A DNA stretch of 64,000 nucleotides from the NCBI GenBank assembly GCA_022565355.1, contig JAIUMU010000001.1, positions 434,001 through 498,000 of the forward strand, in the 5' to 3' direction. Position numbers and translations under genes: made by a program. This stretch comes from Idiomarina sp. (lineage in GTDB: Bacteria > Pseudomonadota > Gammaproteobacteria > Enterobacterales > Alteromonadaceae). The notes below the pieces were generated by a model. That model was given only the letters and a program-made list of their open reading frames with translations, was not told the DNA's origin and searched no databases. This document shows, in pieces, positions 1 through 64,000 of the stretch. Numbering within the stretch: position 1 is the first letter of the stretch; each line of letters opens with the position of its first letter.

Positions 1-1495
1 TCAGATAACCTAAGAAATCAGAATCGTTATCTAAAAAGCGCTTGTGCAGCTCATCTGCCTTTTGCTGTTTATCATGGGGCCGCTCACGGGGATCTTGAAT
101 ACTTAGCCCTGCCACAATAATTAATATTTCCCGAACACTACTAAATTGCTCTGCAGCCAGCACCATGCGGCCCAAGCGCGGATCTACTGGTAATCTACCG
201 AGCGCACGGCCAATGGCGGTTAGCTTCGGCGCTTGGCGCTTGGCCATCTTCTGCATCGCGCCAAGCTCTTCCAGTAAGCGAATACCATCGTTAATAAAGC
301 GCTCATCTGGGCGCTGTAAAAACGGAAACTTACGAATATCACCAAGCTTTAGTGTTGCCATTTGCAGCACTACAGAGGCTAAATTTGTGCGCAGAATTTC
401 CGGATCCGTAAACTCCGGGCGATTAAGGAAATCTTCTTCGCTATACAGGCGCACACAAATACCCGGCCCAAGGCGTCCACAACGCCCGGCACGTTGATTA
501 GCACTCGCTTGTGATATTGGCTCAATTGGTAAGCGTTGCACCTTGGTGCGGTAACTGTAGCGAGATATGCGCGCACTACCTGGGTCTATTACATAGCGTA
601 TGCCTGGAACCGTTAATGAGGTTTCCGCTACGTTGGTCGCCAGTACAATACGCCGCCCTTGATGAGGCTGGAAAATACGGTTTTGTTCACTCGCCGAAAG
701 CCGTGCATACAAGGGCACAATTTCCACCTGCTCACGATGTTCGCGAAAGGTATCTTGTAATGCATCTGCAGCATCGCGAATTTCCCGTTCGCCGCTCAAG
801 AACACCAAGATATCGCCAGGGCCTTCGTGAACTAACGTGCTTGCAGCATCACAAATACCCTGCAATACATCGAGATCATTGTCTTCATCTAACGGCGGTT
901 GATAACGAACTTCCACTGGAAAGGTACGCCCTGATACTTCAATTACCGGAGCATCCTTAAAATGCTGGGAAAAGCGTTCCGTTTCAATGGTTGCGGACGT
1001 AATAATAACTTTCAAATCGGGGCGTTTATCAATTAACTGCCTTAACACACCCAATAAAAAATCAATATTCAGCGAACGCTCGTGGGCCTCATCAATAATA
1101 ATGGCTGAATATTTCTTCAGCAGCCGATCCCGTTGCAGTTCAGCTAGCAAAATACCATCGGTCATCAGTTTAATAGCGGTGTCGGCTGAGGCGGTATCTT
1201 GAAAGCGAATTTTGAAGCCTACGGTTTGCCCTAACGGCTCTTCTAGTTCTTCGGCAATCCGGTTCGCTACAGAACGAGCAGCAAGCCTACGAGGTTGGGT
1301 ATGGCCAATCATGCCGTACTCAGCATAGCCCATTTCCAACAACATTTTTGGTAACTGAGTGGTTTTCCCCGAGCCTGTTTCACCCGCCAACACAATCACT
1401 TGGTGCTCGCTAATGGCCCGCATAATTCGAGCTTTTTCAGCAACTACCGGCAACTGCTCAGGATATTTTATGATGCGTTTTGAAACTTCAGCCAT
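1..1495 (-). CDS. hrpA: ATP-dependent RNA helicase HrpA, 3' end cut off
   Basis: DEAH-box RNA helicase of the HrpA family, which unwinds or remodels RNA using ATP and has been linked to mRNA processing and rescue of collided ribosomes. I translated it by hand because it runs off the left edge; about 498 N-terminal residues are visible. Motif I (GETGSGKT) lies near residues 38-45, DEAH near 135-138, followed by an SAT motif and QRAGRCGR (motif VI). The sequence closely follows E. coli HrpA, but its N-terminus is roughly 80 residues shorter: the helicase core begins within 15 residues of the ATG, and an in-frame TAG lies four codons upstream. The upstream DNA looks non-coding, so the short N-terminus appears genuine. 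The C-terminal helicase-associated and OB-fold regions lie outside the window. Identity is very secure. Confidence 0.96.
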
Positions 1496-1535
1496 AACGG
1501 GAAACTACTTCCTAACCAATCGGTGAACCACAACG

Positions 1536-1569
1536 AAAAAGGCCGCTAAGTTTAGCAAACCTAGCGACC
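1536..1569 (-). terminator. Rho-independent terminator after the CBS gene
   Basis: Read on the minus strand, a 13-bp stem with two G-U pairs and a GCU loop (1541-1569) is followed by five U (1536-1540). It sits between the CBS gene and hrpA, so hrpA is probably transcribed from its own promoter. Confidence 0.65.
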
Positions 1570-1682
1570 CTCTGCGAACCTATATAACCGTTGCAGTGCT
1601 AATTTACGCCATATGATTGCGCCATATAAGAGCGCCGTATAAACATCAACAACGCACACATCAGTATACGTAACATTGCTCG

Positions 1683-2099
1683 TTATCGTTTACCGTGGCC
1701 ATCACGATGATGCAAATCAATAGCGCGCAATACATCGGTGCGGCTGATTACGCCCACAAGCTGTTGTTCATAATCTACCACAGGGTAAACCTTGGGCTTA
1801 TCGGAACCCAAGCTTTGCGCTAAATCCACCACAGCCATATCCATATTCACGGTAAGTACTTGCGCACTCATACAATCTTCAACCGTTGCCGATTGCTCAT
1901 TGTGATAGGTATCTTTGAGCATTTTCACCAAGCAATCTTGCTCCGATAAAAAACCGATTACTTGCTTATTATCATCAACCACCGGGCCACCACTTTGGTT
2001 CGCAGCTACCAACAGTTCTACAGCCTCTTCAATAGGCATTTCCCGCTTAAATTTAAGCGGATGACGATTCATATAATCACAGATTTTAATCGACCGCAT
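1683..2099 (-). CDS. CBS-domain pair protein
   Basis: A 138-residue protein made almost entirely of two CBS domains (about residues 8-62 and 75-132), the module that binds adenosyl ligands such as AMP, ATP or SAM in a cleft between repeats. Typical signatures are seen: GGPVVDDNKQVIGFLSEQD in the first repeat and YPVVDYEQQLVGVISRTDVL in the second. No enzyme or transporter domain is attached, so it is a stand-alone CBS protein of unknown partner, probably cytosolic. It ends in a His/Arg-rich tail (HHRDGHGKR). The gene lies 14 bp after the asparaginase-like gene on the same strand and probably shares its transcript, and a terminator follows it. The ligand cannot be predicted. Confidence 0.88.
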   Translation of the reverse strand: MRSIKICDYMNRHPLKFKREMPIEEAVELLVAANQSGGPVVDDNKQVIGFLSEQDCLVKMLKDTYHNEQSATVEDCMSAQVLTVNMDMAVVDLAQSLGSDKPKVYPVVDYEQQLVGVISRTDVLRAIDLHHRDGHGKR

Positions 2100-2113
2100 A
2101 GGGATTACTCCTG

Positions 2114-3247
2114 TTACTTATAGATTCCAATTTCCATGCCGTTTGCACTCGTTTTTTGGCCGCGGTACATACCTTCAGTGTTAAATGGCATGCTTACATT
2201 ACCCGCTGCATCAAGAATAATTACACCACCGGTACCGCCAACAGGCATCAGTACTTCGTGAATCACGTAGGCACCTGCTTGTTCGATGCTTTCACCTAAA
2301 TATTTCACACGGCTACAGATATCGGCAGCAACTTGATAGCGAATAAAATACTCACCATGACCAGTAGCTGAAACCGCACAACTTTCGTTATCGGCCCATG
2401 TGCCGGCGCCAATAATTGGTGAATCTCCAATACGGCCATATTGTTTCGCGGTCATACCGCCGGTAGACGTGCCGGCAACAATGTTACCCTCTACGTCGAG
2501 CGCCACAGCGCCAACCGTGCCCATATTGAAGGCCGGATCCCAGTTTGCAGAGGCATAGGCTTCATGTGCTGGTAAGGTTGCATTCGTTTGCATATTTTCC
2601 CGCGCACGCTGCAATTGCTCAAAACGATGTTCCGTATTGAAATAGCTGTTGTGCACCATGGCTAAATCTTGCTCTCGCGCAAACGTTTCGGCACCAGTGC
2701 CGCTTAACAATACATGGCGAGAGTTTTCCATTACCGCCCGCGCCGCTTTAATCGGGTTCTGAATCCGTGTTACACCGGCAATAGCACCTGCTTCGCGGCT
2801 TGCACCATGCATAATTGATGCATCTAGTTCATGGGTGCCATCATAGGTGTACACAGCGCCACGACCCGCGTTAAACAGTGGGTTCTCTTCCATCAGCTCA
2901 ATGGCTGCAATTACCGCGTCAACGCTAGAACCACCTGTTTCTAAAACAGCATAGCCAGCAGCAAGCGCTTCCTCGAGCGCCGCTTGAAACTGTGCTTCAC
3001 GTTCAGGGCTCATGCTTTCACGGGTAATAGTGCCTGCGCCACCATGGATCGCTATGGCAATCGGTGTTTCAGAAAAATTAAACTGCTCGGCTGGATCCGG
3101 TGCCCCACCACATGCCAACAAACCGATACTGCTCGCGCCTACCAATACAGGCAGCAACCAACGTTTCACAGAGCGGCGCGATGCCTTAGTTTCAGCACTA
3201 TTCGATTGATGATTAATATATGGCTTACTTGGCGTATTTACTGGCAT
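2114..3247 (-). CDS. Isoaspartyl peptidase/L-asparaginase (IaaA type), predicted lipoprotein
   Basis: N-terminal-nucleophile (Ntn) hydrolase of the plant-type asparaginase/isoaspartyl dipeptidase family, 377 residues. Family signatures: HGGAGT (68-73), the autocleavage site in NMGTVGAVALD, which makes Thr244 the predicted nucleophile, and the substrate-binding GTSTGG (259-264). E. coli IaaA is cytoplasmic or periplasmic and about 320 residues long. This protein has an extra N-terminus: about 28 mostly polar residues, then a hydrophobic stretch and an LLAC lipobox with Cys46. I infer a lipid-anchored envelope enzyme that hydrolyses isoaspartyl or asparaginyl peptides outside the cytoplasm. The start at 3247 is the only one that leaves a positively charged region before the lipobox. 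It probably forms an operon with the CBS gene 14 bp downstream. Confidence 0.92.
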   Translation of the reverse strand: MPVNTPSKPYINHQSNSAETKASRRSVKRWLLPVLVGASSIGLLACGGAPDPAEQFNFSETPIAIAIHGGAGTITRESMSPEREAQFQAALEEALAAGYAVLETGGSSVDAVIAAIELMEENPLFNAGRGAVYTYDGTHELDASIMHGASREAGAIAGVTRIQNPIKAARAVMENSRHVLLSGTGAETFAREQDLAMVHNSYFNTEHRFEQLQRARENMQTNATLPAHEAYASANWDPAFNMGTVGAVALDVEGNIVAGTSTGGMTAKQYGRIGDSPIIGAGTWADNESCAVSATGHGEYFIRYQVAADICSRVKYLGESIEQAGAYVIHEVLMPVGGTGGVIILDAAGNVSMPFNTEGMYRGQKTSANGMEIGIYK

Positions 3248-3442
3248 AGTATCCTCTGAATATTATTAGAATTTTAAAACGAGTGAACACAAACAGCGCA
3301 AAGCGCGAAGGTATTCAACAGTACTACCAACACATTACGATTAAAATGATTATCCTATTATCACCATGCTTGCGGCTCGCATACAAGCCCCCAGCGATGA
3401 TATGCTGTTATCTTCAGTTTAAACTATGAGAGAATTCTCGCC

Positions 3443-4903
3443 ATGCCTAGCCCCTCAATTTATTGGCACGATTATGAAGCCGGTGGTGTAAATCCGCGCG
3501 CCGATCGGCCAATGCAATTTGCAGGCATTCGTACCGATCGTGATTTGCAGATTATCGGTAAGCCTTTGGAAATCTATTGCCAACTCGCTCCCGATTATCT
3601 ACCGCACCCCGAAGCTTGCTTAATTACTGGTATTACACCGCAAAATGCGAATAAGCGCGGTGTACCCGAATGCGAATTCGCCCGCCTTATTCACGCAGAG
3701 TTCAGCCAAGCGGATAGCACTATTGTTGGTTACAATAACATTCGTTATGACGATGAGATGAGCCGCTTCCTATTTTATCGTAATTTTTACGATCCCTACG
3801 GCTATAGCTGGGAGAATAATAACTCGCGTTGGGATTTACTTACTCTAGTGCGCGCCGCCTATGCACTGCGCCCTGAAGGCATTGAATGGCCTTTAAATGC
3901 CGATGGCAACGTGAGTTTAAAACTGGATCAACTTGCACCGGCCAATGGTATCGAGCATAGCAACGCCCATGATGCCATGGCGGATGTATATGCCAGTATT
4001 GAAATGGCGCGGAAAATTAAAACCCAGCAGCCAAAGCTCTATCAGTACACCTTTACCATTCGCAGTAAAAAAGCACTCATCGATTTAGTAAAAACCGCAC
4101 TGGTGAATCAAGCTATGTTGGTTCATGTGAGCGGAATGTTCGGGGCCGAGAATCGCTATGTGCGCTGGGTGTACCCGCTCGCATTTCATCCGGATAATCC
4201 CAATCAGTTAATCGCGTGGCGGCTGGATACCAACCCAGAGCAATGGCGGGATATTAGCGCTGAAGATATCCGTGAGTTACTGTATCAACGCAAAGATGAA
4301 CTTACCGGAGAACGGCCTGGCCTCATTACCATTACTTTGAATCAGTGCCCTTTTCTTGCGCCTGAGAAAACACTAGCGGCGGAGCAAGCAGTAATGGCTG
4401 GCATTGATGTTAATGCAGCGGAGCATTACCGCAATGTGTTAGCGAACGATGCTTCGCTACGCGAACATCTATTATCTGTAATGGTACGGGATGCCAGTAG
4501 CACACCAGCGCAAGCCGATGATGATCACCATGAACGCACCATCGATGCTGATTTAGCACTTTATTCTGGCGGCTTCCTTAGCCAACAAGCACGTACCCAT
4601 GCCCGCATGATTCGCGAAGCGAACCCTGAAGCACTGGCGGATATTAATCTGCCTTGGGATGATACGCGTTTGCCCATCTTGCTATTCCGCTATCGCGCAC
4701 GCAACTTCCCCCACACCCTTAGCCCAGCAGAAATGCATCGTTGGCGGCAACATTGCCAGAATCGTTTAATGCATGGTGAAGATGGCTTCTTAGGTAGTGA
4801 TGAATACATGCTAAAAATCGAACAGCTCGCAGAAGCTCACCAAAATGATCCGCAGAAAATGGCAATTCTTAAAGCGCTTGCGAATTACTTGTTAGAGTTG
4901 TAG
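3443..4903 (+). CDS. sbcB: Exodeoxyribonuclease I
   Basis: Exonuclease I, a 3'-5' single-strand DNA exonuclease of recombination and mismatch repair, 486 residues against about 475 in E. coli. The DEDD nuclease domain starts with HDYE (Asp10 and Glu12 expected to bind metal), continues with ITGITP and GYNNIRYDDE, and carries the third motif in NAHDAMADV. The SH3-like and helical C-terminal regions are also recognisable (LVHVSGMFGA; LLFRYRARNFP). It is transcribed divergently from the asparaginase-like gene, with 195 bp between them. A perfect GAGAATTCTC palindrome (3430-3439) sits just before the ATG, where a Shine-Dalgarno site would be. A strong bidirectional terminator follows. Identity is secure. 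Confidence 0.96.
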   Translation: MPSPSIYWHDYEAGGVNPRADRPMQFAGIRTDRDLQIIGKPLEIYCQLAPDYLPHPEACLITGITPQNANKRGVPECEFARLIHAEFSQADSTIVGYNNIRYDDEMSRFLFYRNFYDPYGYSWENNNSRWDLLTLVRAAYALRPEGIEWPLNADGNVSLKLDQLAPANGIEHSNAHDAMADVYASIEMARKIKTQQPKLYQYTFTIRSKKALIDLVKTALVNQAMLVHVSGMFGAENRYVRWVYPLAFHPDNPNQLIAWRLDTNPEQWRDISAEDIRELLYQRKDELTGERPGLITITLNQCPFLAPEKTLAAEQAVMAGIDVNAAEHYRNVLANDASLREHLLSVMVRDASSTPAQADDDHHERTIDADLALYSGGFLSQQARTHARMIREANPEALADINLPWDDTRLPILLFRYRARNFPHTLSPAEMHRWRQHCQNRLMHGEDGFLGSDEYMLKIEQLAEAHQNDPQKMAILKALANYLLEL

Positions 4904-4961
4904 TGCCAATATAGCCGGCAATCGAGCTAGCTCTGCAATAACCAGCAATAACCAGCAATAA

Positions 4962-4993
4962 AAAACCCCAGCAACCGAAGTTGCTGGGGTTTT
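4962..4993. terminator. Bidirectional rho-independent terminator
   Basis: A perfect 10-bp stem (CCCCAGCAAC / GTTGCTGGGG) with a CGAA tetraloop, flanked by AAAA and TTTT. It lies between convergent sbcB and the first TonB-dependent receptor and should serve both. Confidence 0.9.
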
Positions 4994-5014
4994 CTCGTAT
5001 TGCCTTGTGATCTT

Positions 5015-7969
5015 TTAGAACGTGTAACCTAAGTTCATAAATACTGTCCGGCCAATTTGATCGTATTGAGAGTAAAGCATTGCGTTACCTACAACACGAG
5101 CGCGGCTGCCAAAGCGGCTTCCTTTCGGTGGCTTTTTGTCAAACATGTTACGAACACCTAAGGTCAAGTCCATACCGCTGGCAAACTCTTTGTTCACTGA
5201 GAACGTGTGATATAAAGTTGTTGGCGCACTCGCAACTAAACGAACTTCCTCACCTCTATAGGTACTAAACGCTCCATCTCTATAAAGCGAATCGTTTGAT
5301 ACCTTACTAACGTAACGAATCGAGTAGTTATAACGAAGCGAGTCTCTACTCAAACCAATATTCAACGTACCAGAATGTTTCGGATTTCCTAAACGACCGA
5401 TAGTATTGATTTCAGCACTATCTGGGAACTGACGAAATATCCGTTCAAACTGAATGGTATGGTCTAAGCGAACTCGAAGCGCACCATACGGAGTTTCGTC
5501 CATATAAGTAAACACCACATCAGCACCACGAACCGTTTGCTCAGCAACGTTTACATAACCACCGCGAACCTCGGAAATATTATAGTTACCATTCGTTCCA
5601 TCATTCCGGTCGAACTGCTCACAGAAAGGTTCAGTTTCGAAGTTTTCTGATGTGTAGCAAAGGTTTACAATTGAAGCGCCACCTATATTACTCACTTGAT
5701 CACTAATCACCACATCGTAATAGTCCACCGAACCGCCAAAACGGTTATCTTCAGACGACCAAACTAAACCAATTCCCTCTGATACGGATGTTTCTGCAAC
5801 CAAGCGACCGGCACCGCCCGCGGTGATTGCAGTTGCAGAACCGAAGTCTTGATTATAATCTGATGGAATGCCGTCGGCGATACAGTTTGCACGAACGACC
5901 TCGTTTATGTTTTCGTTATCGCCCCAGTTAAAACAAGGATCAGAGCGTTGATCGAAGAAGCTCGTTTGATCTTTCAGGAACAACTCAAATAATGCTGGTG
6001 AACGGAATGAAGTACCCCGCGAAGCACGAACTCTGAAGCCATTACCAATAGTCCAATTAGCGCTCAATTTAAACGTTTCACCAGAACCGTAGGTTGATAC
6101 ATCGGTGTACCGGGCAGAAGCCGTAAGATCTAACGCTTCCACAAACTTCATATCACGGATTAATGGTGCTTGAATTTCACCGTAAACCGCTTTCGTATTT
6201 GATCTACCTGCAGTTATACCAGCACTTGTCATACCCCAAGAGTTGCCAGCTAAGGTTACCTCACCAGGAGTATCTTGAATTTCATCAGTTTGATATGAAA
6301 TACCAAATGCTGCGGCCAACGTACCCGCAGGCAAGTCAAATAAATCACCAGTCACATATGCGTCAAATGTGTCTTGTTTGTATATCGTTTTACCAGTTTC
6401 ATTATCAAACAAGAAATCACGCGTACCCTGATCAAAATCACCATAGAGATATTCAGGAGTAAAGAATGGAACTAAGTAACACTCTCTTCCTGAAATTGGT
6501 GTAACTGAACCTGCACACGATTCTGGATCGTAGATTGCAAGCTCAGCTCCCATATCTAGCGCGTCTTCCAAGATCACTTTTTGAGCATAGGTACCGCTGT
6601 TCACCGAACGCTGATAAGAAGCATCCCAGTTCCAATACCCGATAGAGCCTTCAAGCCCAAGTACAGCACGCGAATAATCAATAGTGGTCACTGAACCTGA
6701 GTGATCAGTGATTGCTGTAGGATCAATCCATACAAGACCATCCCAACCATCAACTAAGCCCCATGAACCAAGCGGGTTTAATCCTGGGTTCATCCAAAAT
6801 TGGCGATAGCCATTGATAGACGTTTCCCGGCGACTATGCATTAGTTCTGCATACATCGATACATTATTAGTTAAATCATAATCACCTTGGAAATAAACTG
6901 AAGCTGTTTCAGTTTCTGGAACCATTGTTTGCAGATCTAGGAACGGATGTCCGGCATCTAACAATCCATCAGTTTCACGTGAGTAGCCTACTGGGAACCA
7001 ACCCTCTGGAGCGGCAATATCACCTGGTTGCGTTGGATTATAGCCGGGAGTTCCATTCTCACGATTCCAGCCGCTGTAATCAAACGAAGTGATAGTTGCA
7101 GTAAAGTTCGGAGCGCCTGCGTTCCATAGCCACATTCCGTAAGGTAAATCGTTACAATGGAAGTTGCCAGTACGCGGATCAATTGGATCGATTTGCTCGC
7201 CGGTTTCTGGGCTAAACATATATCGCTGACCACACGAGTAGTGATCGCGATCGCCACGTTGAAGCTCTGTTTGTAAATTATAATCTGCTACCGCACGAAA
7301 CGAACCACGATCAAACGTTGTACCCCAGGTACCATTAACACGGAACGTTTCGCCACCGCTCTCGGTTGGCTGGCTCGCGCTAACGTTAATCGAAGATTGG
7401 TCACCGCGTTTAGTGATAATATTAATTACACCCGCAACCGCATCTGAACCATAAAGCGAAGAAGCACCGTCCTTTAAGATTTCCACACGCTCAACAGCTG
7501 ATACTGGTAATGAATTCATGTCGAACGCAGAAACTTGGCCGCGAGTACCAGCAGGCCCCGCGCGTCGGCCATTTAAAAGAACGAGCGTTCTATTGGCACC
7601 CAAACCGCGCATTGAAATTGATTCTGCACCTGCACCACCGGCAGTTACCGAACCAACCGAAAGAGCCGATGTAAGTTGATCTGAACCCGATGCAATCGTA
7701 GCGGTACGCAACAACTCACCAAGGGTGTTAAGGCCTTGCTCTGTTGCAATTTCTGCGCTAATGATATCAATTGGAGTAGCGTTGTCTAAACCATCGGTAC
7801 GAATACGCGAGCCAACAATTTGAATTCGCTCTGGCCGTTCCGTACGCGCTTCCTCTTCTTCTTCGTTTTCGTCTTGTGCATTCGCTGCACCAGCAAATGC
7901 CAACGTTGACGCGGCACCAAATGCCAGCGCCAAGCGAATCGATTTGCTTAGCTTATTATTAGTAAACAT
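5015..7969 (-). CDS. TonB-dependent receptor (paralogue 1)
   Basis: Outer-membrane TonB-dependent receptor of 984 residues, energised by TonB-ExbBD. A signal peptide ends at about Ala31 (AANA|Q) and is followed by a strongly acidic linker, then ERIQIVGSRI, which marks the start of the plug. The plug (about 50-190) shows SMRGLGANRTLVLLNGRR and VERVEILKDGASSLYGSDAVAGVINIITKR. The rest is a 22-strand-type barrel ending in an aromatic residue (NLGYTF), as expected for BAM-dependent insertion. It is of the long form common in marine Alteromonadales, where such receptors take up peptides, glycans or other large ligands. No neighbouring enzyme names the substrate. It is a tandem paralogue of the receptor upstream (8214-11186), with near-identical signal and plug and a more diverged barrel. 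Its start has a Shine-Dalgarno AGGGAG. Confidence 0.95.
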   Translation of the reverse strand: MFTNNKLSKSIRLALAFGAASTLAFAGAANAQDENEEEEEARTERPERIQIVGSRIRTDGLDNATPIDIISAEIATEQGLNTLGELLRTATIASGSDQLTSALSVGSVTAGGAGAESISMRGLGANRTLVLLNGRRAGPAGTRGQVSAFDMNSLPVSAVERVEILKDGASSLYGSDAVAGVINIITKRGDQSSINVSASQPTESGGETFRVNGTWGTTFDRGSFRAVADYNLQTELQRGDRDHYSCGQRYMFSPETGEQIDPIDPRTGNFHCNDLPYGMWLWNAGAPNFTATITSFDYSGWNRENGTPGYNPTQPGDIAAPEGWFPVGYSRETDGLLDAGHPFLDLQTMVPETETASVYFQGDYDLTNNVSMYAELMHSRRETSINGYRQFWMNPGLNPLGSWGLVDGWDGLVWIDPTAITDHSGSVTTIDYSRAVLGLEGSIGYWNWDASYQRSVNSGTYAQKVILEDALDMGAELAIYDPESCAGSVTPISGRECYLVPFFTPEYLYGDFDQGTRDFLFDNETGKTIYKQDTFDAYVTGDLFDLPAGTLAAAFGISYQTDEIQDTPGEVTLAGNSWGMTSAGITAGRSNTKAVYGEIQAPLIRDMKFVEALDLTASARYTDVSTYGSGETFKLSANWTIGNGFRVRASRGTSFRSPALFELFLKDQTSFFDQRSDPCFNWGDNENINEVVRANCIADGIPSDYNQDFGSATAITAGGAGRLVAETSVSEGIGLVWSSEDNRFGGSVDYYDVVISDQVSNIGGASIVNLCYTSENFETEPFCEQFDRNDGTNGNYNISEVRGGYVNVAEQTVRGADVVFTYMDETPYGALRVRLDHTIQFERIFRQFPDSAEINTIGRLGNPKHSGTLNIGLSRDSLRYNYSIRYVSKVSNDSLYRDGAFSTYRGEEVRLVASAPTTLYHTFSVNKEFASGMDLTLGVRNMFDKKPPKGSRFGSRARVVGNAMLYSQYDQIGRTVFMNLGYTF

Positions 7970-8141
7970 GGATATGCTCCCTGGGTGCTTATTGAGCTGC
8001 TTGTGTAGTTATCAGCGTTAATTCTAACTTTGAAGCTAGTTCCTCATATTAATGTTAACGCAACGTAAAGATCAACGTTAAACCGCTTTAAAGCCGGTTT
8101 TATACGATTATTTACATTGATATTGGCTATTTTCCATAAAA

Positions 8142-8169
8142 AAACACCAGCTATTGCTAGCTGGTGTTT
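8142..8169 (-). terminator. Rho-independent terminator after receptor paralogue 2
   Basis: A perfect 12-bp stem (AAACACCAGCTA / TAGCTGGTGTTT) with a 4-nt loop; on the minus strand it runs into seven U. It lies between the two receptor genes, so they are probably separate transcripts. Confidence 0.88.
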
Positions 8170-8213
8170 ATGTTTCATACAAGCTTGTTAACTTTTAATC
8201 GTTCTAATTTAAC

Positions 8214-11186
8214 TTAGAAAGAGTAAGAAGCGTTCAAGAATGCACGGCGTCCTAACAACTCGTATTGTGATGCGAACAGTGCAGTGTTACCCGCAGTATT
8301 TGCTGTCGTAGGAGAAACCTGCGGCGGGATACGATCAAACACATTAGAAATACCTAGAGTTACATCAAAATCACCCATTGTTTTACTTGCAGACACTGAG
8401 TGCATGAAATAATCACTGGCATGTCCTTTAATCGCGACGTCTTCATCACGATATACAACACGGTCACCACGTAGACGGAATGGGTAATTCGATACAGAAC
8501 CCACATAACGAATATTCCAGTTAAATCTCCAATCATCACGGGTTAACGTGGTATTGAAGGTTCCTGAATGTTTCGGGTTACCTAAACGGCCAGTAAACTG
8601 AGTTGGAACACTATCATCAAACTGCTTGAAGTAACGCTCGATAGTAGCTGTGTGGCTCAAACGGAAACGTAAGTGACCGATTGGTGATTCTGTTTGGTAG
8701 CTAGCTACCCAATCAGTACCACGTACACGCTGCTCAGAAGTATTCAAGTAGCCACCACGAACAGTATCTACACCCCAATCGAAGTTGTTACCTTCGTTAC
8801 CAGTACGGCGGTCGATTTGACGACAGAACGGTTCGTTCTCAATGCCAACTTCAGTTAGGTAGCAACGGTTAAGTACGCTAGCACCACCAACGTTAGAGAT
8901 TTGGTCACGAATAGTTACATCGTAGTAATCTACTGAGAATGCGAACGCATTTTCTGGGCTAGAGTACACTAAACCGATACCTTCAGAGGTAGACGTTTCT
9001 GCATCAAGAACACCCGCACCACCACCAGTTACAACGGTCATTGAGCCGCCAACTGCTGCAGTGTAAGTTTCTGGAACACCAGCTGCTTGACAGTTAGTGC
9101 GCAAGAAGTCGCTAGTAGATTCAATCCAGTTCACACATGGGTCAGTTAACTGACCGGCGAAGCTTGTTTGCCCTTCAAGGAACAACTCAAACAATGCTGG
9201 TGTACGGAATGAAGTACCTTTCGATGCACGCACACGGAAACCGTTACCGATTGTCCAGTTGGCGCTGATCTTATAGGTTTCACCGCTACCATAAGTATTT
9301 ACTTCGGTGTAACGTGCAGAAGCGGTTAAATCTAAGGCTTCAACAAGGAACATATCGCGAATTAATGGTGCTTGAATTTCCGCGTAAGCTGCCTTTGTGG
9401 TTTGACGACCCGCAGTGATACCTGCAGAGCTTAAGCCCCACGAGTTACCATTTAGGGTGTGGAAACCAGGAGTATCTTGGATTTCATCTGTTTGATATGA
9501 AACACCAATCGCAGTCGCTAATGGGCCAGCTGGTAAATCAAATACGTCACCAGTGATATACGCATCTACCGTATCTTGCTTGTAGATGGTACGGCCAATA
9601 TCGTTACCGAAGATGAAATCACGTTGTGCATCGCCCACATCGGTACCAGATAAGTGACCATCAGTGAACCAGTTTAACTGCACACATTGCTTTTGTGAAA
9701 ACTCAGTTACTTCGCCAGGCCCACAATCACGCATACCTAGTAAGGCTTCGTGTGCCATAATCATTGAATCTTGGAAAATAATTTCGTTTTCGTATTCACC
9801 ACGGTTAAGCGAACGCTGCCAGGAAATATCCCAGTTCCAATAGCCAAGTGCACCTTCTAAACCAGCTACGAAACGGCTGTAATCTACAGTAGTATCGCTG
9901 CTGAAGTGATCAGTTAGGGCTACAGGCATAACACCGAACGCTGGGTTAGTTGCTTCCCAGCCTGGTAAAGTGTTAATTGGAATGAACGATGCTAAACCAG
10001 GGTTAGACGTCCAGAATTGACGTACATTGTCAATTTGAGTGCTACGTTGGCTATGCATCAATTCTGCGTAGGCAGAAACGTTGTTCGTTAAATCGTAATC
10101 AGCTTGGGTATAGATAGACCAAACTGTAGTTTCTGGAATCATGGTCCGGTTTTTGTGTAAATCAGATGAGTTATCCAACCAACCATCTGTTTCTACATCG
10201 TGACCAGCCCAGTACCAACCCTCTGGTGCGTTTTGCACGAATGGGTGGCTGTAATACGGGTCATCAGCGCCTTCAAGGCCAGCTTGTGGGAAGCCAAAAC
10301 CGTCACGGTCAAACTGTAAACGACCACCAGCAGCATTTACCCATAAACCAAAACCGGTATCGTTACAGTGGAACTCACCGGTACGCGGATCGATTGGATC
10401 TGCACGATCACCATTGTACTTGTTGTTAAAGAAGTAACGAGTAGGACAACCAAAGTGATCACGATCGCCACGCTTCAAGCCAGTGTTGTGGTTGAAATCG
10501 GCAACTACGCGATATGAACCACGATCAAAGGTTGAACCATAGGTACCGTTAACACGCATGGTTTCGCCACCTGATTCGAAAGGCTGGCTCAAGTTTACGT
10601 TGATGTTCTTGTCTTCGCCGCGCTTGGTGATGATGTTAATTACACCCGCTACCGCGTCTGAACCGTAAAGTGAAGAAGCACCATCTTTCAGGATTTCTAC
10701 ACGTTCTACAGCTGAAACAGGTAATGCGTTCATATCAAATGCAGAGATTTGACCGCGAGTACCTGCAGGCCCGGCACGACGGCCGTTTAACAATACGAGG
10801 GTACGGTTTGCACCTAAACCACGCATTGAAATTGATTCGGCACCGGCACCACCAGAGGTAACAAAACCTACTGATTGCGCTGAAATCAACTGATCTGAAC
10901 CTGATGCGATAGTAGAGGTACGCAACAATTCACCAAGAGTGTTTAAACCCTGTTCAGTGGCGATTTCAGTGCTGATGATGTCGATTGGTGTAGCGCTATC
11001 TAAACCATCAGTACGGATACGAGAACCTACGATTTGAATTCGCTCGGGACGTTCGCTACGAGCTTGTTCTTCCTCTTCTTCTTCGTTTTCTTGGGCGTTA
11101 ACACCGCCCGCAAATGCTAACGAAGACGCAGCACCGAATGCTAACGCCAAACGCACAGATTTGCTGAGTTTGCTGTTTGTAAACAT
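8214..11186 (-). CDS. TonB-dependent receptor (paralogue 2)
   Basis: Outer-membrane TonB-dependent receptor of 990 residues. It has a signal peptide (cleavage near VNA|Q), an acidic linker of Glu residues, a plug domain with SMRGLGANRTLVLLNGRR and a long barrel ending in NASYSF. It is paralogous to the receptor at 5015-7969: signal, plug and several barrel segments are almost the same, while extracellular loops (about residues 200-480 and 660-760) differ in length and sequence. Loops usually contact the ligand, so the two copies may recognise related but different substrates. The start follows a Shine-Dalgarno AGGGAG. The RND/YCF48 genes lie upstream on the same strand with 178 bp between, which holds an inverted repeat (11273-11303). 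The ligand is unknown. Confidence 0.95.
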   Translation of the reverse strand: MFTNSKLSKSVRLALAFGAASSLAFAGGVNAQENEEEEEEQARSERPERIQIVGSRIRTDGLDSATPIDIISTEIATEQGLNTLGELLRTSTIASGSDQLISAQSVGFVTSGGAGAESISMRGLGANRTLVLLNGRRAGPAGTRGQISAFDMNALPVSAVERVEILKDGASSLYGSDAVAGVINIITKRGEDKNINVNLSQPFESGGETMRVNGTYGSTFDRGSYRVVADFNHNTGLKRGDRDHFGCPTRYFFNNKYNGDRADPIDPRTGEFHCNDTGFGLWVNAAGGRLQFDRDGFGFPQAGLEGADDPYYSHPFVQNAPEGWYWAGHDVETDGWLDNSSDLHKNRTMIPETTVWSIYTQADYDLTNNVSAYAELMHSQRSTQIDNVRQFWTSNPGLASFIPINTLPGWEATNPAFGVMPVALTDHFSSDTTVDYSRFVAGLEGALGYWNWDISWQRSLNRGEYENEIIFQDSMIMAHEALLGMRDCGPGEVTEFSQKQCVQLNWFTDGHLSGTDVGDAQRDFIFGNDIGRTIYKQDTVDAYITGDVFDLPAGPLATAIGVSYQTDEIQDTPGFHTLNGNSWGLSSAGITAGRQTTKAAYAEIQAPLIRDMFLVEALDLTASARYTEVNTYGSGETYKISANWTIGNGFRVRASKGTSFRTPALFELFLEGQTSFAGQLTDPCVNWIESTSDFLRTNCQAAGVPETYTAAVGGSMTVVTGGGAGVLDAETSTSEGIGLVYSSPENAFAFSVDYYDVTIRDQISNVGGASVLNRCYLTEVGIENEPFCRQIDRRTGNEGNNFDWGVDTVRGGYLNTSEQRVRGTDWVASYQTESPIGHLRFRLSHTATIERYFKQFDDSVPTQFTGRLGNPKHSGTFNTTLTRDDWRFNWNIRYVGSVSNYPFRLRGDRVVYRDEDVAIKGHASDYFMHSVSASKTMGDFDVTLGISNVFDRIPPQVSPTTANTAGNTALFASQYELLGRRAFLNASYSF

Positions 11187-11272
11187 ATTAGAGCTCTCCC
11201 TGGATCACTCTGAGTGACTTTAGTTTTATTATTATGTGGCTCTTTGAGGCTACCAACTTTCCTATTTGTTAT

Positions 11273-11303
11273 AGAGCAGGGGTTTCCCCCTACCCTAAGC
11301 TCT
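11273..11303. promoter_or_regulatory. GC-rich nested inverted repeat upstream of receptor 2
   Basis: An inner repeat GGGG-TTT-CCCC (11279-11289) lies within an outer AGAGC/GCTCT pair. There is no U-tract on either strand, so an operator is more likely than a terminator. It lies about 90-115 bp upstream of the receptor start. The function is inferred only. Confidence 0.35.
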
Positions 11304-11364
11304 GCAAGCATAAAGCGAAAGAAAACATAAAATCAACGTATTTGTTAACTTTTTTTAACATTAT

Positions 11365-13734
11365 TTAAGCAATTGATTTCGGTTCTGATTTCGGCCCTAC
11401 GCGAAAAATGCGTGCTAATGCAGGTATGAGGATCAGCGCACCTAGCATATTCCAGATGAACATGAAGGTTAACAACAGCCCCATATCGGCTTGGAACTTA
11501 ATGGGTGACCAAATCCATGTTGCCACACCGATTGCGAGCGTTAATCCAGTAAAGCCAACTGCTTTACCTGTTTTCGATAGCGCAAATAAATAGCTATCGG
11601 TAAGGTTTCGCCCTTGATTTAGCGCTTCCCGCATTTTGCTATAGATATAGATCCCGTAATCCACACCGATACCTACCCCGAGCGCAATTACCGGTAAGGT
11701 AGCTACCTTCACGCCAATACCGAGTTTGGCCATCAACGCTTGGCTCATAATGGTGGTGAACATTAGTGGCAGTACAATACACAGTACCGTGCGAATACTA
11801 CGGAAGGTAATTAAACACAATGCAATCACCACGCCGTATACCCACACCAACATACGGAATTGTGCATCTTCGATAACTTTATTAGTGGCAGCTTCGATAC
11901 CCGAATTACCCGCCGCCATCAAGAATTCAACGGAATCACTTGGATGCATTTCGCTAAATGAGCGAACTTCATCAACCACACGGTTCAACGTATCGGCCTT
12001 ATGATCGTTCAAATAGATAATTACCGGGGCCATTGAACAATCGCCATTAATTAAACCACTAGGTGCCTGCGAGATAGACGCGTTCACCACAAAGTTATCG
12101 CGGTTCACGCTGGACCACTTCAAATTACCCTCATTGGTGCCTGCCATACCCAATTTAGACACATACACAATTGAACGCACCGCTTGCACACCTGGCACAT
12201 TCTCCATATGCCATTGGAAGCGATCGATAAGCGCAAGATTGTTATAGGAGATACATTCGCCAGGCGCTGTTTCCGCCATTACCACGAATATATCGGTACT
12301 GGCACTGTAGTTGGCTACTTGGAATGCGTTATCAAGGTTATACCGTGAATCAGCTCTTAACTCTGGCGCCCCACTGTCAAGATCACCAATTTCCAAGTTT
12401 TGCGCTTGATAAATACCCCAAATACTCATGAGCACCGCAACGGCAACTGCACCGATAGCCCAACGTAACTTGGTAAACCGATCAAACAGCAGGAAGATAG
12501 GATGGCTTTTCGCCTGCACTTTCTTTAAATAGGTAACACCGCGTTTACTCACTCCCATGTAGGAAGTAAGAATTGGCAGTAGGCCTAAATTGGTAAGAAC
12601 AATAACTGCTACACCAATACTAGCCGCGATAGCGAGCTCTTTAATAACGGCAATATCAATTACCATTAGGGTAGTAAAGCCTACCGCATCTGAAACCAAT
12701 GCCGTTAAGCCCGCTACATATAAGCCGCGGAACGCCAAGCGCGAAGCATCAATTTTATTAGCGCCATCAACCGTATTGGCAATCACCGCGTTAATAATCT
12801 GCACGCCATGGCTTACACCAATCGCGAATACTAAGAATGGCACAAGCATCGAGTACGGATTAATACCGCTGCCAATCAGCTTAATAATGCCGAGCTGCCA
12901 TATCACCGCGATGCCTGAGCACAATAAAACCACGATCGAGCTGCGCACACATCGGCTATATAAGAACAACATGCCGAAGGTGATCAACATGGCAAGAATA
13001 AAGAAGCCACCCACTAACATGGCGCCATCGATTAAATCGCCAACAACTTTTGCGAAACCAACGATCTGAATATTGATGGTGTTGGATTCAAATGCGCTAC
13101 GAATTTCACTTTCTAAACGCAAGGAAAATTCGTGGTAATCGAGTGCTTCGCCCGTTTCCGGGTTAATTTCGTTGAGAGGAACGTAAATTAATGACGAGCG
13201 GAAATTATTCGCTACCAAATCACCAACCGTGCCCGACCGCAGTACATTCTGTTGTAGTTGCGCCAATGCTTCTTCCGAACCATCGTAGTTCTGAGGAATC
13301 ACTGGCCCCCCCACAAAACCTTCTTCGGTAACTTCCGACCAACGCACGTTAGGTGTCCAAATCGAGCGCATTCCAGAGCGATTCACACCATTAAGGAACG
13401 AGATCTCATCGGTAATTTGGCGTAAAATTTCTTGGTACTCGGCACTGAATATATCGCCTTCTGTGGTTTCCACAGAAATCCGTACCGCATTGCCCGTGGC
13501 TGCGAGATCATCACTGTATTTGAAAAAGTTTTGCACAAACTCATGGTTCGCGGGGATCATTTTTTGCAGGCTGGCATCTGGCCGCACCTGAGCTGCGTGA
13601 TACAGCAAAAACGCCGTTAATGCGGCAAACACGAAAAGCCAAAACACGCGATAACGAAACAGCAGTTTTTCTGCTAAAGAAGCTTTGCCGTAGCCAGCGG
13701 TAGAAATACTCTCAATCTTGTCAAATTCTTGCAT
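11365..13734 (-). CDS. RND-superfamily exporter (MMPL type)
   Basis: Inner-membrane protein of 789 residues of the RND/MMPL permease superfamily. There is one membrane segment near residues 32-50, a periplasmic loop, a block of five or so segments at about 235-400, a short segment near 428-445, a second periplasmic domain and a final block at about 635-775. Two repeats have the sterol-sensing-like pattern (GVSHGVQIINA; GVGIGVDYGIYIYSKMREA). Members use proton motive force and move lipids, hopanoids or other hydrophobic molecules. It lies 15 bp downstream of the YCF48-like gene and close to a divergent DUF1329 gene; RND, YCF48 and DUF1329 genes commonly occur together in gammaproteobacteria, so the three probably act in one envelope export or lipid-handling route. 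The substrate is unknown. Confidence 0.9.
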   Translation of the reverse strand: MQEFDKIESISTAGYGKASLAEKLLFRYRVFWLFVFAALTAFLLYHAAQVRPDASLQKMIPANHEFVQNFFKYSDDLAATGNAVRISVETTEGDIFSAEYQEILRQITDEISFLNGVNRSGMRSIWTPNVRWSEVTEEGFVGGPVIPQNYDGSEEALAQLQQNVLRSGTVGDLVANNFRSSLIYVPLNEINPETGEALDYHEFSLRLESEIRSAFESNTINIQIVGFAKVVGDLIDGAMLVGGFFILAMLITFGMLFLYSRCVRSSIVVLLCSGIAVIWQLGIIKLIGSGINPYSMLVPFLVFAIGVSHGVQIINAVIANTVDGANKIDASRLAFRGLYVAGLTALVSDAVGFTTLMVIDIAVIKELAIAASIGVAVIVLTNLGLLPILTSYMGVSKRGVTYLKKVQAKSHPIFLLFDRFTKLRWAIGAVAVAVLMSIWGIYQAQNLEIGDLDSGAPELRADSRYNLDNAFQVANYSASTDIFVVMAETAPGECISYNNLALIDRFQWHMENVPGVQAVRSIVYVSKLGMAGTNEGNLKWSSVNRDNFVVNASISQAPSGLINGDCSMAPVIIYLNDHKADTLNRVVDEVRSFSEMHPSDSVEFLMAAGNSGIEAATNKVIEDAQFRMLVWVYGVVIALCLITFRSIRTVLCIVLPLMFTTIMSQALMAKLGIGVKVATLPVIALGVGIGVDYGIYIYSKMREALNQGRNLTDSYLFALSKTGKAVGFTGLTLAIGVATWIWSPIKFQADMGLLLTFMFIWNMLGALILIPALARIFRVGPKSEPKSIA

Positions 13735-13749
13735 TTGTTATGTATCCTC

Positions 13750-14886
13750 TTAGTGGCTTGCTGCAGGCAACGCGAAGGTTTGTACACCTGCACGACCAAC
13801 TAAAATGAGTTCGTTACCAGTACCTTGCACTAAATTACTGATAGGTACACCAGAAGGATGGTTAAACAATTCCACCTCCTGAGAATCTGGATTTACTACG
13901 GCAAGTACACCGGCATGGCCAACAAATACTAAACGACCATCGGCAAGCAGGGTTGCACCGTTTAAGTTATAACGGGTGTTCACCATAACCTGCTGGAAGC
14001 TATAACCATCTTCCGCAACATATAAGTTACCCCGCAAACCATGCACCCACAGCCGCTCTTCCGCATCAAAAATGGCGCCAAATAACGAACCATGATACGG
14101 CGAATCAAGCATCTCAAAGGTTTCACCCAAATCATCACTGCGGGCTAACAACCCAGCTTCCCCTACTAGGATTAAGCTCTGTTCTGGGCCTTCCACAAGC
14201 TTATTAATGTGGTAACCCGTAATATTATCAATAGCATCATTCATTACTTGCCATGATTCACCACCATTTGTAGTGCGTAAAATGGTTCCGTATGCACCTA
14301 CGGCAAGGCCAACTTCGCGGTTAAAGAAATGCACATCTAAAAAAGGTTTGGTTGGGCCAACATCAAACTGAATCTCAGCGCCGCCGATATGAAAAAATAA
14401 CTCATCTAATTCAAACTCAAGCTCTTCTATCTCATATTCATCTTCAGCGTTCTCGATTGCATCTTCTAACGCCGCTTGTTTGTCTTGCAACCATTCGTAT
14501 TCAAGATCCAGTAGTTGTTGCCCATCAAGCATGAACTGCCAAGTATCACCGCCATCAATACTACGGATTAATGCCCCCTGGTGCCCTGCCGCCCAAATAT
14601 GTTCCGCGTCAACTACACTAATAGAGGTTAGTAGCACGCTCGTGGGAACTATGGCTTGTTGCCAATCACTTTCACCAATGCCTTGAGATAAAAGAATACC
14701 GTGATCGCCCACAGTAAAGGTGCGATGAACGGTTTGTTCAATATCGATCAACAAACCCTGCTCTGCTCTGGGGGCTTGCGCGGCTGGCGTACGAAGGGGA
14801 TCGAACGTTTCGGCAATAACAGCAGCACTTACTGTGGCACTGGTTATTAAGGCTGTAACGATTCCCGCGAGGGCAATTCGTTTCAT
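13750..14886 (-). CDS. YCF48/BNR-repeat exported protein
   Basis: Exported protein of 378 residues with a signal peptide (cleavage near VSA|A, about residue 21). It has a beta-propeller fold of YCF48/photosynthesis-stability type, shown by repeated GxxGxIxxSxDGGxxW units: AAGHQGALIRSIDGGDTW, AVGAYGTILRTTNGGESW and GEAGLLARSDDLGETF. In cyanobacteria this fold assists photosystem II assembly; in proteobacteria it is an accessory of RND-exporter loci and has no photosynthetic role. Unusual is an acidic, helical insertion of about 40 residues (around 135-170, rich in Glu/Asp/Ala) between two propeller blades, perhaps a coiled coil for a partner. The RND exporter follows after 15 bp, so the two are probably one operon. 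Confidence 0.85.
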   Translation of the reverse strand: MKRIALAGIVTALITSATVSAAVIAETFDPLRTPAAQAPRAEQGLLIDIEQTVHRTFTVGDHGILLSQGIGESDWQQAIVPTSVLLTSISVVDAEHIWAAGHQGALIRSIDGGDTWQFMLDGQQLLDLEYEWLQDKQAALEDAIENAEDEYEIEELEFELDELFFHIGGAEIQFDVGPTKPFLDVHFFNREVGLAVGAYGTILRTTNGGESWQVMNDAIDNITGYHINKLVEGPEQSLILVGEAGLLARSDDLGETFEMLDSPYHGSLFGAIFDAEERLWVHGLRGNLYVAEDGYSFQQVMVNTRYNLNGATLLADGRLVFVGHAGVLAVVNPDSQEVELFNHPSGVPISNLVQGTGNELILVGRAGVQTFALPAASH

Positions 14887-15108
14887 AAATGAATACTCCA
14901 GATGTATATTCAGATTCCGTTTGATCTGATTAAATTTATTCTCGTACTCGATTGTATAGTCTAACGGGCGTTTGAAAACCCCCGCAAGGAAATATTTCTT
15001 GTATTTTATTTTGTTGAAAATTGGTGTAGCTTACGTAATAACCCCATCCAGTTTCTATTGGATTGGTGTTCCATAATAAAGAACGCACAGGAACTAAGGA
15101 CAACGACA

Positions 15109-16461
15109 ATGAAAAAAATTATGCTTACAGCAGGGGTAATGGCGCTTTCGCTAGTCTCTGCAAGCGTTAGTGCTGCGATGTTAGAAAGCAACGCAGCTCG
15201 TTTAGGCCAAGACCTTACCCCATTAGGGGCTGAGCGTGCTGGTAATGCAGAGGGCACAATTCCTGAGTGGACCGGTGGCCTCTCCAACCCAGGCGCTGAT
15301 GTACATCGCCCGCAGAACCCATTTCCAGATGATCAGCCTTTATACACCATTACGCATGATAACTTATCTGAGCACCGCGAACGTTTGAGCCCAGGCCAAA
15401 TCGCGATGTTTGATCGTTATCCTACGTACAAAATGCATATTTACCAAACTCGCCGAACTGCAGCTTACCCGCAAGAAATTTACGATATCGTTAAAGCCAA
15501 TGCGGAAAATGCCAGCTTAGCAGAGGGTGGTAGTGGTTTAGAAGGCTTCTCCGGGTATGTGCCTTTCCCTATTCCGGAAAGTGGTTTAGAAATTATCTGG
15601 AACCACCTTACCCGCTATCGCGGTGGTGCTGTACAACGTACTGTTGGTCAATTCCCTGTACAATCAAACGGTAACTACGAAATGGTTCGCCTACGCGAGC
15701 AACTCGTATGGCCAGAACACCTGCAAGGTGGTCGTGATGAGCGTGCAGATGACAATATTCTGTTCTACTTCTTACAAGAAGTACTGGCGCCAGCTCGCTT
15801 AACCGGTACCGTATTGCTCGTTCATGATACGATCAACCAGGTAAAAGAAAGCCGCCGCGCATGGCTTTATAACGCTGGCCAACGCCGTGTTCGCCGCGCG
15901 CCAAATGTTGCCTATGATGGTCCAGGTACAGCGTCAGATGGTTTACGCACCTCTGATGGCTTAGATATGTTTAACGGTGCTCCAGACAAGTACGATTGGA
16001 AACTCGTTGGCAAAAAAGAAATGTACATTCCGTACAACAACTACAAGTTGCTTGATGATAGCCTGAAGTACTCGGATATCATTCAACCTGGCCACATGAA
16101 CCAAGATTATGTGCGCTATGAGTTGCATCGTGTATGGGTTGTAGAAGCAAGTGTTAAAGATGGCGAGCGCCATATTTACGCCCAGCGTAACTTCTTTATC
16201 GATGAAGATACCTGGACAGCATCGGTAATCGATCATTACGATGGTCGCGGTGAGTTGTGGCGTGTAGGTGAAGCCTACAACGTGCAATATTACGGCAACG
16301 ATGTTCCGTGGATGGCTGCAGAAGCTCTTTACGATTTAAACAACGGCCGTTACTTAGTGCTCGGCTTAGCGAACGAAGAAGGTGATTTCATGAACTTTGA
16401 TATCACGCCTCGTCGTCAAGATTTTACTCAGCAAGCGCTTCGTCGCATGGGTATTCGTTAA
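15109..16461 (+). CDS. DUF1329 exported protein
   Basis: Exported protein of 450 residues belonging to DUF1329. I chose the ATG at 15109 because it follows AGGA at the right distance and begins a clean signal peptide (MKKIMLTAGVM... cleaved near SAA). Longer upstream reading lacks signal character. The family is widespread in Pseudomonas, Marinobacter and Shewanella relatives, usually next to a DUF1302 barrel protein and RND/YCF48 genes, and is thought to act in the periplasm or outer membrane on hydrophobic material. Here the divergent YCF48-RND pair is adjacent, but no DUF1302 gene is in the window. A strong terminator follows. The biochemical function is unknown. Confidence 0.88.
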   Translation: MKKIMLTAGVMALSLVSASVSAAMLESNAARLGQDLTPLGAERAGNAEGTIPEWTGGLSNPGADVHRPQNPFPDDQPLYTITHDNLSEHRERLSPGQIAMFDRYPTYKMHIYQTRRTAAYPQEIYDIVKANAENASLAEGGSGLEGFSGYVPFPIPESGLEIIWNHLTRYRGGAVQRTVGQFPVQSNGNYEMVRLREQLVWPEHLQGGRDERADDNILFYFLQEVLAPARLTGTVLLVHDTINQVKESRRAWLYNAGQRRVRRAPNVAYDGPGTASDGLRTSDGLDMFNGAPDKYDWKLVGKKEMYIPYNNYKLLDDSLKYSDIIQPGHMNQDYVRYELHRVWVVEASVKDGERHIYAQRNFFIDEDTWTASVIDHYDGRGELWRVGEAYNVQYYGNDVPWMAAEALYDLNNGRYLVLGLANEEGDFMNFDITPRRQDFTQQALRRMGIR

Positions 16462-16486
16462 ACTAAGCTAATTCGTTAGCCAAATA

Positions 16487-16518
16487 AAAAGCTGAGCTTA
16501 TAAAGCTCAGCTTTTTTT
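16487..16518 (+). terminator. Rho-independent terminator after the DUF1329 gene
   Basis: A 13-bp perfect stem (AAAAGCTGAGCTT / AAGCTCAGCTTTT, loop ATA) followed by T residues. It may also work on the minus strand for the convergent dehydrogenase gene. Confidence 0.88.
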
Positions 16519-16631
16519 ATGGCTGGTCGTTACAGGTGATTTTTGCGGATGATTATTACGCGTGCTTTCTACAAATACGCTCTACAAGCACTTTTGCAAC
16601 GCTCGGCATTGTCCTGAATGGCTAACAGTTT

Positions 16632-17507
16632 TTACGATTTCGATTTACCAAGCCGGGTAATTAAACTTGAAGTATCAAAGCGATTACCACCATTAGCTTG
16701 AACATCACCATAGAATTGGTCAACCAACGCAGTAACGGGCAATCGCGAGCCGTTATTATTTGCTTCTGCCAAGGCTATCTGCAGATCTTTGCGCATCCAA
16801 TCTACCGCAAAACCAAACTCAAATTCGCCTTGCCACATCGTGGCAGAACGGTTTTCCATCTGCCAACTACCAGCAGCACCCTTGCTAATCGCAGCAATTA
16901 ACTTCTCTTGATCCAAGCCAGCGTTCTTCGCAAACTGCAGCCCTTCTGAAAGGCCCTGCACTACCCCAGCGATACAAATTTGGTTCACCATCTTAGCAAG
17001 CTGCCCAGTGCCTACAGGGCCCTGTAAGCCAACGTACTTTGCATAGGTTTCCAACATTGCCGAAATACGAAGCAAATCAGCAGCTTCGCCACCAACCATA
17101 ACCGTTAAAGCCGCGTTTTCTGCACCTGCTTGGCCACCAGAAACCGGCGCATCAAGAAACGCAATTTGCCGCTGCTCGGCGGCAGCACCAAGTTCACGCG
17201 CTAAATCTGCTGAAGCGGTGGTGTGATCTACTAAAATACTACCTTCTTGCATACCGGCGAATACGCCCTGTTCACCATACACAACGCTACGTACATCGCT
17301 ATCATTACCTACACAAAGAAACACTACTTCGGCGTTCTGCGCAGCCAGTTTTGGCGATTCAGCGCTGCTACCACCATAGGTATCCTGCCAAGCCGCTGCT
17401 TTTGCAGCAGTGCGGTTATATACACATACATCATATCCGGCTTCTTGTAAGTGGCCCGCCATTGGAAAACCCATTACCCCAAGGCCGATAAACGCTACTT
17501 TGGTCAT
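16632..17507 (-). CDS. NAD(P)-dependent 3-hydroxyisobutyrate dehydrogenase family protein
   Basis: Beta-hydroxyacid dehydrogenase of 291 residues. The N-terminal Rossmann motif is GLGVMGFPMAGHL (about 8-20), the substrate-binding signature is DAPVSGGQAGAE (about 119-130) and the catalytic-lysine helix is GQLAKMVNQ (Lys near 171). Members oxidise 3-hydroxyisobutyrate, tartronate semialdehyde, glyoxylate or related acids. No valine-degradation genes are nearby, so the substrate is undetermined. It overlaps the stop of cmoM by 4 bp (ATGA), implying translational coupling, although no functional link between the two is obvious. Confidence 0.9.
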   Translation of the reverse strand: MTKVAFIGLGVMGFPMAGHLQEAGYDVCVYNRTAAKAAAWQDTYGGSSAESPKLAAQNAEVVFLCVGNDSDVRSVVYGEQGVFAGMQEGSILVDHTTASADLARELGAAAEQRQIAFLDAPVSGGQAGAENAALTVMVGGEAADLLRISAMLETYAKYVGLQGPVGTGQLAKMVNQICIAGVVQGLSEGLQFAKNAGLDQEKLIAAISKGAAGSWQMENRSATMWQGEFEFGFAVDWMRKDLQIALAEANNNGSRLPVTALVDQFYGDVQANGGNRFDTSSLITRLGKSKS

Positions 17508-18361
17508 TTGTTATCCTTTCTCAATAAAAGATGTTGATACCGCCCTAATTCTCGATAAGGCGATTGTTGCCGATAGGTGAGCTCTAGAGCAAGTAATTCC
17601 TCGGCAGAGTATTCTTTTGCGCGCATATAATCGTGAAAACAGCGCACACCGGAGTGGCTAATTAAAGTAAGGGGGTACTGCCCTAGCCGCGCTAGCACCT
17701 GCTGCGGTTGTAGCGGATAGTTCGGGCTAAAGCGCACCTTCTTTTTCACTTTTAAGCCAGCATTTACGTAATCAAAATTACCATAGAGTATATTGGCCAT
17801 GCGCTTTGCATCGTTATTGTAAAACATAATTGAAAGCCAACCGCCCGGTTTTACCCGCGCTTGCAATACAGCTAACGCTGCAAATGGATCGGCAAGCCAC
17901 TCCAACACCGCATGGCACAAAACCACATCAAACTGCTGCTCACCAAGCTTGCTAGCCAGCTCCTGTAAACCAACCTGATGATAAGTATAGTGCTGTTCTA
18001 AATCTTGCGCACTGTGGCGTTCTTTCGCGGCAGCAATCATTTCTTCAGCAATATCGGTATGAGTAACTTTGTAGCCGGCACGTGCAAAGTATGTATTTAA
18101 TTGCCCCAGCCCAGCGCCAACATCTAAACAGCTAGGCTGAACGCTTGCCTGATGCGAGCGGCTAGATGGTTTCGCAACAGAGAGTGTAGGCTCGCTGTTT
18201 TCATATGATCCAACATCAGTAAGCAAAAAGCGCAGGTCTGCGGCAAGTACCGCTTCACGAATTTGCCCCTTCTCTGTTTGATAGATATTTTTATCAAACC
18301 GGTGCACATCACTGGTGAAGGCTCTATCTAGGTTAGTTGGGCTGGCAGTTCTTTTTTTCAT
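17504..18361 (-). CDS. cmoM: tRNA 5-carboxymethoxyuridine methyltransferase
   Basis: SAM-dependent methyltransferase of 285 residues matching CmoM (formerly SmtA) of E. coli over nearly its whole length. CmoM methylates cmo5U34 to mcmo5U in tRNAs and tunes wobble decoding. Shared signatures include FDKNIYQTEKGQIREAVL at the N-terminus, the SAM-binding LDVGAGLGQLNTYFA, FDVVLCHAVLEWLADP, SIMFYNNDAKRM, NFDYVNAG, HDYMR and the C-terminal YRELGRYQHLL. There is an extra loop of about 15 residues before the SAM motif compared with E. coli. The next gene starts inside its stop codon. The N-terminal start has only a weak ribosome site, so a few residues of uncertainty remain. Confidence 0.93.
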   Translation of the reverse strand: MKKRTASPTNLDRAFTSDVHRFDKNIYQTEKGQIREAVLAADLRFLLTDVGSYENSEPTLSVAKPSSRSHQASVQPSCLDVGAGLGQLNTYFARAGYKVTHTDIAEEMIAAAKERHSAQDLEQHYTYHQVGLQELASKLGEQQFDVVLCHAVLEWLADPFAALAVLQARVKPGGWLSIMFYNNDAKRMANILYGNFDYVNAGLKVKKKVRFSPNYPLQPQQVLARLGQYPLTLISHSGVRCFHDYMRAKEYSAEELLALELTYRQQSPYRELGRYQHLLLRKDNK

Positions 18362-18389
18362 ATACGGTTTTAAACTCTGCTACCGGTAG

Positions 18390-19142
18390 TTACGCCGGAT
18401 TATCAATATCAACGAATTCAACTGCAATACCCAGTTGCTCTGCTATTCTCTCACCCAATGCTCGTACGCCATAGCGCTCCGTAGCATGATGCCCTGCAGC
18501 AAAAAACTGAATGCCACATTCGCGCGCTACATGAATGGTTTGTTCTGATACTTCACCAGTAATAAACGCATCGGCACCTGCAGCTAACGCTTGTTCAATA
18601 AAACCTTGGCCGCCACCGGTACACACCGCTACCGAATTAATTTTGCTATCACTATGCACCGATGCTACTAACGGGCGCTGTAATTGTTGTTCAATCCGCT
18701 GCGCTAAGGCAGTTCCGGTGATCGGTTCAGCAAATTCACCAAGCTGAAGAATGCCATTCGGCGGCAAATCGATTGCGCTGCTCGAATGGATATTTAGTAA
18801 CTGTAATAACTGTGCGTTATTGCCAAATTCTGGATGAATATCCAAGGGTAAATGGTAGGCAATCAAGTTAATATTATTCTCGATTAAGCTACGAATACGT
18901 TTGCCTTTCATGCCTACAATCGGCTCAGCTTCGCCTTTCCAAAAGTAACCATGATGCACCAAAATTGTATCTGCTTTTGCCGCTATAGCCGCATCAATCA
19001 ATGCTTGGCTGGCGGTAACACCGGTTACGATTTTCTGAATCGTACTCGCGCCCTCCACTTGCAAACCATTTGGGCAATAATCATTCACTAATTCAGGCTG
19101 CAACCACTCATTTAAACGCGCTAAAAAACTATTTCGCTGCAT
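18390..19142 (-). CDS. Nif3-like dinuclear metal-centre protein (YbgI family)
   Basis: Protein of 250 residues of the NIF3/YbgI/DUF34 family, which forms hexameric rings with dinuclear metal sites. Expected metal ligands are visible in ILVHHGYFW and in GHHATERYG near the C-terminus, and the N-terminal DYCPNGLQVEG motif is typical. The cellular role is still debated (GTP cyclohydrolase II-like activity or metal/cofactor insertion). I placed the start at the ATG at 19142 because AAGGGG lies six bases before it; the GTG seven codons upstream would place that ribosome site inside the gene. It lies 28 bp before cmoM on the same strand, probably in one operon with cmoM and the dehydrogenase. Confidence 0.92.
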   Translation of the reverse strand: MQRNSFLARLNEWLQPELVNDYCPNGLQVEGASTIQKIVTGVTASQALIDAAIAAKADTILVHHGYFWKGEAEPIVGMKGKRIRSLIENNINLIAYHLPLDIHPEFGNNAQLLQLLNIHSSSAIDLPPNGILQLGEFAEPITGTALAQRIEQQLQRPLVASVHSDSKINSVAVCTGGGQGFIEQALAAGADAFITGEVSEQTIHVARECGIQFFAAGHHATERYGVRALGERIAEQLGIAVEFVDIDNPA

Positions 19143-19239
19143 GCGAATCCCCTTAGGTATCACTCAAATTAGACACTTGCATGAAAAATCGGTATAAAAA
19201 TAGAGTACACACATAATGTTAACACACAGGGAACGAACG

Positions 19240-19635
19240 ATGAGCAAACTTGATAAAGACCAGGTGCTTGCTGATTTCACTAAAGCGTATAAAAACGCCC
19301 ACGGTAAAGCACCCAAGCTAAATGATAGCAACGGCTGGTTTAGTGTTGATGGCGGTAAAAATATGCGTTTAGCGCAACTTGCTGAATTAACAGACGAGCT
19401 TAATGGCGGCAAGAGCGCTACTGCAAAGAAAACAGCGAAAGCGAGTGCAGATAAAAAGGCGCCAGCAAAAAAAGCTGCTAGCGCTAAACCTGCAGCCAAA
19501 AAGCCTGCTGCGAAAAAGCCAGCAAAAGCAGCTGCAGCGGTGAAGAAAGGCAAAGGCGGCCTTACTGCGAAAGAATTGTGGAAGCAACAGCTTGAAGCAA
19601 GCGGCCATGCTCGCCTGCCTCGTGGTATGCGGTAA
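19240..19635 (+). CDS. Small Lys/Ala-rich protein with histone H1-like linker
   Basis: Protein of 131 residues with three parts. Residues 1-55 form an acidic/neutral domain (KAYKNAHGKAPKLND, GWFSVDGGKNMRLAQLAEL). Residues 58-108 are a low-complexity Lys/Ala/Pro tract like the C-terminal tails of histone H1 and bacterial H1-like proteins. Residues 109-131 are a conserved-looking end (GLTAKELWKQQLEASGHARLPRGMR). I chose the ATG at 19240, preceded by a purine-rich GGGAACG; the upstream in-frame start has no ribosome site. The basic tract suggests nucleic-acid binding, a reading from composition only. I do not recognise the terminal domains. It is transcribed divergently from the Nif3 gene. Confidence 0.8.
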   Translation: MSKLDKDQVLADFTKAYKNAHGKAPKLNDSNGWFSVDGGKNMRLAQLAELTDELNGGKSATAKKTAKASADKKAPAKKAASAKPAAKKPAAKKPAKAAAAVKKGKGGLTAKELWKQQLEASGHARLPRGMR

Positions 19636-19703
19636 GCACCTCCACCGTTAAATAAAGCAGTGAACCTGTACACCAGTAACACGTACAGACACCACATATA
19701 AAC

Positions 19704-19732
19704 AAGGCGCCGCTGGTTCACCAGGGCGCCTT
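19704..19732 (+). terminator. Hairpin terminator after the Lys/Ala-rich gene
   Basis: Stem AAGGCGCC / GGCGCCTT continued by CTGG/CCAG around a TTCA loop, followed by TTATT. The U-tract is short, so this may be a weak terminator. Confidence 0.6.
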
Positions 19733-19770
19733 ATTCATTATTATACCGCTAAAAGCTAAGCTTCCAGCCG

Positions 19771-19822
19771 AATGCACTAAGTGAATGCACTAAGCTAATG
19801 CATTAAGCTAATGCATTAAGTG
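19771..19822. repeat. Tandem repeat, 4 x 13 bp
   Basis: Four head-to-tail copies of AATGCAYTAAGYK: units 1 and 2 have CAC, units 3 and 4 have CAT; units 1 and 4 end in GTG and units 2 and 3 in GCT. It sits just after the stop of the DUF3833 gene in the convergent gap. Confidence 0.85.
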
Positions 19823-19829
19823 ACCAACG

Positions 19830-20354
19830 CTAATCGAGGCGTTCCATGTAGATGGTGATTTCCCCTACCCGAAATCCGAATTTACGCATTTCTGTACGAT
19901 TTACTAAGCGATCTTCATCGAGTAAAAACATCCAATCATCTAACGTAATCGCAATCGTGCTATCGCGAAACGGCACTTCAAGCTGATATACCCAGTGCAG
20001 CGCGTTACCTGCAGTTGTGCCTTTGGCTACCCCTACTACATCACCGGCAGTGCCTTCGTAGCTGTTCGGTCCGGTTTTCGTAAGTTGCCATACCCGCGTT
20101 TCCTCACGCCCGTCATCCCAATAAAACACTTCATCAAGTACACCTTGATCGCCTTCCCAAGTGCCTACAATATCGGCACGAAAGCGCTGCGTTACCTTAC
20201 CAGATCGATCTTGCACCATTCCGTGCGCCACAATATTACCCACGAAAAATTCATCTAAATGCAGTGCTGGGCTATCGCTTTTATAATCATCAATCTTTGC
20301 TGAACAACCTACTAGCATGAATGCTGCGGCAAGTGTTAAGGCTAAAATTCGCAT
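19830..20354 (-). CDS. DUF3833 lipoprotein
   Basis: Predicted lipoprotein of 174 residues with a signal peptide ending in the lipobox LVGC (Cys17), followed by a beta-rich domain resembling the DUF3833/lipocalin-like family (FVGNIVAHGMVQDRSGKVTQRF, LHWVYQLEVPFRDSTIAITLDDWMFLLDE). Members are found next to chalcone-isomerase-like and Cfa genes in ChrR-sigma loci of Vibrio, Shewanella and relatives. The fold suggests binding of a fatty acid or another lipophilic molecule at the membrane, which is inference. Its ATG overlaps the preceding stop by one base (TAATG), so it is translationally coupled. It is the last gene of the long stress operon. Confidence 0.82.
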   Translation of the reverse strand: MRILALTLAAAFMLVGCSAKIDDYKSDSPALHLDEFFVGNIVAHGMVQDRSGKVTQRFRADIVGTWEGDQGVLDEVFYWDDGREETRVWQLTKTGPNSYEGTAGDVVGVAKGTTAGNALHWVYQLEVPFRDSTIAITLDDWMFLLDEDRLVNRTEMRKFGFRVGEITIYMERLD

Positions 20355-20908
20355 TACTTTTCCCCTACTAGTTCATCTCGGCTGCTGCGAAAACGGGCGT
20401 TCTCTGATAGCCAAATGGCCAGAAATTGCTCGCCAAATTGCTGATCCTCTATCGCGCCCAGTTCACCTTCATTGCCATAAAACCGCACTGCGCCATTCGG
20501 GAGTTGATGGGCCACAATACAATCGCCGGAATTTACATCAGGCCAAATGTTTTTCAGCGTATTAATCCATTCGCTGGTTTTTTCGCTTTCCGCAAAGCCG
20601 ATACGCTCCCATTCATCACGGGTTTGCTCAGCCAAGCGTTCAGCACTGAAACTACGTGCATAGTTCAAGCGCAACAAACGCTCATCTGCTTGAGAGTAGC
20701 TACCGGTATTCGAATACAGCTCAGCATCATAGATACGGAACAGCATTACCCGCAAACGGGTTTCACCAACTTTTGCCAAGCTTTGCGATGATGCTGAACT
20801 AGCACCACTAATTACATCGCTACCGCAACTACTAGCAGCCGCAGTGGCGCTGCACAGCATTGTAGCGCCTAGCGCAGCAATACCTAGCATTGAGCGTTTA
20901 AACTTCAT
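20354..20908 (-). CDS. Chalcone isomerase-like exported protein
   Basis: Protein of 184 residues with a signal peptide (cleavage near AAA|S) and a domain of the bacterial chalcone-isomerase-like family (VGETRLRVMLFRIYDAELYS, LLRLNYARSFSAERLAEQTRDEW, FYGNEGELGAI). These proteins share the plant chalcone isomerase/fatty-acid-binding fold and are not expected to make flavonoids. Plant fatty-acid-binding members hold acyl chains, so a lipid-binding role in the envelope fits the neighbouring acyl-modifying genes (inference). The start overlaps the end of the DUF2878 gene by 11 bp. Confidence 0.83.
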   Translation of the reverse strand: MKFKRSMLGIAALGATMLCSATAAASSCGSDVISGASSASSQSLAKVGETRLRVMLFRIYDAELYSNTGSYSQADERLLRLNYARSFSAERLAEQTRDEWERIGFAESEKTSEWINTLKNIWPDVNSGDCIVAHQLPNGAVRFYGNEGELGAIEDQQFGEQFLAIWLSENARFRSSRDELVGEK

Positions 20909-21461
20909 TGTAGCCCTCCTCAGAGCGCTGTTTTGGTTTTTTAGGCAGATTAACGATTGGCGTTACTAAACGCGCTACCAAAATCATCAATAATGCCCAC
21001 ATCACAACATATACAACCGCTGCCGTAACAGGTTCTACTTGCAGCTCCGCAGCACCTATGCGAGTGCCAGCGAAATAGGTAATTGGCCCAAAAATACCGC
21101 CTAGCAAGGCTGCTAACCATGCCCTACCACGCAACCAATCAAACATCATCAAGGCCATACCCGCAAAGCCGAACCACAATAGAATCAACCATGCCGGCAG
21201 CCATTCGGTACCCGTGAATTGAATTACACCACCAGTAACGGTGAGCAACTCTGCGCCCAAACCTGCCCCTACAATGATGAGAAAAGCGTAACGCCGATGC
21301 CACAGCTGCTTGGGCGTAGCAGCAAACATAAGCACGATTAACAGTACCGTTAACCAAATCCAGTTCTCTCTACCGAGCACTGCGCTTAACCAAACAAAAT
21401 CAAAAATCACAAACGCCGCTAAGCGATGATTTAGGATGAGCTTGCGCAGCCAGTTAACCAT
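20898..21461 (-). CDS. DUF2878 integral membrane protein
   Basis: Hydrophobic protein of 187 residues with about five or six membrane segments (for example AAFVIFDFVWLSAVL, WIWLTVLLIVLMFAA, WLPAWLILLWFGFAGMALMM, AAVVYVVMWALLMILVA). It matches DUF2878, a family found next to Cfa and chalcone-isomerase-like genes in ChrR-type loci. I chose the ATG at 21461, which overlaps the cfa stop as ATGGTTAA (8 bp). The function is unknown; the context suggests a membrane partner of the acyl-modifying enzymes. Confidence 0.82.
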   Translation of the reverse strand: MVNWLRKLILNHRLAAFVIFDFVWLSAVLGRENWIWLTVLLIVLMFAATPKQLWHRRYAFLIIVGAGLGAELLTVTGGVIQFTGTEWLPAWLILLWFGFAGMALMMFDWLRGRAWLAALLGGIFGPITYFAGTRIGAAELQVEPVTAAVVYVVMWALLMILVARLVTPIVNLPKKPKQRSEEGYNEV

Positions 21462-22716
21462 TAGCAAGATGCTTCGCTTTGGTTGCTTTTAACTGCACAG
21501 CACTAATCGAACGTTGATTAAAGCCGCCTTCGCAGTAGCACAAATAATAGTTCCACATACGGGCAAAACGTTCGTCATAGTTGAAGGCTTTTAATTCTTC
21601 AAACCGTTCATTAAAGCGCTGGCGCCAATCCGCAAGGGTGCGGGCATAATCGAAGCCGATATCGCTCACTTCCCGCACTACCATTTCGGTGTGCTTGCGG
21701 AACATGCGGCTTACCAATTCAATAGAAGGTAAATAGCCACCGGGGAATATATATTTTTGGATGAAATCAACATTACGGTTGTACTTTTCTAATCGCTGAT
21801 CAGCAATTGTAATAGCTTGCAGCACCATGGTTCCGCCTGGCTTCACGAGTGCATTACACTTGCGGAAAAAAACCGCCATGTACTCAGCACCCACAGCTTC
21901 GATCATCTCCACCGATACAAGTTTATCGTACTGGCCACTTAAATCGCGGTAATCCTCTTTTAGTAGCGTAATCTGGCTCTGTAGGCCGCGTTCTGCCACT
22001 AGCGTTTCAGCAAACTTAAATTGTTCTTCCGAAATTGTGGTGGTGGTTACTTTACAGCCATAATTTTCTGCCGCAAAAATTGCCAATCCGCCCCAGCCGG
22101 TACCAATCTCAAGAAGATGGTCGTCGGCGGTTAACTCAAGCATCTCGCACAAGCGGCGAAGTTTTTCTTCCTGCGCTTCATCAAGGGTGGATTCGGCAGA
22201 TGGATACACAGCGCTTGAATACTGCATGCGCTGATCTAGAAAGCGAGTGTACAGTTCGTTGCCTAAATCATAATGGGCAGCAATATTCTCTTTAGCGCGC
22301 GTTTTACTGTTGCGCTTGCGCATGTGGCTCACCATTTGCAGTGGCCACGATAACCAAGCCAAACGGGCCTCAAGTTTATCGAGAACCGTTAAGTTTGCGG
22401 CGAATAATTCAATTACTTTGGTAAGATCTGGAGAATGCCAATCTCCGGCAATAAAGGCGTCACCGGCACCAATATCACCGCCGAACACAAATTTCACATA
22501 GGTTTGTGGATTAATAATCTCAATACGCGCACTAGGCTGTGCTCCAGCCTCACCAAATCGACCAATAACTTTGCTATCTTGCACAATATGCAACTCGCCA
22601 AAAGCTAAGTGCTTCAGCACACGAAACATAAGGTTTTGCGCAAATCGCTCCATCTTGGTCATGGTGATTTCAGCGAGCGCTAGGTTGTTCGAAGATGTAT
22701 TGGTCGATGTTCTCAT
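21454..22716 (-). CDS. cfa: Cyclopropane-fatty-acid-synthase-like SAM methyltransferase
   Basis: Class I SAM methyltransferase of 420 residues in the Cfa/UfaM/Ufa family, which methylates double bonds in membrane phospholipid acyl chains. The SAM motif is LEIGTGWGG (202-210), with HYDLGN (148-153) and YIFPGGYLPS typical of the family. Residues that hold bicarbonate in E. coli Cfa are only partly kept: Glu239 corresponds to Glu273 and Tyr317 to Tyr357, but Cys139 is Ser168 and His266 is Gln300. It is therefore more likely to make a methylated unsaturated chain than a cyclopropane ring (inference). An 89-bp gap separates it from the DUF1365 gene upstream. The start follows AGGAAAG. It belongs to the ECF sigma/ChrR-linked operon. 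Confidence 0.9.
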   Translation of the reverse strand: MRTSTNTSSNNLALAEITMTKMERFAQNLMFRVLKHLAFGELHIVQDSKVIGRFGEAGAQPSARIEIINPQTYVKFVFGGDIGAGDAFIAGDWHSPDLTKVIELFAANLTVLDKLEARLAWLSWPLQMVSHMRKRNSKTRAKENIAAHYDLGNELYTRFLDQRMQYSSAVYPSAESTLDEAQEEKLRRLCEMLELTADDHLLEIGTGWGGLAIFAAENYGCKVTTTTISEEQFKFAETLVAERGLQSQITLLKEDYRDLSGQYDKLVSVEMIEAVGAEYMAVFFRKCNALVKPGGTMVLQAITIADQRLEKYNRNVDFIQKYIFPGGYLPSIELVSRMFRKHTEMVVREVSDIGFDYARTLADWRQRFNERFEELKAFNYDERFARMWNYYLCYCEGGFNQRSISAVQLKATKAKHLANG

Positions 22717-22805
22717 CGTTTCTTTCCTGTGTATTCGCTTTGCATTAGCATGGGCTAATTTGCCGTTGCGATTATTATTGTCCGTTGTTCGTTAGCTTTA
22801 CTTTA

Positions 22806-23600
22806 TTAGCGAGAGCTACCTGGGTGCCCATAAAATGGCACGCGCTTTACAAAAAGCTTCACAGCTTGCCAATAAATTCCAGCCACAACTTTCAGCGTCA
22901 TCCATGGATGCACTACTAATACGCGGCGAATAGCGCTCTGGTTCAATGCAGATCGTTTTAATGTGAGGGTTGCATCGAACTCACAACGATCCAGCCCTTC
23001 CTTTTTCGTGTGTGCCGCAATATGCACTAGCACTCGGCTGCCATCACTCAGCTTCGGTGCACCCAGGCGCCAATGGTATTGCATATCAATAGGATTAAAT
23101 GGAGATACATGCAGAATCTTATCAGTGGTATTTTTTCGCGTTAAATTAACCAAGTAACAGTGCCGTTCATTCCAAGGGGTGTTGCTTACTTCGGCGAGCA
23201 TATGGGTAAAAACGCCCTGCTCGTTCGCCAAATAGAAACAGTTAATAGGGCTAAAATACAAACCCCAGTTGCGAATATTACCGAGAAAATAAACTCGCCC
23301 CTGCAATTCTGTACTCGCCAGCTCGCTCATTTTCGCTCGCACTGCATCCGCTAAATTCTGGTTAGGCGATGCCCGTTCATTGGTTAAGTAATCACTTTCG
23401 CGAAATTGCATCGGTGCCCACTTACTCGCGGTGCTAAGCAACTTGCTCATGGAATTCGCACTGGCCAAATCATCTAAATCAAGCCACCACTGATTCACTG
23501 AATAAGCAAAATAATGCTTTTTCGGGGTATAGCGCCGATGGCGAATAACCCCGTTGTAAATGGCATGGTGATGCATATCGTTATCGGCAATGTTATGCAT
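22806..23600 (-). CDS. DUF1365 protein
   Basis: Protein of 264 residues of DUF1365, a family nearly always found between an FAD amine-oxidase-like gene and a cfa gene. Typical segments are [23 protein letters not shown] at the start, [27 protein letters not shown] and the C-terminal [20 protein letters not shown]. No catalytic motif is known. I placed the start at the ATG at 23600, which overlaps the FAD gene stop as ATGCATAA; a further Met eight codons downstream is possible. In alphaproteobacteria, proteins of such loci modify methylated acyl chains, including furan formation, and this family could supply one of those steps (inference). Confidence 0.85.
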
Positions 23601-24900
23601 TGGTTGGTGCTTCTGCTTGGGTATTTTCAGGCCGTTCAATACCAAACCGTTCCGCGATATCTACCGCACTCCGCACGCCGTCTTCATGGAAGCCGTTGTA
23701 CCAATACGCACCGCAAAAGTGAGTACGGTTTTTGCCACAAATTTCCGATCGCCGTTGCCGTTTTCTAAACGAATCTACCGAATACACTGGGTGTGCATAG
23801 GTGAACTTACGCAGGATCTTGCTTTCATCGATCGCCGCAGTGTTGTTGAGCGTTACGCAAAAGGTTACCGGTGCATCTACTAAACCCTGCAAAATATTCA
23901 TGTTGTAGGTAACCGTAGCCGGTTTTTGCATGCCACCAGCCGATAAATTAGGTAGTAAATAGTTCCAACTAGCCCACGCAGCTTTACGCTTTGGTAATTG
24001 GGTGATATCTGTGTGCAACACAACATCATTATCTTGGTACGGAATACCGCTTAAAATATCGCGCTCTGCAGCATTTGGATCGGCTAATAACGCCAAGGCT
24101 TGATCGCTATGGCAAGCGAAAATAACTTCATCAAATCGCGCGCTCGTCCCATCAAAAAACTCTAGCACTACACCATCTTGTTCTCTGCGTACTTTTTTCA
24201 CACCGGTATTTAAGTGTATTCGTTCCGCAAAAGGCTGGGTTAAAGCTGGAATGTAATTACGCGATCCACCCTTAATTACATGCCATTGCGGGCGATCGCT
24301 AACATCAAGAAGGCCATGGTTTAAAAAGAACTTCAGGAAAAAAGCCAATGGGAACTTTGCCGCTTCTTCAAGGCTAGCAGACCAAATTGCAGCACACATT
24401 GGGTACAAGTAATTATCAGAAAACGCTTGGCCAATTCCCAGTTCCGCAACGAAATCATCTAAGGTAAGGCGTTCTAGCTCTTTAGCAGAGCGTTGCTGCA
24501 GGGCCAGCTTCGCTTGCTTGTTGAATTTAACAATGTCCAACAGCATGCGATAGAAACTCGGCCGCAAATAATTGCGCTTTTGCGCAAACAACGTAGCCAA
24601 ACTATGGCCGTTATACTCCAAGCCAGTTTTGGGGTTCTGCACACTAAAACTCATTTCAGTGTCTTGCCAATCCACCCCATGCTTACGCAACAAGGCCCGA
24701 AAATTTGGATAGGTACGGTTATTGAAAACAATAAAACCCGTGTCGATAGCAAATTGCTGCCCCGCTACTTGCACATCTACAGTAGCTGTATGGCCACCAA
24801 TGTAATCATTTTTCTCATACATCCATACTTCATGCTGCTCACTCAATAAATTGGCTGCGGTGATGCCCGCAATTCCTGAACCAATTACAGCTATTTTCAT
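23593..24900 (-). CDS. FAD-dependent oxidoreductase, UfaD-like candidate fatty-acid desaturase
   Basis: Flavoprotein of 435 residues of the NAD(P)-binding amine-oxidase family. The dinucleotide-binding motif is [15 protein letters not shown] (7-21), followed by [15 protein letters not shown] and IDTGFIVFN; the C-terminal flavin motif is [18 protein letters not shown]. This branch is linked to Cfa-type enzymes, and one member, UfaD of Rhodobacter sphaeroides, desaturates a methylated acyl chain during furan fatty acid synthesis. Assignment to UfaD activity here is by context, not proof. It overlaps the SDR stop by one base (TAATG) and the DUF1365 start by 8 bp, so the three are translationally coupled. 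Confidence 0.88.
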
Positions 24901-25646
24901 TAATGATTCCTCATTCGTTTCGATAAAGCGATCTGCAGGCGGTAAGGAAGGCGTTGTAAACTCGCCAATATAAAACCAAATACACTAGGAAAGGCAATGT
25001 GTGCTTTGCCTTTCGCTATTCCTTTGCGCATAGCTTGTGAAGCTTCTGCCACTGAGATACGCATCGGCATCTCAAAATCATTCGCGTCGGTCATAGGGGT
25101 TTCTACGAAACCAGGGGAAACGGTAATTACTTGGATCCCCGTATCCACGATATCGGTGCGTAAAGCGCTGGCAAAATAATGCACTGCAGCTTTACTGGCG
25201 CCATAAGCTTCGGCTCGGGTGAAAGGGAATTGCCGCGCCATGCTATCTACCACTACGAGCTTGCTACCTTTTGGTAAATTCGGCAGTAGTGCGGCAATAC
25301 AGTTCACAACGCCAAAAAAGTTGGCCGCAAATACTCGCTCTACTAATGCAACTTCGAAATTCTGAGCATCGTCGATGTATTCACACACACCCGCGTTCAG
25401 AATAGCCACATCCAAAGGCTCAGCCAGCTGCTTCAGCGTATCCTGTAACACCGATTGTGTTTGTTGTTGGTTGGTAACATCAAAAACTGCGGTAGTAATA
25501 CGCGTAGCATCAGCCACTTCACTCGCAAGTTCACTCAGTTTTGTGGTGTTTCGCCCACAGGCAATTACATGGTGCCCTGCCGCAGCGTAATCCAACGCCA
25601 ACTGTCGGCCAATGCCGGAGGTTGCGCCCGTTATTAGTACATTCAT
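24900..25646 (-). CDS. Short-chain dehydrogenase/reductase
   Basis: Classical SDR of 248 residues. The cofactor motif is TGATSGIG (6-13), a NAG motif occurs in LNAGV, the active site is Ser-(N)-Tyr-xxx-Lys (YGASKAAVHYFASAL), and SPGFVETPMT is the usual PG motif. The start is the ATG at 25646, preceded by GAGGAAAC; the TTG two codons earlier is less likely. Homologues accompany FAD/DUF1365/cfa genes in ChrR-regulated operons. The substrate is unknown; an acyl or aldehyde intermediate of membrane lipid chemistry is a guess from context. Confidence 0.9.
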   Translation of the reverse strand: MNVLITGATSGIGRQLALDYAAAGHHVIACGRNTTKLSELASEVADATRITTAVFDVTNQQQTQSVLQDTLKQLAEPLDVAILNAGVCEYIDDAQNFEVALVERVFAANFFGVVNCIAALLPNLPKGSKLVVVDSMARQFPFTRAEAYGASKAAVHYFASALRTDIVDTGIQVITVSPGFVETPMTDANDFEMPMRISVAEASQAMRKGIAKGKAHIAFPSVFGFILASLQRLPYRLQIALSKRMRNH

Positions 25647-25676
25647 AAACAAAGTTTCCTCAATGGAATTGGCTGT

Positions 25677-26138
25677 TTAACTAACGGCTTGCAAACGATC
25701 GCGAACCTTGCGAATTAGAAAGCTAATTACCGGTATATGCTCGTACACCATGGCACCTAAATCATAATAATCAACATGGCTACGAATTTTGTTTTCTTCG
25801 TCAGCAAACTGCAGATGGGTAGAGCCCTGAACTACAATCTCACGGCCATTCGCCAAACTTTCGTGCTGCAGGCGCATTTGCCAAGTTAAAAATGCCTCAT
25901 CTTTGTTGAACATTTCCGCATCAAACGCAAAGTGGCACGATTGCGCGTTGGCGATACCATGGGCAAAATAACTTTCCAGATCTGCAAGGCCATTTACCTG
26001 TAAAACCGGGTCTTGAAAGGTAATATCGTTATGATAGATATCAGCAAGTTGTTGCAAAGAATCGCTGTTAAATTCATCATAAAGGTTCTTTAATTCGGCA
26101 ATTAACTGCCCGCGCTCTTTTTTGCTATACGTAGCCAT
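25677..26138 (-). CDS. NTF2/SnoaL-like protein
   Basis: Small protein of 153 residues with a nuclear transport factor 2-like cone fold (ELKNLYDEFNSDSLQQLADIYHNDITFQDPVLQVNGLADLE at the N-terminus, then SHVDYYDLGAMVYEHIPVI). The fold forms a pocket and may be catalytic (SnoaL-type isomerases) or a binding protein; no clear catalytic residue can be assigned. It follows the photolyase gene after only 8 bp and precedes the SDR gene by 30 bp, so it belongs to the same operon. Genes of this family at this position are usual in photolyase/ChrR loci of marine gammaproteobacteria. Confidence 0.85.
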   Translation of the reverse strand: MATYSKKERGQLIAELKNLYDEFNSDSLQQLADIYHNDITFQDPVLQVNGLADLESYFAHGIANAQSCHFAFDAEMFNKDEAFLTWQMRLQHESLANGREIVVQGSTHLQFADEENKIRSHVDYYDLGAMVYEHIPVISFLIRKVRDRLQAVS

Positions 26139-26146
26139 ATTGCCTC

Positions 26147-27637
26147 CTACTCCGCGTTCTTAACCTGCTTAAATGTAGCTATAAAATGCTCCCTTGCATC
26201 CTTATGATCAACAATTTGCGGCGGGTAGCGGTGCGCAGATTCATCCAAAAAACTAGCCTGACGCAGCCATTCGTGCGGTGTGTGTACCTGTTTATCGGGC
26301 ACATCAGTTAATTCATGCAGCCATTTACGAATGTACCGTCCGGACGGATCAAACTTTTCACCTTGGCTGGTTGGATTAAATACACGGAAATACGGCGCTG
26401 CATCGGTACCTGTACCAGCGCTCCATTGCCAACCGCCATTATTTGCCGAGAAGCTGCCATCAATTAATCTGCGCATAAAATAACGCTCGCCCCACTGCCA
26501 GTTAATATGTAGGTCTTTTACTAAAAAGCTAGCCACAATCATGCGCACACGATTGTGCATCCAACCGGTATTATTTAGCTCGCGCATTCCCGCATCAACG
26601 ATAGGAAAACCGGTTCTGCCATTACACCACGCAGCAAACTTCTGTACATCGGTTTGCCAAGGAAAATTGGCTTGTTCTACTTGAAAGGGCTGGCCTTTCG
26701 CTAAACGTGGTTCATGAAACATTAAATGTTGATAAAATTCTCGCCATGCCAACTCTGATAGCCAAGTATGGCTACCTTCAGGCAATCCATCCGGGAATTC
26801 TGGGCTTAATCGCTGCAATAAGTGGGCCGCCACACGCGGTGATACCGCACCAATCTCAAAATAGGCAGATAAACGTGAAGTTCCCTTAATGCTCGGAAAA
26901 TCGCGCTGCTTCTTATATTCCATACTTTGTTCACGTACAAACTGCTGCGCTAACTTGCGAATAGTGGCCTCACCAACTGGCCATTCACTACTTGTTTGCA
27001 GAGGCTCCGTTAACGCTGAATTCGCAAGGCCGGGAATAAGTTCAGAAGGATATTCAGGTAACGAAAGATGCACTTCTTCGAACGCAAGGCTGCGCTCTGA
27101 AGACGCTTGCAATATATTTCGAGCATAAGGTGCTGGTACGCCATTTTCGCGTATTCTCTGTAACCATACTTTAAAGAATGGTGTGAATACTTTGTAGTAC
27201 TCCCCTTTACCGTTCTTTATCTGTTCTGGCGCTACCAGCAAATTACTATCGCACGTATTTACTTGCACGTTGTTGCTCTGCAACGCAGCGATAACGGCTT
27301 GATCGCGATTAACTTCATCGAGCGGATATTCTCGATTGAAGTAGATAGATTCCACCTGTTGGGCACTACAAAAATCAGTTAAGAATGCACTGCAATCGGC
27401 GAATTTATTTAGCGTATGGATATGTAGAGTGTGGCCTAAATCAGCCAAATCATGCCCTAATTGATTCATCTGGCGCTGGTATAAATCCCATTTAACCAGC
27501 GACCAATCGTGCTCCACGTACTGTTGTAAGGTAGGCGTTACCAAAAAATGCACATGCTGATGATTTTGGCATGCTTGCAATACCGCATCATTATCAAGCA
27601 AACGAAGATCATTGCGAAACCAAACTAACGCACTCAT
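26147..27637 (-). CDS. phrB: Deoxyribodipyrimidine photolyase (CPD photolyase)
   Basis: Class I cyclobutane-pyrimidine-dimer photolyase of 496 residues, which uses light, reduced FAD and an antenna cofactor to split UV dimers. The N-terminal antenna domain begins LVWFRNDLRLLDN. The FAD-binding C-terminal domain shows TSRLSAYFEIGAVSPR, WLSELAWREFYQHLMF, FPIVDAGMRELNNTGWMHNR and WSAGTGTDAAPYFRVFNP, all classic. It lies between the YbgA-like and NTF2-like genes and is likely part of the operon tied to the ECF sigma/ChrR pair, since light that makes singlet oxygen also damages DNA. Identity is secure. Confidence 0.96.
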   Translation of the reverse strand: MSALVWFRNDLRLLDNDAVLQACQNHQHVHFLVTPTLQQYVEHDWSLVKWDLYQRQMNQLGHDLADLGHTLHIHTLNKFADCSAFLTDFCSAQQVESIYFNREYPLDEVNRDQAVIAALQSNNVQVNTCDSNLLVAPEQIKNGKGEYYKVFTPFFKVWLQRIRENGVPAPYARNILQASSERSLAFEEVHLSLPEYPSELIPGLANSALTEPLQTSSEWPVGEATIRKLAQQFVREQSMEYKKQRDFPSIKGTSRLSAYFEIGAVSPRVAAHLLQRLSPEFPDGLPEGSHTWLSELAWREFYQHLMFHEPRLAKGQPFQVEQANFPWQTDVQKFAAWCNGRTGFPIVDAGMRELNNTGWMHNRVRMIVASFLVKDLHINWQWGERYFMRRLIDGSFSANNGGWQWSAGTGTDAAPYFRVFNPTSQGEKFDPSGRYIRKWLHELTDVPDKQVHTPHEWLRQASFLDESAHRYPPQIVDHKDAREHFIATFKQVKNAE

Positions 27638-27697
27638 GCTGCATCATCCCTTTTTTACTGTGTGTTAACTAAGTTGCTCACACGCTATGAACAGCAA

Positions 27698-28630
27698 TTA
27701 CAATCCATAGCGTAGGCGCAAGTTGTCTGGATACGGCCGAAAATAAGATTGGGATTGCAGATATTCATCCGGAAAGCGCTTCAAGTAATGATTAATCAGC
27801 GTTAACGGTGCTGCAAGAGGCTCCTCGCCATCGTTGTAGCGCAAAATTAACTCCGCAAGTTCTGTACGCTCGCTACTATCTAACTTTTGCTTAAAATAGC
27901 CTTGTACATGCTGCAGCACATTAGTGTGATCTTTGCGGCTGGCAGGCTCGGATAACCCCGACATAAGCTGCATGATATAGCGAGTAGTGAATTCCCCATC
28001 AATTTGCTGTTGCTCTGCCAGCGCTTTACCCAAAGCGCGATACACCGGCTGATTGTGGGCAAGCAATAATAGCTTATGCCGCGCATGAAATTGATATAAC
28101 ACGTGCTTGCTAATGGGGGTGGGTAGTTGTTGCCATTCATAATACACATACAAACGCAGCACAAAATTTTCCCGTAGCAATGGGTCGTTCAACCTGCCAT
28201 CCTCTTCCATTGGCAACGCCGGAAACATCTCTTTCAGGCGCTGCGCGAATATGCCAGTGCCATCTTTAACGTTCATATTAGAATCTTCCGCATACACTCG
28301 CACGCGCTCCATGCCACAACTGGGCGATTTCGCGCAAAGAATATAACCGGAAAGTTTCGTCAATTGCTGTTCGCGAACATTGGCAAAGTCAGCTAATCGC
28401 TGCGTAACATCTTCACCTGTTTTTGGCACCACCGCGCGAGGTTGCGCTACATCACCAACTAACCGTATGGTTGGCCGTGGCACACTCATACCTATCCCTA
28501 CTTCTGGACAAAGAGGTAAATACTCAACATGCTTTCCTAATTGATTTTGGCAAAAATCAGAACCTTTGTGGCCACCATCGTAGCGCACCTTCTGGCCAAG
28601 TAAACAGGCACTTATCCCAACGTAAATCAC
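27698..28630 (-). CDS. DUF523-DUF1722 protein (YbgA-like)
   Basis: Two-domain protein of 310 residues. The N-terminal DUF523 (about 1-150) has GISACLLGQKVRYDGGHK and a conserved CAKSPSCGMERV motif, whose cysteines suggest metal or sulphur chemistry. The C-terminal DUF1722/YbgA domain (about 190-305) ends in PYPDNLRLRYGL. I chose the GTG at 28630 because AAGGAG lies six bases upstream; the GTG six codons earlier would put that site inside the gene. In E. coli ybgA sits next to phr, and here the photolyase gene follows after 60 bp, supporting a role in light or oxidative stress. The biochemical function is unknown. It is the first gene of the ten-gene minus-strand operon. Confidence 0.87.
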   Translation of the reverse strand: MIYVGISACLLGQKVRYDGGHKGSDFCQNQLGKHVEYLPLCPEVGIGMSVPRPTIRLVGDVAQPRAVVPKTGEDVTQRLADFANVREQQLTKLSGYILCAKSPSCGMERVRVYAEDSNMNVKDGTGIFAQRLKEMFPALPMEEDGRLNDPLLRENFVLRLYVYYEWQQLPTPISKHVLYQFHARHKLLLLAHNQPVYRALGKALAEQQQIDGEFTTRYIMQLMSGLSEPASRKDHTNVLQHVQGYFKQKLDSSERTELAELILRYNDGEEPLAAPLTLINHYLKRFPDEYLQSQSYFRPYPDNLRLRYGL

Positions 28631-28712
28631 CGTAAACTCCTTACTCACTATTTCCTGCAGTGTTCCGTTTTTCTATCCAACAAGCAATAGTATGGCTTTT
28701 ATAAATATTATT

Positions 28713-28739
28713 AGATCCCAACCGCGTTAGCTTACGTAA
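28713..28739 (+). promoter_or_regulatory. Predicted ECF sigma (ChrR-linked) promoter for the LON gene
   Basis: AGATCC (28713-28718), a 16-base spacer and CGTAA (28735-28739). The CTTACGTAAG core is a perfect palindrome. It matches the signal upstream of the sigma gene (TGATCC-N17-CGTAA). It lies about 70 bp before the LON gene start on the same strand. Confidence 0.6.
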
Positions 28740-28808
28740 GCACTGGAAACGCCACTATTGATCCCAATGCAGTGGCTCATCAAGAGCGAAAGCAGTAGGT
28801 ACTATTGC

Positions 28809-29501
28809 ATGAAAAACAGCACAAATAACATTGATTCTATGAGCAATAGCAACACGCTGAAACTTGGCTTGTTTCCACTCACCGCCCACCTCATGCCTGG
28901 CGGGCGAATGCAGCTGCGTGTGTTTGAGCCCCGTTACATTCGTTTAGTACGCGATTCTCTACGTAATGAACAAGGATTTGGTTTGTGTATGCTCAATCCA
29001 GATGGCGATGTAGTAAACAATGAGCATATTCATCCAATTGGCACTCTAGCGAAAATTGTAGATTTTGAAACCCTCAATGATGGCTACCTTGGTATTACCA
29101 TTGTAGGCGAATCGCTATTCGATATTCATGCGATCGAAACAGAAAAAGATGGGTTAAGAACCGCAAACGTAAGCTTTCGCAGCGGGTTAGCTAATGTAGC
29201 AAAGGTGGAAACTGAGAGTACACAAGAATGCGAGCTGAAAAAACGTTTGCAAGAAGTGTTTACGAACTATCCCGAATTCGCGGGTTTATATCCAGAACAA
29301 CATTTCGATAGCGCAGAATGGGTTTGTAATCGATGGCTCGAGATTCTACCGCTTGCTGCAGAAGCAAAGCAAGAGCTTCTAGCCGCCAACAATTTGCGTG
29401 TTACTCAGAATTATCTGCAATGCTTATTTGCGGAAAATAACGAAGATGATCAAAGCGATGACGATAGTAATGTAAGGCAACGAAAACACGGTTCAATCTG
29501 A
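28809..29501 (+). CDS. LON peptidase substrate-binding-domain protein
   Basis: Protein of 230 residues with a single LON N-terminal (PUA-like) domain and no ATPase or protease part. The domain begins LGLFPLTAHLMPGGRMQLRVFEPRYIRLVRDS and continues GFGLCMLNP, HPIGTLAKIVDFETLNDGYLGITIVG. Such stand-alone LON-domain proteins recur in ChrR/photolyase loci; a protein-binding role is likely but untested. I chose the ATG at 28809 because the predicted ECF promoter's transcription start would fall near 28746 and an AGGT precedes the ATG; a start at 28839 is possible. The tail is acidic. It is probably co-regulated with the sigma gene downstream on the same strand. Confidence 0.83.
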   Translation: MKNSTNNIDSMSNSNTLKLGLFPLTAHLMPGGRMQLRVFEPRYIRLVRDSLRNEQGFGLCMLNPDGDVVNNEHIHPIGTLAKIVDFETLNDGYLGITIVGESLFDIHAIETEKDGLRTANVSFRSGLANVAKVETESTQECELKKRLQEVFTNYPEFAGLYPEQHFDSAEWVCNRWLEILPLAAEAKQELLAANNLRVTQNYLQCLFAENNEDDQSDDDSNVRQRKHGSI

Positions 29502-29546
29502 TTCTCAGCAAAAATAGAAAAATATTCTACGGTTCTGTTTAAAAAG

Positions 29547-29573
29547 TGATCCATTTTTTAAAAAGTTTACGTA
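29547..29573 (+). promoter_or_regulatory. Predicted autoregulatory ECF sigma promoter
   Basis: TGATCC (29547-29552), a 17-base AT-rich spacer and CGTA (29570-29573), with a wider TTACGTAA. TGATCC is the -35 element known for RpoE-ChrR-type sigma factors. It lies just before the ECF sigma gene, as expected for autoregulation. Confidence 0.7.
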
Positions 29574-29659
29574 ATTGAATGCACAGATTGGTGAATCATA
29601 AAAAGAAGGCGTACACTACAATGCATGTCATGCCGGAAAAACGGGTTAAGCGAGAGTAC

Positions 29660-30253
29660 ATGAGCACTTCGCCCAAGAGCACCCAAGAGATTACCACAGA
29701 GCACCTTAGCAAGTTATTGGCTGAGGTTGCATCGTCACGTTCGCGTAGAGCCTTTAGTGAGTTGTTTAAGCACTTTGCACCGCGCTTACAAGCCTTTGCT
29801 ACCCGCCAGTTTGGCAATGAGCAAACAGCGATGGATTTGGTGCAAGATACGATGACCAACGTATGGCACAAAGCCCATCTCTTTAGCCCTGAGAAAGGTT
29901 CGCCAACTACGTGGATTTTCACCATCGCCAGAAATATTCGCTTTGATATTTTGCGCAAAAACAAACATCGCCAAAACGATGTGAGCGCAGAAGATCTGTG
30001 GCCAGTATTATCTGAGGAAATGAGCGATTCTGATGAAGAATTCGCCCTAGACCAAAATATTTTACTTCAGGAAATTGGTGAATTTTACCGCCAACTACCT
30101 GATGCACAAAGAATTGTTATAGAACAGATATACATACAAGGTAAATCGCAGCAAGAAGTATCAGATGAACTTGATATTCCGTTAGGTACTGTGAAATCGA
30201 GAACTCGATTAGCCCTGCAAAAACTGAAAGAGATGATAACTGCACATGATTAA
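29660..30253 (+). CDS. rpoE: ECF sigma factor of the RpoE-ChrR type
   Basis: Extracytoplasmic-function sigma-70 factor of 197 residues from the ATG chosen at 29660. Sigma region 2 includes FSELFKHFAPRLQAFATRQ, MDLVQDTMTNVWHKAHLF and TWIFTIARNIRFDILRK; region 4 includes LPDAQRIVIEQIYIQGKSQQEVSDELDIPLGTVKSRTRLALQ split by the usual linker. Together with the adjacent zinc anti-sigma gene this places it in the group answering singlet oxygen. Upstream in-frame ATGs at 29579, 29621 and 29630 exist, but the first coincides with the predicted transcription start. The gene overlaps chrR by 8 bp (ATGATTAA). It likely controls its own gene, the LON gene and probably the lipid/photolyase operon. Confidence 0.92.
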   Translation: MSTSPKSTQEITTEHLSKLLAEVASSRSRRAFSELFKHFAPRLQAFATRQFGNEQTAMDLVQDTMTNVWHKAHLFSPEKGSPTTWIFTIARNIRFDILRKNKHRQNDVSAEDLWPVLSEEMSDSDEEFALDQNILLQEIGEFYRQLPDAQRIVIEQIYIQGKSQQEVSDELDIPLGTVKSRTRLALQKLKEMITAHD

Positions 30254-30935
30254 ATTTCACCCCACAGAAGAATTACTAGTTAAGTACGTGCAAGGCGAGC
30301 TCGATGCTTCCCTGTGTCTGGTAATCGGTACTCATATTGATATGTGCCCGGTGTGTGCAAACACGGTGAAAGATATTGAAGAGCAAGTTGCCCGCAGCGT
30401 ATTCATTAATGAATTACAAGGCTCTGCCAGTGCAACGCCTGCGCAGTTACCTGAAGCTGAAATGAATATGATGCTCGAACAAATCATTAGCTCGCATGCG
30501 CCAGAAAAAATTGTGCGCGAGCCTGCCCTTGAGGAGATAACGCTTGAAGGGAAGCAATTTAAATTGCCTCCTACCCTGGGCAGATTAGGCTCACGCTTAG
30601 GCCACTGGAGCAAGGTTCCGGGTTCTGTTTGGCGCGCGCCAGTGAATTTATCTGGGCATGATAAGATTAACTTAATCTATATGGCTGCTGGTGCATCAGT
30701 TCCAGAACATACGCACCGAGGTAGTGAAGCCACTTTAGTGCTGAATGGGTCTTTCGCTGATGAATTTGATTGCTATGAAGATGGTGATTTCATCTTTCTT
30801 GACCAGCAGCACAAGCACACCCCCCAAACTGCGCAAGAAGATTGTTTAACTTTAGCTTGGCTAAATGAGCCGCTGCAGTTCACTTCAGGTGTTGCTCGTC
30901 TACTTAATCCGTTTAGTAATTTGTTCTTTCGTTAA
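30246..30935 (+). CDS. chrR: Zinc anti-sigma factor ChrR
   Basis: Anti-sigma factor of 229 residues. The N-terminal zinc anti-sigma domain has His5, His30, Cys34 and Cys37 (motif HIDMCPVC), exactly one residue offset from the ligands His6, His31, Cys35 and Cys38 of Rhodobacter sphaeroides ChrR. The C-terminal half is a cupin domain with VPEHTHRGSEATLVLNGSF and a later His in DQQHKHTP, the likely second metal site that senses singlet oxygen or organic hydroperoxides. In the known system ChrR holds the sigma factor until oxidative stress triggers release and proteolysis. It is translationally coupled to the sigma gene. Identity is strong from sequence and context. Confidence 0.94.
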   Translation: MIKFHPTEELLVKYVQGELDASLCLVIGTHIDMCPVCANTVKDIEEQVARSVFINELQGSASATPAQLPEAEMNMMLEQIISSHAPEKIVREPALEEITLEGKQFKLPPTLGRLGSRLGHWSKVPGSVWRAPVNLSGHDKINLIYMAAGASVPEHTHRGSEATLVLNGSFADEFDCYEDGDFIFLDQQHKHTPQTAQEDCLTLAWLNEPLQFTSGVARLLNPFSNLFFR

Positions 30936-30980
30936 TTAGAGCGATTAACGGTAAACATACATATTATTTAATGCATAAAA

Positions 30981-31005
30981 AAAGCCGCTTCAATGAAGCG
31001 GCTTT
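30981..31005. terminator. Bidirectional rho-independent terminator
   Basis: AAAGCCGCTTC / GAAGCGGCTTT stem with a short loop and A/T flanks on both sides, lying between convergent chrR and ihfA. Confidence 0.9.
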
Positions 31006-31047
31006 CTTGTTTTTGTGGTTTTAGGATAGGTAATAACTCTGCGAATA

Positions 31048-31344
31048 CTAATCGTTTGGCTTAGCGTCTTCCACTCGAGCTTTAAATTTTTGCCCTGGGC
31101 GAAACGTTACTACGCGGCGAGCTGAAATTGGAATATCTTCACCTGTTTTTGGGTTTCGCCCTGGTCGTTCGGCTTTATCTCGCAAATCAAAATTTCCAAA
31201 ACCGGATATCTTCACTTGCTCACCACTTTCTAGAGCATGGCGGATTTCCTCAAAAAATGTTTCTACTAATTCCTTAGCATCTTTTCGATTAATCCCTACC
31301 TTTTCAAATAGATGTTCCGCGATCTCAGCTTTTGTTAGCGCCAT
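31048..31344 (-). CDS. ihfA: Integration host factor subunit alpha
   Basis: DNA-bending protein of the HU/IHF family, 98 residues, alpha subunit of the IHF heterodimer used in recombination, replication and transcription. Features include [28 protein letters not shown] at the N-terminus (quoted as typical helices 1-2), [11 protein letters not shown], and the beta-arm [18 protein letters not shown] with the intercalating proline. It follows pheT after 2 bp, the usual gammaproteobacterial arrangement pheS-pheT-ihfA. Confidence 0.97.
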
Positions 31345-31346
31345 AA

Positions 31347-33737
31347 TTAACTATCCCTCAACACCGCATTAAATTCGTTTTGTAAGGTTTCAACAACTGT
31401 AGCAATCAAGTTTGTTACTTCTTGATCTTCCAGCGTTCGATCCGCAGCCTGTAAGGTTAGTGCAATCGCTAGGCTTCTTTGCGTAGCTGGCACATTATCC
31501 CCTGTGTAGACGTCAAATAAGTTTAGATCAACCAACTGATTTGCGCCAACTTTCCGAATAACTTCAAGAACTTCACCTGCGGCAACATTACGATCTACTA
31601 ATACCGCAATATCACGGCGAATGGAAGGATAACGTGAAATAATCCCAGCCACCGGCACTTCTCTTTCCCGTAAACGCGCTAAATCAAGTTCGAAAACGAA
31701 AGCACGCCCTTTAATGCCAAACATCTTCTCAAACTGCGGATGCAAAGCACCACAAAAGCCGATTAGTTGTTCACCACGATAAATAGCCGCGCTCTGGCCC
31801 GGATGAAGCGCCGAATGTTCAGATGCAACAAAACGGAACTCAGAGAATCGGCCTGTGGCCCGCAACAGCATTTCTACGTGCCCTTTCATATCGTAAAAAT
31901 CAACCGCGCGCACGCCGTCTTGCCAATGCTCACCCTGCACAGTGCCCAGCATTACCCCGGCTAGCATCGGTTCTTGGCGGATGCCATTCTCCGCCTGCTC
32001 ATCAGGAGTAAAACGCAAACCCGTTTCAAATAGCCGCACACTTTGTTGCTGGCGTTTCTGATTATAACCGGCAGCAGAAAGCAAACCAGGCCAAAGCCCA
32101 AGCCGCATCGAGCTCATTTCAATGGAAATAGGATGCGGTAACGTAAGCGCCGCTAAATCTGGATATAGTTGCGCCTGTTGCTTCGGGTCAACAAAACTGT
32201 AGGTAATTGCTTCCTGATACCCCTGTGCGAGCATTGCATGCTGCAATTGCCGCACTGGCAGTTGCGCTTCAGCCGAACGGTGCATACGTAATGGCGCTAC
32301 CGGCGCCTCTACCGGTATATTGTTGTATCCATACACTCGAGCTATTTCTTCAATTAAATCTTCTTCTATGGAAATATCAAAGCGATAGGTAGGCACACTC
32401 ACCTGCCAACCTTCAGCATCTTTGCTCACAGTGAAGCCTAGGCGTTGTAAAATGCCTTCTACCTCGGTAGTTGCAACATCAATGCCTAGCAAACGGGCTA
32501 AGCGGTTTGCGCGTAATTGAATATGCGCAGGCTTTGGTAGATGTTCAGCACTTACGGCTTCAACAATCGGCCCTGCTTCACCACCGCAAATTTCCAGAAT
32601 AAGTGCACTTGCGCGTTCCATAGCCACTTTTTGCAACTCAGGATCAACACCACGCTCATAGCGATGCGATGCATCGGTATGTAAGCCATAACGGCGCGCA
32701 CGCCCCATAATTGCATCTGGCGCAAAAAACGCACTTTCTAAGAAAATATCTTTCGAGCTTTCAGTAACACCACTTCCTTCACCACCGAAGATACCCGCCA
32801 TCGCCAACGCTTTTTCTTCATCGGCAATCACTAACACATCATTCTGTAAGCTTACTTCTTGGCCATCGAGCAAAGTGATCTGCTCACCGTTGTTTGCCAT
32901 CCGTACTTGAATAGACCCTTTAAGAGCGGCCAAATCAAACGCGTGCATTGGGTGGCCTTGCTCAAGTAGTACATAGTTGGTGATATCAACTACTGGGTCG
33001 ATACACCGAATACCGCTCCGGCGCAAACGCTCTTGCAACCAAAGCGGGCTCTTGGCACTTACATTAACATTGCGAATTACGCGGCCTAAATAACGTGGGC
33101 AGGCATCAGGGGCAACTAAGTTGATCGCCACACTATCGGTGATGCTCGCAGGTACCTCAGCAATGCTAGGTACTTGTACATCTAGCTTATTTAACACCCC
33201 TACTTCACGGGCTAAGCCGCGAATACCAAGGCAATCAGCTCGGTTTGGCGTTAAATCAATATCTAGGGTGCTATCATTTAGCCCCATCCATACGCGAAAA
33301 TCTTCACCTACGGTAGCATCCGCTGGTAATTCAATAATGCCATCATGGTCATCACTTAATTCCAGTTCAGAGGCTGAACACAGCATGCCATGGCTAGGCT
33401 CGCCACGCAGTTTGCTCTGCTTAATTTTAAAATCGCCCGGCAATACAGCGCCTACAGTTGCTACCGCAACTTTAATTCCCTTACGGCAATTGGCGGCGCC
33501 GCATACGATGTCGATAAGCTCTTCGCCACCTACATCTACTTTGGTTACCTGCAACTTATCGGCGTTAGGATGTTGGCCACACTCTTTAACTTCCCCAACA
33601 ACCACACCGGTAAACTCACCTGCAACTGGCTCGATACCATCTACTTCTAATCCAGCCATACTTAACTGTTCGGCAAGCTCAATGCTGCTTAGCTCTGGGT
33701 TAACCCACTCACGTAGCCACTGTTCACTAAATTTCAT
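31347..33737 (-). CDS. pheT: Phenylalanyl-tRNA synthetase beta subunit
   Basis: Beta chain of the alpha2-beta2 phenylalanyl-tRNA synthetase, 796 residues, close to E. coli (795). An N-terminal tRNA-binding OB domain is present ([23 protein letters not shown]), then the B3/B4 editing domain, the B5 domain ([21 protein letters not shown]), the catalytic-like core ([19 protein letters not shown]) and the C-terminal anticodon-binding FDX-ACB domain ([18 protein letters not shown]). It lies 22 bp after pheS. Confidence 0.97.
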
Positions 33738-33759
33738 AATACTCTTAACCCTCTGCCGC

Positions 33760-34764
<1,005 letters not shown>

Positions 34765-34816
34765 CTACTCTTAGGCTAGTTATAACGGGAGTTTTACACC
34801 ATTTTTCAAAGGCGCA

Positions 34817-34825
34817 ATCATAGCA
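34817..34825 (-). promoter_or_regulatory. Extended -10 promoter for pheST-ihfA
   Basis: Minus-strand TGCTATGAT, an extended -10 element, about 65 bp upstream of pheS; no good -35 is seen. It could give pheST-ihfA its own transcription now that it is separated from rplT. Confidence 0.5.
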
Positions 34826-34880
34826 TAAAAATGCCACAGGGTAAGTTAGATATGCTGCCTTGATGTTTTGTGCAAGCAAG

Positions 34881-34909
34881 AAAAAAAGCCGGCATCCAAA
34901 GATGCCGGC
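34881..34909 (-). terminator. Rho-independent terminator after protease 1
   Basis: GCCGGCATC / GATGCCGGC stem with a four-base loop, followed on the minus strand by seven U. It closes the protease/kinase block on the pheS side. Confidence 0.92.
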
Positions 34910-34938
34910 AAATCGCTCTCATCACTTAGCTTGGGAGG

Positions 34939-37401
34939 TTAGTAAAACGCTTTATGCAAGCGTGTTGCAGCTACTGCGTAGTCAGCACGGGTGATCCGTT
35001 GCTTTGGTTCAAATGTGGCAGTAATCGTTGGTTCTAAATCCAATAAGCCTTGCTTAACATGGAAACGAACCGCTAATAAACCAGCTTCAATAGACGCTTG
35101 CACATAACCACGTAGCTCTACTGGAATATCTTTGGCATCTGTAACTGGCACTGGTTCACCGTTAAAATAAGCAACCACATCACCATCAAAGTTGGCTACC
35201 TGGCTGCCTAAGCCTAACGATTGAATTAATGTATATGCCAGCTCAGCTTTGGTTACCCGACCATTTGGTGTAAACCGATCGCTATTAGCAACGATAACAC
35301 CGGGTTCGAATTGGCTACGATCCCGCAATGCTGCACCGCGTGCTGTTGTTGCTTCGGCTATTAGCGCCGCAAATCCGTCTACATCGCTATACTGCGCTGC
35401 AGAGGTTGCGATCTGACGTACGCCGCCACCCATCACTTTAAAATCAGCCAATTCAATGCGGCGTAACTCCCGATCCGGATCGAAACTCTCACCACGGCCA
35501 TCCACTAAGCGATTTTGCACCGCGTATTCAATAAAGCCCCGCGCTGGATGCGATTGCACATCGTGCAAGCCCGCAAACGCACCAGCGCGCTCCTGCACCA
35601 CACGAACATCGATATCGCCTGGAACGCCGTATCCGTTAGTTACATTTAGCGGATCAAGCGCAACACCCGATAGTCCGCCAACGCCTCTGAGTTCAAGAGT
35701 CCATTCGCCCGCTACGCCTGGCGCTGTCGCCGCAATATTTTGCCCAAGCACCGGTAATGAAACACCTGAACCATACCGATTACCATTTGGATCGGTAAGC
35801 ACGATAGCCAATGTGTTTTCAGCTACATTCGCACTTGCAGACACCAACGTGATATCACTTCCTACGTTAAAGCTATATCGCTCAGGTTCACCTACTGGGG
35901 AGAAGTAAGCTGGAATTGTTTCATCACTGCCTACTTCAATCGTGGCTGAAGCGTTAAATTCACGCTGTAAATTGTTCACGCCATTCGGCTCAATGTTGAA
36001 CGAAGCAGCCATTTTCACAGCCTCATAGGCATTCACGTAGCCAGCACCAACTTCCCAATCTTCTCTGCCTGGCATATTGGTTGCGGTATATTGCAAGATA
36101 TCTTTCACTTCACGCCATTCAAGAGATGGATTTACTTCCAGCATCAACGCAACAATACCAGCTACGTGTGGAGCCGCCATTGAGGTACCGCTTTTTGCTG
36201 TATAGTAAGGTAAGTGGCCTAATTCGATGCGTTCTGCATCATCTGTTAAACTCAAAGCACCTAGTGGATCGGATTGCACACGAGCAGAAATAACCCCTAC
36301 CCCAGGAGCAGTTACCGTTGGTCGATCAACCCATTCGAAGGTTTCGCCATGAATACTTACTTCACCACCTCTATCGCGCTCACCGCGGCTAGAGAATGAG
36401 GCTAAATTACCGTTAGCATCGCCCGCGGCAACAGTAATTACCCATGGCGCCTTTTTAAAGTTACCTGTGATGGTGCCAGCACCAGAGCCAGAGTTACCGG
36501 CTGAGAACACTACAACTACGCCTCTATCGGCCAGTGCTTTTGTGGCAATGTTAGTAGGATGGTTTGGGTCAAAATCACTGCCGGTATCAGCAGTAGAACC
36601 AAATGAGTTCGTAATCACTCGAATACCGTAGCGCGTTTGGTTTGCTAAGGCATAATCAAAACCACCTAAGGTATCCAATAAAAATAATGCTGCGCCAGAG
36701 CCATAACCAATAAGGTTGGCGCCTGGAGCGACACCTTCATATAAACCACCAGACATCACACCATCGCCGCCTACAGTTGCTGCAACATGCGTACCATGGC
36801 CACCTAGCTGATCCGTAGTTGCTAGATTCTCTTGATAGGTAATCGGCAATAAAGGTGAAAGGCCATTTAAGTTAATTGCCGCAGCAACGTTTTGAATGGT
36901 TCGGGTTGGATATTCTACGTCACGGTGAAGCCCATCAATTCCAGAATCATTCACCACTACACCAACGCCACGACCGGTAATTGGGAAGCCATTGATGCGT
37001 AGATTGCGGTCATTCCGTAAGCGATTTACGCCGGTAAGTTCCGTTTCTTCAGCGTTTTCATAATCCATCTGATGATTCAAATATACCGATCTCACATCAG
37101 GAAGCGCCGTAATCGCTTGTATTTGCCCAAGATCGGCAACAACACCAGCAATGGGTAATTTTTGGAATGTGGTGCCCGTAACACCAAGATTTTCAAGTGC
37201 AAGCACTTGTTCTTGTGAAAGTGGACCTTCGCCTGCAAAGCTTACAACAAGCTCAACGCTTCCCTGCAGTGAACCTGAATCTAAAATTGATTGTACTTTT
37301 GGACCAATTGTTGCGGCGTTCGCATTCATTGCGAACATGGTTGCAACGGTGATCGCTGCCAGTTTTAACGGTTTAAATGTAGCTGTTGTTTTGCTTTTCA
37401 T
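34939..37401 (-). CDS. Secreted subtilisin-like serine protease with SLH-like C-terminus (copy 1)
   Basis: Exported S8 family protease of 820 residues. The signal peptide cleaves near NANA|T (residue 30), an I9-like propeptide spans about 45-110 and the catalytic domain about 140-450. The triad is Asp152 (VVNDSGID), His202 (GHGTHVA) and Ser407 (SGTSMAAPHVAG), with Asn303 as oxyanion residue (AGNSG). A beta-rich region follows (about 470-610). The last 200 residues look like SLH modules: HPARGFIEYAVQNRLVDGRG with FDPDRELRRIELADF, then FTPNGRVTKAELAYTL and FEPKQRITRADYAVAATRL. SLH modules anchor proteins to cell-wall polymers in Gram-positives and are unusual in gammaproteobacteria. It is paralogous to the protease at 43929-46400. 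The promoter carries the element shared by both copies. Confidence 0.93.
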   Translation of the reverse strand: MKSKTTATFKPLKLAAITVATMFAMNANAATIGPKVQSILDSGSLQGSVELVVSFAGEGPLSQEQVLALENLGVTGTTFQKLPIAGVVADLGQIQAITALPDVRSVYLNHQMDYENAEETELTGVNRLRNDRNLRINGFPITGRGVGVVVNDSGIDGLHRDVEYPTRTIQNVAAAINLNGLSPLLPITYQENLATTDQLGGHGTHVAATVGGDGVMSGGLYEGVAPGANLIGYGSGAALFLLDTLGGFDYALANQTRYGIRVITNSFGSTADTGSDFDPNHPTNIATKALADRGVVVVFSAGNSGSGAGTITGNFKKAPWVITVAAGDANGNLASFSSRGERDRGGEVSIHGETFEWVDRPTVTAPGVGVISARVQSDPLGALSLTDDAERIELGHLPYYTAKSGTSMAAPHVAGIVALMLEVNPSLEWREVKDILQYTATNMPGREDWEVGAGYVNAYEAVKMAASFNIEPNGVNNLQREFNASATIEVGSDETIPAYFSPVGEPERYSFNVGSDITLVSASANVAENTLAIVLTDPNGNRYGSGVSLPVLGQNIAATAPGVAGEWTLELRGVGGLSGVALDPLNVTNGYGVPGDIDVRVVQERAGAFAGLHDVQSHPARGFIEYAVQNRLVDGRGESFDPDRELRRIELADFKVMGGGVRQIATSAAQYSDVDGFAALIAEATTARGAALRDRSQFEPGVIVANSDRFTPNGRVTKAELAYTLIQSLGLGSQVANFDGDVVAYFNGEPVPVTDAKDIPVELRGYVQASIEAGLLAVRFHVKQGLLDLEPTITATFEPKQRITRADYAVAATRLHKAFY

Positions 37402-37445
37402 AAGTGTGCCCTCTGTAACACGAAATTAACAAGGACACATTTACA

Positions 37446-37484
37446 TGCAGCTACATCTTTTTATATCAGGGAGATCCCCGAACT
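37446..37484 (-). promoter_or_regulatory. Protease promoter element, copy 1
   Basis: GGGAGATCCCCGAACT (37469-37484) with TGCAGCTA (37446-37453) nearby. On the minus strand it reads AGTTCGGGGATCTCCC just upstream of a TATAAA-like -10, about 70 bp before the protease start. The GGGA-GA-TCCC core is an inverted repeat. The same pair of boxes precedes the other protease gene. Confidence 0.55.
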
Positions 37485-37529
37485 TTTGCATTTGGAAATC
37501 GGGGGATTATTCGCGGGATAGATTATAAG

Positions 37530-38159
37530 TTATTGATATATATTCTTTTTTACCGCTATGCGGATAAGTTCCGCAGTAGTGGTTACATTAAATTTCTGCA
37601 GTACTTTGCCACGGTGATGCTCCGCTGTTTTAGTCGCCATATTGAGCAAGCGACCTATTTCTTTCGTAGGATGCCCTTGCACAACAAGGTGAAATACCTC
37701 GCGCTCTCGCCGAGTTAAATTTTCCAAGCTAGGAACACGCCCTCCTTGCTTAAGTGCTTCATTAAGAAGTTCTGGAAACACTCGCGCGCCTGCATATACC
37801 TTGCAAATAACCTCATATAACTCATCACCAGTAGCATCCTTAAGCACATAGCCAGCCGCTCCAGAGTGATAAAATGCCTCCATGTACTCGAGCTCGTTAT
37901 GCATGGTAAGCACAAGAACCTTGGCATCTGGCCGTTGCAGTAAAATTTTCTCAATCGCAACCAAGCCATTCATCTTCGGCATTGCAATATCCATCAGAAT
38001 TACATCGGGTTGGTGGCGAATCACTGCTTTGGTAAGATCAAGCCCATTATCGCACTCAGCAAGCACCTGAATGTCTGGATACACCTCTAACATTTTCACC
38101 ACACCCTGCCGCATGAGCGTGTGATCATCAGCGATCACTAGGGAAATATTGGCTTTCAT
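37530..38159 (-). CDS. NarL/FixJ-family response regulator
   Basis: Two-component response regulator of 209 residues. The receiver domain has the acidic pocket ADDH (10-13), phosphoacceptor Asp57 (LMDIAMP) and switch residues in LVLTMHN and GYVLKDA (Lys near 107). The C-terminal LuxR-type helix-turn-helix is LTRREREVFHLVVQGHPTKEIGRLL, followed by MATKTAEHHRGKVLQKF, a NarL-type DNA recognition helix. Its ATG overlaps the stop of the histidine kinase gene (ATGA). It is the best candidate to bind the element shared by the two protease promoters, which is inference. It is the last gene of the STK-HK-RR unit; protease copy 1 follows with its own promoter. Confidence 0.94.
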   Translation of the reverse strand: MKANISLVIADDHTLMRQGVVKMLEVYPDIQVLAECDNGLDLTKAVIRHQPDVILMDIAMPKMNGLVAIEKILLQRPDAKVLVLTMHNELEYMEAFYHSGAAGYVLKDATGDELYEVICKVYAGARVFPELLNEALKQGGRVPSLENLTRREREVFHLVVQGHPTKEIGRLLNMATKTAEHHRGKVLQKFNVTTTAELIRIAVKKNIYQ

Positions 38160-38836
38160 AAGCGCACCTGAACGGTGATATGAGTGCCATTATCCGGCCG
38201 TGTTTGCACACTAAAGGTTGCATCAAAAGAGGCCGCACGATCAAGCATGCTGCGTAAACCAACCCCCTTTTCTACAGTGTCGTATGCAAATCCCTTACCG
38301 TTATCGATGATATCCATACGGAAGGCCTGCCCATTTCGGCAAGCAAATACTCGAACTTCGGTAGCCTCAGCGTGCTTCAGAATGTTCGTGAAGGTTTCTT
38401 GGGCAATTCGAAATACCATAATATTTAAATCAGCTGGCAGTTCATCTTCGATATCAATTTCGAGTTCGTACTGAATAGGCTCTTGCTTAAACATGGTTCG
38501 CGCTAACCAGCGCAGTGCGGCATGCAAGCCTAAATCGTCAAGCACGGTTGGCCGCATCAAGCGAGCCATTGTGCGGATATCTTCCATTACGCTATCGGCC
38601 AGCTGGTATAGATCTTCAGCGTCTGCAGATTCTTCTCGGCGCTGCTTTAATCTACGCGAGAGAATAGCTAACGATTGCCCTACGCCATCGTGTAGATCAT
38701 GGGCTAACTGATTGCGCTCTTGTTCCTGCTGATTCCACACCCGTTTGGCCAAATCACGGAGTTCACTCTGCTCTTGCATCAATAACTCGCGCAATTGTTG
38801 CTGAATCTCGGATAGCGAATCGAATGTACTACTCAC
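38156..38836 (-). CDS. Soluble NarX-type sensor histidine kinase
   Basis: Histidine kinase of about 226 residues with no membrane segment or recognisable sensor domain. A short N-terminal coiled coil (LREL-LMQEQ-LAKR) leads to HisKA_3 dimerisation (NQLAHDLHDGVGQSLAILSRRL, phosphoacceptor His in LHD) and a HATPase_c domain (NILKHAEATE, IDNGKGFAYD, GVGLRSMLDRA, NGTHITVQV). I chose the GTG at 38836 because GGAG lies seven bases upstream; the GTG at 38842 is possible. The start overlaps the end of the Ser/Thr kinase gene, and its end overlaps the regulator gene. Lacking its own sensor, it may receive its signal from the kinase/TPR protein encoded just upstream. Confidence 0.92.
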   Translation of the reverse strand: MSSTFDSLSEIQQQLRELLMQEQSELRDLAKRVWNQQEQERNQLAHDLHDGVGQSLAILSRRLKQRREESADAEDLYQLADSVMEDIRTMARLMRPTVLDDLGLHAALRWLARTMFKQEPIQYELEIDIEDELPADLNIMVFRIAQETFTNILKHAEATEVRVFACRNGQAFRMDIIDNGKGFAYDTVEKGVGLRSMLDRAASFDATFSVQTRPDNGTHITVQVRL

Positions 38837-41800
38837 GCTCACACTCCATATAAAACCAACAACGATATCGTGTTGCTTGCTCCGCAGGTAACGAACTAAG
38901 CCAAGCTAACTTGGATTCATCACTTTGATTAGTTGTACCCTGGGTTTGTTGTATAAATAAATGATTGCGCCAGTGGTCAGGGAATTGTTGTAATACTCGA
39001 TCAAGTTCATCCGCAGTTTTTAACCCATCGCGAACCGCTAAATAATGCACATGCAAATATTCTTTATAAAACGAAGGCCGTATTGCATGCAAAAGTACCT
39101 CTTTATCTGCAATGTTGAGGCTTTCAGGAGCTAGCTCCCATAATGACAACCGGATTTTCAACTCTGTATGTAACGGCAAATTGGTATCATTGAGTGCGTT
39201 TTTCAGCATTAGCTGTTCGCTAGCGGCAGTGCTGCTTCCCGTTACGTGATGATAACTCCACGAGAGCCATGCAAAAACCACCGATTGTTCTCTCGTAAAT
39301 GCATCTTGCGAGGTTTTAAGTTGTTCTTGTGTTGTTAAGAAACATTCCTCATCAGCTAACCAAAAACACATTTCTAATTTCCACAATGAGTTTTCAATGA
39401 TTGCCCGATAATCTTGAATCGATATCGCTTGCTCAATTGCCAGCGTAGCATTGCTCATGGCCGCGTCTATATTTCCGAGCCCAAAGTTACGCATACTGAA
39501 CAGAAAGTTTAAAAATGCCTGCTCAATCGGGCGATTTTCACCGATATCACTACTTACGTTGGCAAGCATCCGCGTAGCGGTTTGATATTCGCCACGATGA
39601 AGATGTAAGTTGGCCAACTGCAGCTCCGTTCTTAATCTGCCACTCTGGTGATCAATACGGCTAAACAACGTATTCGCTTGGCGCCAGAAAATATCCGCTT
39701 GGCTAAAATCGCCAGATAAGAAATAAACAAATGCCACATTATTAATAGTTTCTGCTTGTTCTTCTGTACTGCCATAGCGCATCCGTAAATCCAGCGCACT
39801 ACGAAAATAACGCACTGCCGATTCATATATACCTTGCTCCTCCGCTAGGTAACCGCGAACATTCATAACCTGGGCAGTGCCGCGATGATCATTGAGTTCT
39901 GCGAAAATATCAGCGGCTTTTTGTAGTTGCATGTCGGCTGCTGCATATTCTTGTTGAATAGCAAGCACATTTGCCAAGTTGCCTAGGGTAACCGCTTGGC
40001 CCGCTAAATCGTTACTTTCCTTACGCACCGTTAATGCTTGTTCAAAATAGCTACGTGCTTCAGAGTCATTACCAAGGCGAAAATAAGCAACCCCGAGGGC
40101 GTTTAGTATTGTGCCTTGGCCTAAAAGATCTTCTTGTTGGCGATAGCGAATTAGTCCTTGCGCAAGCTCGTGATGAATTGCACCTTGAATATCGCCTTGA
40201 TTAATACGCAAACGCCCCAGTTCAAACCAAAGGTTTCCTGAGTTCGGATCAATTTTCAGAGCGTTCTCAAGCAATTGCTCCGCTAACGCAACATCATCCA
40301 TTTGCTGAGCAATAGCAGCTCTTTGTTCTAATATAGTGGGTCGGTTTGGATACATCATCAACAAGGCATCTAATGCGGCAGCGGCAGATTCGAGATCCCC
40401 TTGTAAATTAGCCTCAAGCACTCGACCTTGCAAAACCCAATAACCCGCTCCCTCACTCGCACTGTGGGTAAACAGTTGTTCCAGCAATGCATATGCTTTG
40501 TCATTTTCCTCGAACGAACTGGCACCCTGCGCTAAAGCAAACCAGAACGCCGCGAGATTTTGGTAATCCTGCTCGTGTTGTAACCGCAACTGTTCAATTT
40601 GCGCAAAGCTTTCAGCCGCTTTAATTGCTACCACTACACTGGCTAAATCGGCAGATAATGCGTCACTCGAGGTGGCATACTTGTGCACCTTTAAATAATC
40701 ACTCAAGTGTTGATAAATCTCTTGATAGGTAGATAGCACGCCATTTTCCAGCGAAAAGGTTGCAACCCCGAATATTTGATTTACTGGATAATCATGTAAA
40801 TACACCTGAACGTGATCTCCTGCACTATCCTCCGTTACAGGTGTTTCAATAAAAATCAGGGTAACAACATTCAGTAACGCAGCTAATCGCTGCCGATCAC
40901 GATCACTCTGAAAGGGATTTAAGCCAAGCTGCTCTACAAGTTCATTAACGCGCTCTGCATACATTACCGAAAGTTCTTTCTCACCTGAATAGGTTACAGA
41001 AAGCATCTGCACGATACGTTCAGCATCGCTCGAACCGGCCGTTTTCACGAAAGCGATGCGCGCAGCCGCACTCACATCGGCAGGCGCTACAGCAGGCGGC
41101 TCACTATCCCGATAAATTTGCTGTAGTACTACAGCACCAACAAGCAATATAATTAATGCCGCCAAAATCGAACTGCGCCAAGGGTTAGCGGCAGCGGTTT
41201 GTTGTATCACCGCAGCAAGGGTGGGCCGTTTCTCCGGGCGTGTTTCGAGCATTTTCTGTGCTCGTTTTAGCCAACGTAGCCGCCATAGGTAAACACGAAG
41301 CCCCTGCTGAGGAACCGCGTGAACAACCCGTTCAATCACCTTACCAAAAGCATAGATATCAACAGCTGGAGAAGCATTCTCGCCATCGTCAAGTTCAGGT
41401 GCACGATAACCAACAGAGCCACTGCCACGATTAACGACAGCACCCTGAGCCGCACTAATACCAAAATCTGCAACGATTAAATCATTGTGTTCATTAATTA
41501 ATAAGTTTGCAGGTTTAATATCACCATGAATAATTTGCCCTCGATGGCATGCTTGAATACCACTAAGCAGGTGCTGCAGCCAACGTTCCGCATCGGCCAT
41601 AGTAACCTTCCCGCTTAATCGATCTGCGAGGGTTTCACCGGCAATATAATCCATCGTGTAAAAAACGTAATCTGCATCACGATAAAATTCATGCACGCGA
41701 ATAATGTGGGGAGCGGAAATTTTGCGGGCGGCGAGGAGTTCATCGCGCAATTGTTGGATTGCCGTTTCTGAGAGCTCAGTTCGGCGCGCTAATACTTTAA

Positions 41801-41984
41801 TCGCTATGATCTTGTCGGTTACTTGGTCATGAGCACGATAAACGCTCGCTTGCCCACCTCGGCCAAGCTCCTCTTCAATCAAAAAGCGATCGGCTAATAG
41901 GGTTCCAGCAAGTATCCCAGTATCGGCAATCACAGTTGTGAGGATATCATCCTGAATCCCATCATTAGGGTTCGGTATATTCAC
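38829..41984 (-). CDS. Hanks-type Ser/Thr protein kinase with TPR C-terminus
   Basis: Predicted membrane Ser/Thr kinase of 1051 residues. The kinase domain (about 34-265) has a Gly-rich loop GRGGQASV (41-48), Lys63 in AIKVL, catalytic loop HGDIKPAN (153-160, HGD instead of HRD as often in bacteria), DFG (173-175) and APE (195-197). One membrane segment follows (about 272-290), then an extracytoplasmic region of about 750 residues. Its second half is a long TPR array (for example GNLWFELGRLRINQGDIQGAIH; TILNALGVAYFRLGNDSEARSYFEQAL). Start is GTG at 41984. The membrane topology places the kinase in the cytosol and TPRs in the periplasm. Gene overlaps and an upstream FHA-GAF protein suggest a phospho-relay with the histidine kinase and regulator; the signal is unknown. 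Confidence 0.92.
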   Translation of the reverse strand: MNIPNPNDGIQDDILTTVIADTGILAGTLLADRFLIEEELGRGGQASVYRAHDQVTDKIIAIKVLARRTELSETAIQQLRDELLAARKISAPHIIRVHEFYRDADYVFYTMDYIAGETLADRLSGKVTMADAERWLQHLLSGIQACHRGQIIHGDIKPANLLINEHNDLIVADFGISAAQGAVVNRGSGSVGYRAPELDDGENASPAVDIYAFGKVIERVVHAVPQQGLRVYLWRLRWLKRAQKMLETRPEKRPTLAAVIQQTAAANPWRSSILAALIILLVGAVVLQQIYRDSEPPAVAPADVSAAARIAFVKTAGSSDAERIVQMLSVTYSGEKELSVMYAERVNELVEQLGLNPFQSDRDRQRLAALLNVVTLIFIETPVTEDSAGDHVQVYLHDYPVNQIFGVATFSLENGVLSTYQEIYQHLSDYLKVHKYATSSDALSADLASVVVAIKAAESFAQIEQLRLQHEQDYQNLAAFWFALAQGASSFEENDKAYALLEQLFTHSASEGAGYWVLQGRVLEANLQGDLESAAAALDALLMMYPNRPTILEQRAAIAQQMDDVALAEQLLENALKIDPNSGNLWFELGRLRINQGDIQGAIHHELAQGLIRYRQQEDLLGQGTILNALGVAYFRLGNDSEARSYFEQALTVRKESNDLAGQAVTLGNLANVLAIQQEYAAADMQLQKAADIFAELNDHRGTAQVMNVRGYLAEEQGIYESAVRYFRSALDLRMRYGSTEEQAETINNVAFVYFLSGDFSQADIFWRQANTLFSRIDHQSGRLRTELQLANLHLHRGEYQTATRMLANVSSDIGENRPIEQAFLNFLFSMRNFGLGNIDAAMSNATLAIEQAISIQDYRAIIENSLWKLEMCFWLADEECFLTTQEQLKTSQDAFTREQSVVFAWLSWSYHHVTGSSTAASEQLMLKNALNDTNLPLHTELKIRLSLWELAPESLNIADKEVLLHAIRPSFYKEYLHVHYLAVRDGLKTADELDRVLQQFPDHWRNHLFIQQTQGTTNQSDESKLAWLSSLPAEQATRYRCWFYMECERE

Positions 41985-42063
41985 CTCAGCAGTTACCTCT
42001 CATACGCTAGGATTGTTCTCATTTATATGAACATTGTGGGGAAGTAAACGGTGTTTAACAACA

Positions 42064-42094
42064 GAGCGCTATATACTCTTTACACTATAGCGCT
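42064..42094. promoter_or_regulatory. Inverted repeat between FHA and kinase genes
   Basis: AGCGCTATA / TATAGCGCT, a perfect 9-bp stem with a 13-base loop, without a strong U-tract. It may be an attenuator or an operator in the 112-bp gap. Confidence 0.45.
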
Positions 42095-42096
42095 AA

Positions 42097-42924
42097 TTAA
42101 GAATTAGCAAGTGCCTGGTCTATCTCTCGCAACCCAAAAACAATACCAAGCTGCCGTGCATATGCGGTAATTACCCGTAAATCGATATCTGTAAAAGCAC
42201 GGGATATTTCCGTGCTATCTGCGTATAACACCGCATAAATGCGGCCATTGAAGCCAACAGGCACGCAAATCAAAGAAGCTAGCCCATATTCAATAATACT
42301 ATGCGCTTCACGCAGCACAGAGTCGTCGGCTATGTTCGCCAATACAACTGCTTGATTTTCAACTACTGCTCGTTTAATTGCACTGCGGCTACCGATAAAA
42401 TCAGTGGCGCAAGACCATTCTGGATTACCGCAAGATTGAATCACCTCACCTGCCTTATCTAACAGCAGTAAAGCTGCTCGTTCTCGGGGAAATAGATTCT
42501 GCAAAATCTCGGTGGCGAAACTTGCAAAGGCTTCCAAATTCATAGTTTCAGCAAGCCGCTGCCTGCTGCTTTTAATTTGCTTAAACTGCCAGCTCGATTC
42601 ACTGTCGGCTACCACAGCGTCGCGATAAGGTACCCGCGTTGCTGCACAGTTAACTTGGCCTAATCTAAATTGGCTAAGCTCTCGGTTTAAACAAAGTTCT
42701 GTTACGCGTTGTTGCTCAGAATAGCAACCACCGCTGCTGTTCAAATCCTGTAGCATCCAAGTCCCATCTTGAAATTGAATACGAGCATGAGCTCGCGATA
42801 CTGCTGGGTGATTTAAACGAATATCAGCATTTACACCGCGCCCAACAACGTAAGGTCGCCCTTCAAGAAGAAGAGCAACCTGGCTTGGTTGGTCAAGCAA
42901 GTTCATCTGCAAACGTAACGGCAC
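42097..42924 (-). CDS. FHA-GAF domain protein
   Basis: Cytosolic protein of 275 residues. An FHA domain occupies about 20-90 with the phosphothreonine-binding pattern GRG (28-30), SRAHARI (43-49) and LNSSGG (61-66). A GAF domain follows (about 115-270: FATEILQNLFPRERAALLLLDKAG, SLICVPVGFNGRIYAVLYADS). FHA domains read phosphothreonine made by Hanks kinases, so it likely couples the kinase encoded downstream to an output or to a small-molecule signal held by the GAF domain. The upstream secreted-protein gene ends 15 bp before its start, suggesting one operon. Confidence 0.92.
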   Translation of the reverse strand: MPLRLQMNLLDQPSQVALLLEGRPYVVGRGVNADIRLNHPAVSRAHARIQFQDGTWMLQDLNSSGGCYSEQQRVTELCLNRELSQFRLGQVNCAATRVPYRDAVVADSESSWQFKQIKSSRQRLAETMNLEAFASFATEILQNLFPRERAALLLLDKAGEVIQSCGNPEWSCATDFIGSRSAIKRAVVENQAVVLANIADDSVLREAHSIIEYGLASLICVPVGFNGRIYAVLYADSTEISRAFTDIDLRVITAYARQLGIVFGLREIDQALANS

Positions 42925-42939
42925 GCAATCCCCCTAAAC

Positions 42940-43806
42940 TTACAGAATCCGTAAGCTGTAGCGAATCGTTCGAGCTTGCGCAAGAAGCGTTCCACCCACG
43001 TTCTCTAAATCTTTCGATGAACGCCAAATTGAAGGCATAACAGCACTTTCGGCAGTTTCCAAAATAGTGATAATCTCATTTATGGTAGTTAACGCCGAAC
43101 TGTAATTGCCGTTGTTTACTTGGCTTTGTAGTGCAGAAAATGCTGCCGACAATACACTATAGGTTGGCGATGCAATTAAACTTGATTGCGCCTGTAGGTA
43201 ATCCCCGAAGCTGTTCACCTTGCTGGTAATTACACTTGTTGGTGCACGAAGATCGGCAACAATCAGAAAATCAGAAAAGGTTCCCATTCCACCACGAGCA
43301 CGATAGCTACCGGCACCAGTTGTAACCGTTATATCTTTAAACTGGCCACCATTCGAGCTATGAAACAAGCGCAGCGGGGAGCCTGCAACGTATTGTAAGT
43401 TCTTTGTATAGATTTCAATTTCTGCCACGCCTTCAAAACTAAAGCCTCGATCGGCGATGGGTTGAATGGAAATCAATACGGGGAAATCCACAGGTAATGA
43501 CACTAATGTGCCCGGCAAACGATTTAAAACACTAGTATTCAGTGGCGATACCAATTGAAAATCAAGATTAAAATTCTCCGCAGCAACGCCTACTGCATTT
43601 TCAAATCGTACAGCCACTTCAAGTTCAATCAAACTTGTAAGCTGCACTTGCGCAGTAAATCCATCACTTGTGTAGGTTACGTCAACTTGGCTGGCGGCCT
43701 GCGCTGAATTAGCAATGGATAAAGAACCAATAAATAGAAACATTGCGCTCACGCAATACATGAACAATGAGCGGTTTTGTGCATGTTGTTTTGCTGAAAT
43801 TGCCAT
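42940..43806 (-). CDS. Exported protein of unknown function
   Basis: Protein of 288 residues with a signal peptide (cleavage near QAA|S, about residue 38) and no family I recognise. The mature part starts with beta-strand-like segments (VDVTYTSDGFTAQVQLTSLIELEVAVRFENAVG), continues with FSFEGVAEIEIYTKNLQYVAGSP and a Gly-rich GAGSYRARGGMGTF, and ends in helices (residues about 195-285). I chose the ATG at 43806, which has CAGGAG at the right distance; an ATG 8 codons upstream would place that site inside the gene. It is encoded between the second protease and the FHA-GAF gene, so it may be a protease substrate, chaperone or sensor partner; this is guesswork from position. Confidence 0.75.
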   Translation of the reverse strand: MAISAKQHAQNRSLFMYCVSAMFLFIGSLSIANSAQAASQVDVTYTSDGFTAQVQLTSLIELEVAVRFENAVGVAAENFNLDFQLVSPLNTSVLNRLPGTLVSLPVDFPVLISIQPIADRGFSFEGVAEIEIYTKNLQYVAGSPLRLFHSSNGGQFKDITVTTGAGSYRARGGMGTFSDFLIVADLRAPTSVITSKVNSFGDYLQAQSSLIASPTYSVLSAAFSALQSQVNNGNYSSALTTINEIITILETAESAVMPSIWRSSKDLENVGGTLLAQARTIRYSLRIL

Positions 43807-43880
43807 TACTGAGCTCCTGTTCAGAAACATTTTGTTACAAACTGATTAACACAAATGTAACGTCTGTTTGAATTTAGATC

Positions 43881-43908
43881 AATCGGTTCACATCCATGTG
43901 TTCCGATT
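43881..43908. promoter_or_regulatory. Interrupted inverted repeat upstream of the unknown secreted protein gene
   Basis: AATCGG-TT-CACAT-CC-ATGTG-TT-CCGATT: two stacked stems with a TT/TT mismatch. No U-tract directly follows on the minus strand. It lies about 75 bp before the start and may be an operator. Confidence 0.45.
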
Positions 43909-43928
43909 TACTTGTTTTTCCGATACTT

Positions 43929-46400
43929 TTATTGGAAATAGCCATCAAATAAACGACCAGCCCATACCGAATATTCCGCTCGAGTAATACTTTTGTTCGG
44001 ATTAAATGTTGCTGATATCGTTGGCTCTAAATCAAATAAGCCCTGCTTAATTGTAAAATGCACGTTTGTTACTGATAAGTTCAAGGCTACTTGCACATGA
44101 CCACGCAAATCGCGAGGTATTTCATCTTGGTCTGCAAGCTCTATCGTTTTGCCTTGGTAACTCACCGTAATCGGCTGATCTGGGTCAAACATATGTGCCT
44201 CAGCCTCTAATCCAAGCACTTGCACAAAACTATAAGCAAGGTCCAATTTGCTCACTGCATCACGAGGCGCAAAATCACCAGCCACACTTAATATCGCTGG
44301 TTGTTGAGCATATTCAGTATCACGTAATGCACCACCCAATTGGCTTGCAGCTAGAATGAAGCTTTCCTTATTATGGGTTAACTGAGTAGCGTTTGGTGCA
44401 GGCTCGTTTAATAAATCCCGATATTGGCGAACTGCTGAACCCATTACTAAGTACTCCGCTAATTGCTGACGTTCGAGTTTCGCATTTGGACGAAAGCGGC
44501 CATTATGAAGCCCATCAACTAACCGGCGGCTAATAGCGTATTCAATTGCCCCTTGGAATGGGTGGCCTTCGATATCGTCAATGCCCTCATAACCTTCAGA
44601 TTGTACGAACTCGATATTACCAGAAATGATTTCTGGTACGCCCGGGCCATTCGTGATGCCAAGTGGATCTGCTTCAACTCCCGAGAGTGAGGTTAAGCCG
44701 TAGGCGTATAATTGCCATGTTCCCGGCTGTCCTGGAGCAGAAACACGTAATCCAGTTTCCAGTGCTGGTAGGCTGAGATTGCCGGAATACTCTGTACCAT
44801 CGGGCGCAACCAATACCAACTTAACGGTATTTGCTAAAGTATCGGCACTCGCTTTCACCCAAGCGGTATCACCATCTACAGCAAACGAGAACCGATCAAG
44901 TTCGCCAAGAGGGCTATATAACACCTCAAATGCTTCCACACGCTCACTGATAGAAGTGAGCGCATTAGCATTAAAGCTACGCAAACTATTTACGTTTTGC
45001 TTGAACTCAGGATTTGCGCCTAGTGCTGCAGCAACTGCCGCTCGCGCGTTAATAAAGCCAGCACCTACTTCCCACGTTTCTCTGCCTGGCATGTTGGTTG
45101 CGGTTTCTTTCAGTAGCTCAACATATTCCAACGGCTGCCAATTTGGATTGGCTTCCATCATGAGGGCTAATACACCTGAAACATGCGGCGTAGCCATTGA
45201 AGTTCCAGAAATCATGGTATAGAACGGTAGGTATTCCTCTTCAATCACACCTACATCATTTGCACCGCCATTAGCGGTAAGGTTTGTGGCTGCTCGCGTG
45301 GAAATTGTGTCTACACCTGGTGCAACAATAGTAACATCATTGGTATAGGTCCATTCAGAGCCATCTGGCATGGAAAATGTACCACTCTCCCCCGCTAAAC
45401 CGCGAGATGAAAAGTTCGCTAAATCACCATTTTTTGTTCCTGCGCCAACTGACACGCCCCATGGAATTTGCGCATAAGGATTATGGGTATCTTCACCGGG
45501 GCCAGAGTTACCTGCGGCAAATACTGAAAGAATCCCAAGTTGGTAGGCCTTGTAGGTGGCAAGCGTAATCGGGCCGTTCGGATCAAATTTCCCTGAACTA
45601 CCCCAAGAGTTGCTAATAATTCGAATCGGGCTATCAAACGAGTACACATTACTAATCGCATAGTCAAAGCCACCGAGCGCATCCAATATGGCTATACCAC
45701 CACCTGAACCATAGCCCACGAGATCAGCGTCTGGGGCAACACCCGCATATTTTCCATTCGACATCACACCGTTACCGGCAATAGTGCCAGCTACATGGGT
45801 TCCATGGCCTGAGTTAGTATCCGTGTTGATCTGCCCTTCTAGCCAAGCACCATTGGTGCCAAGAATACGCAGTGCTTGTGCATGCGTTAACCCTTGCACG
45901 TTTTCTACCACGGTATCACCAAAGAAATGATCCTGATGGCTCGCATCAATACCACTATCATGAACCACAACGGTAACGCCCTTACCAGTAAACTCAATGC
46001 CATTCCGATCAATAAAATCCTGGCCTTGTAACTGATCTACACCCGTAATTCTGCGGGAATCCGCATTAAAATACTCCAGCGGACGATTCAACCAAACTGA
46101 ACGTACTTCTGGCTTTTCACTAATTGAGCGAATCTGATCTGGGTTGGCAAGTACGCCGATAATAGGCAATGAGCGAAATTGCACGCCATCGGTGATACCT
46201 AAATCGAGTAATTGAGTGAGTTGATTTTCCGATACCGGTTCGAGCTGGTCATAACTCACCACAACCATTACTTGGTCGGTAATATCCAGCGAATTAAGCG
46301 TAGATTGCAGGGTTTCTCCAAGCACACTTGCTTGCGCCTGCGCAGCCATAGAAAGCCCAATGGCTGCACTTATGGCTAATGAAGTAGCTGTTTTTCTCAT
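43929..46400 (-). CDS. Secreted subtilisin-like serine protease with SLH-like C-terminus (copy 2)
   Basis: Exported S8 family protease of 823 residues, paralogous along its whole length to the protease at 34939-37401. Signal peptide (cleavage near QAQA|S), I9-like propeptide (about 40-108), catalytic Asp148 (VVHDSGID), His199 (GHGTHVAG) and Ser401 (SGTSMATPHVSG), with Asn298 in AAGNSG. The C-terminal region carries SLH-like units: HPFQGAIEYAISRRLVDGLH with FRPNAKLERQQLAEY, then FAPRDAVSKLDLAYSF and FNPNKSITRAEYSVWAGRL. The two copies differ most in the loops of the catalytic domain, for example a longer segment after the Asp. It heads the block of minus-strand genes (secreted protein, FHA-GAF, kinase, HK, RR). 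The promoter holds the shared element. Confidence 0.93.
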   Translation of the reverse strand: MRKTATSLAISAAIGLSMAAQAQASVLGETLQSTLNSLDITDQVMVVVSYDQLEPVSENQLTQLLDLGITDGVQFRSLPIIGVLANPDQIRSISEKPEVRSVWLNRPLEYFNADSRRITGVDQLQGQDFIDRNGIEFTGKGVTVVVHDSGIDASHQDHFFGDTVVENVQGLTHAQALRILGTNGAWLEGQINTDTNSGHGTHVAGTIAGNGVMSNGKYAGVAPDADLVGYGSGGGIAILDALGGFDYAISNVYSFDSPIRIISNSWGSSGKFDPNGPITLATYKAYQLGILSVFAAGNSGPGEDTHNPYAQIPWGVSVGAGTKNGDLANFSSRGLAGESGTFSMPDGSEWTYTNDVTIVAPGVDTISTRAATNLTANGGANDVGVIEEEYLPFYTMISGTSMATPHVSGVLALMMEANPNWQPLEYVELLKETATNMPGRETWEVGAGFINARAAVAAALGANPEFKQNVNSLRSFNANALTSISERVEAFEVLYSPLGELDRFSFAVDGDTAWVKASADTLANTVKLVLVAPDGTEYSGNLSLPALETGLRVSAPGQPGTWQLYAYGLTSLSGVEADPLGITNGPGVPEIISGNIEFVQSEGYEGIDDIEGHPFQGAIEYAISRRLVDGLHNGRFRPNAKLERQQLAEYLVMGSAVRQYRDLLNEPAPNATQLTHNKESFILAASQLGGALRDTEYAQQPAILSVAGDFAPRDAVSKLDLAYSFVQVLGLEAEAHMFDPDQPITVSYQGKTIELADQDEIPRDLRGHVQVALNLSVTNVHFTIKQGLFDLEPTISATFNPNKSITRAEYSVWAGRLFDGYFQ

Positions 46401-46465
46401 AATAATTTCTCCGCGAATTTCAATACAATAAAATGTTAATGAAACGTTACGGAATGAAGAGTGCC

Positions 46466-46505
46466 TGCAGCTAGGTACGATGGGTATAGGGGAGATCCCC
46501 GAACT
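46466..46505 (-). promoter_or_regulatory. Protease promoter element, copy 2
   Basis: GGGGAGATCCCCGAACT (46489-46505) with TGCAGCTA (46466-46473). On the minus strand AGTTCGGGGATCTCCCC stands just upstream of TATACC, about 90 bp before the protease start. The order and spacing match the copy at 37446-37484 within one base. Confidence 0.55.
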
Positions 46506-46508
46506 AAT

Positions 46509-46580
46509 GTATTAACTCAGGTATTAACTCAGGTATTAATGTAGGCTTTAATATAGGTGTTAAAGTAGGTATTAATTTAG
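46509..46580. repeat. Tandem repeat, 6 x 12 bp
   Basis: Six head-to-tail 12-bp units following GTATTAAnnnAG: the first two are identical (GTATTAACTCAG), the next four vary at a few positions. It fills the DNA between the protease promoter and the rplT terminator, at the border of the inserted block. Confidence 0.9.
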
Positions 46581-46585
46581 GTAAA

Positions 46586-46612
46586 ACAAAAAGGGAGCCA
46601 TAAGGCTCCCTT
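46586..46612 (-). terminator. Rho-independent terminator after rplT
   Basis: AAGGGAGCC / GGCTCCCTT stem with a four-base loop; on the minus strand followed by UUUUUGUUUU. It ends the thrS-infC-rpmI-rplT unit, preventing read-through into the protease block. Confidence 0.92.
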
Positions 46613-46634
46613 CAATGCTGACCAGGTTTTCTGC

Positions 46635-46994
46635 TTACGCAGAAAGACCTTCTTTAGCTTTCTCAACCAATGCAGAGAAACCTGCTTGATCGTGAACAGC
46701 GATATCGGCCAAAATCTTACGGTCGATTTCTACTGAAGCTTTCTTTAAGCCATTGATGAAACGGCTGTATGAAAGGCCACCTTGACGTGCAGCAGCATTA
46801 ATACGAACGATCCATAATTGACGGAAAGTACGTTTCTTGTTGCGACGGTCACGGTATGCATATTGACCGGCCTTGGTTACTGCTTGCTTCGCAACGCGGA
46901 ATACGCGACTACGTGCACCATAGTAACCTTTGGCTTGTTTCATTATCTTCTTGTGACGCGCGCGCGCCATTACACCACGTTTTACTCGTGCCAT
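46635..46994 (-). CDS. rplT: 50S ribosomal protein L20
   Basis: Ribosomal protein L20, 119 residues (E. coli 118), needed early in assembly of the 50S subunit and a translational regulator of its own operon in E. coli. The sequence is classic: [52 protein letters not shown] and [13 protein letters not shown]. It follows rpmI after 14 bp. Here it is the last gene of the unit, instead of continuing into pheM-pheST. Confidence 0.98.
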
Positions 46995-47008
46995 GGGTCA
47001 GTCTCCTC

Positions 47009-47206
47009 TTATGCGAACGGTAACATGCGATCTACTAAAGCAACATCGCTCTTATGAACCATGCTCTTTGCACGCAAGTGACGCTTCCGCTTCGAGCTCT
47101 TCTTGGTCAGGATGTGACGCAAGTGAGACTGCTTGCACTTGTAACCACCAGAGGCGGTTTTCTTAAAACGCTTTGAGGCGCTTTTTACACTTTTCATTTT
47201 AGGCAT
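47009..47206 (-). CDS. rpmI: 50S ribosomal protein L35
   Basis: Ribosomal protein L35, 65 residues, the family's usual length. It begins [18 protein letters not shown] and contains [15 protein letters not shown]. The start at 47206 has GGAG eight bases upstream; an in-frame codon ten positions earlier gives an extension with no homology. It lies in the infC-rpmI-rplT order. Confidence 0.97.
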
Positions 47207-47284
47207 TGCATAAACTCCGCATTGGTTGCCATTCAAGATAACATGGTGAGGTAATCGGACTGATTAGCTTCTTGTGTACCAGTG

Positions 47285-47827
47285 CTACTTGCTACTAATT
47301 GGGGCCAGAACCATAATCATTTGGCGCCCTTCAGCCCTGCGAGGGAACGATTCAAGAGTTGAAACTTCTTCTAAATCGTTTTTAATTCGATCTAGCAATT
47401 CAATTCCAATTTCTTGATGTGCCATTTCTCGGCCACGGAAACGAATGGTAACTTTTGCTTTGTCACCACCCTCAAGAAAGCGACGCAGGTTGCGTAGTTT
47501 TACCTGGTAATCGCCTTCATCAGTTCCAGGGCGGAATTTAACTTCCTTAACCTGAATCTGTTTTTGCTTCTTCTTTTGCTCTTTCTGTTGCTTACTTTTC
47601 TCGTAGAGGAATTTACCGTAATCCATCACACGACACACAGGCGGCTCAGCGTTAGGACTGATTTCCACCAAGTCCATTCCCGCTTCTGCAGCAATTTCGA
47701 GAGCTTCGCTTAAACTAACTATCCCGCGTTGCTCACCTTCGCCGTCTTGTAAACGCACTTCAGGAGCCGTGATAGTTTCATTAATCCGAGTTTTGTCGAC
47801 CTTTTGGCCTTTTTTTCCGCCTTTAAT
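47285..47827 (-). CDS. infC: Translation initiation factor IF-3 with an ATT start codon
   Basis: IF-3, 180 residues from the ATT at 47827-47825, the same length as in E. coli. It prevents premature 50S joining and monitors start-codon choice. The N-terminal domain shows [20 protein letters not shown] and [24 protein letters not shown]; the C-terminal domain shows [27 protein letters not shown]. The codons ATT AAA GGC GGA AAA correspond to E. coli infC, where a rare AUU start allows IF-3 to repress its own translation. A GGAGGA ribosome site lies seven bases before the ATT. The TTG five codons upstream would put that site inside the gene. Confidence 0.96.
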
Positions 47828-47840
47828 TGTGTGTTCCTCC
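47825..47840 (-). promoter_or_regulatory. infC ribosome binding site and ATT start
   Basis: Minus-strand GGAGGA (47835-47840), ACACACA spacer and ATT (47825-47827). The only start consistent with the site is non-canonical and agrees with known IF-3 autocontrol. Confidence 0.9.
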
Positions 47841-47848
47841 AAAAAATT

Positions 47849-49765
47849 TTAAGAAATTACGCGTGATGTTACATCTTCGCGTAAGCGAGCCATGAAGTCG
47901 GCTACTGCAAATTTGCCTAAATCTTCACCTCGCCGGGTTCGCACCGCTACTTGTCCTTCTTCGACTTCGCGATCACCAACCACCAATAAATATGGCACAC
48001 GCTTTATCGTATGCTCGCGGATTTTAAAGCCAATCTTCTCATTTCTCAAGTCAGCTTTTGCTCTAAAACCCTGTTTTTTCAATTCTGCTACCAAATTTTC
48101 AGCATATTCTGCCTGATTATCGGTAATGTTCATTACTACAACCTGATTTGGGGCTAACCATACTGGGAAGTAACCCGCATACTCCTCAATAAGAATTCCC
48201 ATGAAACGCTCGAGTGAACCGAGAATCGCACGGTGAATCATCACTGGGATATGGCGTTCGTTATCTTCACCAACATAAGTGGCGCCTAAACGGTCTGGTA
48301 ACGCAAAATCTAGCTGAATTGTACCACATTGCCAGGATCTTCCTAAACAATCGTGTAAAGTAAATTCAATTTTAGGCCCGTAGAACGCCCCTTCACCCGG
48401 TAAATACTCAAATTCAATGCCGTGGCTCTTCAACGCATCGCTTAAAGCCGCTTCTGCGCGATCCCACATGGCATCGTTACCTAAGCGTTTTTCTGGCCGC
48501 GTTGAGAGTTTTACCACGATTTCTTCAAAGCCGAAGGTTTTATAAACTTCGTACACCATTTCAATACAACCCGCTACTTCGGCTTGCACTTGTTCTGGGG
48601 TACAGAAAATATGAGCATCATCCTGAGTAAAGCCGCGCACACGCATTAAGCCATGCAGCGCCCCACTCGGCTCATTACGGTGGCAGCAGCCAAATTCTGC
48701 CATACGTAATGGCAGATCGCGGTAGGATTTCAGGCCTTGATTAAAAATTTGTACATGCCCTGGACAGTTCATTGGCTTCACTGCGTACTCGCGGTTCTCT
48801 GAGGACGTAGTAAACATCAACTCTGAGAACTTTTCCCAATGCCCTGATTTTTCCCATAGTACGCGGTCCATCATTAATGGGCCTTTTACTTCTTGGTAAT
48901 CATATTCATTAAGCTTTTCGCGAACATATTTTTCTAGTTCTTGGAAAATGCTCCAACCGTTATGATGCCAAAACACCATACCCGGGGCTTCTTCCTGCCA
49001 ATGGAACAAATCTTGCGCCTTACCAATTTTCCGATGATCGCGCTTTTCTGCTTCTTCCAAACGTTGTAAATATGCTTTTAATTCTTTTTTATCAGCCCAA
49101 GCAGTTCCGTATATGCGTTGCAGCATTTTATTATCAGAATTACCACGCCAATAGGCTCCAGCCACTTTCATAATCTTGAAGTGTTGGCAGAAACGCATAT
49201 TTGGCACGTGCGGGCCACGACACATATCCACGTATTCTTCGTGATAATACAGGCCTGGGCGATCATCACGCGCTACGTTTTCATCGAGAATTTCAACTTT
49301 ATAGCTTTCACCACGTTGTACAAACACCTCGCGAGCTTCTTCCCAACTCACGCGTTTCTTCACTACATCGTAGTTGGTTTTCTGTAATTCCTGCATGCGC
49401 TTTTCTAGCGCCTCAAGATCATCCTGTAGGAGAGGCCGATCGATATCAACATCATAGTAGAAACCATTATCAATGGTTGGGCCAATCGCCATTTTGGTGT
49501 TTGGCCATAATTGCTTAATCGCATGGCCAAGCAAATGCGCACATGAGTGGCGAATAATTTCCACGCCTTCGTCATTTTTTGGCGTAATGATGGCTAAATC
49601 CGCATCATTTTCGATAAGCTCACAGGCATCTACCAAGGTGCCATTAATGCGGCCCGCTACTGTTGCTTTGGCTAAACCAGGGCCAATATCATTCGCAACA
49701 TCAAGTACAGACACAGCGTTTGCAAACTCGCGCTTGCTACCATCGGGAAGAGTAATTACAGGCAT
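47849..49765 (-). CDS. thrS: Threonyl-tRNA synthetase
   Basis: Class II aminoacyl-tRNA synthetase of 638 residues (E. coli 642). N-terminal TGS domain ([18 protein letters not shown]), editing domain with [11 protein letters not shown] and the hydrolytic-site region, and a catalytic core with [30 protein letters not shown] and [11 protein letters not shown] (zinc ligands Cys, His, His). The C-terminal anticodon-binding domain ends before infC. Charging of tRNA-Thr with editing of Ser-tRNA is its role. The 165-bp leader holds a GCGCTACTAGCGC inverted repeat (49853-49865). It may contribute to thrS control, but I see no clear anticodon-like operator. Confidence 0.98.
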
Positions 49766-49930
49766 GATTTTTCCTTTCTACAGTGGTGACACCTACCAAG
49801 TGCCACTTGTATGAGTGAATTCGATGTTATATCGAGATGAAATATGTTGTAAGCGCTACTAGCGCGTTGTTCAATTAATGCAAAAAAGTTGCAGAAAACC
49901 AATAAAATTAAGTGCGCAACTATACCGAAA

Positions 49931-50830
49931 CTAACGTAGGAAAAGCAAGCTTATCCCGGCCATAGCAACCAAAGTTCCCAGCAGTGCGCGGAAGCTTACT
50001 CTGTTCCCACGCACTACATTTAAACCAAGCATAAACAATGGCGCTGTAGAAAGTAATGTTTGGGCGATTCCCGGGGTTACGTAAGCTACCGCAATTTGTT
50101 GCAACCAAATTGCTAAAAAGGTACCCAGAATAATGGCTGTTAACAATACGCCTTTATTAGTTTTCTGTACCGCTTGCCACGTTTGCGCGAGCATTTTTGG
50201 CTTGATAATTAGCAGCGCCAGCGTTAGAACCAGAGTGCCTGCAGAAAGCCGCAGCATTGCTGCTTGCAGTGGATTTATACTGAAGTTTTGAAAGGCGTAA
50301 AACGCCATCACTAACCCTACCGCTTGGCAAAGCGCAGCAGTAACACCGAATAGTAATCCAGCGCGGTTTATCTTCACTCCTGCAATCGGTTGCCGTTCCG
50401 TAAGAACCAGGAGCACACCAGTTATAACCACCATTGCCGCAATAATTTCCCACCAAGTTAATTGCTCGCTTAACGCAAGCCAAGCAATAATCGCAGCAAG
50501 AGGTGGCGCTAGATATTCCAAGAGGATGGTATGAGCCGGGCCTAATCGGCGCAGAGCAGAAAAATAACACGTATCACCGATAGTGATGCCAATTACACCG
50601 CTTAAAAGCAAGAGCAATAAGGGCGTGCTTTGCCATGCTAAATTACTCACATCTATAAATAACCACATGCCAATAAACAACAGCGGCGATGCTAATAAGC
50701 CTTTCACCATATTCAGTTGCGCTGAACTTAAATGGTGGCTGCTTTTGCTATACATCAAAGTTGCAAGCGCCCAACAAAAGGCTGCGGTAAGCGCCGCTAG
50801 TTGGCCAAAAATAACGGAGTTAAATGCCAT
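49931..50830 (-). CDS. EamA/DMT-family transporter
   Basis: Inner-membrane protein of 299 residues of the drug/metabolite transporter superfamily, with about ten membrane segments in two EamA repeats (about 8-140 and 155-298). Typical are AAFCWALATLMYSKSS at the start, GITIGDTCYFSALRRLGPAHTILLEYLAPPLAAI in the first repeat, and LSTAPLFMLGLNVVRG in the second. Substrates in this family range from amino acids to sugars; none can be assigned. It lies upstream of thrS on the same strand, but a 165-bp gap separates them, so they are probably independent. Confidence 0.92.
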   Translation of the reverse strand: MAFNSVIFGQLAALTAAFCWALATLMYSKSSHHLSSAQLNMVKGLLASPLLFIGMWLFIDVSNLAWQSTPLLLLLLSGVIGITIGDTCYFSALRRLGPAHTILLEYLAPPLAAIIAWLALSEQLTWWEIIAAMVVITGVLLVLTERQPIAGVKINRAGLLFGVTAALCQAVGLVMAFYAFQNFSINPLQAAMLRLSAGTLVLTLALLIIKPKMLAQTWQAVQKTNKGVLLTAIILGTFLAIWLQQIAVAYVTPGIAQTLLSTAPLFMLGLNVVRGNRVSFRALLGTLVAMAGISLLFLR

Positions 50831-50960
50831 GGGTGCAACATATTCCTATAACAATGCGGAACTGAGCGCGAATGAAATGCCAATACCGTAATAAAAATTG
50901 ATGATATCACGGCAGGTTAGCGAGTAGTGCTAGCGATCTTACAGCAAACATGAAGGCCGT

Positions 50961-50969
50961 TGCTATAGT
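50961..50969 (+). promoter_or_regulatory. Extended -10 promoter for the CPXCG gene
   Basis: TGCTATAGT, an extended -10 element 45 bp before the ATG at 51014; an AGGAG ribosome site follows at 51003-51007. Confidence 0.5.
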
Positions 50970-51013
50970 TGAATAAAGGCTTTCTTTTCGCTAGTTCACA
51001 CTAGGAGTAACGC

Positions 51014-51223
51014 ATGAATACGGACAAACTTCATGATGCGCGCGTAAACTGCCCTCACTGTGGGCACACCCTACATTTAGACATTGATGTATCGGAGGGA
51101 GAGCAAGTATTTGCCGATGAATGCCGAGCTTGTGGCGATGTGATTTATCTGCGGCTTTATCGTGATGCCGCAGATGATCGTTTTCACTTACATGTAAGCG
51201 CCGATGACGAACAGTACTATTAA
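51014..51223 (+). CDS. CPXCG-motif cysteine-rich protein
   Basis: Small protein of 69 residues with a zinc-ribbon pattern: CPHCGH (13-18) and CRACGD, each with two cysteines, likely binding one Zn ion. It belongs to the CPXCG-motif-containing family, whose function is unknown. The rest is acidic and the end is DDEQYY. It stands alone, divergent from the EamA gene and convergent with riboflavin synthase. Confidence 0.88.
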   Translation: MNTDKLHDARVNCPHCGHTLHLDIDVSEGEQVFADECRACGDVIYLRLYRDAADDRFHLHVSADDEQYY

Positions 51224-51286
51224 TGCTTGGCCATTACACCAGTAATTACGCTTGGTAATGATTGCCATGGGCGAAACACTAGCCGG

Positions 51287-51913
51287 TTATTCGCGATTTT
51301 GTTGCGCCAACACTCGTTTCACTGTGGTAACGATAGCCATAGTTTGCTGATCGGCTTCAATATTAATTTTCTGGCCCACTTTAGCATTGCCAAGAATCGT
51401 TAATGCTAATGTTTCTGGAATAAGATGCAGCCAAAAACCAGTTTCTGTTACTTCGCCCACGGTAAGGCTAGCACCATCGATAGCCACAAAGCCTTTTGGC
51501 AAAATATACTCTAGCCATTGTGGTTCGAGGGCGAGGAATATTCGGCAATTATTATCACCATCCACTCGCTCTAGCAACGTTGCCGTAGTGTGAATGTGCC
51601 CAGACACAATATGCCCACCCAGTTCACTACCGAACGTAAGCGAGCGTTCAAAATTAACTAAATCTCCCTGCTCCAACAAGCCAATATTGGTTAAGCGTAA
51701 GGTTTCATCAATTACATCAAAGCGCACCAAAGCGTGCTCGGGGCCATGCTCAAAACTTACCACGGTTAAACAACAACCGTTGATTGCAATACTTGCACCT
51801 GTTGCAATACCTTGCAAAAATTCACTAGCTACGCGAAGCTCTAATTGACGAAACTCACCTTTATCAATGATCGTATTAACTGCGGCTTTCGTTTGTATAA
51901 TTCCAGTGAACAT
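51287..51913 (-). CDS. ribE: Riboflavin synthase alpha subunit
   Basis: Riboflavin synthase of 208 residues (E. coli RibC 213), which converts two 6,7-dimethyl-8-ribityllumazine molecules into riboflavin. Two lumazine-binding repeats are clear: MFTGIIQTKAAVN with IAINGCCLTVV, and GHIVSGHIHTTA with VAIDGASLTVGEV. No FMN riboswitch is possible in the 34-bp gap to the divergent DUF3080 gene. Other riboflavin genes are absent here. Confidence 0.96.
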   Translation of the reverse strand: MFTGIIQTKAAVNTIIDKGEFRQLELRVASEFLQGIATGASIAINGCCLTVVSFEHGPEHALVRFDVIDETLRLTNIGLLEQGDLVNFERSLTFGSELGGHIVSGHIHTTATLLERVDGDNNCRIFLALEPQWLEYILPKGFVAIDGASLTVGEVTETGFWLHLIPETLALTILGNAKVGQKINIEADQQTMAIVTTVKRVLAQQNRE

Positions 51914-51947
51914 TGGCTACCTTCGATTTAACAGAAGAAAATGAATC

Positions 51948-53060
51948 ATGCGAAAAACTAATGTGCAAAGTGTACCGCAACAAACCGGCAAAAGCACACC
52001 TAAAGCGCCAGTAAAATACTGGTTGTTAGGTGTTTTGTTGTTGATCGTTCTCGGTGTTCTTGGCGGCAAGATAGTAAGCTATTTTCAGGCTGATGTAGGC
52101 GATGTATTCGCCGATTACCAACAGCGTATCGCCCGTTTACTTAATACCACACCCGTGCCCGAAACAATGCCTCCTGTAGCTGAACAACCGCGCATCAACC
52201 AGGTGCAACTGCCCATTCCAGAAAGCAGCATTAGCCTTTTAAACAGCCAACGCTTGAATCGCTGTAAGGCTGGCCAGCTTATTGCTGAGCGCAACAGTTC
52301 ATTAGGCAGAGTGCAGCCTGTGCAAGCACGGGTGCGCTATGAAATTGAAATGATTAACGCATTAGAGCAGTGTTTGGCAGACGAGCAAATCCAAAGTAGC
52401 AGCCTAGTACCCTTGTTAGAGCAAGGCTTGGCCGAGAAAATTGATTACTTGCCACTTTGGATTAATCGTTTTTGGACCAGCGAATCGGCAGTACGAGATA
52501 CATTCCGCCCAGGCAGAACTGCACGGCAAACTCATGAGCAAGCAATGAGTACAGAAGCGATTGCGGCGCTATTTTACTTCAGTACCCTATTCGATGACTT
52601 ATTGGCGGATCCTTTCTCTCGCCAAATAGATGCCGAAGAATGGCTGCAAAATGTACAGATTCTTGCGCAGCATCAGGCAATACCTAGCTTGCTGCGCAGC
52701 CAACAGCATATTCAAGGCTGGCTTGTGGCATTAAATCAACAGCTCGATGGCGCTGCACAGGCTTTGCAATGCCCTGAACGCCAGCTGGATGCGGCAGAAT
52801 ATATGCAAAATGTGCTGCATAGCGTGTGGATAGCAGAGTTACAACCGGCGTTAGCTGCATGGGAAATCGAATACCGTGAACTGCAAAACGCCGTTAACCA
52901 TATCCTGCCCCAAGTGCAAAGCGAAGCGTGGCGCAGTTACTTTGGCTTTTGGTTTAGCGAAAACAATTTAGCCGCAACCAACCAGCGCCTGATTCGCGAG
53001 CATGCTGAGCTATGGCAAGATGTTCTTAATACCTGCGGTTTTAGCGTGCAGCCAGAATAA
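51948..53060 (+). CDS. DUF3080-like membrane-anchored protein
   Basis: Protein of 370 residues with one N-terminal membrane segment (about 28-46, YWLLGVLLLIVLGVLGG) and a long periplasmic helical domain. ADYQQRIARLLN just after the anchor, LNSQRLNRCKAGQLIAERNSSLGRVQ and WEIEYRELQNAVN resemble DUF3080 of marine gammaproteobacteria. No catalytic motif is seen and the role is unknown. It is divergent from riboflavin synthase and convergent with the diacylglycerol-kinase-like gene. Confidence 0.75.
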   Translation: MRKTNVQSVPQQTGKSTPKAPVKYWLLGVLLLIVLGVLGGKIVSYFQADVGDVFADYQQRIARLLNTTPVPETMPPVAEQPRINQVQLPIPESSISLLNSQRLNRCKAGQLIAERNSSLGRVQPVQARVRYEIEMINALEQCLADEQIQSSSLVPLLEQGLAEKIDYLPLWINRFWTSESAVRDTFRPGRTARQTHEQAMSTEAIAALFYFSTLFDDLLADPFSRQIDAEEWLQNVQILAQHQAIPSLLRSQQHIQGWLVALNQQLDGAAQALQCPERQLDAAEYMQNVLHSVWIAELQPALAAWEIEYRELQNAVNHILPQVQSEAWRSYFGFWFSENNLAATNQRLIREHAELWQDVLNTCGFSVQPE

Positions 53061-53079
53061 TATCCGTTCGGTAAGCGAT

Positions 53080-53994
53080 TCAAGCACTCGGTTTGCGAAT
53101 TGAAATCGCCGCTGGAATGGTGCGAAAAATCATTGGCGTTTCGCCTAGCCACTCGCCATCTGCTTGCACCGGCAGCCCTTGAGTACACACAGTTACTGCG
53201 TTTAACTGGCCACAGTGTACTTTCGCATGTTCGCCATGCGTACCTGCAAACACACGGCGAAATATATTCAGTTTGGTGAAGTTGCCGCAACGTTCAATAA
53301 AGCAGTACGCAAGTTTGCCATCATTCATTTTTGCATGCGGCGCTATTTGCATTCCTGCACCAAAATACTGGCTATTTGCCAAGGTGAATAAAAACGCTGG
53401 GCGCTGGCCAATAGCGAGTAGTTTTTGATTGGTAGCTTGTAGTTCGAACGGCTGAGCACGATAACCGAATAGGCTCTGTAATGCGGCTAATGCATAACTT
53501 AGTTTTGGCCAAATAAACTTTCTGGCACCTAATTTTCGCACCAAGGCACCATCAAAACCAACCCCGGCCACATTAACAAAATAGCGCGAACCTGCTTGCC
53601 CTAAATCAATGCGGATACTTGGTGCATAGAGTGCTTGCTCAATCCATTCCGATACAGATAAACGCCGTTCACCAAACCAACCACGAGCAAAATCATTGCC
53701 CGTACCGCTGGCAATATAGCCGATGGGGATTTGTGTTCCAGCGAATAAATTTACTGCCTGATGTAAGGTACCATCACCTCCTAAAACTACTACTTGGCTA
53801 TAACTAGGTGGCAAGGCGGAAAGCGCTGCAGCGGTTTGCTCAACGTTGGCAAAGGTTTCTAAGTACTGATAGCCCACATTGCACTCAGTAAGTGTTTGCA
53901 GTAACTGTTGCAGAATTTTTTCCCGATTGGCATTCGCCACAGGATTCACAAGAACAAGAACGTTGCGAGATTCACCATTATTCGCCAAATCCAT
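53080..53994 (-). CDS. Diacylglycerol-kinase-family lipid kinase
   Basis: Soluble lipid kinase of 304 residues of the DAGK catalytic/YegS/DgkB family. The nucleotide-binding motif is GGDGTLHQ (about 74-81), followed by SGTGNDFARGW and a C-terminal beta domain (ADGEWLGETP). It transfers phosphate from ATP to diacylglycerol, ceramide-like or other lipids. It shares one base with the stop of the patatin-like gene (TGATG), so the two are translationally coupled. A patatin-type phospholipase next to a lipid kinase suggests turnover of membrane phospholipids (inference). Confidence 0.9.
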   Translation of the reverse strand: MDLANNGESRNVLVLVNPVANANREKILQQLLQTLTECNVGYQYLETFANVEQTAAALSALPPSYSQVVVLGGDGTLHQAVNLFAGTQIPIGYIASGTGNDFARGWFGERRLSVSEWIEQALYAPSIRIDLGQAGSRYFVNVAGVGFDGALVRKLGARKFIWPKLSYALAALQSLFGYRAQPFELQATNQKLLAIGQRPAFLFTLANSQYFGAGMQIAPHAKMNDGKLAYCFIERCGNFTKLNIFRRVFAGTHGEHAKVHCGQLNAVTVCTQGLPVQADGEWLGETPMIFRTIPAAISIRKPSA

Positions 53995-56321
53995 CAGAAA
54001 TTTCGCCCCAACGACAAGTAAACACTGTTGCGATTATTATCACTGAAACTTAAGCCCAAGTATGCTGCGCCAATAGGCGTTCGTACCATCATCACTGCGG
54101 AGGCGGAGTACACCAAATCTTTGAAACTCGCTGTTTCACTATCGGTCCACACCTGCCCTGCTTCAATGGCACCACCAATATACAAAGGCGTATTACTAAT
54201 TGCCCGAGTAGCACCAAATTCCCGCAGGAACACTAATTGTCCAAGTGCTTTTTGTGAACCAGAGAGTTCGCGGCGGTCATAGCCTGAAAGGTTCATAAAG
54301 CCGCCGAGCGTGAAGGTGTTATACAGTGGGGCTTCACTATCAATATAGCTGCCGAGCCGTACACTGTGAATTAAGGTGTTGCGCCCCCAGCTATGGGCAT
54401 TTAGATAATGCAGATGAACGGATTGGAAATCATCATCTGCGCCAAATACTGTATCGCTAAATTCATAGCGTAACGTTACTAATTTACCGCTGCGAGGTAC
54501 AAACACATCTTCAAGATCATCCATAGTTACCGTTGTTACCACTTTAGCGGTTTTAAAATTTTCTTCTCGTGGTAAACCGGGAGCTTGGATGCGAGCTTCA
54601 GCACGCCCTACACCAAATTCATAGCCCACTCTAACATCCACGTTATACCGCCACGTAGTGCCAAAATCGAGCGCCGACGTATAGCGGGTTAACCGATAAC
54701 GGCCCACTTGCTCACCTTCTTGATAAATATTGGTATTTTCTCGACTTACTTTCAATCTCGGCAACATATAAAAGCGCGCATCTCGGCTCAACGGTTGCCA
54801 ATACTCAATGTTAATCAATGGCTCTTCACCGAGCTCGGTATCAATTTGTAACTCCGCACCCAGGCTATTCACTTCCGTACGCAGTAAGCTCATCATGGCT
54901 CGATAATTTGATACTGCATCAAAGTCTTCTTCAAGGCTCAGACCAAAACGAAGATAGCTTGGTCCCCATGAGCGAGGTACTGTGGTGATTTTTATACCCG
55001 CACGATTCTCCTCATCACGCACAAAGCTGTAATCAACTTGTTCGAAATAACCTAGGCCATATAAACGATCAACATCGTCGCCTATGGTTGTGCTCAGGAA
55101 GTCATCACCTACTCTGCTTTCGATTTGAGTTTGTAATAAGGCATTCGGTAAGCTCGAGAGATTATCTAAACGAATAAACTCAATCTTTTCTGGCATCGTA
55201 GTGGCATATCGTAAACTACCGATATAGCCGGTCCATAGCGCGTCATCTACCCGGTAGCGCGCTAGTTGCGCGGATTGCGCCTCTGCAGCAGCAAATCCGA
55301 GATCATAAGCCTCCCGCCCATATTGAAAATCACCCGTTCCAATAGGAACCGAGGAAATATCAGGCCGGATATACACGTCGGCTTCGGTAAGGCTTGCAAT
55401 GGCAATTTCATCATTGCGACGAATCATAATATTTAATGATTGATCCATCATAGAAAATGGCCCGGAAAGATTATCTTGGCTTAATAGCTCGCCATTAACA
55501 TCAACAACAATAACCACATCGGCACCCATCTCACGGGCGAATTGCACCGGTAAATTGGCTGAAACACCACCATCAACTAGGGTTCGGCCATGCCAATCTA
55601 CAGGAGCGATTAAACCGGGTATCGCCATACTTGCCCGCATCGCTAATACCAAATCACCTTCTTCAAGTGCTACGCTTTCTCCGGTTTCTATATCAACCGC
55701 CACAGAGCGAAACGGGATGGGTAATTCGTCAAAATGCTCTACCAACGCCGAATCCAAAGATAGCTCTCGCAAAATCGTTGCTAGCTGTTGCCCCTGAATC
55801 AAAGCTGGGGGGAAAGAAATACGGCCATTATTAAAGCCAAAGCTAAATTGTAAAGGGAAACGGCGCTCTTCCTCTTTACGCCGCAAACTACGAAACTCAC
55901 GACTAGGTTCATCACGAAATGCGGCTTGCCAATTTAGCGTTTCAACCAAGTTAAGCAGCTCTTCCGGGCTATGGCCCTGCACGTATAAACCACCTGCTAC
56001 CGCACCCATACTGGTTCCAACTACTAAATCAATGGGTATTTGCAGATCTTCCAACACTTGCAGCACACCAATATGCGCCAGCCCTTTGGCACCGCCACCA
56101 CCCAAAACCAGCCCCACAACAGGCCGTTCCCGCGTTGGTAATATCGGTACTATTGGCTCTTGCGCTTCATTACCTTGCGCTTCATCACCTTGCGTTAGCA
56201 AGGTACGCAAATCCTGTGGCGCTGCTTCAGCGGCATGTGCAGATAAAGGCGCCGATAAAACAACCAGCACCACTACCATCAGTGGTAAATAATAATGGAT
56301 ATTCAACCGAGCTAGTTGCAC
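53994..56321 (-). CDS. Patatin-like phospholipase with POTRA and outer-membrane barrel (PlpD type)
   Basis: Exported protein of 775 residues with the type Vd layout. Signal peptide (cleavage near AHA|A, residue 30), patatin domain (about 68-330) with oxyanion loop LGGGGAKG (73-80), nucleophile Ser104 in GTSMG and Asp250 in DGG, a POTRA domain (about 370-445, IEFIRLDNLSSLPNALL) and a 16-strand-type barrel (about 450-775) ending in LGRNF. Pseudomonas PlpD secretes its lipase domain or exposes it at the surface. The catalytic Ser-Asp dyad is intact, so an active phospholipase A is expected. It is coupled to the lipid kinase gene. Confidence 0.93.
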   Translation of the reverse strand: MQLARLNIHYYLPLMVVVLVVLSAPLSAHAAEAAPQDLRTLLTQGDEAQGNEAQEPIVPILPTRERPVVGLVLGGGGAKGLAHIGVLQVLEDLQIPIDLVVGTSMGAVAGGLYVQGHSPEELLNLVETLNWQAAFRDEPSREFRSLRRKEEERRFPLQFSFGFNNGRISFPPALIQGQQLATILRELSLDSALVEHFDELPIPFRSVAVDIETGESVALEEGDLVLAMRASMAIPGLIAPVDWHGRTLVDGGVSANLPVQFAREMGADVVIVVDVNGELLSQDNLSGPFSMMDQSLNIMIRRNDEIAIASLTEADVYIRPDISSVPIGTGDFQYGREAYDLGFAAAEAQSAQLARYRVDDALWTGYIGSLRYATTMPEKIEFIRLDNLSSLPNALLQTQIESRVGDDFLSTTIGDDVDRLYGLGYFEQVDYSFVRDEENRAGIKITTVPRSWGPSYLRFGLSLEEDFDAVSNYRAMMSLLRTEVNSLGAELQIDTELGEEPLINIEYWQPLSRDARFYMLPRLKVSRENTNIYQEGEQVGRYRLTRYTSALDFGTTWRYNVDVRVGYEFGVGRAEARIQAPGLPREENFKTAKVVTTVTMDDLEDVFVPRSGKLVTLRYEFSDTVFGADDDFQSVHLHYLNAHSWGRNTLIHSVRLGSYIDSEAPLYNTFTLGGFMNLSGYDRRELSGSQKALGQLVFLREFGATRAISNTPLYIGGAIEAGQVWTDSETASFKDLVYSASAVMMVRTPIGAAYLGLSFSDNNRNSVYLSLGRNF

Positions 56322-56349
56322 AAAGCTTTCTCCAAGTTCAACAAAACGC

Positions 56350-56967
56350 CTACAGCCTGCGGCGCGCGAGTGGATTTAAACGTTGGTGCTTATCGCGCCA
56401 ATCCGGCATAAACGTATCCATAAAGCGGTAAAAACGGGCGTTATGGCTGGCTTCCAGCAAATGCACCAGCTCATGAACAAGCACATATTCCAGCAATTCC
56501 GGTGGTTTATCTGCTAACTCAAGGCTTAACCAAATTTTCCGTGTACGTACATTACAACTACCCCAGCGCGTGCGCATTTTCCGTACCGAGCAACCACTGC
56601 TTTGCACACCAATACGTTGTTCCCACACTGGTAGTAACTCCAGCAAAGCATGCTGCATTGGTTTTCGTAGCGGTTCTAAATCGCGTTGCACGGGCTCGTT
56701 CAGCTTCCCTTCTGCAAGTAACCGCTTGATCTTTCGCTGAGCTTGCAAAACCCATTCACTTTTACTGGCCACAAACCGTTTTATATCAGCAAGCTCAGTA
56801 TGATGAGGCGCAGATACCAGCACATCACCAGATGGCGCTTTTACGCGCATACGAATATTCTTCATTTGCTTGCGCGTGAGAATGAACTCGATTCCAGCAA
56901 CACATTCAGAACTTGTGTGCCAACCACGTTTAGCGAAACGCGCGCGCGTTGCTTGCAAAAGCCCCAT
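56350..56967 (-). CDS. YgjP/SprT-like zinc metallopeptidase
   Basis: Protein of 205 residues of the M48/DUF45 (YgjP) family. The zinc site is HELVHLLEASHN with a downstream His/Glu pattern typical of the family, and the N-terminal half carries the usual LTRKQMKNIRMRVKAPSGDVLVSAP. A cytosolic metalloprotease of unknown substrate. It lies 28 bp before the patatin-like gene on the same strand. The first 25 residues are not conserved-looking, so the start could be downstream. Confidence 0.85.
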   Translation of the reverse strand: MGLLQATRARFAKRGWHTSSECVAGIEFILTRKQMKNIRMRVKAPSGDVLVSAPHHTELADIKRFVASKSEWVLQAQRKIKRLLAEGKLNEPVQRDLEPLRKPMQHALLELLPVWEQRIGVQSSGCSVRKMRTRWGSCNVRTRKIWLSLELADKPPELLEYVLVHELVHLLEASHNARFYRFMDTFMPDWRDKHQRLNPLARRRL

Positions 56968-56975
56968 GCGCAGAA

Positions 56976-58193
56976 TTAATCCTCATTCGCTGATGTAGTT
57001 ACCGGAAGCAAAGGTGCAGAGGCTAAATCTGCTGGCCACACTACTACTTTCTCACCCTGTTGCCACTGCACAAACACCCCTTGATTGGCTATCTGATAGC
57101 CACGTTGATCCACGCGGAAAGGCCCAAATACAGTATTAATTTCCATGTTCAGCAACTCATCCCGAATCGCATCGCTATTTAAGCTACCTGCGCGCTGAAT
57201 AGCATTCGCCAGTAACTGACAGCCGCCATAGCCGCCAGCGGCATGAAAGCTCGGTTCCCGGTTAAACTGTGCACGGTAATCGGCAACAAACTCTTCGGCT
57301 CCGGGGTTAGGTACACTTGGCTCCCACGCAGATAAACCCAGATCTCCTTCAGCGGCCTCGCCCAGCGCTTCTTGGTATTGGCTTACAGCGCCCGAATTGC
57401 CGAACATTTTCAGCTCAATTCCTAATGCATTCAGTTGTTGGCGTACCAAAATAAAATCATCCAATGCAGAAGCCGCCATAGCCAACACCTCTACATCATC
57501 TGCGGCGAGAGCCTGTAAAAAGCTACTGAAATCTTTTGTACCGCTGCTGTAGGTATGGTGATGGGTAAGCTGCATGCCATATTGCTCCGCATAACTCGCA
57601 GCACCTGCTCCGGCCGCTCGAGGAAACAACGCATCTTCCTGTAATATTGCTACGCGCTCATAACCTTCGTTAACGGCCAAATCCAATAACCCAACCAAAA
57701 ACAACTCTGCTGGCGGTAACACCATAAATAAATGATGCCGCCCTTGTTCCCAAATTGAGCTTGTTGCCGCTAATGGTGAGATATGTACCATCCGATGCTT
57801 TTCAGTAATTGGCGCAATCGCTTCCGTTAACGTGCTGCCATAAGGCCCCATAATGGCATCAACCTTTTCATCAACAATCAGCTGCCGATACAAATCCTGA
57901 GCCTTGGCAGTGCTTGATTCATCATCATGGATGGTAAATTCAATGTTTCGCCCAAGCACACCTCCACTGGCATTAATATGTTGCTCACACAATTGATAAC
58001 CATTTGCCGCAGCAACACCCTGGGTAGCATAGGCGCCCGTTTTCGACATTGTTGCGCCAATTCGAATCGGCTCAGCGGGCTCACTGCATGCGCTTAAAGC
58101 TAACACACAGCTTGATATGAGTGCTGCGAAACGCAGCGAACAACTAAATGGTGTTGTACATGAATCTTTGCCTTGATTTTGAAGCTTTTTCAT
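56976..58193 (-). CDS. Leu/Ile/Val-type periplasmic binding lipoprotein
   Basis: ABC-type solute-binding protein of 405 residues, type I periplasmic binding fold (Peripla_BP_6). Signal with lipobox LSAC (Cys36), then IRIGATMSKTGAYATQGVAAANGYQLC, IMGPYGSTLTEAIAPITE and a second lobe with GGYGGCQLLANAI. I chose the ATG at 58193, preceded by AAGGATAA; a longer reading lacks signal character. No permease or ATPase gene is nearby, so it may be an orphan receptor or work with components elsewhere. The ligand is probably an amino acid or related molecule. Confidence 0.9.
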   Translation of the reverse strand: MKKLQNQGKDSCTTPFSCSLRFAALISSCVLALSACSEPAEPIRIGATMSKTGAYATQGVAAANGYQLCEQHINASGGVLGRNIEFTIHDDESSTAKAQDLYRQLIVDEKVDAIMGPYGSTLTEAIAPITEKHRMVHISPLAATSSIWEQGRHHLFMVLPPAELFLVGLLDLAVNEGYERVAILQEDALFPRAAGAGAASYAEQYGMQLTHHHTYSSGTKDFSSFLQALAADDVEVLAMAASALDDFILVRQQLNALGIELKMFGNSGAVSQYQEALGEAAEGDLGLSAWEPSVPNPGAEEFVADYRAQFNREPSFHAAGGYGGCQLLANAIQRAGSLNSDAIRDELLNMEINTVFGPFRVDQRGYQIANQGVFVQWQQGEKVVVWPADLASAPLLPVTTSANED

Positions 58194-58243
58194 TGAGTTA
58201 TCCTTGTGCCTATTGCCAAGTAATAAGGAACCAGCGTAGTTGC

Positions 58244-59668
58244 CTATGCAATCGTAATCAGTTTGATACATTTTTGCCGCTCAACATCATCACGAAACAC
58301 GCCTGATGATAAAGCCGACCAATCATTATTCTCTCGCGCTAAGCGCAAAAAGGTTTTAAATTTTTCTGGTGCCTGAAACTTTTGTTCCGCATCTAGCAGC
58401 TGCAAAGGTTCTACGGCTGCATGCCCGCGCGTATTCAAAGCAGCAAGCAAACGTTCACAACGCGCAGCCAGTAATCGAATTACGCTTTCTTCGATATGCA
58501 CTAAGTAATATCCCTGCATTTTATGGCGTACATTTCTACCGAATTTTTGCCATGTTTGCCATGCGCCGCCAGCGAGTACACCCACCACAGTGCCAGTACC
58601 AAGCGTCATACCACCTAACATTAAATCTACGCTCGCCCCAGCCGCGCCGCCCGCTACAATGCCTTTACCCGCTTTAATTCCGAATGTTTTAAATGTTTCT
58701 GGAGCAAATAAATCCTGTTGCCATTGGCCTGCTTTTATGGCGATTTCGGGCAAATTCACCGCACTCTGATCAAAACCAAACAATGCAAGTAAATCTTCAA
58801 CACAGTGTTGTTCTCTGCGGCTCACTTTTTGCTGCATTCGTGCAATAGTTTGCTCATGCTCAGCTGGATCCATCACCGTTTCCGCATAAGCCGCTACATC
58901 CATTAATAATTCAGCGGTAATTCTTCGCGCTGCTTGTTGCTGCTGTTGCCGTTCTTGCTCGCGATTCTTCACGATAGCAGAGAAAATAGCCTTACCTTTA
59001 GGCAGTAATGCACCCAAATGCGTAAATAGTTCCCGCTCACCGAATTCAGGTAAGCTTACGGTATCGAACTCTACCCACCCGTGCAGGTTTACCTGCGCTA
59101 ACGCTTCTTGCCATGCTGAAGCATTACTATTACTCGCAGCAGTAAAATTCAATATAGGCAAAATAGGCTTCCCGCAACGACGCAGAATAGCCAGTTCATC
59201 TTGATGCTTGGGCAATACAGGATCTCGCGCATCGATCACATACAAAGCGGCATCAGACGTTAATAACTGCCGTAATACCTTCGCCTCTTGCTCGAAATCG
59301 GTGTGCGCTTCATGCGTTGCTAAAAACTGTTTGATTTGTTCCGGTTCATTATGGCGCAACTCGCTAGTAGTGGCTCGGCCAAGCTGTTCAAGCGCTTCGT
59401 ACAAGCCGATTCCATCTTCCAAGCCTGGCGTATCAAATAACGTTAGTTGCGGTACTCCAGCAACAAGTAAATGTGCTGCTACTACATCACGAGTGGTACT
59501 AGGGCGAGCGGAAACCTCACCAAAGGTGCGGTCATGCAGAATACTTCGAATTAGCGAAGTTTTACCCGTATTGGTATGTCCTACCACAGCAATCCGCAAT
59601 GTTACGTTGCCGGGTAGTATATTTTCGTTATTCGCTGTTGTATTTGCTGCCACTAATCCATCGCTCAC
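58244..59668 (-). CDS. GTPase with DUF3482 domain
   Basis: Era/TrmE-like small GTPase fused to DUF3482, 474 residues. G1 is GHTNTGKTS (about 31-39), G2 falls in RPSTTRD and G3 is DTPGLED. G4 is unusual: NFTA in place of NKxD, so guanine specificity may differ. The C-terminal half contains a Gly-rich segment (AGKGIVAGGAAGASVDLMLGG) that could insert in membranes. It is paired with a DUF2868 membrane gene 22 bp upstream, a pairing common in marine gammaproteobacteria; the two may act together at the inner membrane. The role is unknown. Confidence 0.9.
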   Translation of the reverse strand: MSDGLVAANTTANNENILPGNVTLRIAVVGHTNTGKTSLIRSILHDRTFGEVSARPSTTRDVVAAHLLVAGVPQLTLFDTPGLEDGIGLYEALEQLGRATTSELRHNEPEQIKQFLATHEAHTDFEQEAKVLRQLLTSDAALYVIDARDPVLPKHQDELAILRRCGKPILPILNFTAASNSNASAWQEALAQVNLHGWVEFDTVSLPEFGERELFTHLGALLPKGKAIFSAIVKNREQERQQQQQAARRITAELLMDVAAYAETVMDPAEHEQTIARMQQKVSRREQHCVEDLLALFGFDQSAVNLPEIAIKAGQWQQDLFAPETFKTFGIKAGKGIVAGGAAGASVDLMLGGMTLGTGTVVGVLAGGAWQTWQKFGRNVRHKMQGYYLVHIEESVIRLLAARCERLLAALNTRGHAAVEPLQLLDAEQKFQAPEKFKTFLRLARENNDWSALSSGVFRDDVERQKCIKLITIA

Positions 59669-59690
59669 TTATTTGCTGGTATCAGAGATC

Positions 59691-61025
59691 CTAATACTGT
59701 CCTTGGGCCCAACGAATCGCTTCTTCAGGCATTGTAAATAACGGTACTTTAATTTCCGCAAGTGCCTCGCTCCAATGCTCAAAATAGGGCCCTTGGCCTA
59801 TAATCCACGCATTTAGAGAGCCACACTGCTCCTGTAGCCGTTGAATAAATCTTAAACTACCCCGGTCTGGCGACAACTGGCTATTGATTCGCACCAGAAT
59901 ACGCGCGGGCGTATGTGTTGCTAGATCAGCCAACAATGCTTTCCGATCATCGCTACTCGCCACCACTCCAACGCTATTCAACCAAAGCGTATGATTCCAA
60001 TCCGGTTCGCTTTCATAATCCAAACTCAGCACCAGCTCACCTCGGCCAAAGTGTTTCGGCTTTCCGCGCTGCAATGGAGTGCTCACATCACCTGGATCAG
60101 CATCTATAATTTCAGCGGGGCTAGAAGTTGGTTGCAACCGTAATCGCAGTTGGCTAATGCCTGGAGCCTGCATATCAAGTTGCATTTTTGCCAATCCAAT
60201 GCGTAAGATGATAAAGCTGCTTATAGCCAATAAGATACGTGGTGCAACCCCATATAACAGCAACATTGCCAACAGCCAACGGCCCACTTCGCTATTGTGA
60301 TTGTGTAATGAGCTATCAAGTAAAACCTGCGCGCTCGGTATATTAAGGTTCAATAGAGCCGGCAACCAACTCAGCCACTTTGCTAGCGCCGCCACTTGGG
60401 GTTCATCCAGCAAGGTGGTTTGCCACTGAAAACTATATTGATTCACTACTAATAATAGATACAGGCTCACAAACGCGGCAAATAATAACAGCGCCCAAAA
60501 TGTATGTGCTATCGCAGCCATTGCCGGTTTCAACAAGCGCTGCTGGTTCGCTACCGCCACTCCCGCAAGCAAACCTTCTGCCTTGTTGTGCCGAAATAAA
60601 TACTGTTGCAGCCACTGCAGCACTGAGCCACCAATACCGCCGCCATTTCCAGAGAACATCGCAAGCAAGAGCCACACCATCAGCATAACTAGATTCAGCC
60701 CTAATAGAGCGATCAGTATCATGGCGATACTAACGGGTTCGCTGCCCGCTAACGATGTTCGCGCCAACAGGATTCCGGAAATCACCGCAATAATAGCGAG
60801 CAGTGCATATAATATGCGGCGAGAACTATGCCAATCAGCTAGCCGCGGCAGGATATTATGAGCTTCTGCGAGCACAGCCGCACGCCGATGCACTTTATCT
60901 GCAAGCGCAAGCGTTGGTTTCGCTGCATTAATCTGAGAAATAACCCGCGTATCCGCAATTGGCCCTTCACTTAATTCATGCCTACGAACCAGTTCTGTAA
61001 TTAAAAACTGATCAAATTGGCTCAC
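59691..61025 (-). CDS. DUF2868 membrane protein
   Basis: Integral membrane protein of 444 residues, DUF2868. It has membrane segments at about 70-88, 98-125, 170-195 and 258-285 and a cytosolic C-terminal domain (about 300-440) with GRGELVLSLDYESEPDW and GVVASSDDRKALLADLATHTPARILVRINSQLSPDRGSLRFIQRL read in pieces. The 22-bp gap to the DUF3482 GTPase gene suggests one operon and a shared, unknown function. Confidence 0.88.
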   Translation of the reverse strand: MSQFDQFLITELVRRHELSEGPIADTRVISQINAAKPTLALADKVHRRAAVLAEAHNILPRLADWHSSRRILYALLAIIAVISGILLARTSLAGSEPVSIAMILIALLGLNLVMLMVWLLLAMFSGNGGGIGGSVLQWLQQYLFRHNKAEGLLAGVAVANQQRLLKPAMAAIAHTFWALLLFAAFVSLYLLLVVNQYSFQWQTTLLDEPQVAALAKWLSWLPALLNLNIPSAQVLLDSSLHNHNSEVGRWLLAMLLLYGVAPRILLAISSFIILRIGLAKMQLDMQAPGISQLRLRLQPTSSPAEIIDADPGDVSTPLQRGKPKHFGRGELVLSLDYESEPDWNHTLWLNSVGVVASSDDRKALLADLATHTPARILVRINSQLSPDRGSLRFIQRLQEQCGSLNAWIIGQGPYFEHWSEALAEIKVPLFTMPEEAIRWAQGQY

Positions 61026-61272
61026 AAATCATCCTTTTACCGAAAATGAGCTATTCGTTTGATGGTAGCAGTAATTCAACGAATTGACACCATACAAGAC
61101 CATCAGCTGCAACCTTAGTACAGATAGCATCAGATTGAATTTTCTTTGCAAACACGGCATAATACGCACCGAATTTCCGGGCCTTTAGGTTGCTACGCTA
61201 AACGCGTTCAAGAGCAAACCGAAGCCCCTATCTCTTCCAGCACATTGCAGCACACTTGCAACAGTGTTCTAA

Positions 61273-63516
<2,244 letters not shown>

Positions 63517-63541
63517 TCGTTTTTGCAAAAGTTAGCGTAAC

Positions 63542-63568
63542 AATAGGCTCTTCGGAGCCTATTTTTTT
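63542..63568 (+). terminator. Rho-independent terminator after icd
   Basis: AATAGGCTC / GAGCCTATT stem with a TTCG tetraloop and a run of T residues. Confidence 0.95.
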
Positions 63569-63681
63569 GCCTACACGCCAAGTAAAGTAACGCTAAAATG
63601 AATATTCATACTCAACGTGTTCCTACTACGCGTTTGTATTAATAACAGCGGTAATAATAGCCACCAATCAAGTGAGGAAGC

Positions 63682-64000
63682 ATGCAGGTTCGAGCTGAAT
63701 TTCAGAAACGTGAAGTAATATTTGCCAACGAGTATACGTATGTTCCCTCTCCGCTACCCGGTGTGTCGCGCATGATGCTCGATCGTATGGGTGATGAAGT
63801 TGCTCGCGCTACTAGTATCGTAAAGTACGCCGCTGGTGCGGGTTATAGCGCGCATACTCACGGCGGTGGCGAAGAAATTTTTGTGCTCGATGGTGTGTTT
63901 TCTGATGAACATGGTGATTACCCCGCCGGCACCTACTTACGCAATCCACCGGGAACCTCACATACCCCATTTAGCAAAAACGGCTGCACCATTTTAGTGA
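63682..64000 (+). CDS. ChrR-type cupin protein, 3' end cut off
   Basis: The first 106 residues of a cupin protein translated by hand from the ATG at 63682, which has GAGGAAG just upstream. The metal site pattern [22 protein letters not shown] closely resembles the cupin half of ChrR-like anti-sigma factors (compare EHTHRGSEATLVLNGSF in ChrR of this window), and [10 protein letters not shown] supplies a further His. It has no zinc anti-sigma domain, so it is a stand-alone cupin, perhaps a peroxide or metal binder. The gene continues outside the window. Confidence 0.85.

Follow-up and report, generated by a model that had tools for sequence, protein, structure and literature searches.

The window analysed here, a stretch of 64,000 nucleotides from Idiomarina sp., carries a gene cassette that probably acts as a composite envelope-sensing switch, in which a Ser/Thr kinase, an FHA-GAF protein and a two-component pair control exported proteases. 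More tentatively, the cassette may represent a split sensor kinase. In this reading the input domain of the histidine kinase would be replaced by a membrane Hanks kinase, which would signal to the histidine kinase via an FHA-GAF adaptor docked on phosphothreonine, giving a Thr-to-His-to-Asp chain dedicated to exported proteolysis. It would then be a gammaproteobacterial unit, inherited or spread whole, whose Bacillales parallel is a GAF histidine kinase in one piece, retained near related proteases. The five-gene core is defined as the DUF6689 exported protein, FHA-GAF, the membrane Ser/Thr kinase with TPR, the soluble HisKA_3 kinase and the NarL-type regulator. No published description of the cassette was found in the literature searched. 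All seven genes of the locus were found on the minus strand from the window ORF coordinates and Pfam/NCBIfam matches, which confirms the seven-gene locus proposed by the first-pass annotation:

34939..37401, minus strand: S8a, exported SLH-subtilase, regulator-proximal (Peptidase_S8 3.4e-38, SLH 1.3e-9)
37469..37482, minus strand: operator-like site TTCGGGGATCTCCC upstream of S8a (exact match)
37530..38159, minus strand: RR, NarL-type response regulator with H181 in the recognition helix (Response_reg 1.8e-24, GerE 3.7e-15)
38156..38842, minus strand: HK, soluble HisKA_3 histidine kinase (HisKA_3 8.7e-8, HATPase_c 2.8e-7)
38829..41984, minus strand: STK, Hanks-type kinase with one membrane segment and a TPR region (Pkinase 6.5e-40, TPR_12 6e-23)
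41115..41171, minus strand: predicted STK membrane segment, residues 272-290 (hydropathy scan)
41928..41939, minus strand: STK tail T16-T17-V18-I19, predicted FHA docking site (conserved Thr pattern)
42097..42924, minus strand: FHA-GAF adaptor protein (FHA 1.5e-13, GAF 1.5e-12)
42940..43830, minus strand: DUF6689 exported protein, core member (PF20396 8.8e-72)
43929..46400, minus strand: S8b, exported SLH-subtilase, upstream cluster end (Peptidase_S8 2.1e-41, SLH 1.2e-10)
46490..46503, minus strand: operator-like site TTCGGGGATCTCCC upstream of S8b (exact match)

The cassette is set among translation genes. By coordinates, the STK and HK genes overlap by 14 nt and the HK and RR genes by 4 nt, as had been noted for the kinase, histidine kinase and regulator genes. 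The two flanking genes do encode paralogous secreted proteases as claimed: S8a and S8b both match Peptidase_S8 and SLH and contain the D, H and S catalytic motifs of SLH-subtilases, and D148, H199 and S401 are invariant in 26 aligned S8b proteins. S8a (34939-37401) lies outside the interval 37530-46400 that was annotated earlier. The exported protein is present as described, but its supposed unknown function gives way to a family assignment, PF20396/DUF6689 (E 8.8e-72).

STK is a Hanks-type Ser/Thr kinase with the catalytic Lys, HxD, Asn and DFG motifs all in place; K63, E82, H153, D155, K157, N160 and D173-F174-G175 are invariant in 37 aligned proteins. It is not a PASTA kinase, as Pfam finds no PASTA repeats in it and TPR instead. 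The protein has one strong hydrophobic segment at residues 272-290, and in the 36 proteins scanned for hydropathy the strongest segment falls at the corresponding place; the TPR part is therefore predicted to be periplasmic. HK consists of HisKA_3 and HATPase_c only in 228 residues, bearing out the claim that it lacks a sensor and a membrane part. Its H51 is invariant in 25 aligned proteins, all 25 of which are without a sensor. In RR, D11, D12, D57 and K107 are invariant in 24 aligned proteins, and with H51, D57, K107 and the GerE match (3.7e-15) the pair belongs to the NarL/VraR class of two-component systems. By profile, the best-matching relatives with a solved structure are VraS and DesK/YocF for HK, and VraR and NarL for RR.

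The conserved gene order in other genera indicates that the locus is more than a chance arrangement. Of 37 other loci, 35 keep the core gene order and two are truncated by contig ends; S8b precedes the core in 25 of these 37. Many marine bacteria share the cassette, and its hosts include Idiomarinaceae, Alteromonas, Kangiella, Colwellia, Pseudoalteromonas, Marinicella, Rheinheimera and Rehaibacterium. When proteobacterial loci were reached via S8b, 43/46 contained all five core genes, many of them in the same genomes as the kinase-anchored loci. Among 295 host-family genomes, 31 have both a core marker and the subtilases, 4 the marker only, 1 a subtilase only and 259 neither, and both are confined to the same 11 of 52 genera. 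The families thus do co-occur, the point on which the first-pass annotation had staked its proposal. FHA-GAF is found throughout the core loci, and DUF6689 is present in the kinase-anchored ones, including those without proteases. A DUF6689 match in G547 was rejected as a core member, since it is weak and fragmentary, contains a stop and has none of the core genes nearby. Seven paralogous core loci are without subtilases and retain all five core genes; given these loci and the 4/295 genomes with the marker only, proteases are the usual and not an obligatory output, and other outputs of the core must exist. This tells against the simplest version of the first-pass interpretation, which on the whole is borne out in part.

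The cytoplasmic tail of STK contains a candidate link to FHA-GAF. A Thr at a fixed position with I/L/V at +3 occurs in 52/58 tails (shuffled control: mean 3.9, max 11) and is missing from the other 6; among nonredundant tails the count is 22/27 (shuffled mean 1.9, max 8). This pattern resembles an FHA ligand and is predicted to be an autophosphorylated docking site. In FHA-GAF, the residues G28, R29, S43 and H46 (GR, SxxH) are invariant in 37 aligned proteins, while the Asn of the NG motif is retained in many aligned rows and replaced in the window protein. Furthermore, the 95%-complete genome contains only two PF00498 matches, each adjoining one of its two such kinases. This linkage and the conserved tail Thr support the FHA-kinase partnership suggested before.

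A GGGG-N-CCCC-type site lies upstream of S8b in 42/45, S8a in 31/36 and S8c in 6/6 cases, counted on the same loci (the window and its relatives) in which the pattern had first been noticed; it is missing at 3/45 S8b and 5/36 S8a, and is found before FHA in 0/45 and before STK in 1/45. Genome-wide searches and the protease-free locus B provide the tests outside this discovery set. The exact 14-mer TTCGGGGATCTCCC occurs only twice in the 2.7 Mb genome, once per subtilase, although at up to 2 mismatches it is no commoner than its reversed control (22 vs 21 matches). The strict long operator pattern is present in only 8/26 genome handles, with 2 matches of the reversed control pattern in the same 26. 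One of the 10 distinct strict sites is at an unrelated place (G015:C25). In locus B the site precedes DUF6689 in 7/7 cases. In addition, the recognition helix and the operator covary: H181 is paired with operator base C at 6/6 sites in three genomes, whereas helix N elsewhere goes with A (60/67) or T (7/67) and never with C. Regulator B of this genome retains N, and its site retains A. Both changes, N to H in the helix and A to C in the operator, fall in a single lineage and count as one event; they possibly reflect a swap of regulator specificity between paralogues within one genome. The operator common to the S8a and S8b upstream regions lends weight to the suggested action of RR on the protease promoters. 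Overall there is strong comparative support for RR as the predicted binder of the GGGG-N-CCCC-type operator, through which it would switch the SLH-subtilases, and the pattern suggests that the cassette may turn on exported proteases of its own.

The Bacillales contain a partly similar arrangement. Their SLH-subtilases are 44-47% identical to those in the window, S8a groups with their regulator-proximal subtilase, and a HisKA_3 kinase and NarL-type regulator lie 0.1 to 1.7 kb from related subtilases in 26/31 loci. The subtilase-linked histidine kinase carries GAF in 4/4 proteins scanned, which are of the membrane type with 615-625 residues. In contrast to the cassette, these loci have a one-piece GAF histidine kinase and another promoter word, and the cassette-type Ser/Thr kinase, FHA and DUF6689 are missing from them; near the subtilases in the 31 loci, only kinase, FHA or DUF6689 matches below 26 bits and no full match were found. 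The GGGG-N-CCCC-type operator is found in 3/53 upstream regions (shuffled mean 1.6), whereas the word ACTTT[AT]GTA, picked by eye from the same regions, occurs in 19/53 (shuffled mean 0.2). The RR of the window has the subtilase-linked regulator as its best match (by coordinates and score) in 3/3 Bacillales genomes searched, but leads the next match by only 4.6 to 8.5 bits. A common ancestry of the two groups of regulators, gammaproteobacterial and Bacillales, finds no support, as trees do not join them (19.2 log units worse when forced together, p-AU 0.09), and they therefore do not establish that the regulator-subtilase link arose once. Specific descent of the GAF of FHA-GAF from the Bacillales GAF was likewise set aside, since the profile match (E 1.8e-6) indicates GAF homology only. 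Since related subtilases in the Bacillales have a membrane GAF-histidine kinase and a regulator nearby, the cassette looks like a split sensor.

In the proposed mechanism, a cue in the periplasm, in whose handling DUF6689 probably takes part, would activate STK via its periplasmic TPR domain. STK would then autophosphorylate the conserved tail Thr, here T16, to which FHA-GAF would dock, as the FHA-ligand pattern and the gene linkage suggest. FHA-GAF may thereby supply the sensor module that the soluble HK lacks, in keeping with the GAF fused ahead of the corresponding histidine kinase in Bacillales. HK would phosphorylate the NarL-type RR, a step established for these families, and RR would bind the GGGG-N-CCCC-type operator and switch the SLH-subtilases, plus the core operon where the site precedes DUF6689.

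Alternatively, STK could phosphorylate HK or RR directly, with FHA-GAF as a separate substrate or brake instead of the link. This is the most serious competitor, if an unlikely one. The relationship of RR to VraR and HK to VraS speaks for it, together with precedents in other bacteria: PMC12189002 cites the regulation of VraR through Stk1 phosphorylation, and PMC6213207 the action of PrkC on WalRK. However, direct phosphorylation leaves aside the presence of FHA-GAF throughout the core loci and the FHA-ligand-like Thr of the STK tail, and an HK that is sensorless in every aligned protein calls for an input partner. It is improbable that two independent modules, STK with FHA-GAF and DUF6689 on the one hand and the two-component pair with the subtilases on the other, co-travel without mutual signalling. 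The Bacillales do own the two-component-subtilase half, with only the sub-26-bit matches of the other half nearby, but protease-free loci retain the two-component pair with the rest of the core, the STK/HK and HK/RR genes overlap and HK has no sensor of its own.

Binding of the GGGG-N-CCCC site by another regulator, or its being a promoter element, is similarly improbable. The site is often followed by ATA and could overlap a promoter, yet it occurs with the cassette, locus B included, and a change in the helix residue goes with one in the operator base, paralogues in one genome retaining separate variants. A kinase-type anti-phage defence system is extremely improbable and was rejected: in PADLOC, the kinase domain of STK gives matches to the PD-T4-6 and mad6 models, and a subtilase model is matched by both proteases (2.6e-19 and 9.5e-26), but HK, FHA-GAF and DUF6689 match nothing in PADLOC, the locus sits among translation genes, and beyond the strong kinase and subtilase domain matches there is only a weak one to RR, via its HTH.

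Compared with known systems, the composite switch shares the pairing of a HisKA_3 kinase and a NarL-type regulator with the VraSR/LiaSR/DesKR/NarL class. It differs in that HK has no membrane or sensor part, unlike the membrane-bound sensor kinase of VraSR/LiaSR proper, and in that a Ser/Thr kinase and FHA-GAF are encoded ahead of the pair. The predicted recruitment of an FHA protein by a kinase phosphothreonine resembles mycobacterial PknG or PknB with GarA; GarA is not known to be encoded in a histidine kinase and regulator operon. Autophosphorylation of the PknG N-terminus is said in PMC12189002 to create a GarA recruitment site. Cyanobacterial HstK-type hybrids also couple a Ser/Thr kinase with a histidine kinase, within one polypeptide, and PMC1262709 depicts kinase architectures that include GAF and HisK. 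The cassette instead has separate proteins from overlapping genes, and adds an FHA adaptor to a membrane kinase with TPR.

Most known links between Ser/Thr kinases and two-component systems are instances of crosstalk between two separate systems. Examples are cited in PMC12189002 and PMC6213207. Here a single conserved unit encodes both types of signalling together with an adaptor. It has defined targets, and both a docking residue and an operator can be predicted for it; its logic is therefore directly testable. Searched against solved structures, the DUF6689 sequence gave nothing below E 0.17; through the cassette, the family gains a context.

The cassette occupies the - strand of the window in the order S8b, DUF6689, FHA-GAF, STK, HK, RR and S8a, in which the two SLH-subtilases (S8b and S8a) flank a five-gene core encoding an exported DUF6689 (PF20396) protein, an FHA-GAF protein, a membrane Ser/Thr kinase with TPR (STK), a soluble HisKA_3 histidine kinase (HK) and a NarL-type regulator (RR). 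The genome concerned (2.7 Mb, 14 contigs) is about 95% complete. The cassette is bordered by rplT, with infC and thrS beyond, on one side and by genes matching both phenylalanyl-tRNA synthetase chains on the other (window 31347-49765), and thus lies within a run of translation genes. Since these genes are frequently adjacent, the cassette looks inserted between the rplT side and the phenylalanyl-tRNA synthetase genes. Aliidiomarina halalkaliphila and A. indica supply the rows closest to the window in the tree of subtilases.

The core is conserved as a unit. An STK query against 58 related genomes gave matches at E 1e-20 or better in 10, two of which (G031, G057) are short and cover the kinase domain only. 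PF20396 is present in 35/295 genomes of the family sample, 18/394 of the order sample (one, G547, being spurious) and 3/369 of the class sample; the samples overlap. From these, 39 stretches were fetched, 11 around STK-family kinases and 28 around PF20396 genes; the locus was read in 27 of the 35 PF20396 genomes of the family sample. After removal of the spurious L105 and merging of L024 and L025, the contig-end halves of a second core locus (locus B) in the window's own genome, 37 loci besides the window were available. The five core genes lie on a single contig and one strand, with their order kept, in 35/37; in the own-genome locus B all five are present, split over two contig ends, and in L069 the contig stops inside the kinase gene. 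Interrupted reading frames affect the FHA gene in L063 and the regulator gene in L079. The presence of DUF6689 is guaranteed by construction in the 28 PF20396-anchored stretches and independent in the kinase- and S8b-anchored loci. S8b immediately precedes DUF6689 in 25/37 loci. Copies of locus B were encountered solely in the genus of the window and are without an adjoining subtilase in 7/7 genomes (L017-L022, L024 + L025), as is the core in L103.

A scan with the S8b alignment, of which the best 80 of 260 relatives were kept, yielded 79 loci: 46 proteobacterial, 31 from Bacillota (30 with names of Bacillales members, plus an uncultured Firmicutes) and two others (L179, L210). All five core genes are found near S8b in 43/46 proteobacterial loci among these best 80, including L161 and L168 with the FHA gene in two pieces; because the relatives were selected by S8b similarity, this describes linkage among close relatives and not a frequency over all subtilases, and many of the loci come from the same genomes as the kinase and PF20396 routes. 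Three loci fall short of the full core: L173 is truncated where its contig ends, whereas L166 and L170 are additional groups of subtilases that lack the core altogether. Across the family sample, S8b/S8a-type subtilases (E 1e-90) occur in 32/295 genomes and together with PF20396 in 31/295 (Fisher p 1.9e-36, without kinship correction). PF20396 stands without the subtilase in G001, G003, G016 and G204, and the subtilase without PF20396 in G276. Both sets occupy the identical 11/52 genera, some members of which have neither (e.g. G018, G020, G023, G025). In genus g50, S8a and the core are on different contigs.

A predicted operator of the GGGG-N-CCCC type precedes both protease genes of the window:

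37469-37482, - strand: operator-like TTCGGGGATCTCCC upstream of S8a (sequence match)
46490-46503, - strand: operator-like TTCGGGGATCTCCC upstream of S8b (sequence match)

These are the only two exact matches in the whole genome; with up to 2 mismatches there are 22 matches, no higher a number than the 21 of the reversed control pattern. A loose form ([ACG]GGG, 4-6 bases, CCC[CT]) was sought in the last 260 bases upstream of genes in 44 named DUF6689-bearing loci and the window, with one S8b per locus and the first ATG taken as gene start, which is therefore sometimes misplaced.

Loose operator form upstream of cassette genes (regions with the form; shuffled mean)
S8b: 42/45; 1.1
S8a: 31/36; 1.7
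S8c, a further subtilase: 6/6; 0.2
DUF6689: 7/45; 0.9
FHA gene: 0/45; 0.3
STK gene: 1/45; 0.4

Six Kangiella loci (L152, L155, L163, L172, L174, L180) have a third, shorter subtilase ahead of S8b, with the loose form in 6/6. Other flanking genes carry it in 31/296 cases, 11 fitting the loose form only and 20 a stricter one; by coordinates, 15 of the 20 lie on the intergenic region of S8b, and the other 5 represent a small gene for an exported protein adjoining S8a. The product of this small gene has a PEP-CTERM-like tail on our reading (L143:21286-21858, L147:21622-22125, L148:21413-21934, L175:21306-21806, L141:12625-13131); a Pfam scan of 4/5 of these proteins gave no match. Given the predicted operator in front, this protein is likely a further regulon member. 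The strict form, which does not fit the window's own site variant, was searched in 26 genome handles (G237 and G1027, whose sites are identical, count as one genome) and was absent from 18/26. Of its 10 distinct sites, 5 precede S8b and 2 lie some 300 bases upstream of S8a; an unlinked subtilase and the small exported gene are preceded by 1 each, and 1 lies elsewhere. Contig C3 of the Pseudidiomarina-like G298 carries, at a distance from the core locus, a subtilase (L283 27-1469) with a strict operator just upstream. Locus B, the protease-less core copy, has its own operator in front of DUF6689 (7/7). The site thus marks the head of the core operon in loci that lack S8b, and the proteases in the others. 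In Colwellia hornerae (L170 6383-14650), three extra subtilases, each with an operator-like site before it, accompany a lone core-type regulator that places inside the core-regulator clade of the regulator tree.

Regulator and operator covary. Residue 181 in the recognition helix of RR, a position that contacts DNA in NarL, is His in the window and its two locus-A (window-type) relatives, and the remaining 21 aligned sequences have Asn there; of the 44 core regulators with names, 42 have Asn and the two from Aliidiomarina have His. The base preceding the G run is C at 6/6 protease sites of the three His181 genomes, and A (60) or T (7) at the 67 other pattern-fitting S8a/S8b sites. The own-genome regulator of locus B has Asn, and the locus-B site has A. 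This covariation is one lineage event.

The two PF00498 matches in the window's own genome, about 95% complete, each adjoin one of its two STK-family kinases. In alignments of 37 proteins each, neither the catalytic residues of the kinase nor the GR and SxxH residues of the FHA domain vary. The STK tail, N-terminal to the catalytic domain, is little conserved apart from a single Thr that has I, L or V in its +3 position. This Thr lies 15 to 17 residues ahead of the LAGRF Leu in 52/58 tails (60 minus two under 18 residues; shuffled mean 3.9) and in 22/27 tails of a nonredundant set from which those with at least 50% identity were removed (shuffled mean 1.9). Passages of the respective sources state that the +3 residue determines selection by the Rad53 FHA1 domain, which also binds a pTXXI motif (PMC4037201), and that autophosphorylation of the PknG N-terminal domain provides the GarA recruitment site (PMC12189002); a title in the reference list of PMC6213207 mentions the FHA domain of GarA.

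The Bacillales subtilases are 44-47% identical to S8b, and a NarL-type regulator with an adjoining HisKA_3 kinase lies within 0.1 to 1.7 kb of the subtilase in 26/31 loci; two of the five misses sit on contigs of 3 to 6 kb. The kinase consists, in 4/4 scanned, of a long N-terminal part (one with a weak MASE9 match) followed by GAF, HisKA_3 and HATPase. Whereas the N-terminal part and GAF there belong to one histidine kinase, their counterparts here are separate proteins, which leads to a split-sensor model: STK and FHA-GAF would serve HK in place of the N-terminal part and GAF of the Bacillales kinase. The sequences themselves display gene order, co-occurrence, operator, tail Thr and intact catalytic residues. 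In the model, a cue would act on STK, its tail would be phosphorylated, and FHA-GAF may then control HK. DUF6689 is kept in the locus-B copies, which are without proteases, and is therefore placed with the sensor, where it presumably has its role, and not with the proteases.

In a FastTree of 76 subtilases, S8a groups with the regulator-proximal Bacillales subtilase (99), separately from S8b; in the regulator trees, core and Bacillales regulators do not come together. Judged from these trees, the link between SLH-subtilases and such two-component pairs is either very old or of more than one origin. A literature search, mainly of open-access papers and the top-ranked results of larger sets, found no description of the cassette and no naming of DUF6689. 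A passage of a subtilisin survey names one from Thermoanaerobacter that has SLH domains and a different architecture (PMC2605481). Upstream of Bacillales SLH-subtilases (L183, L184, L185, L190, L195 and others), the word ACTTT[AT]GTA, unlike the proteobacterial operator, occurs in 19/53 regions versus a shuffled mean of 0.2.
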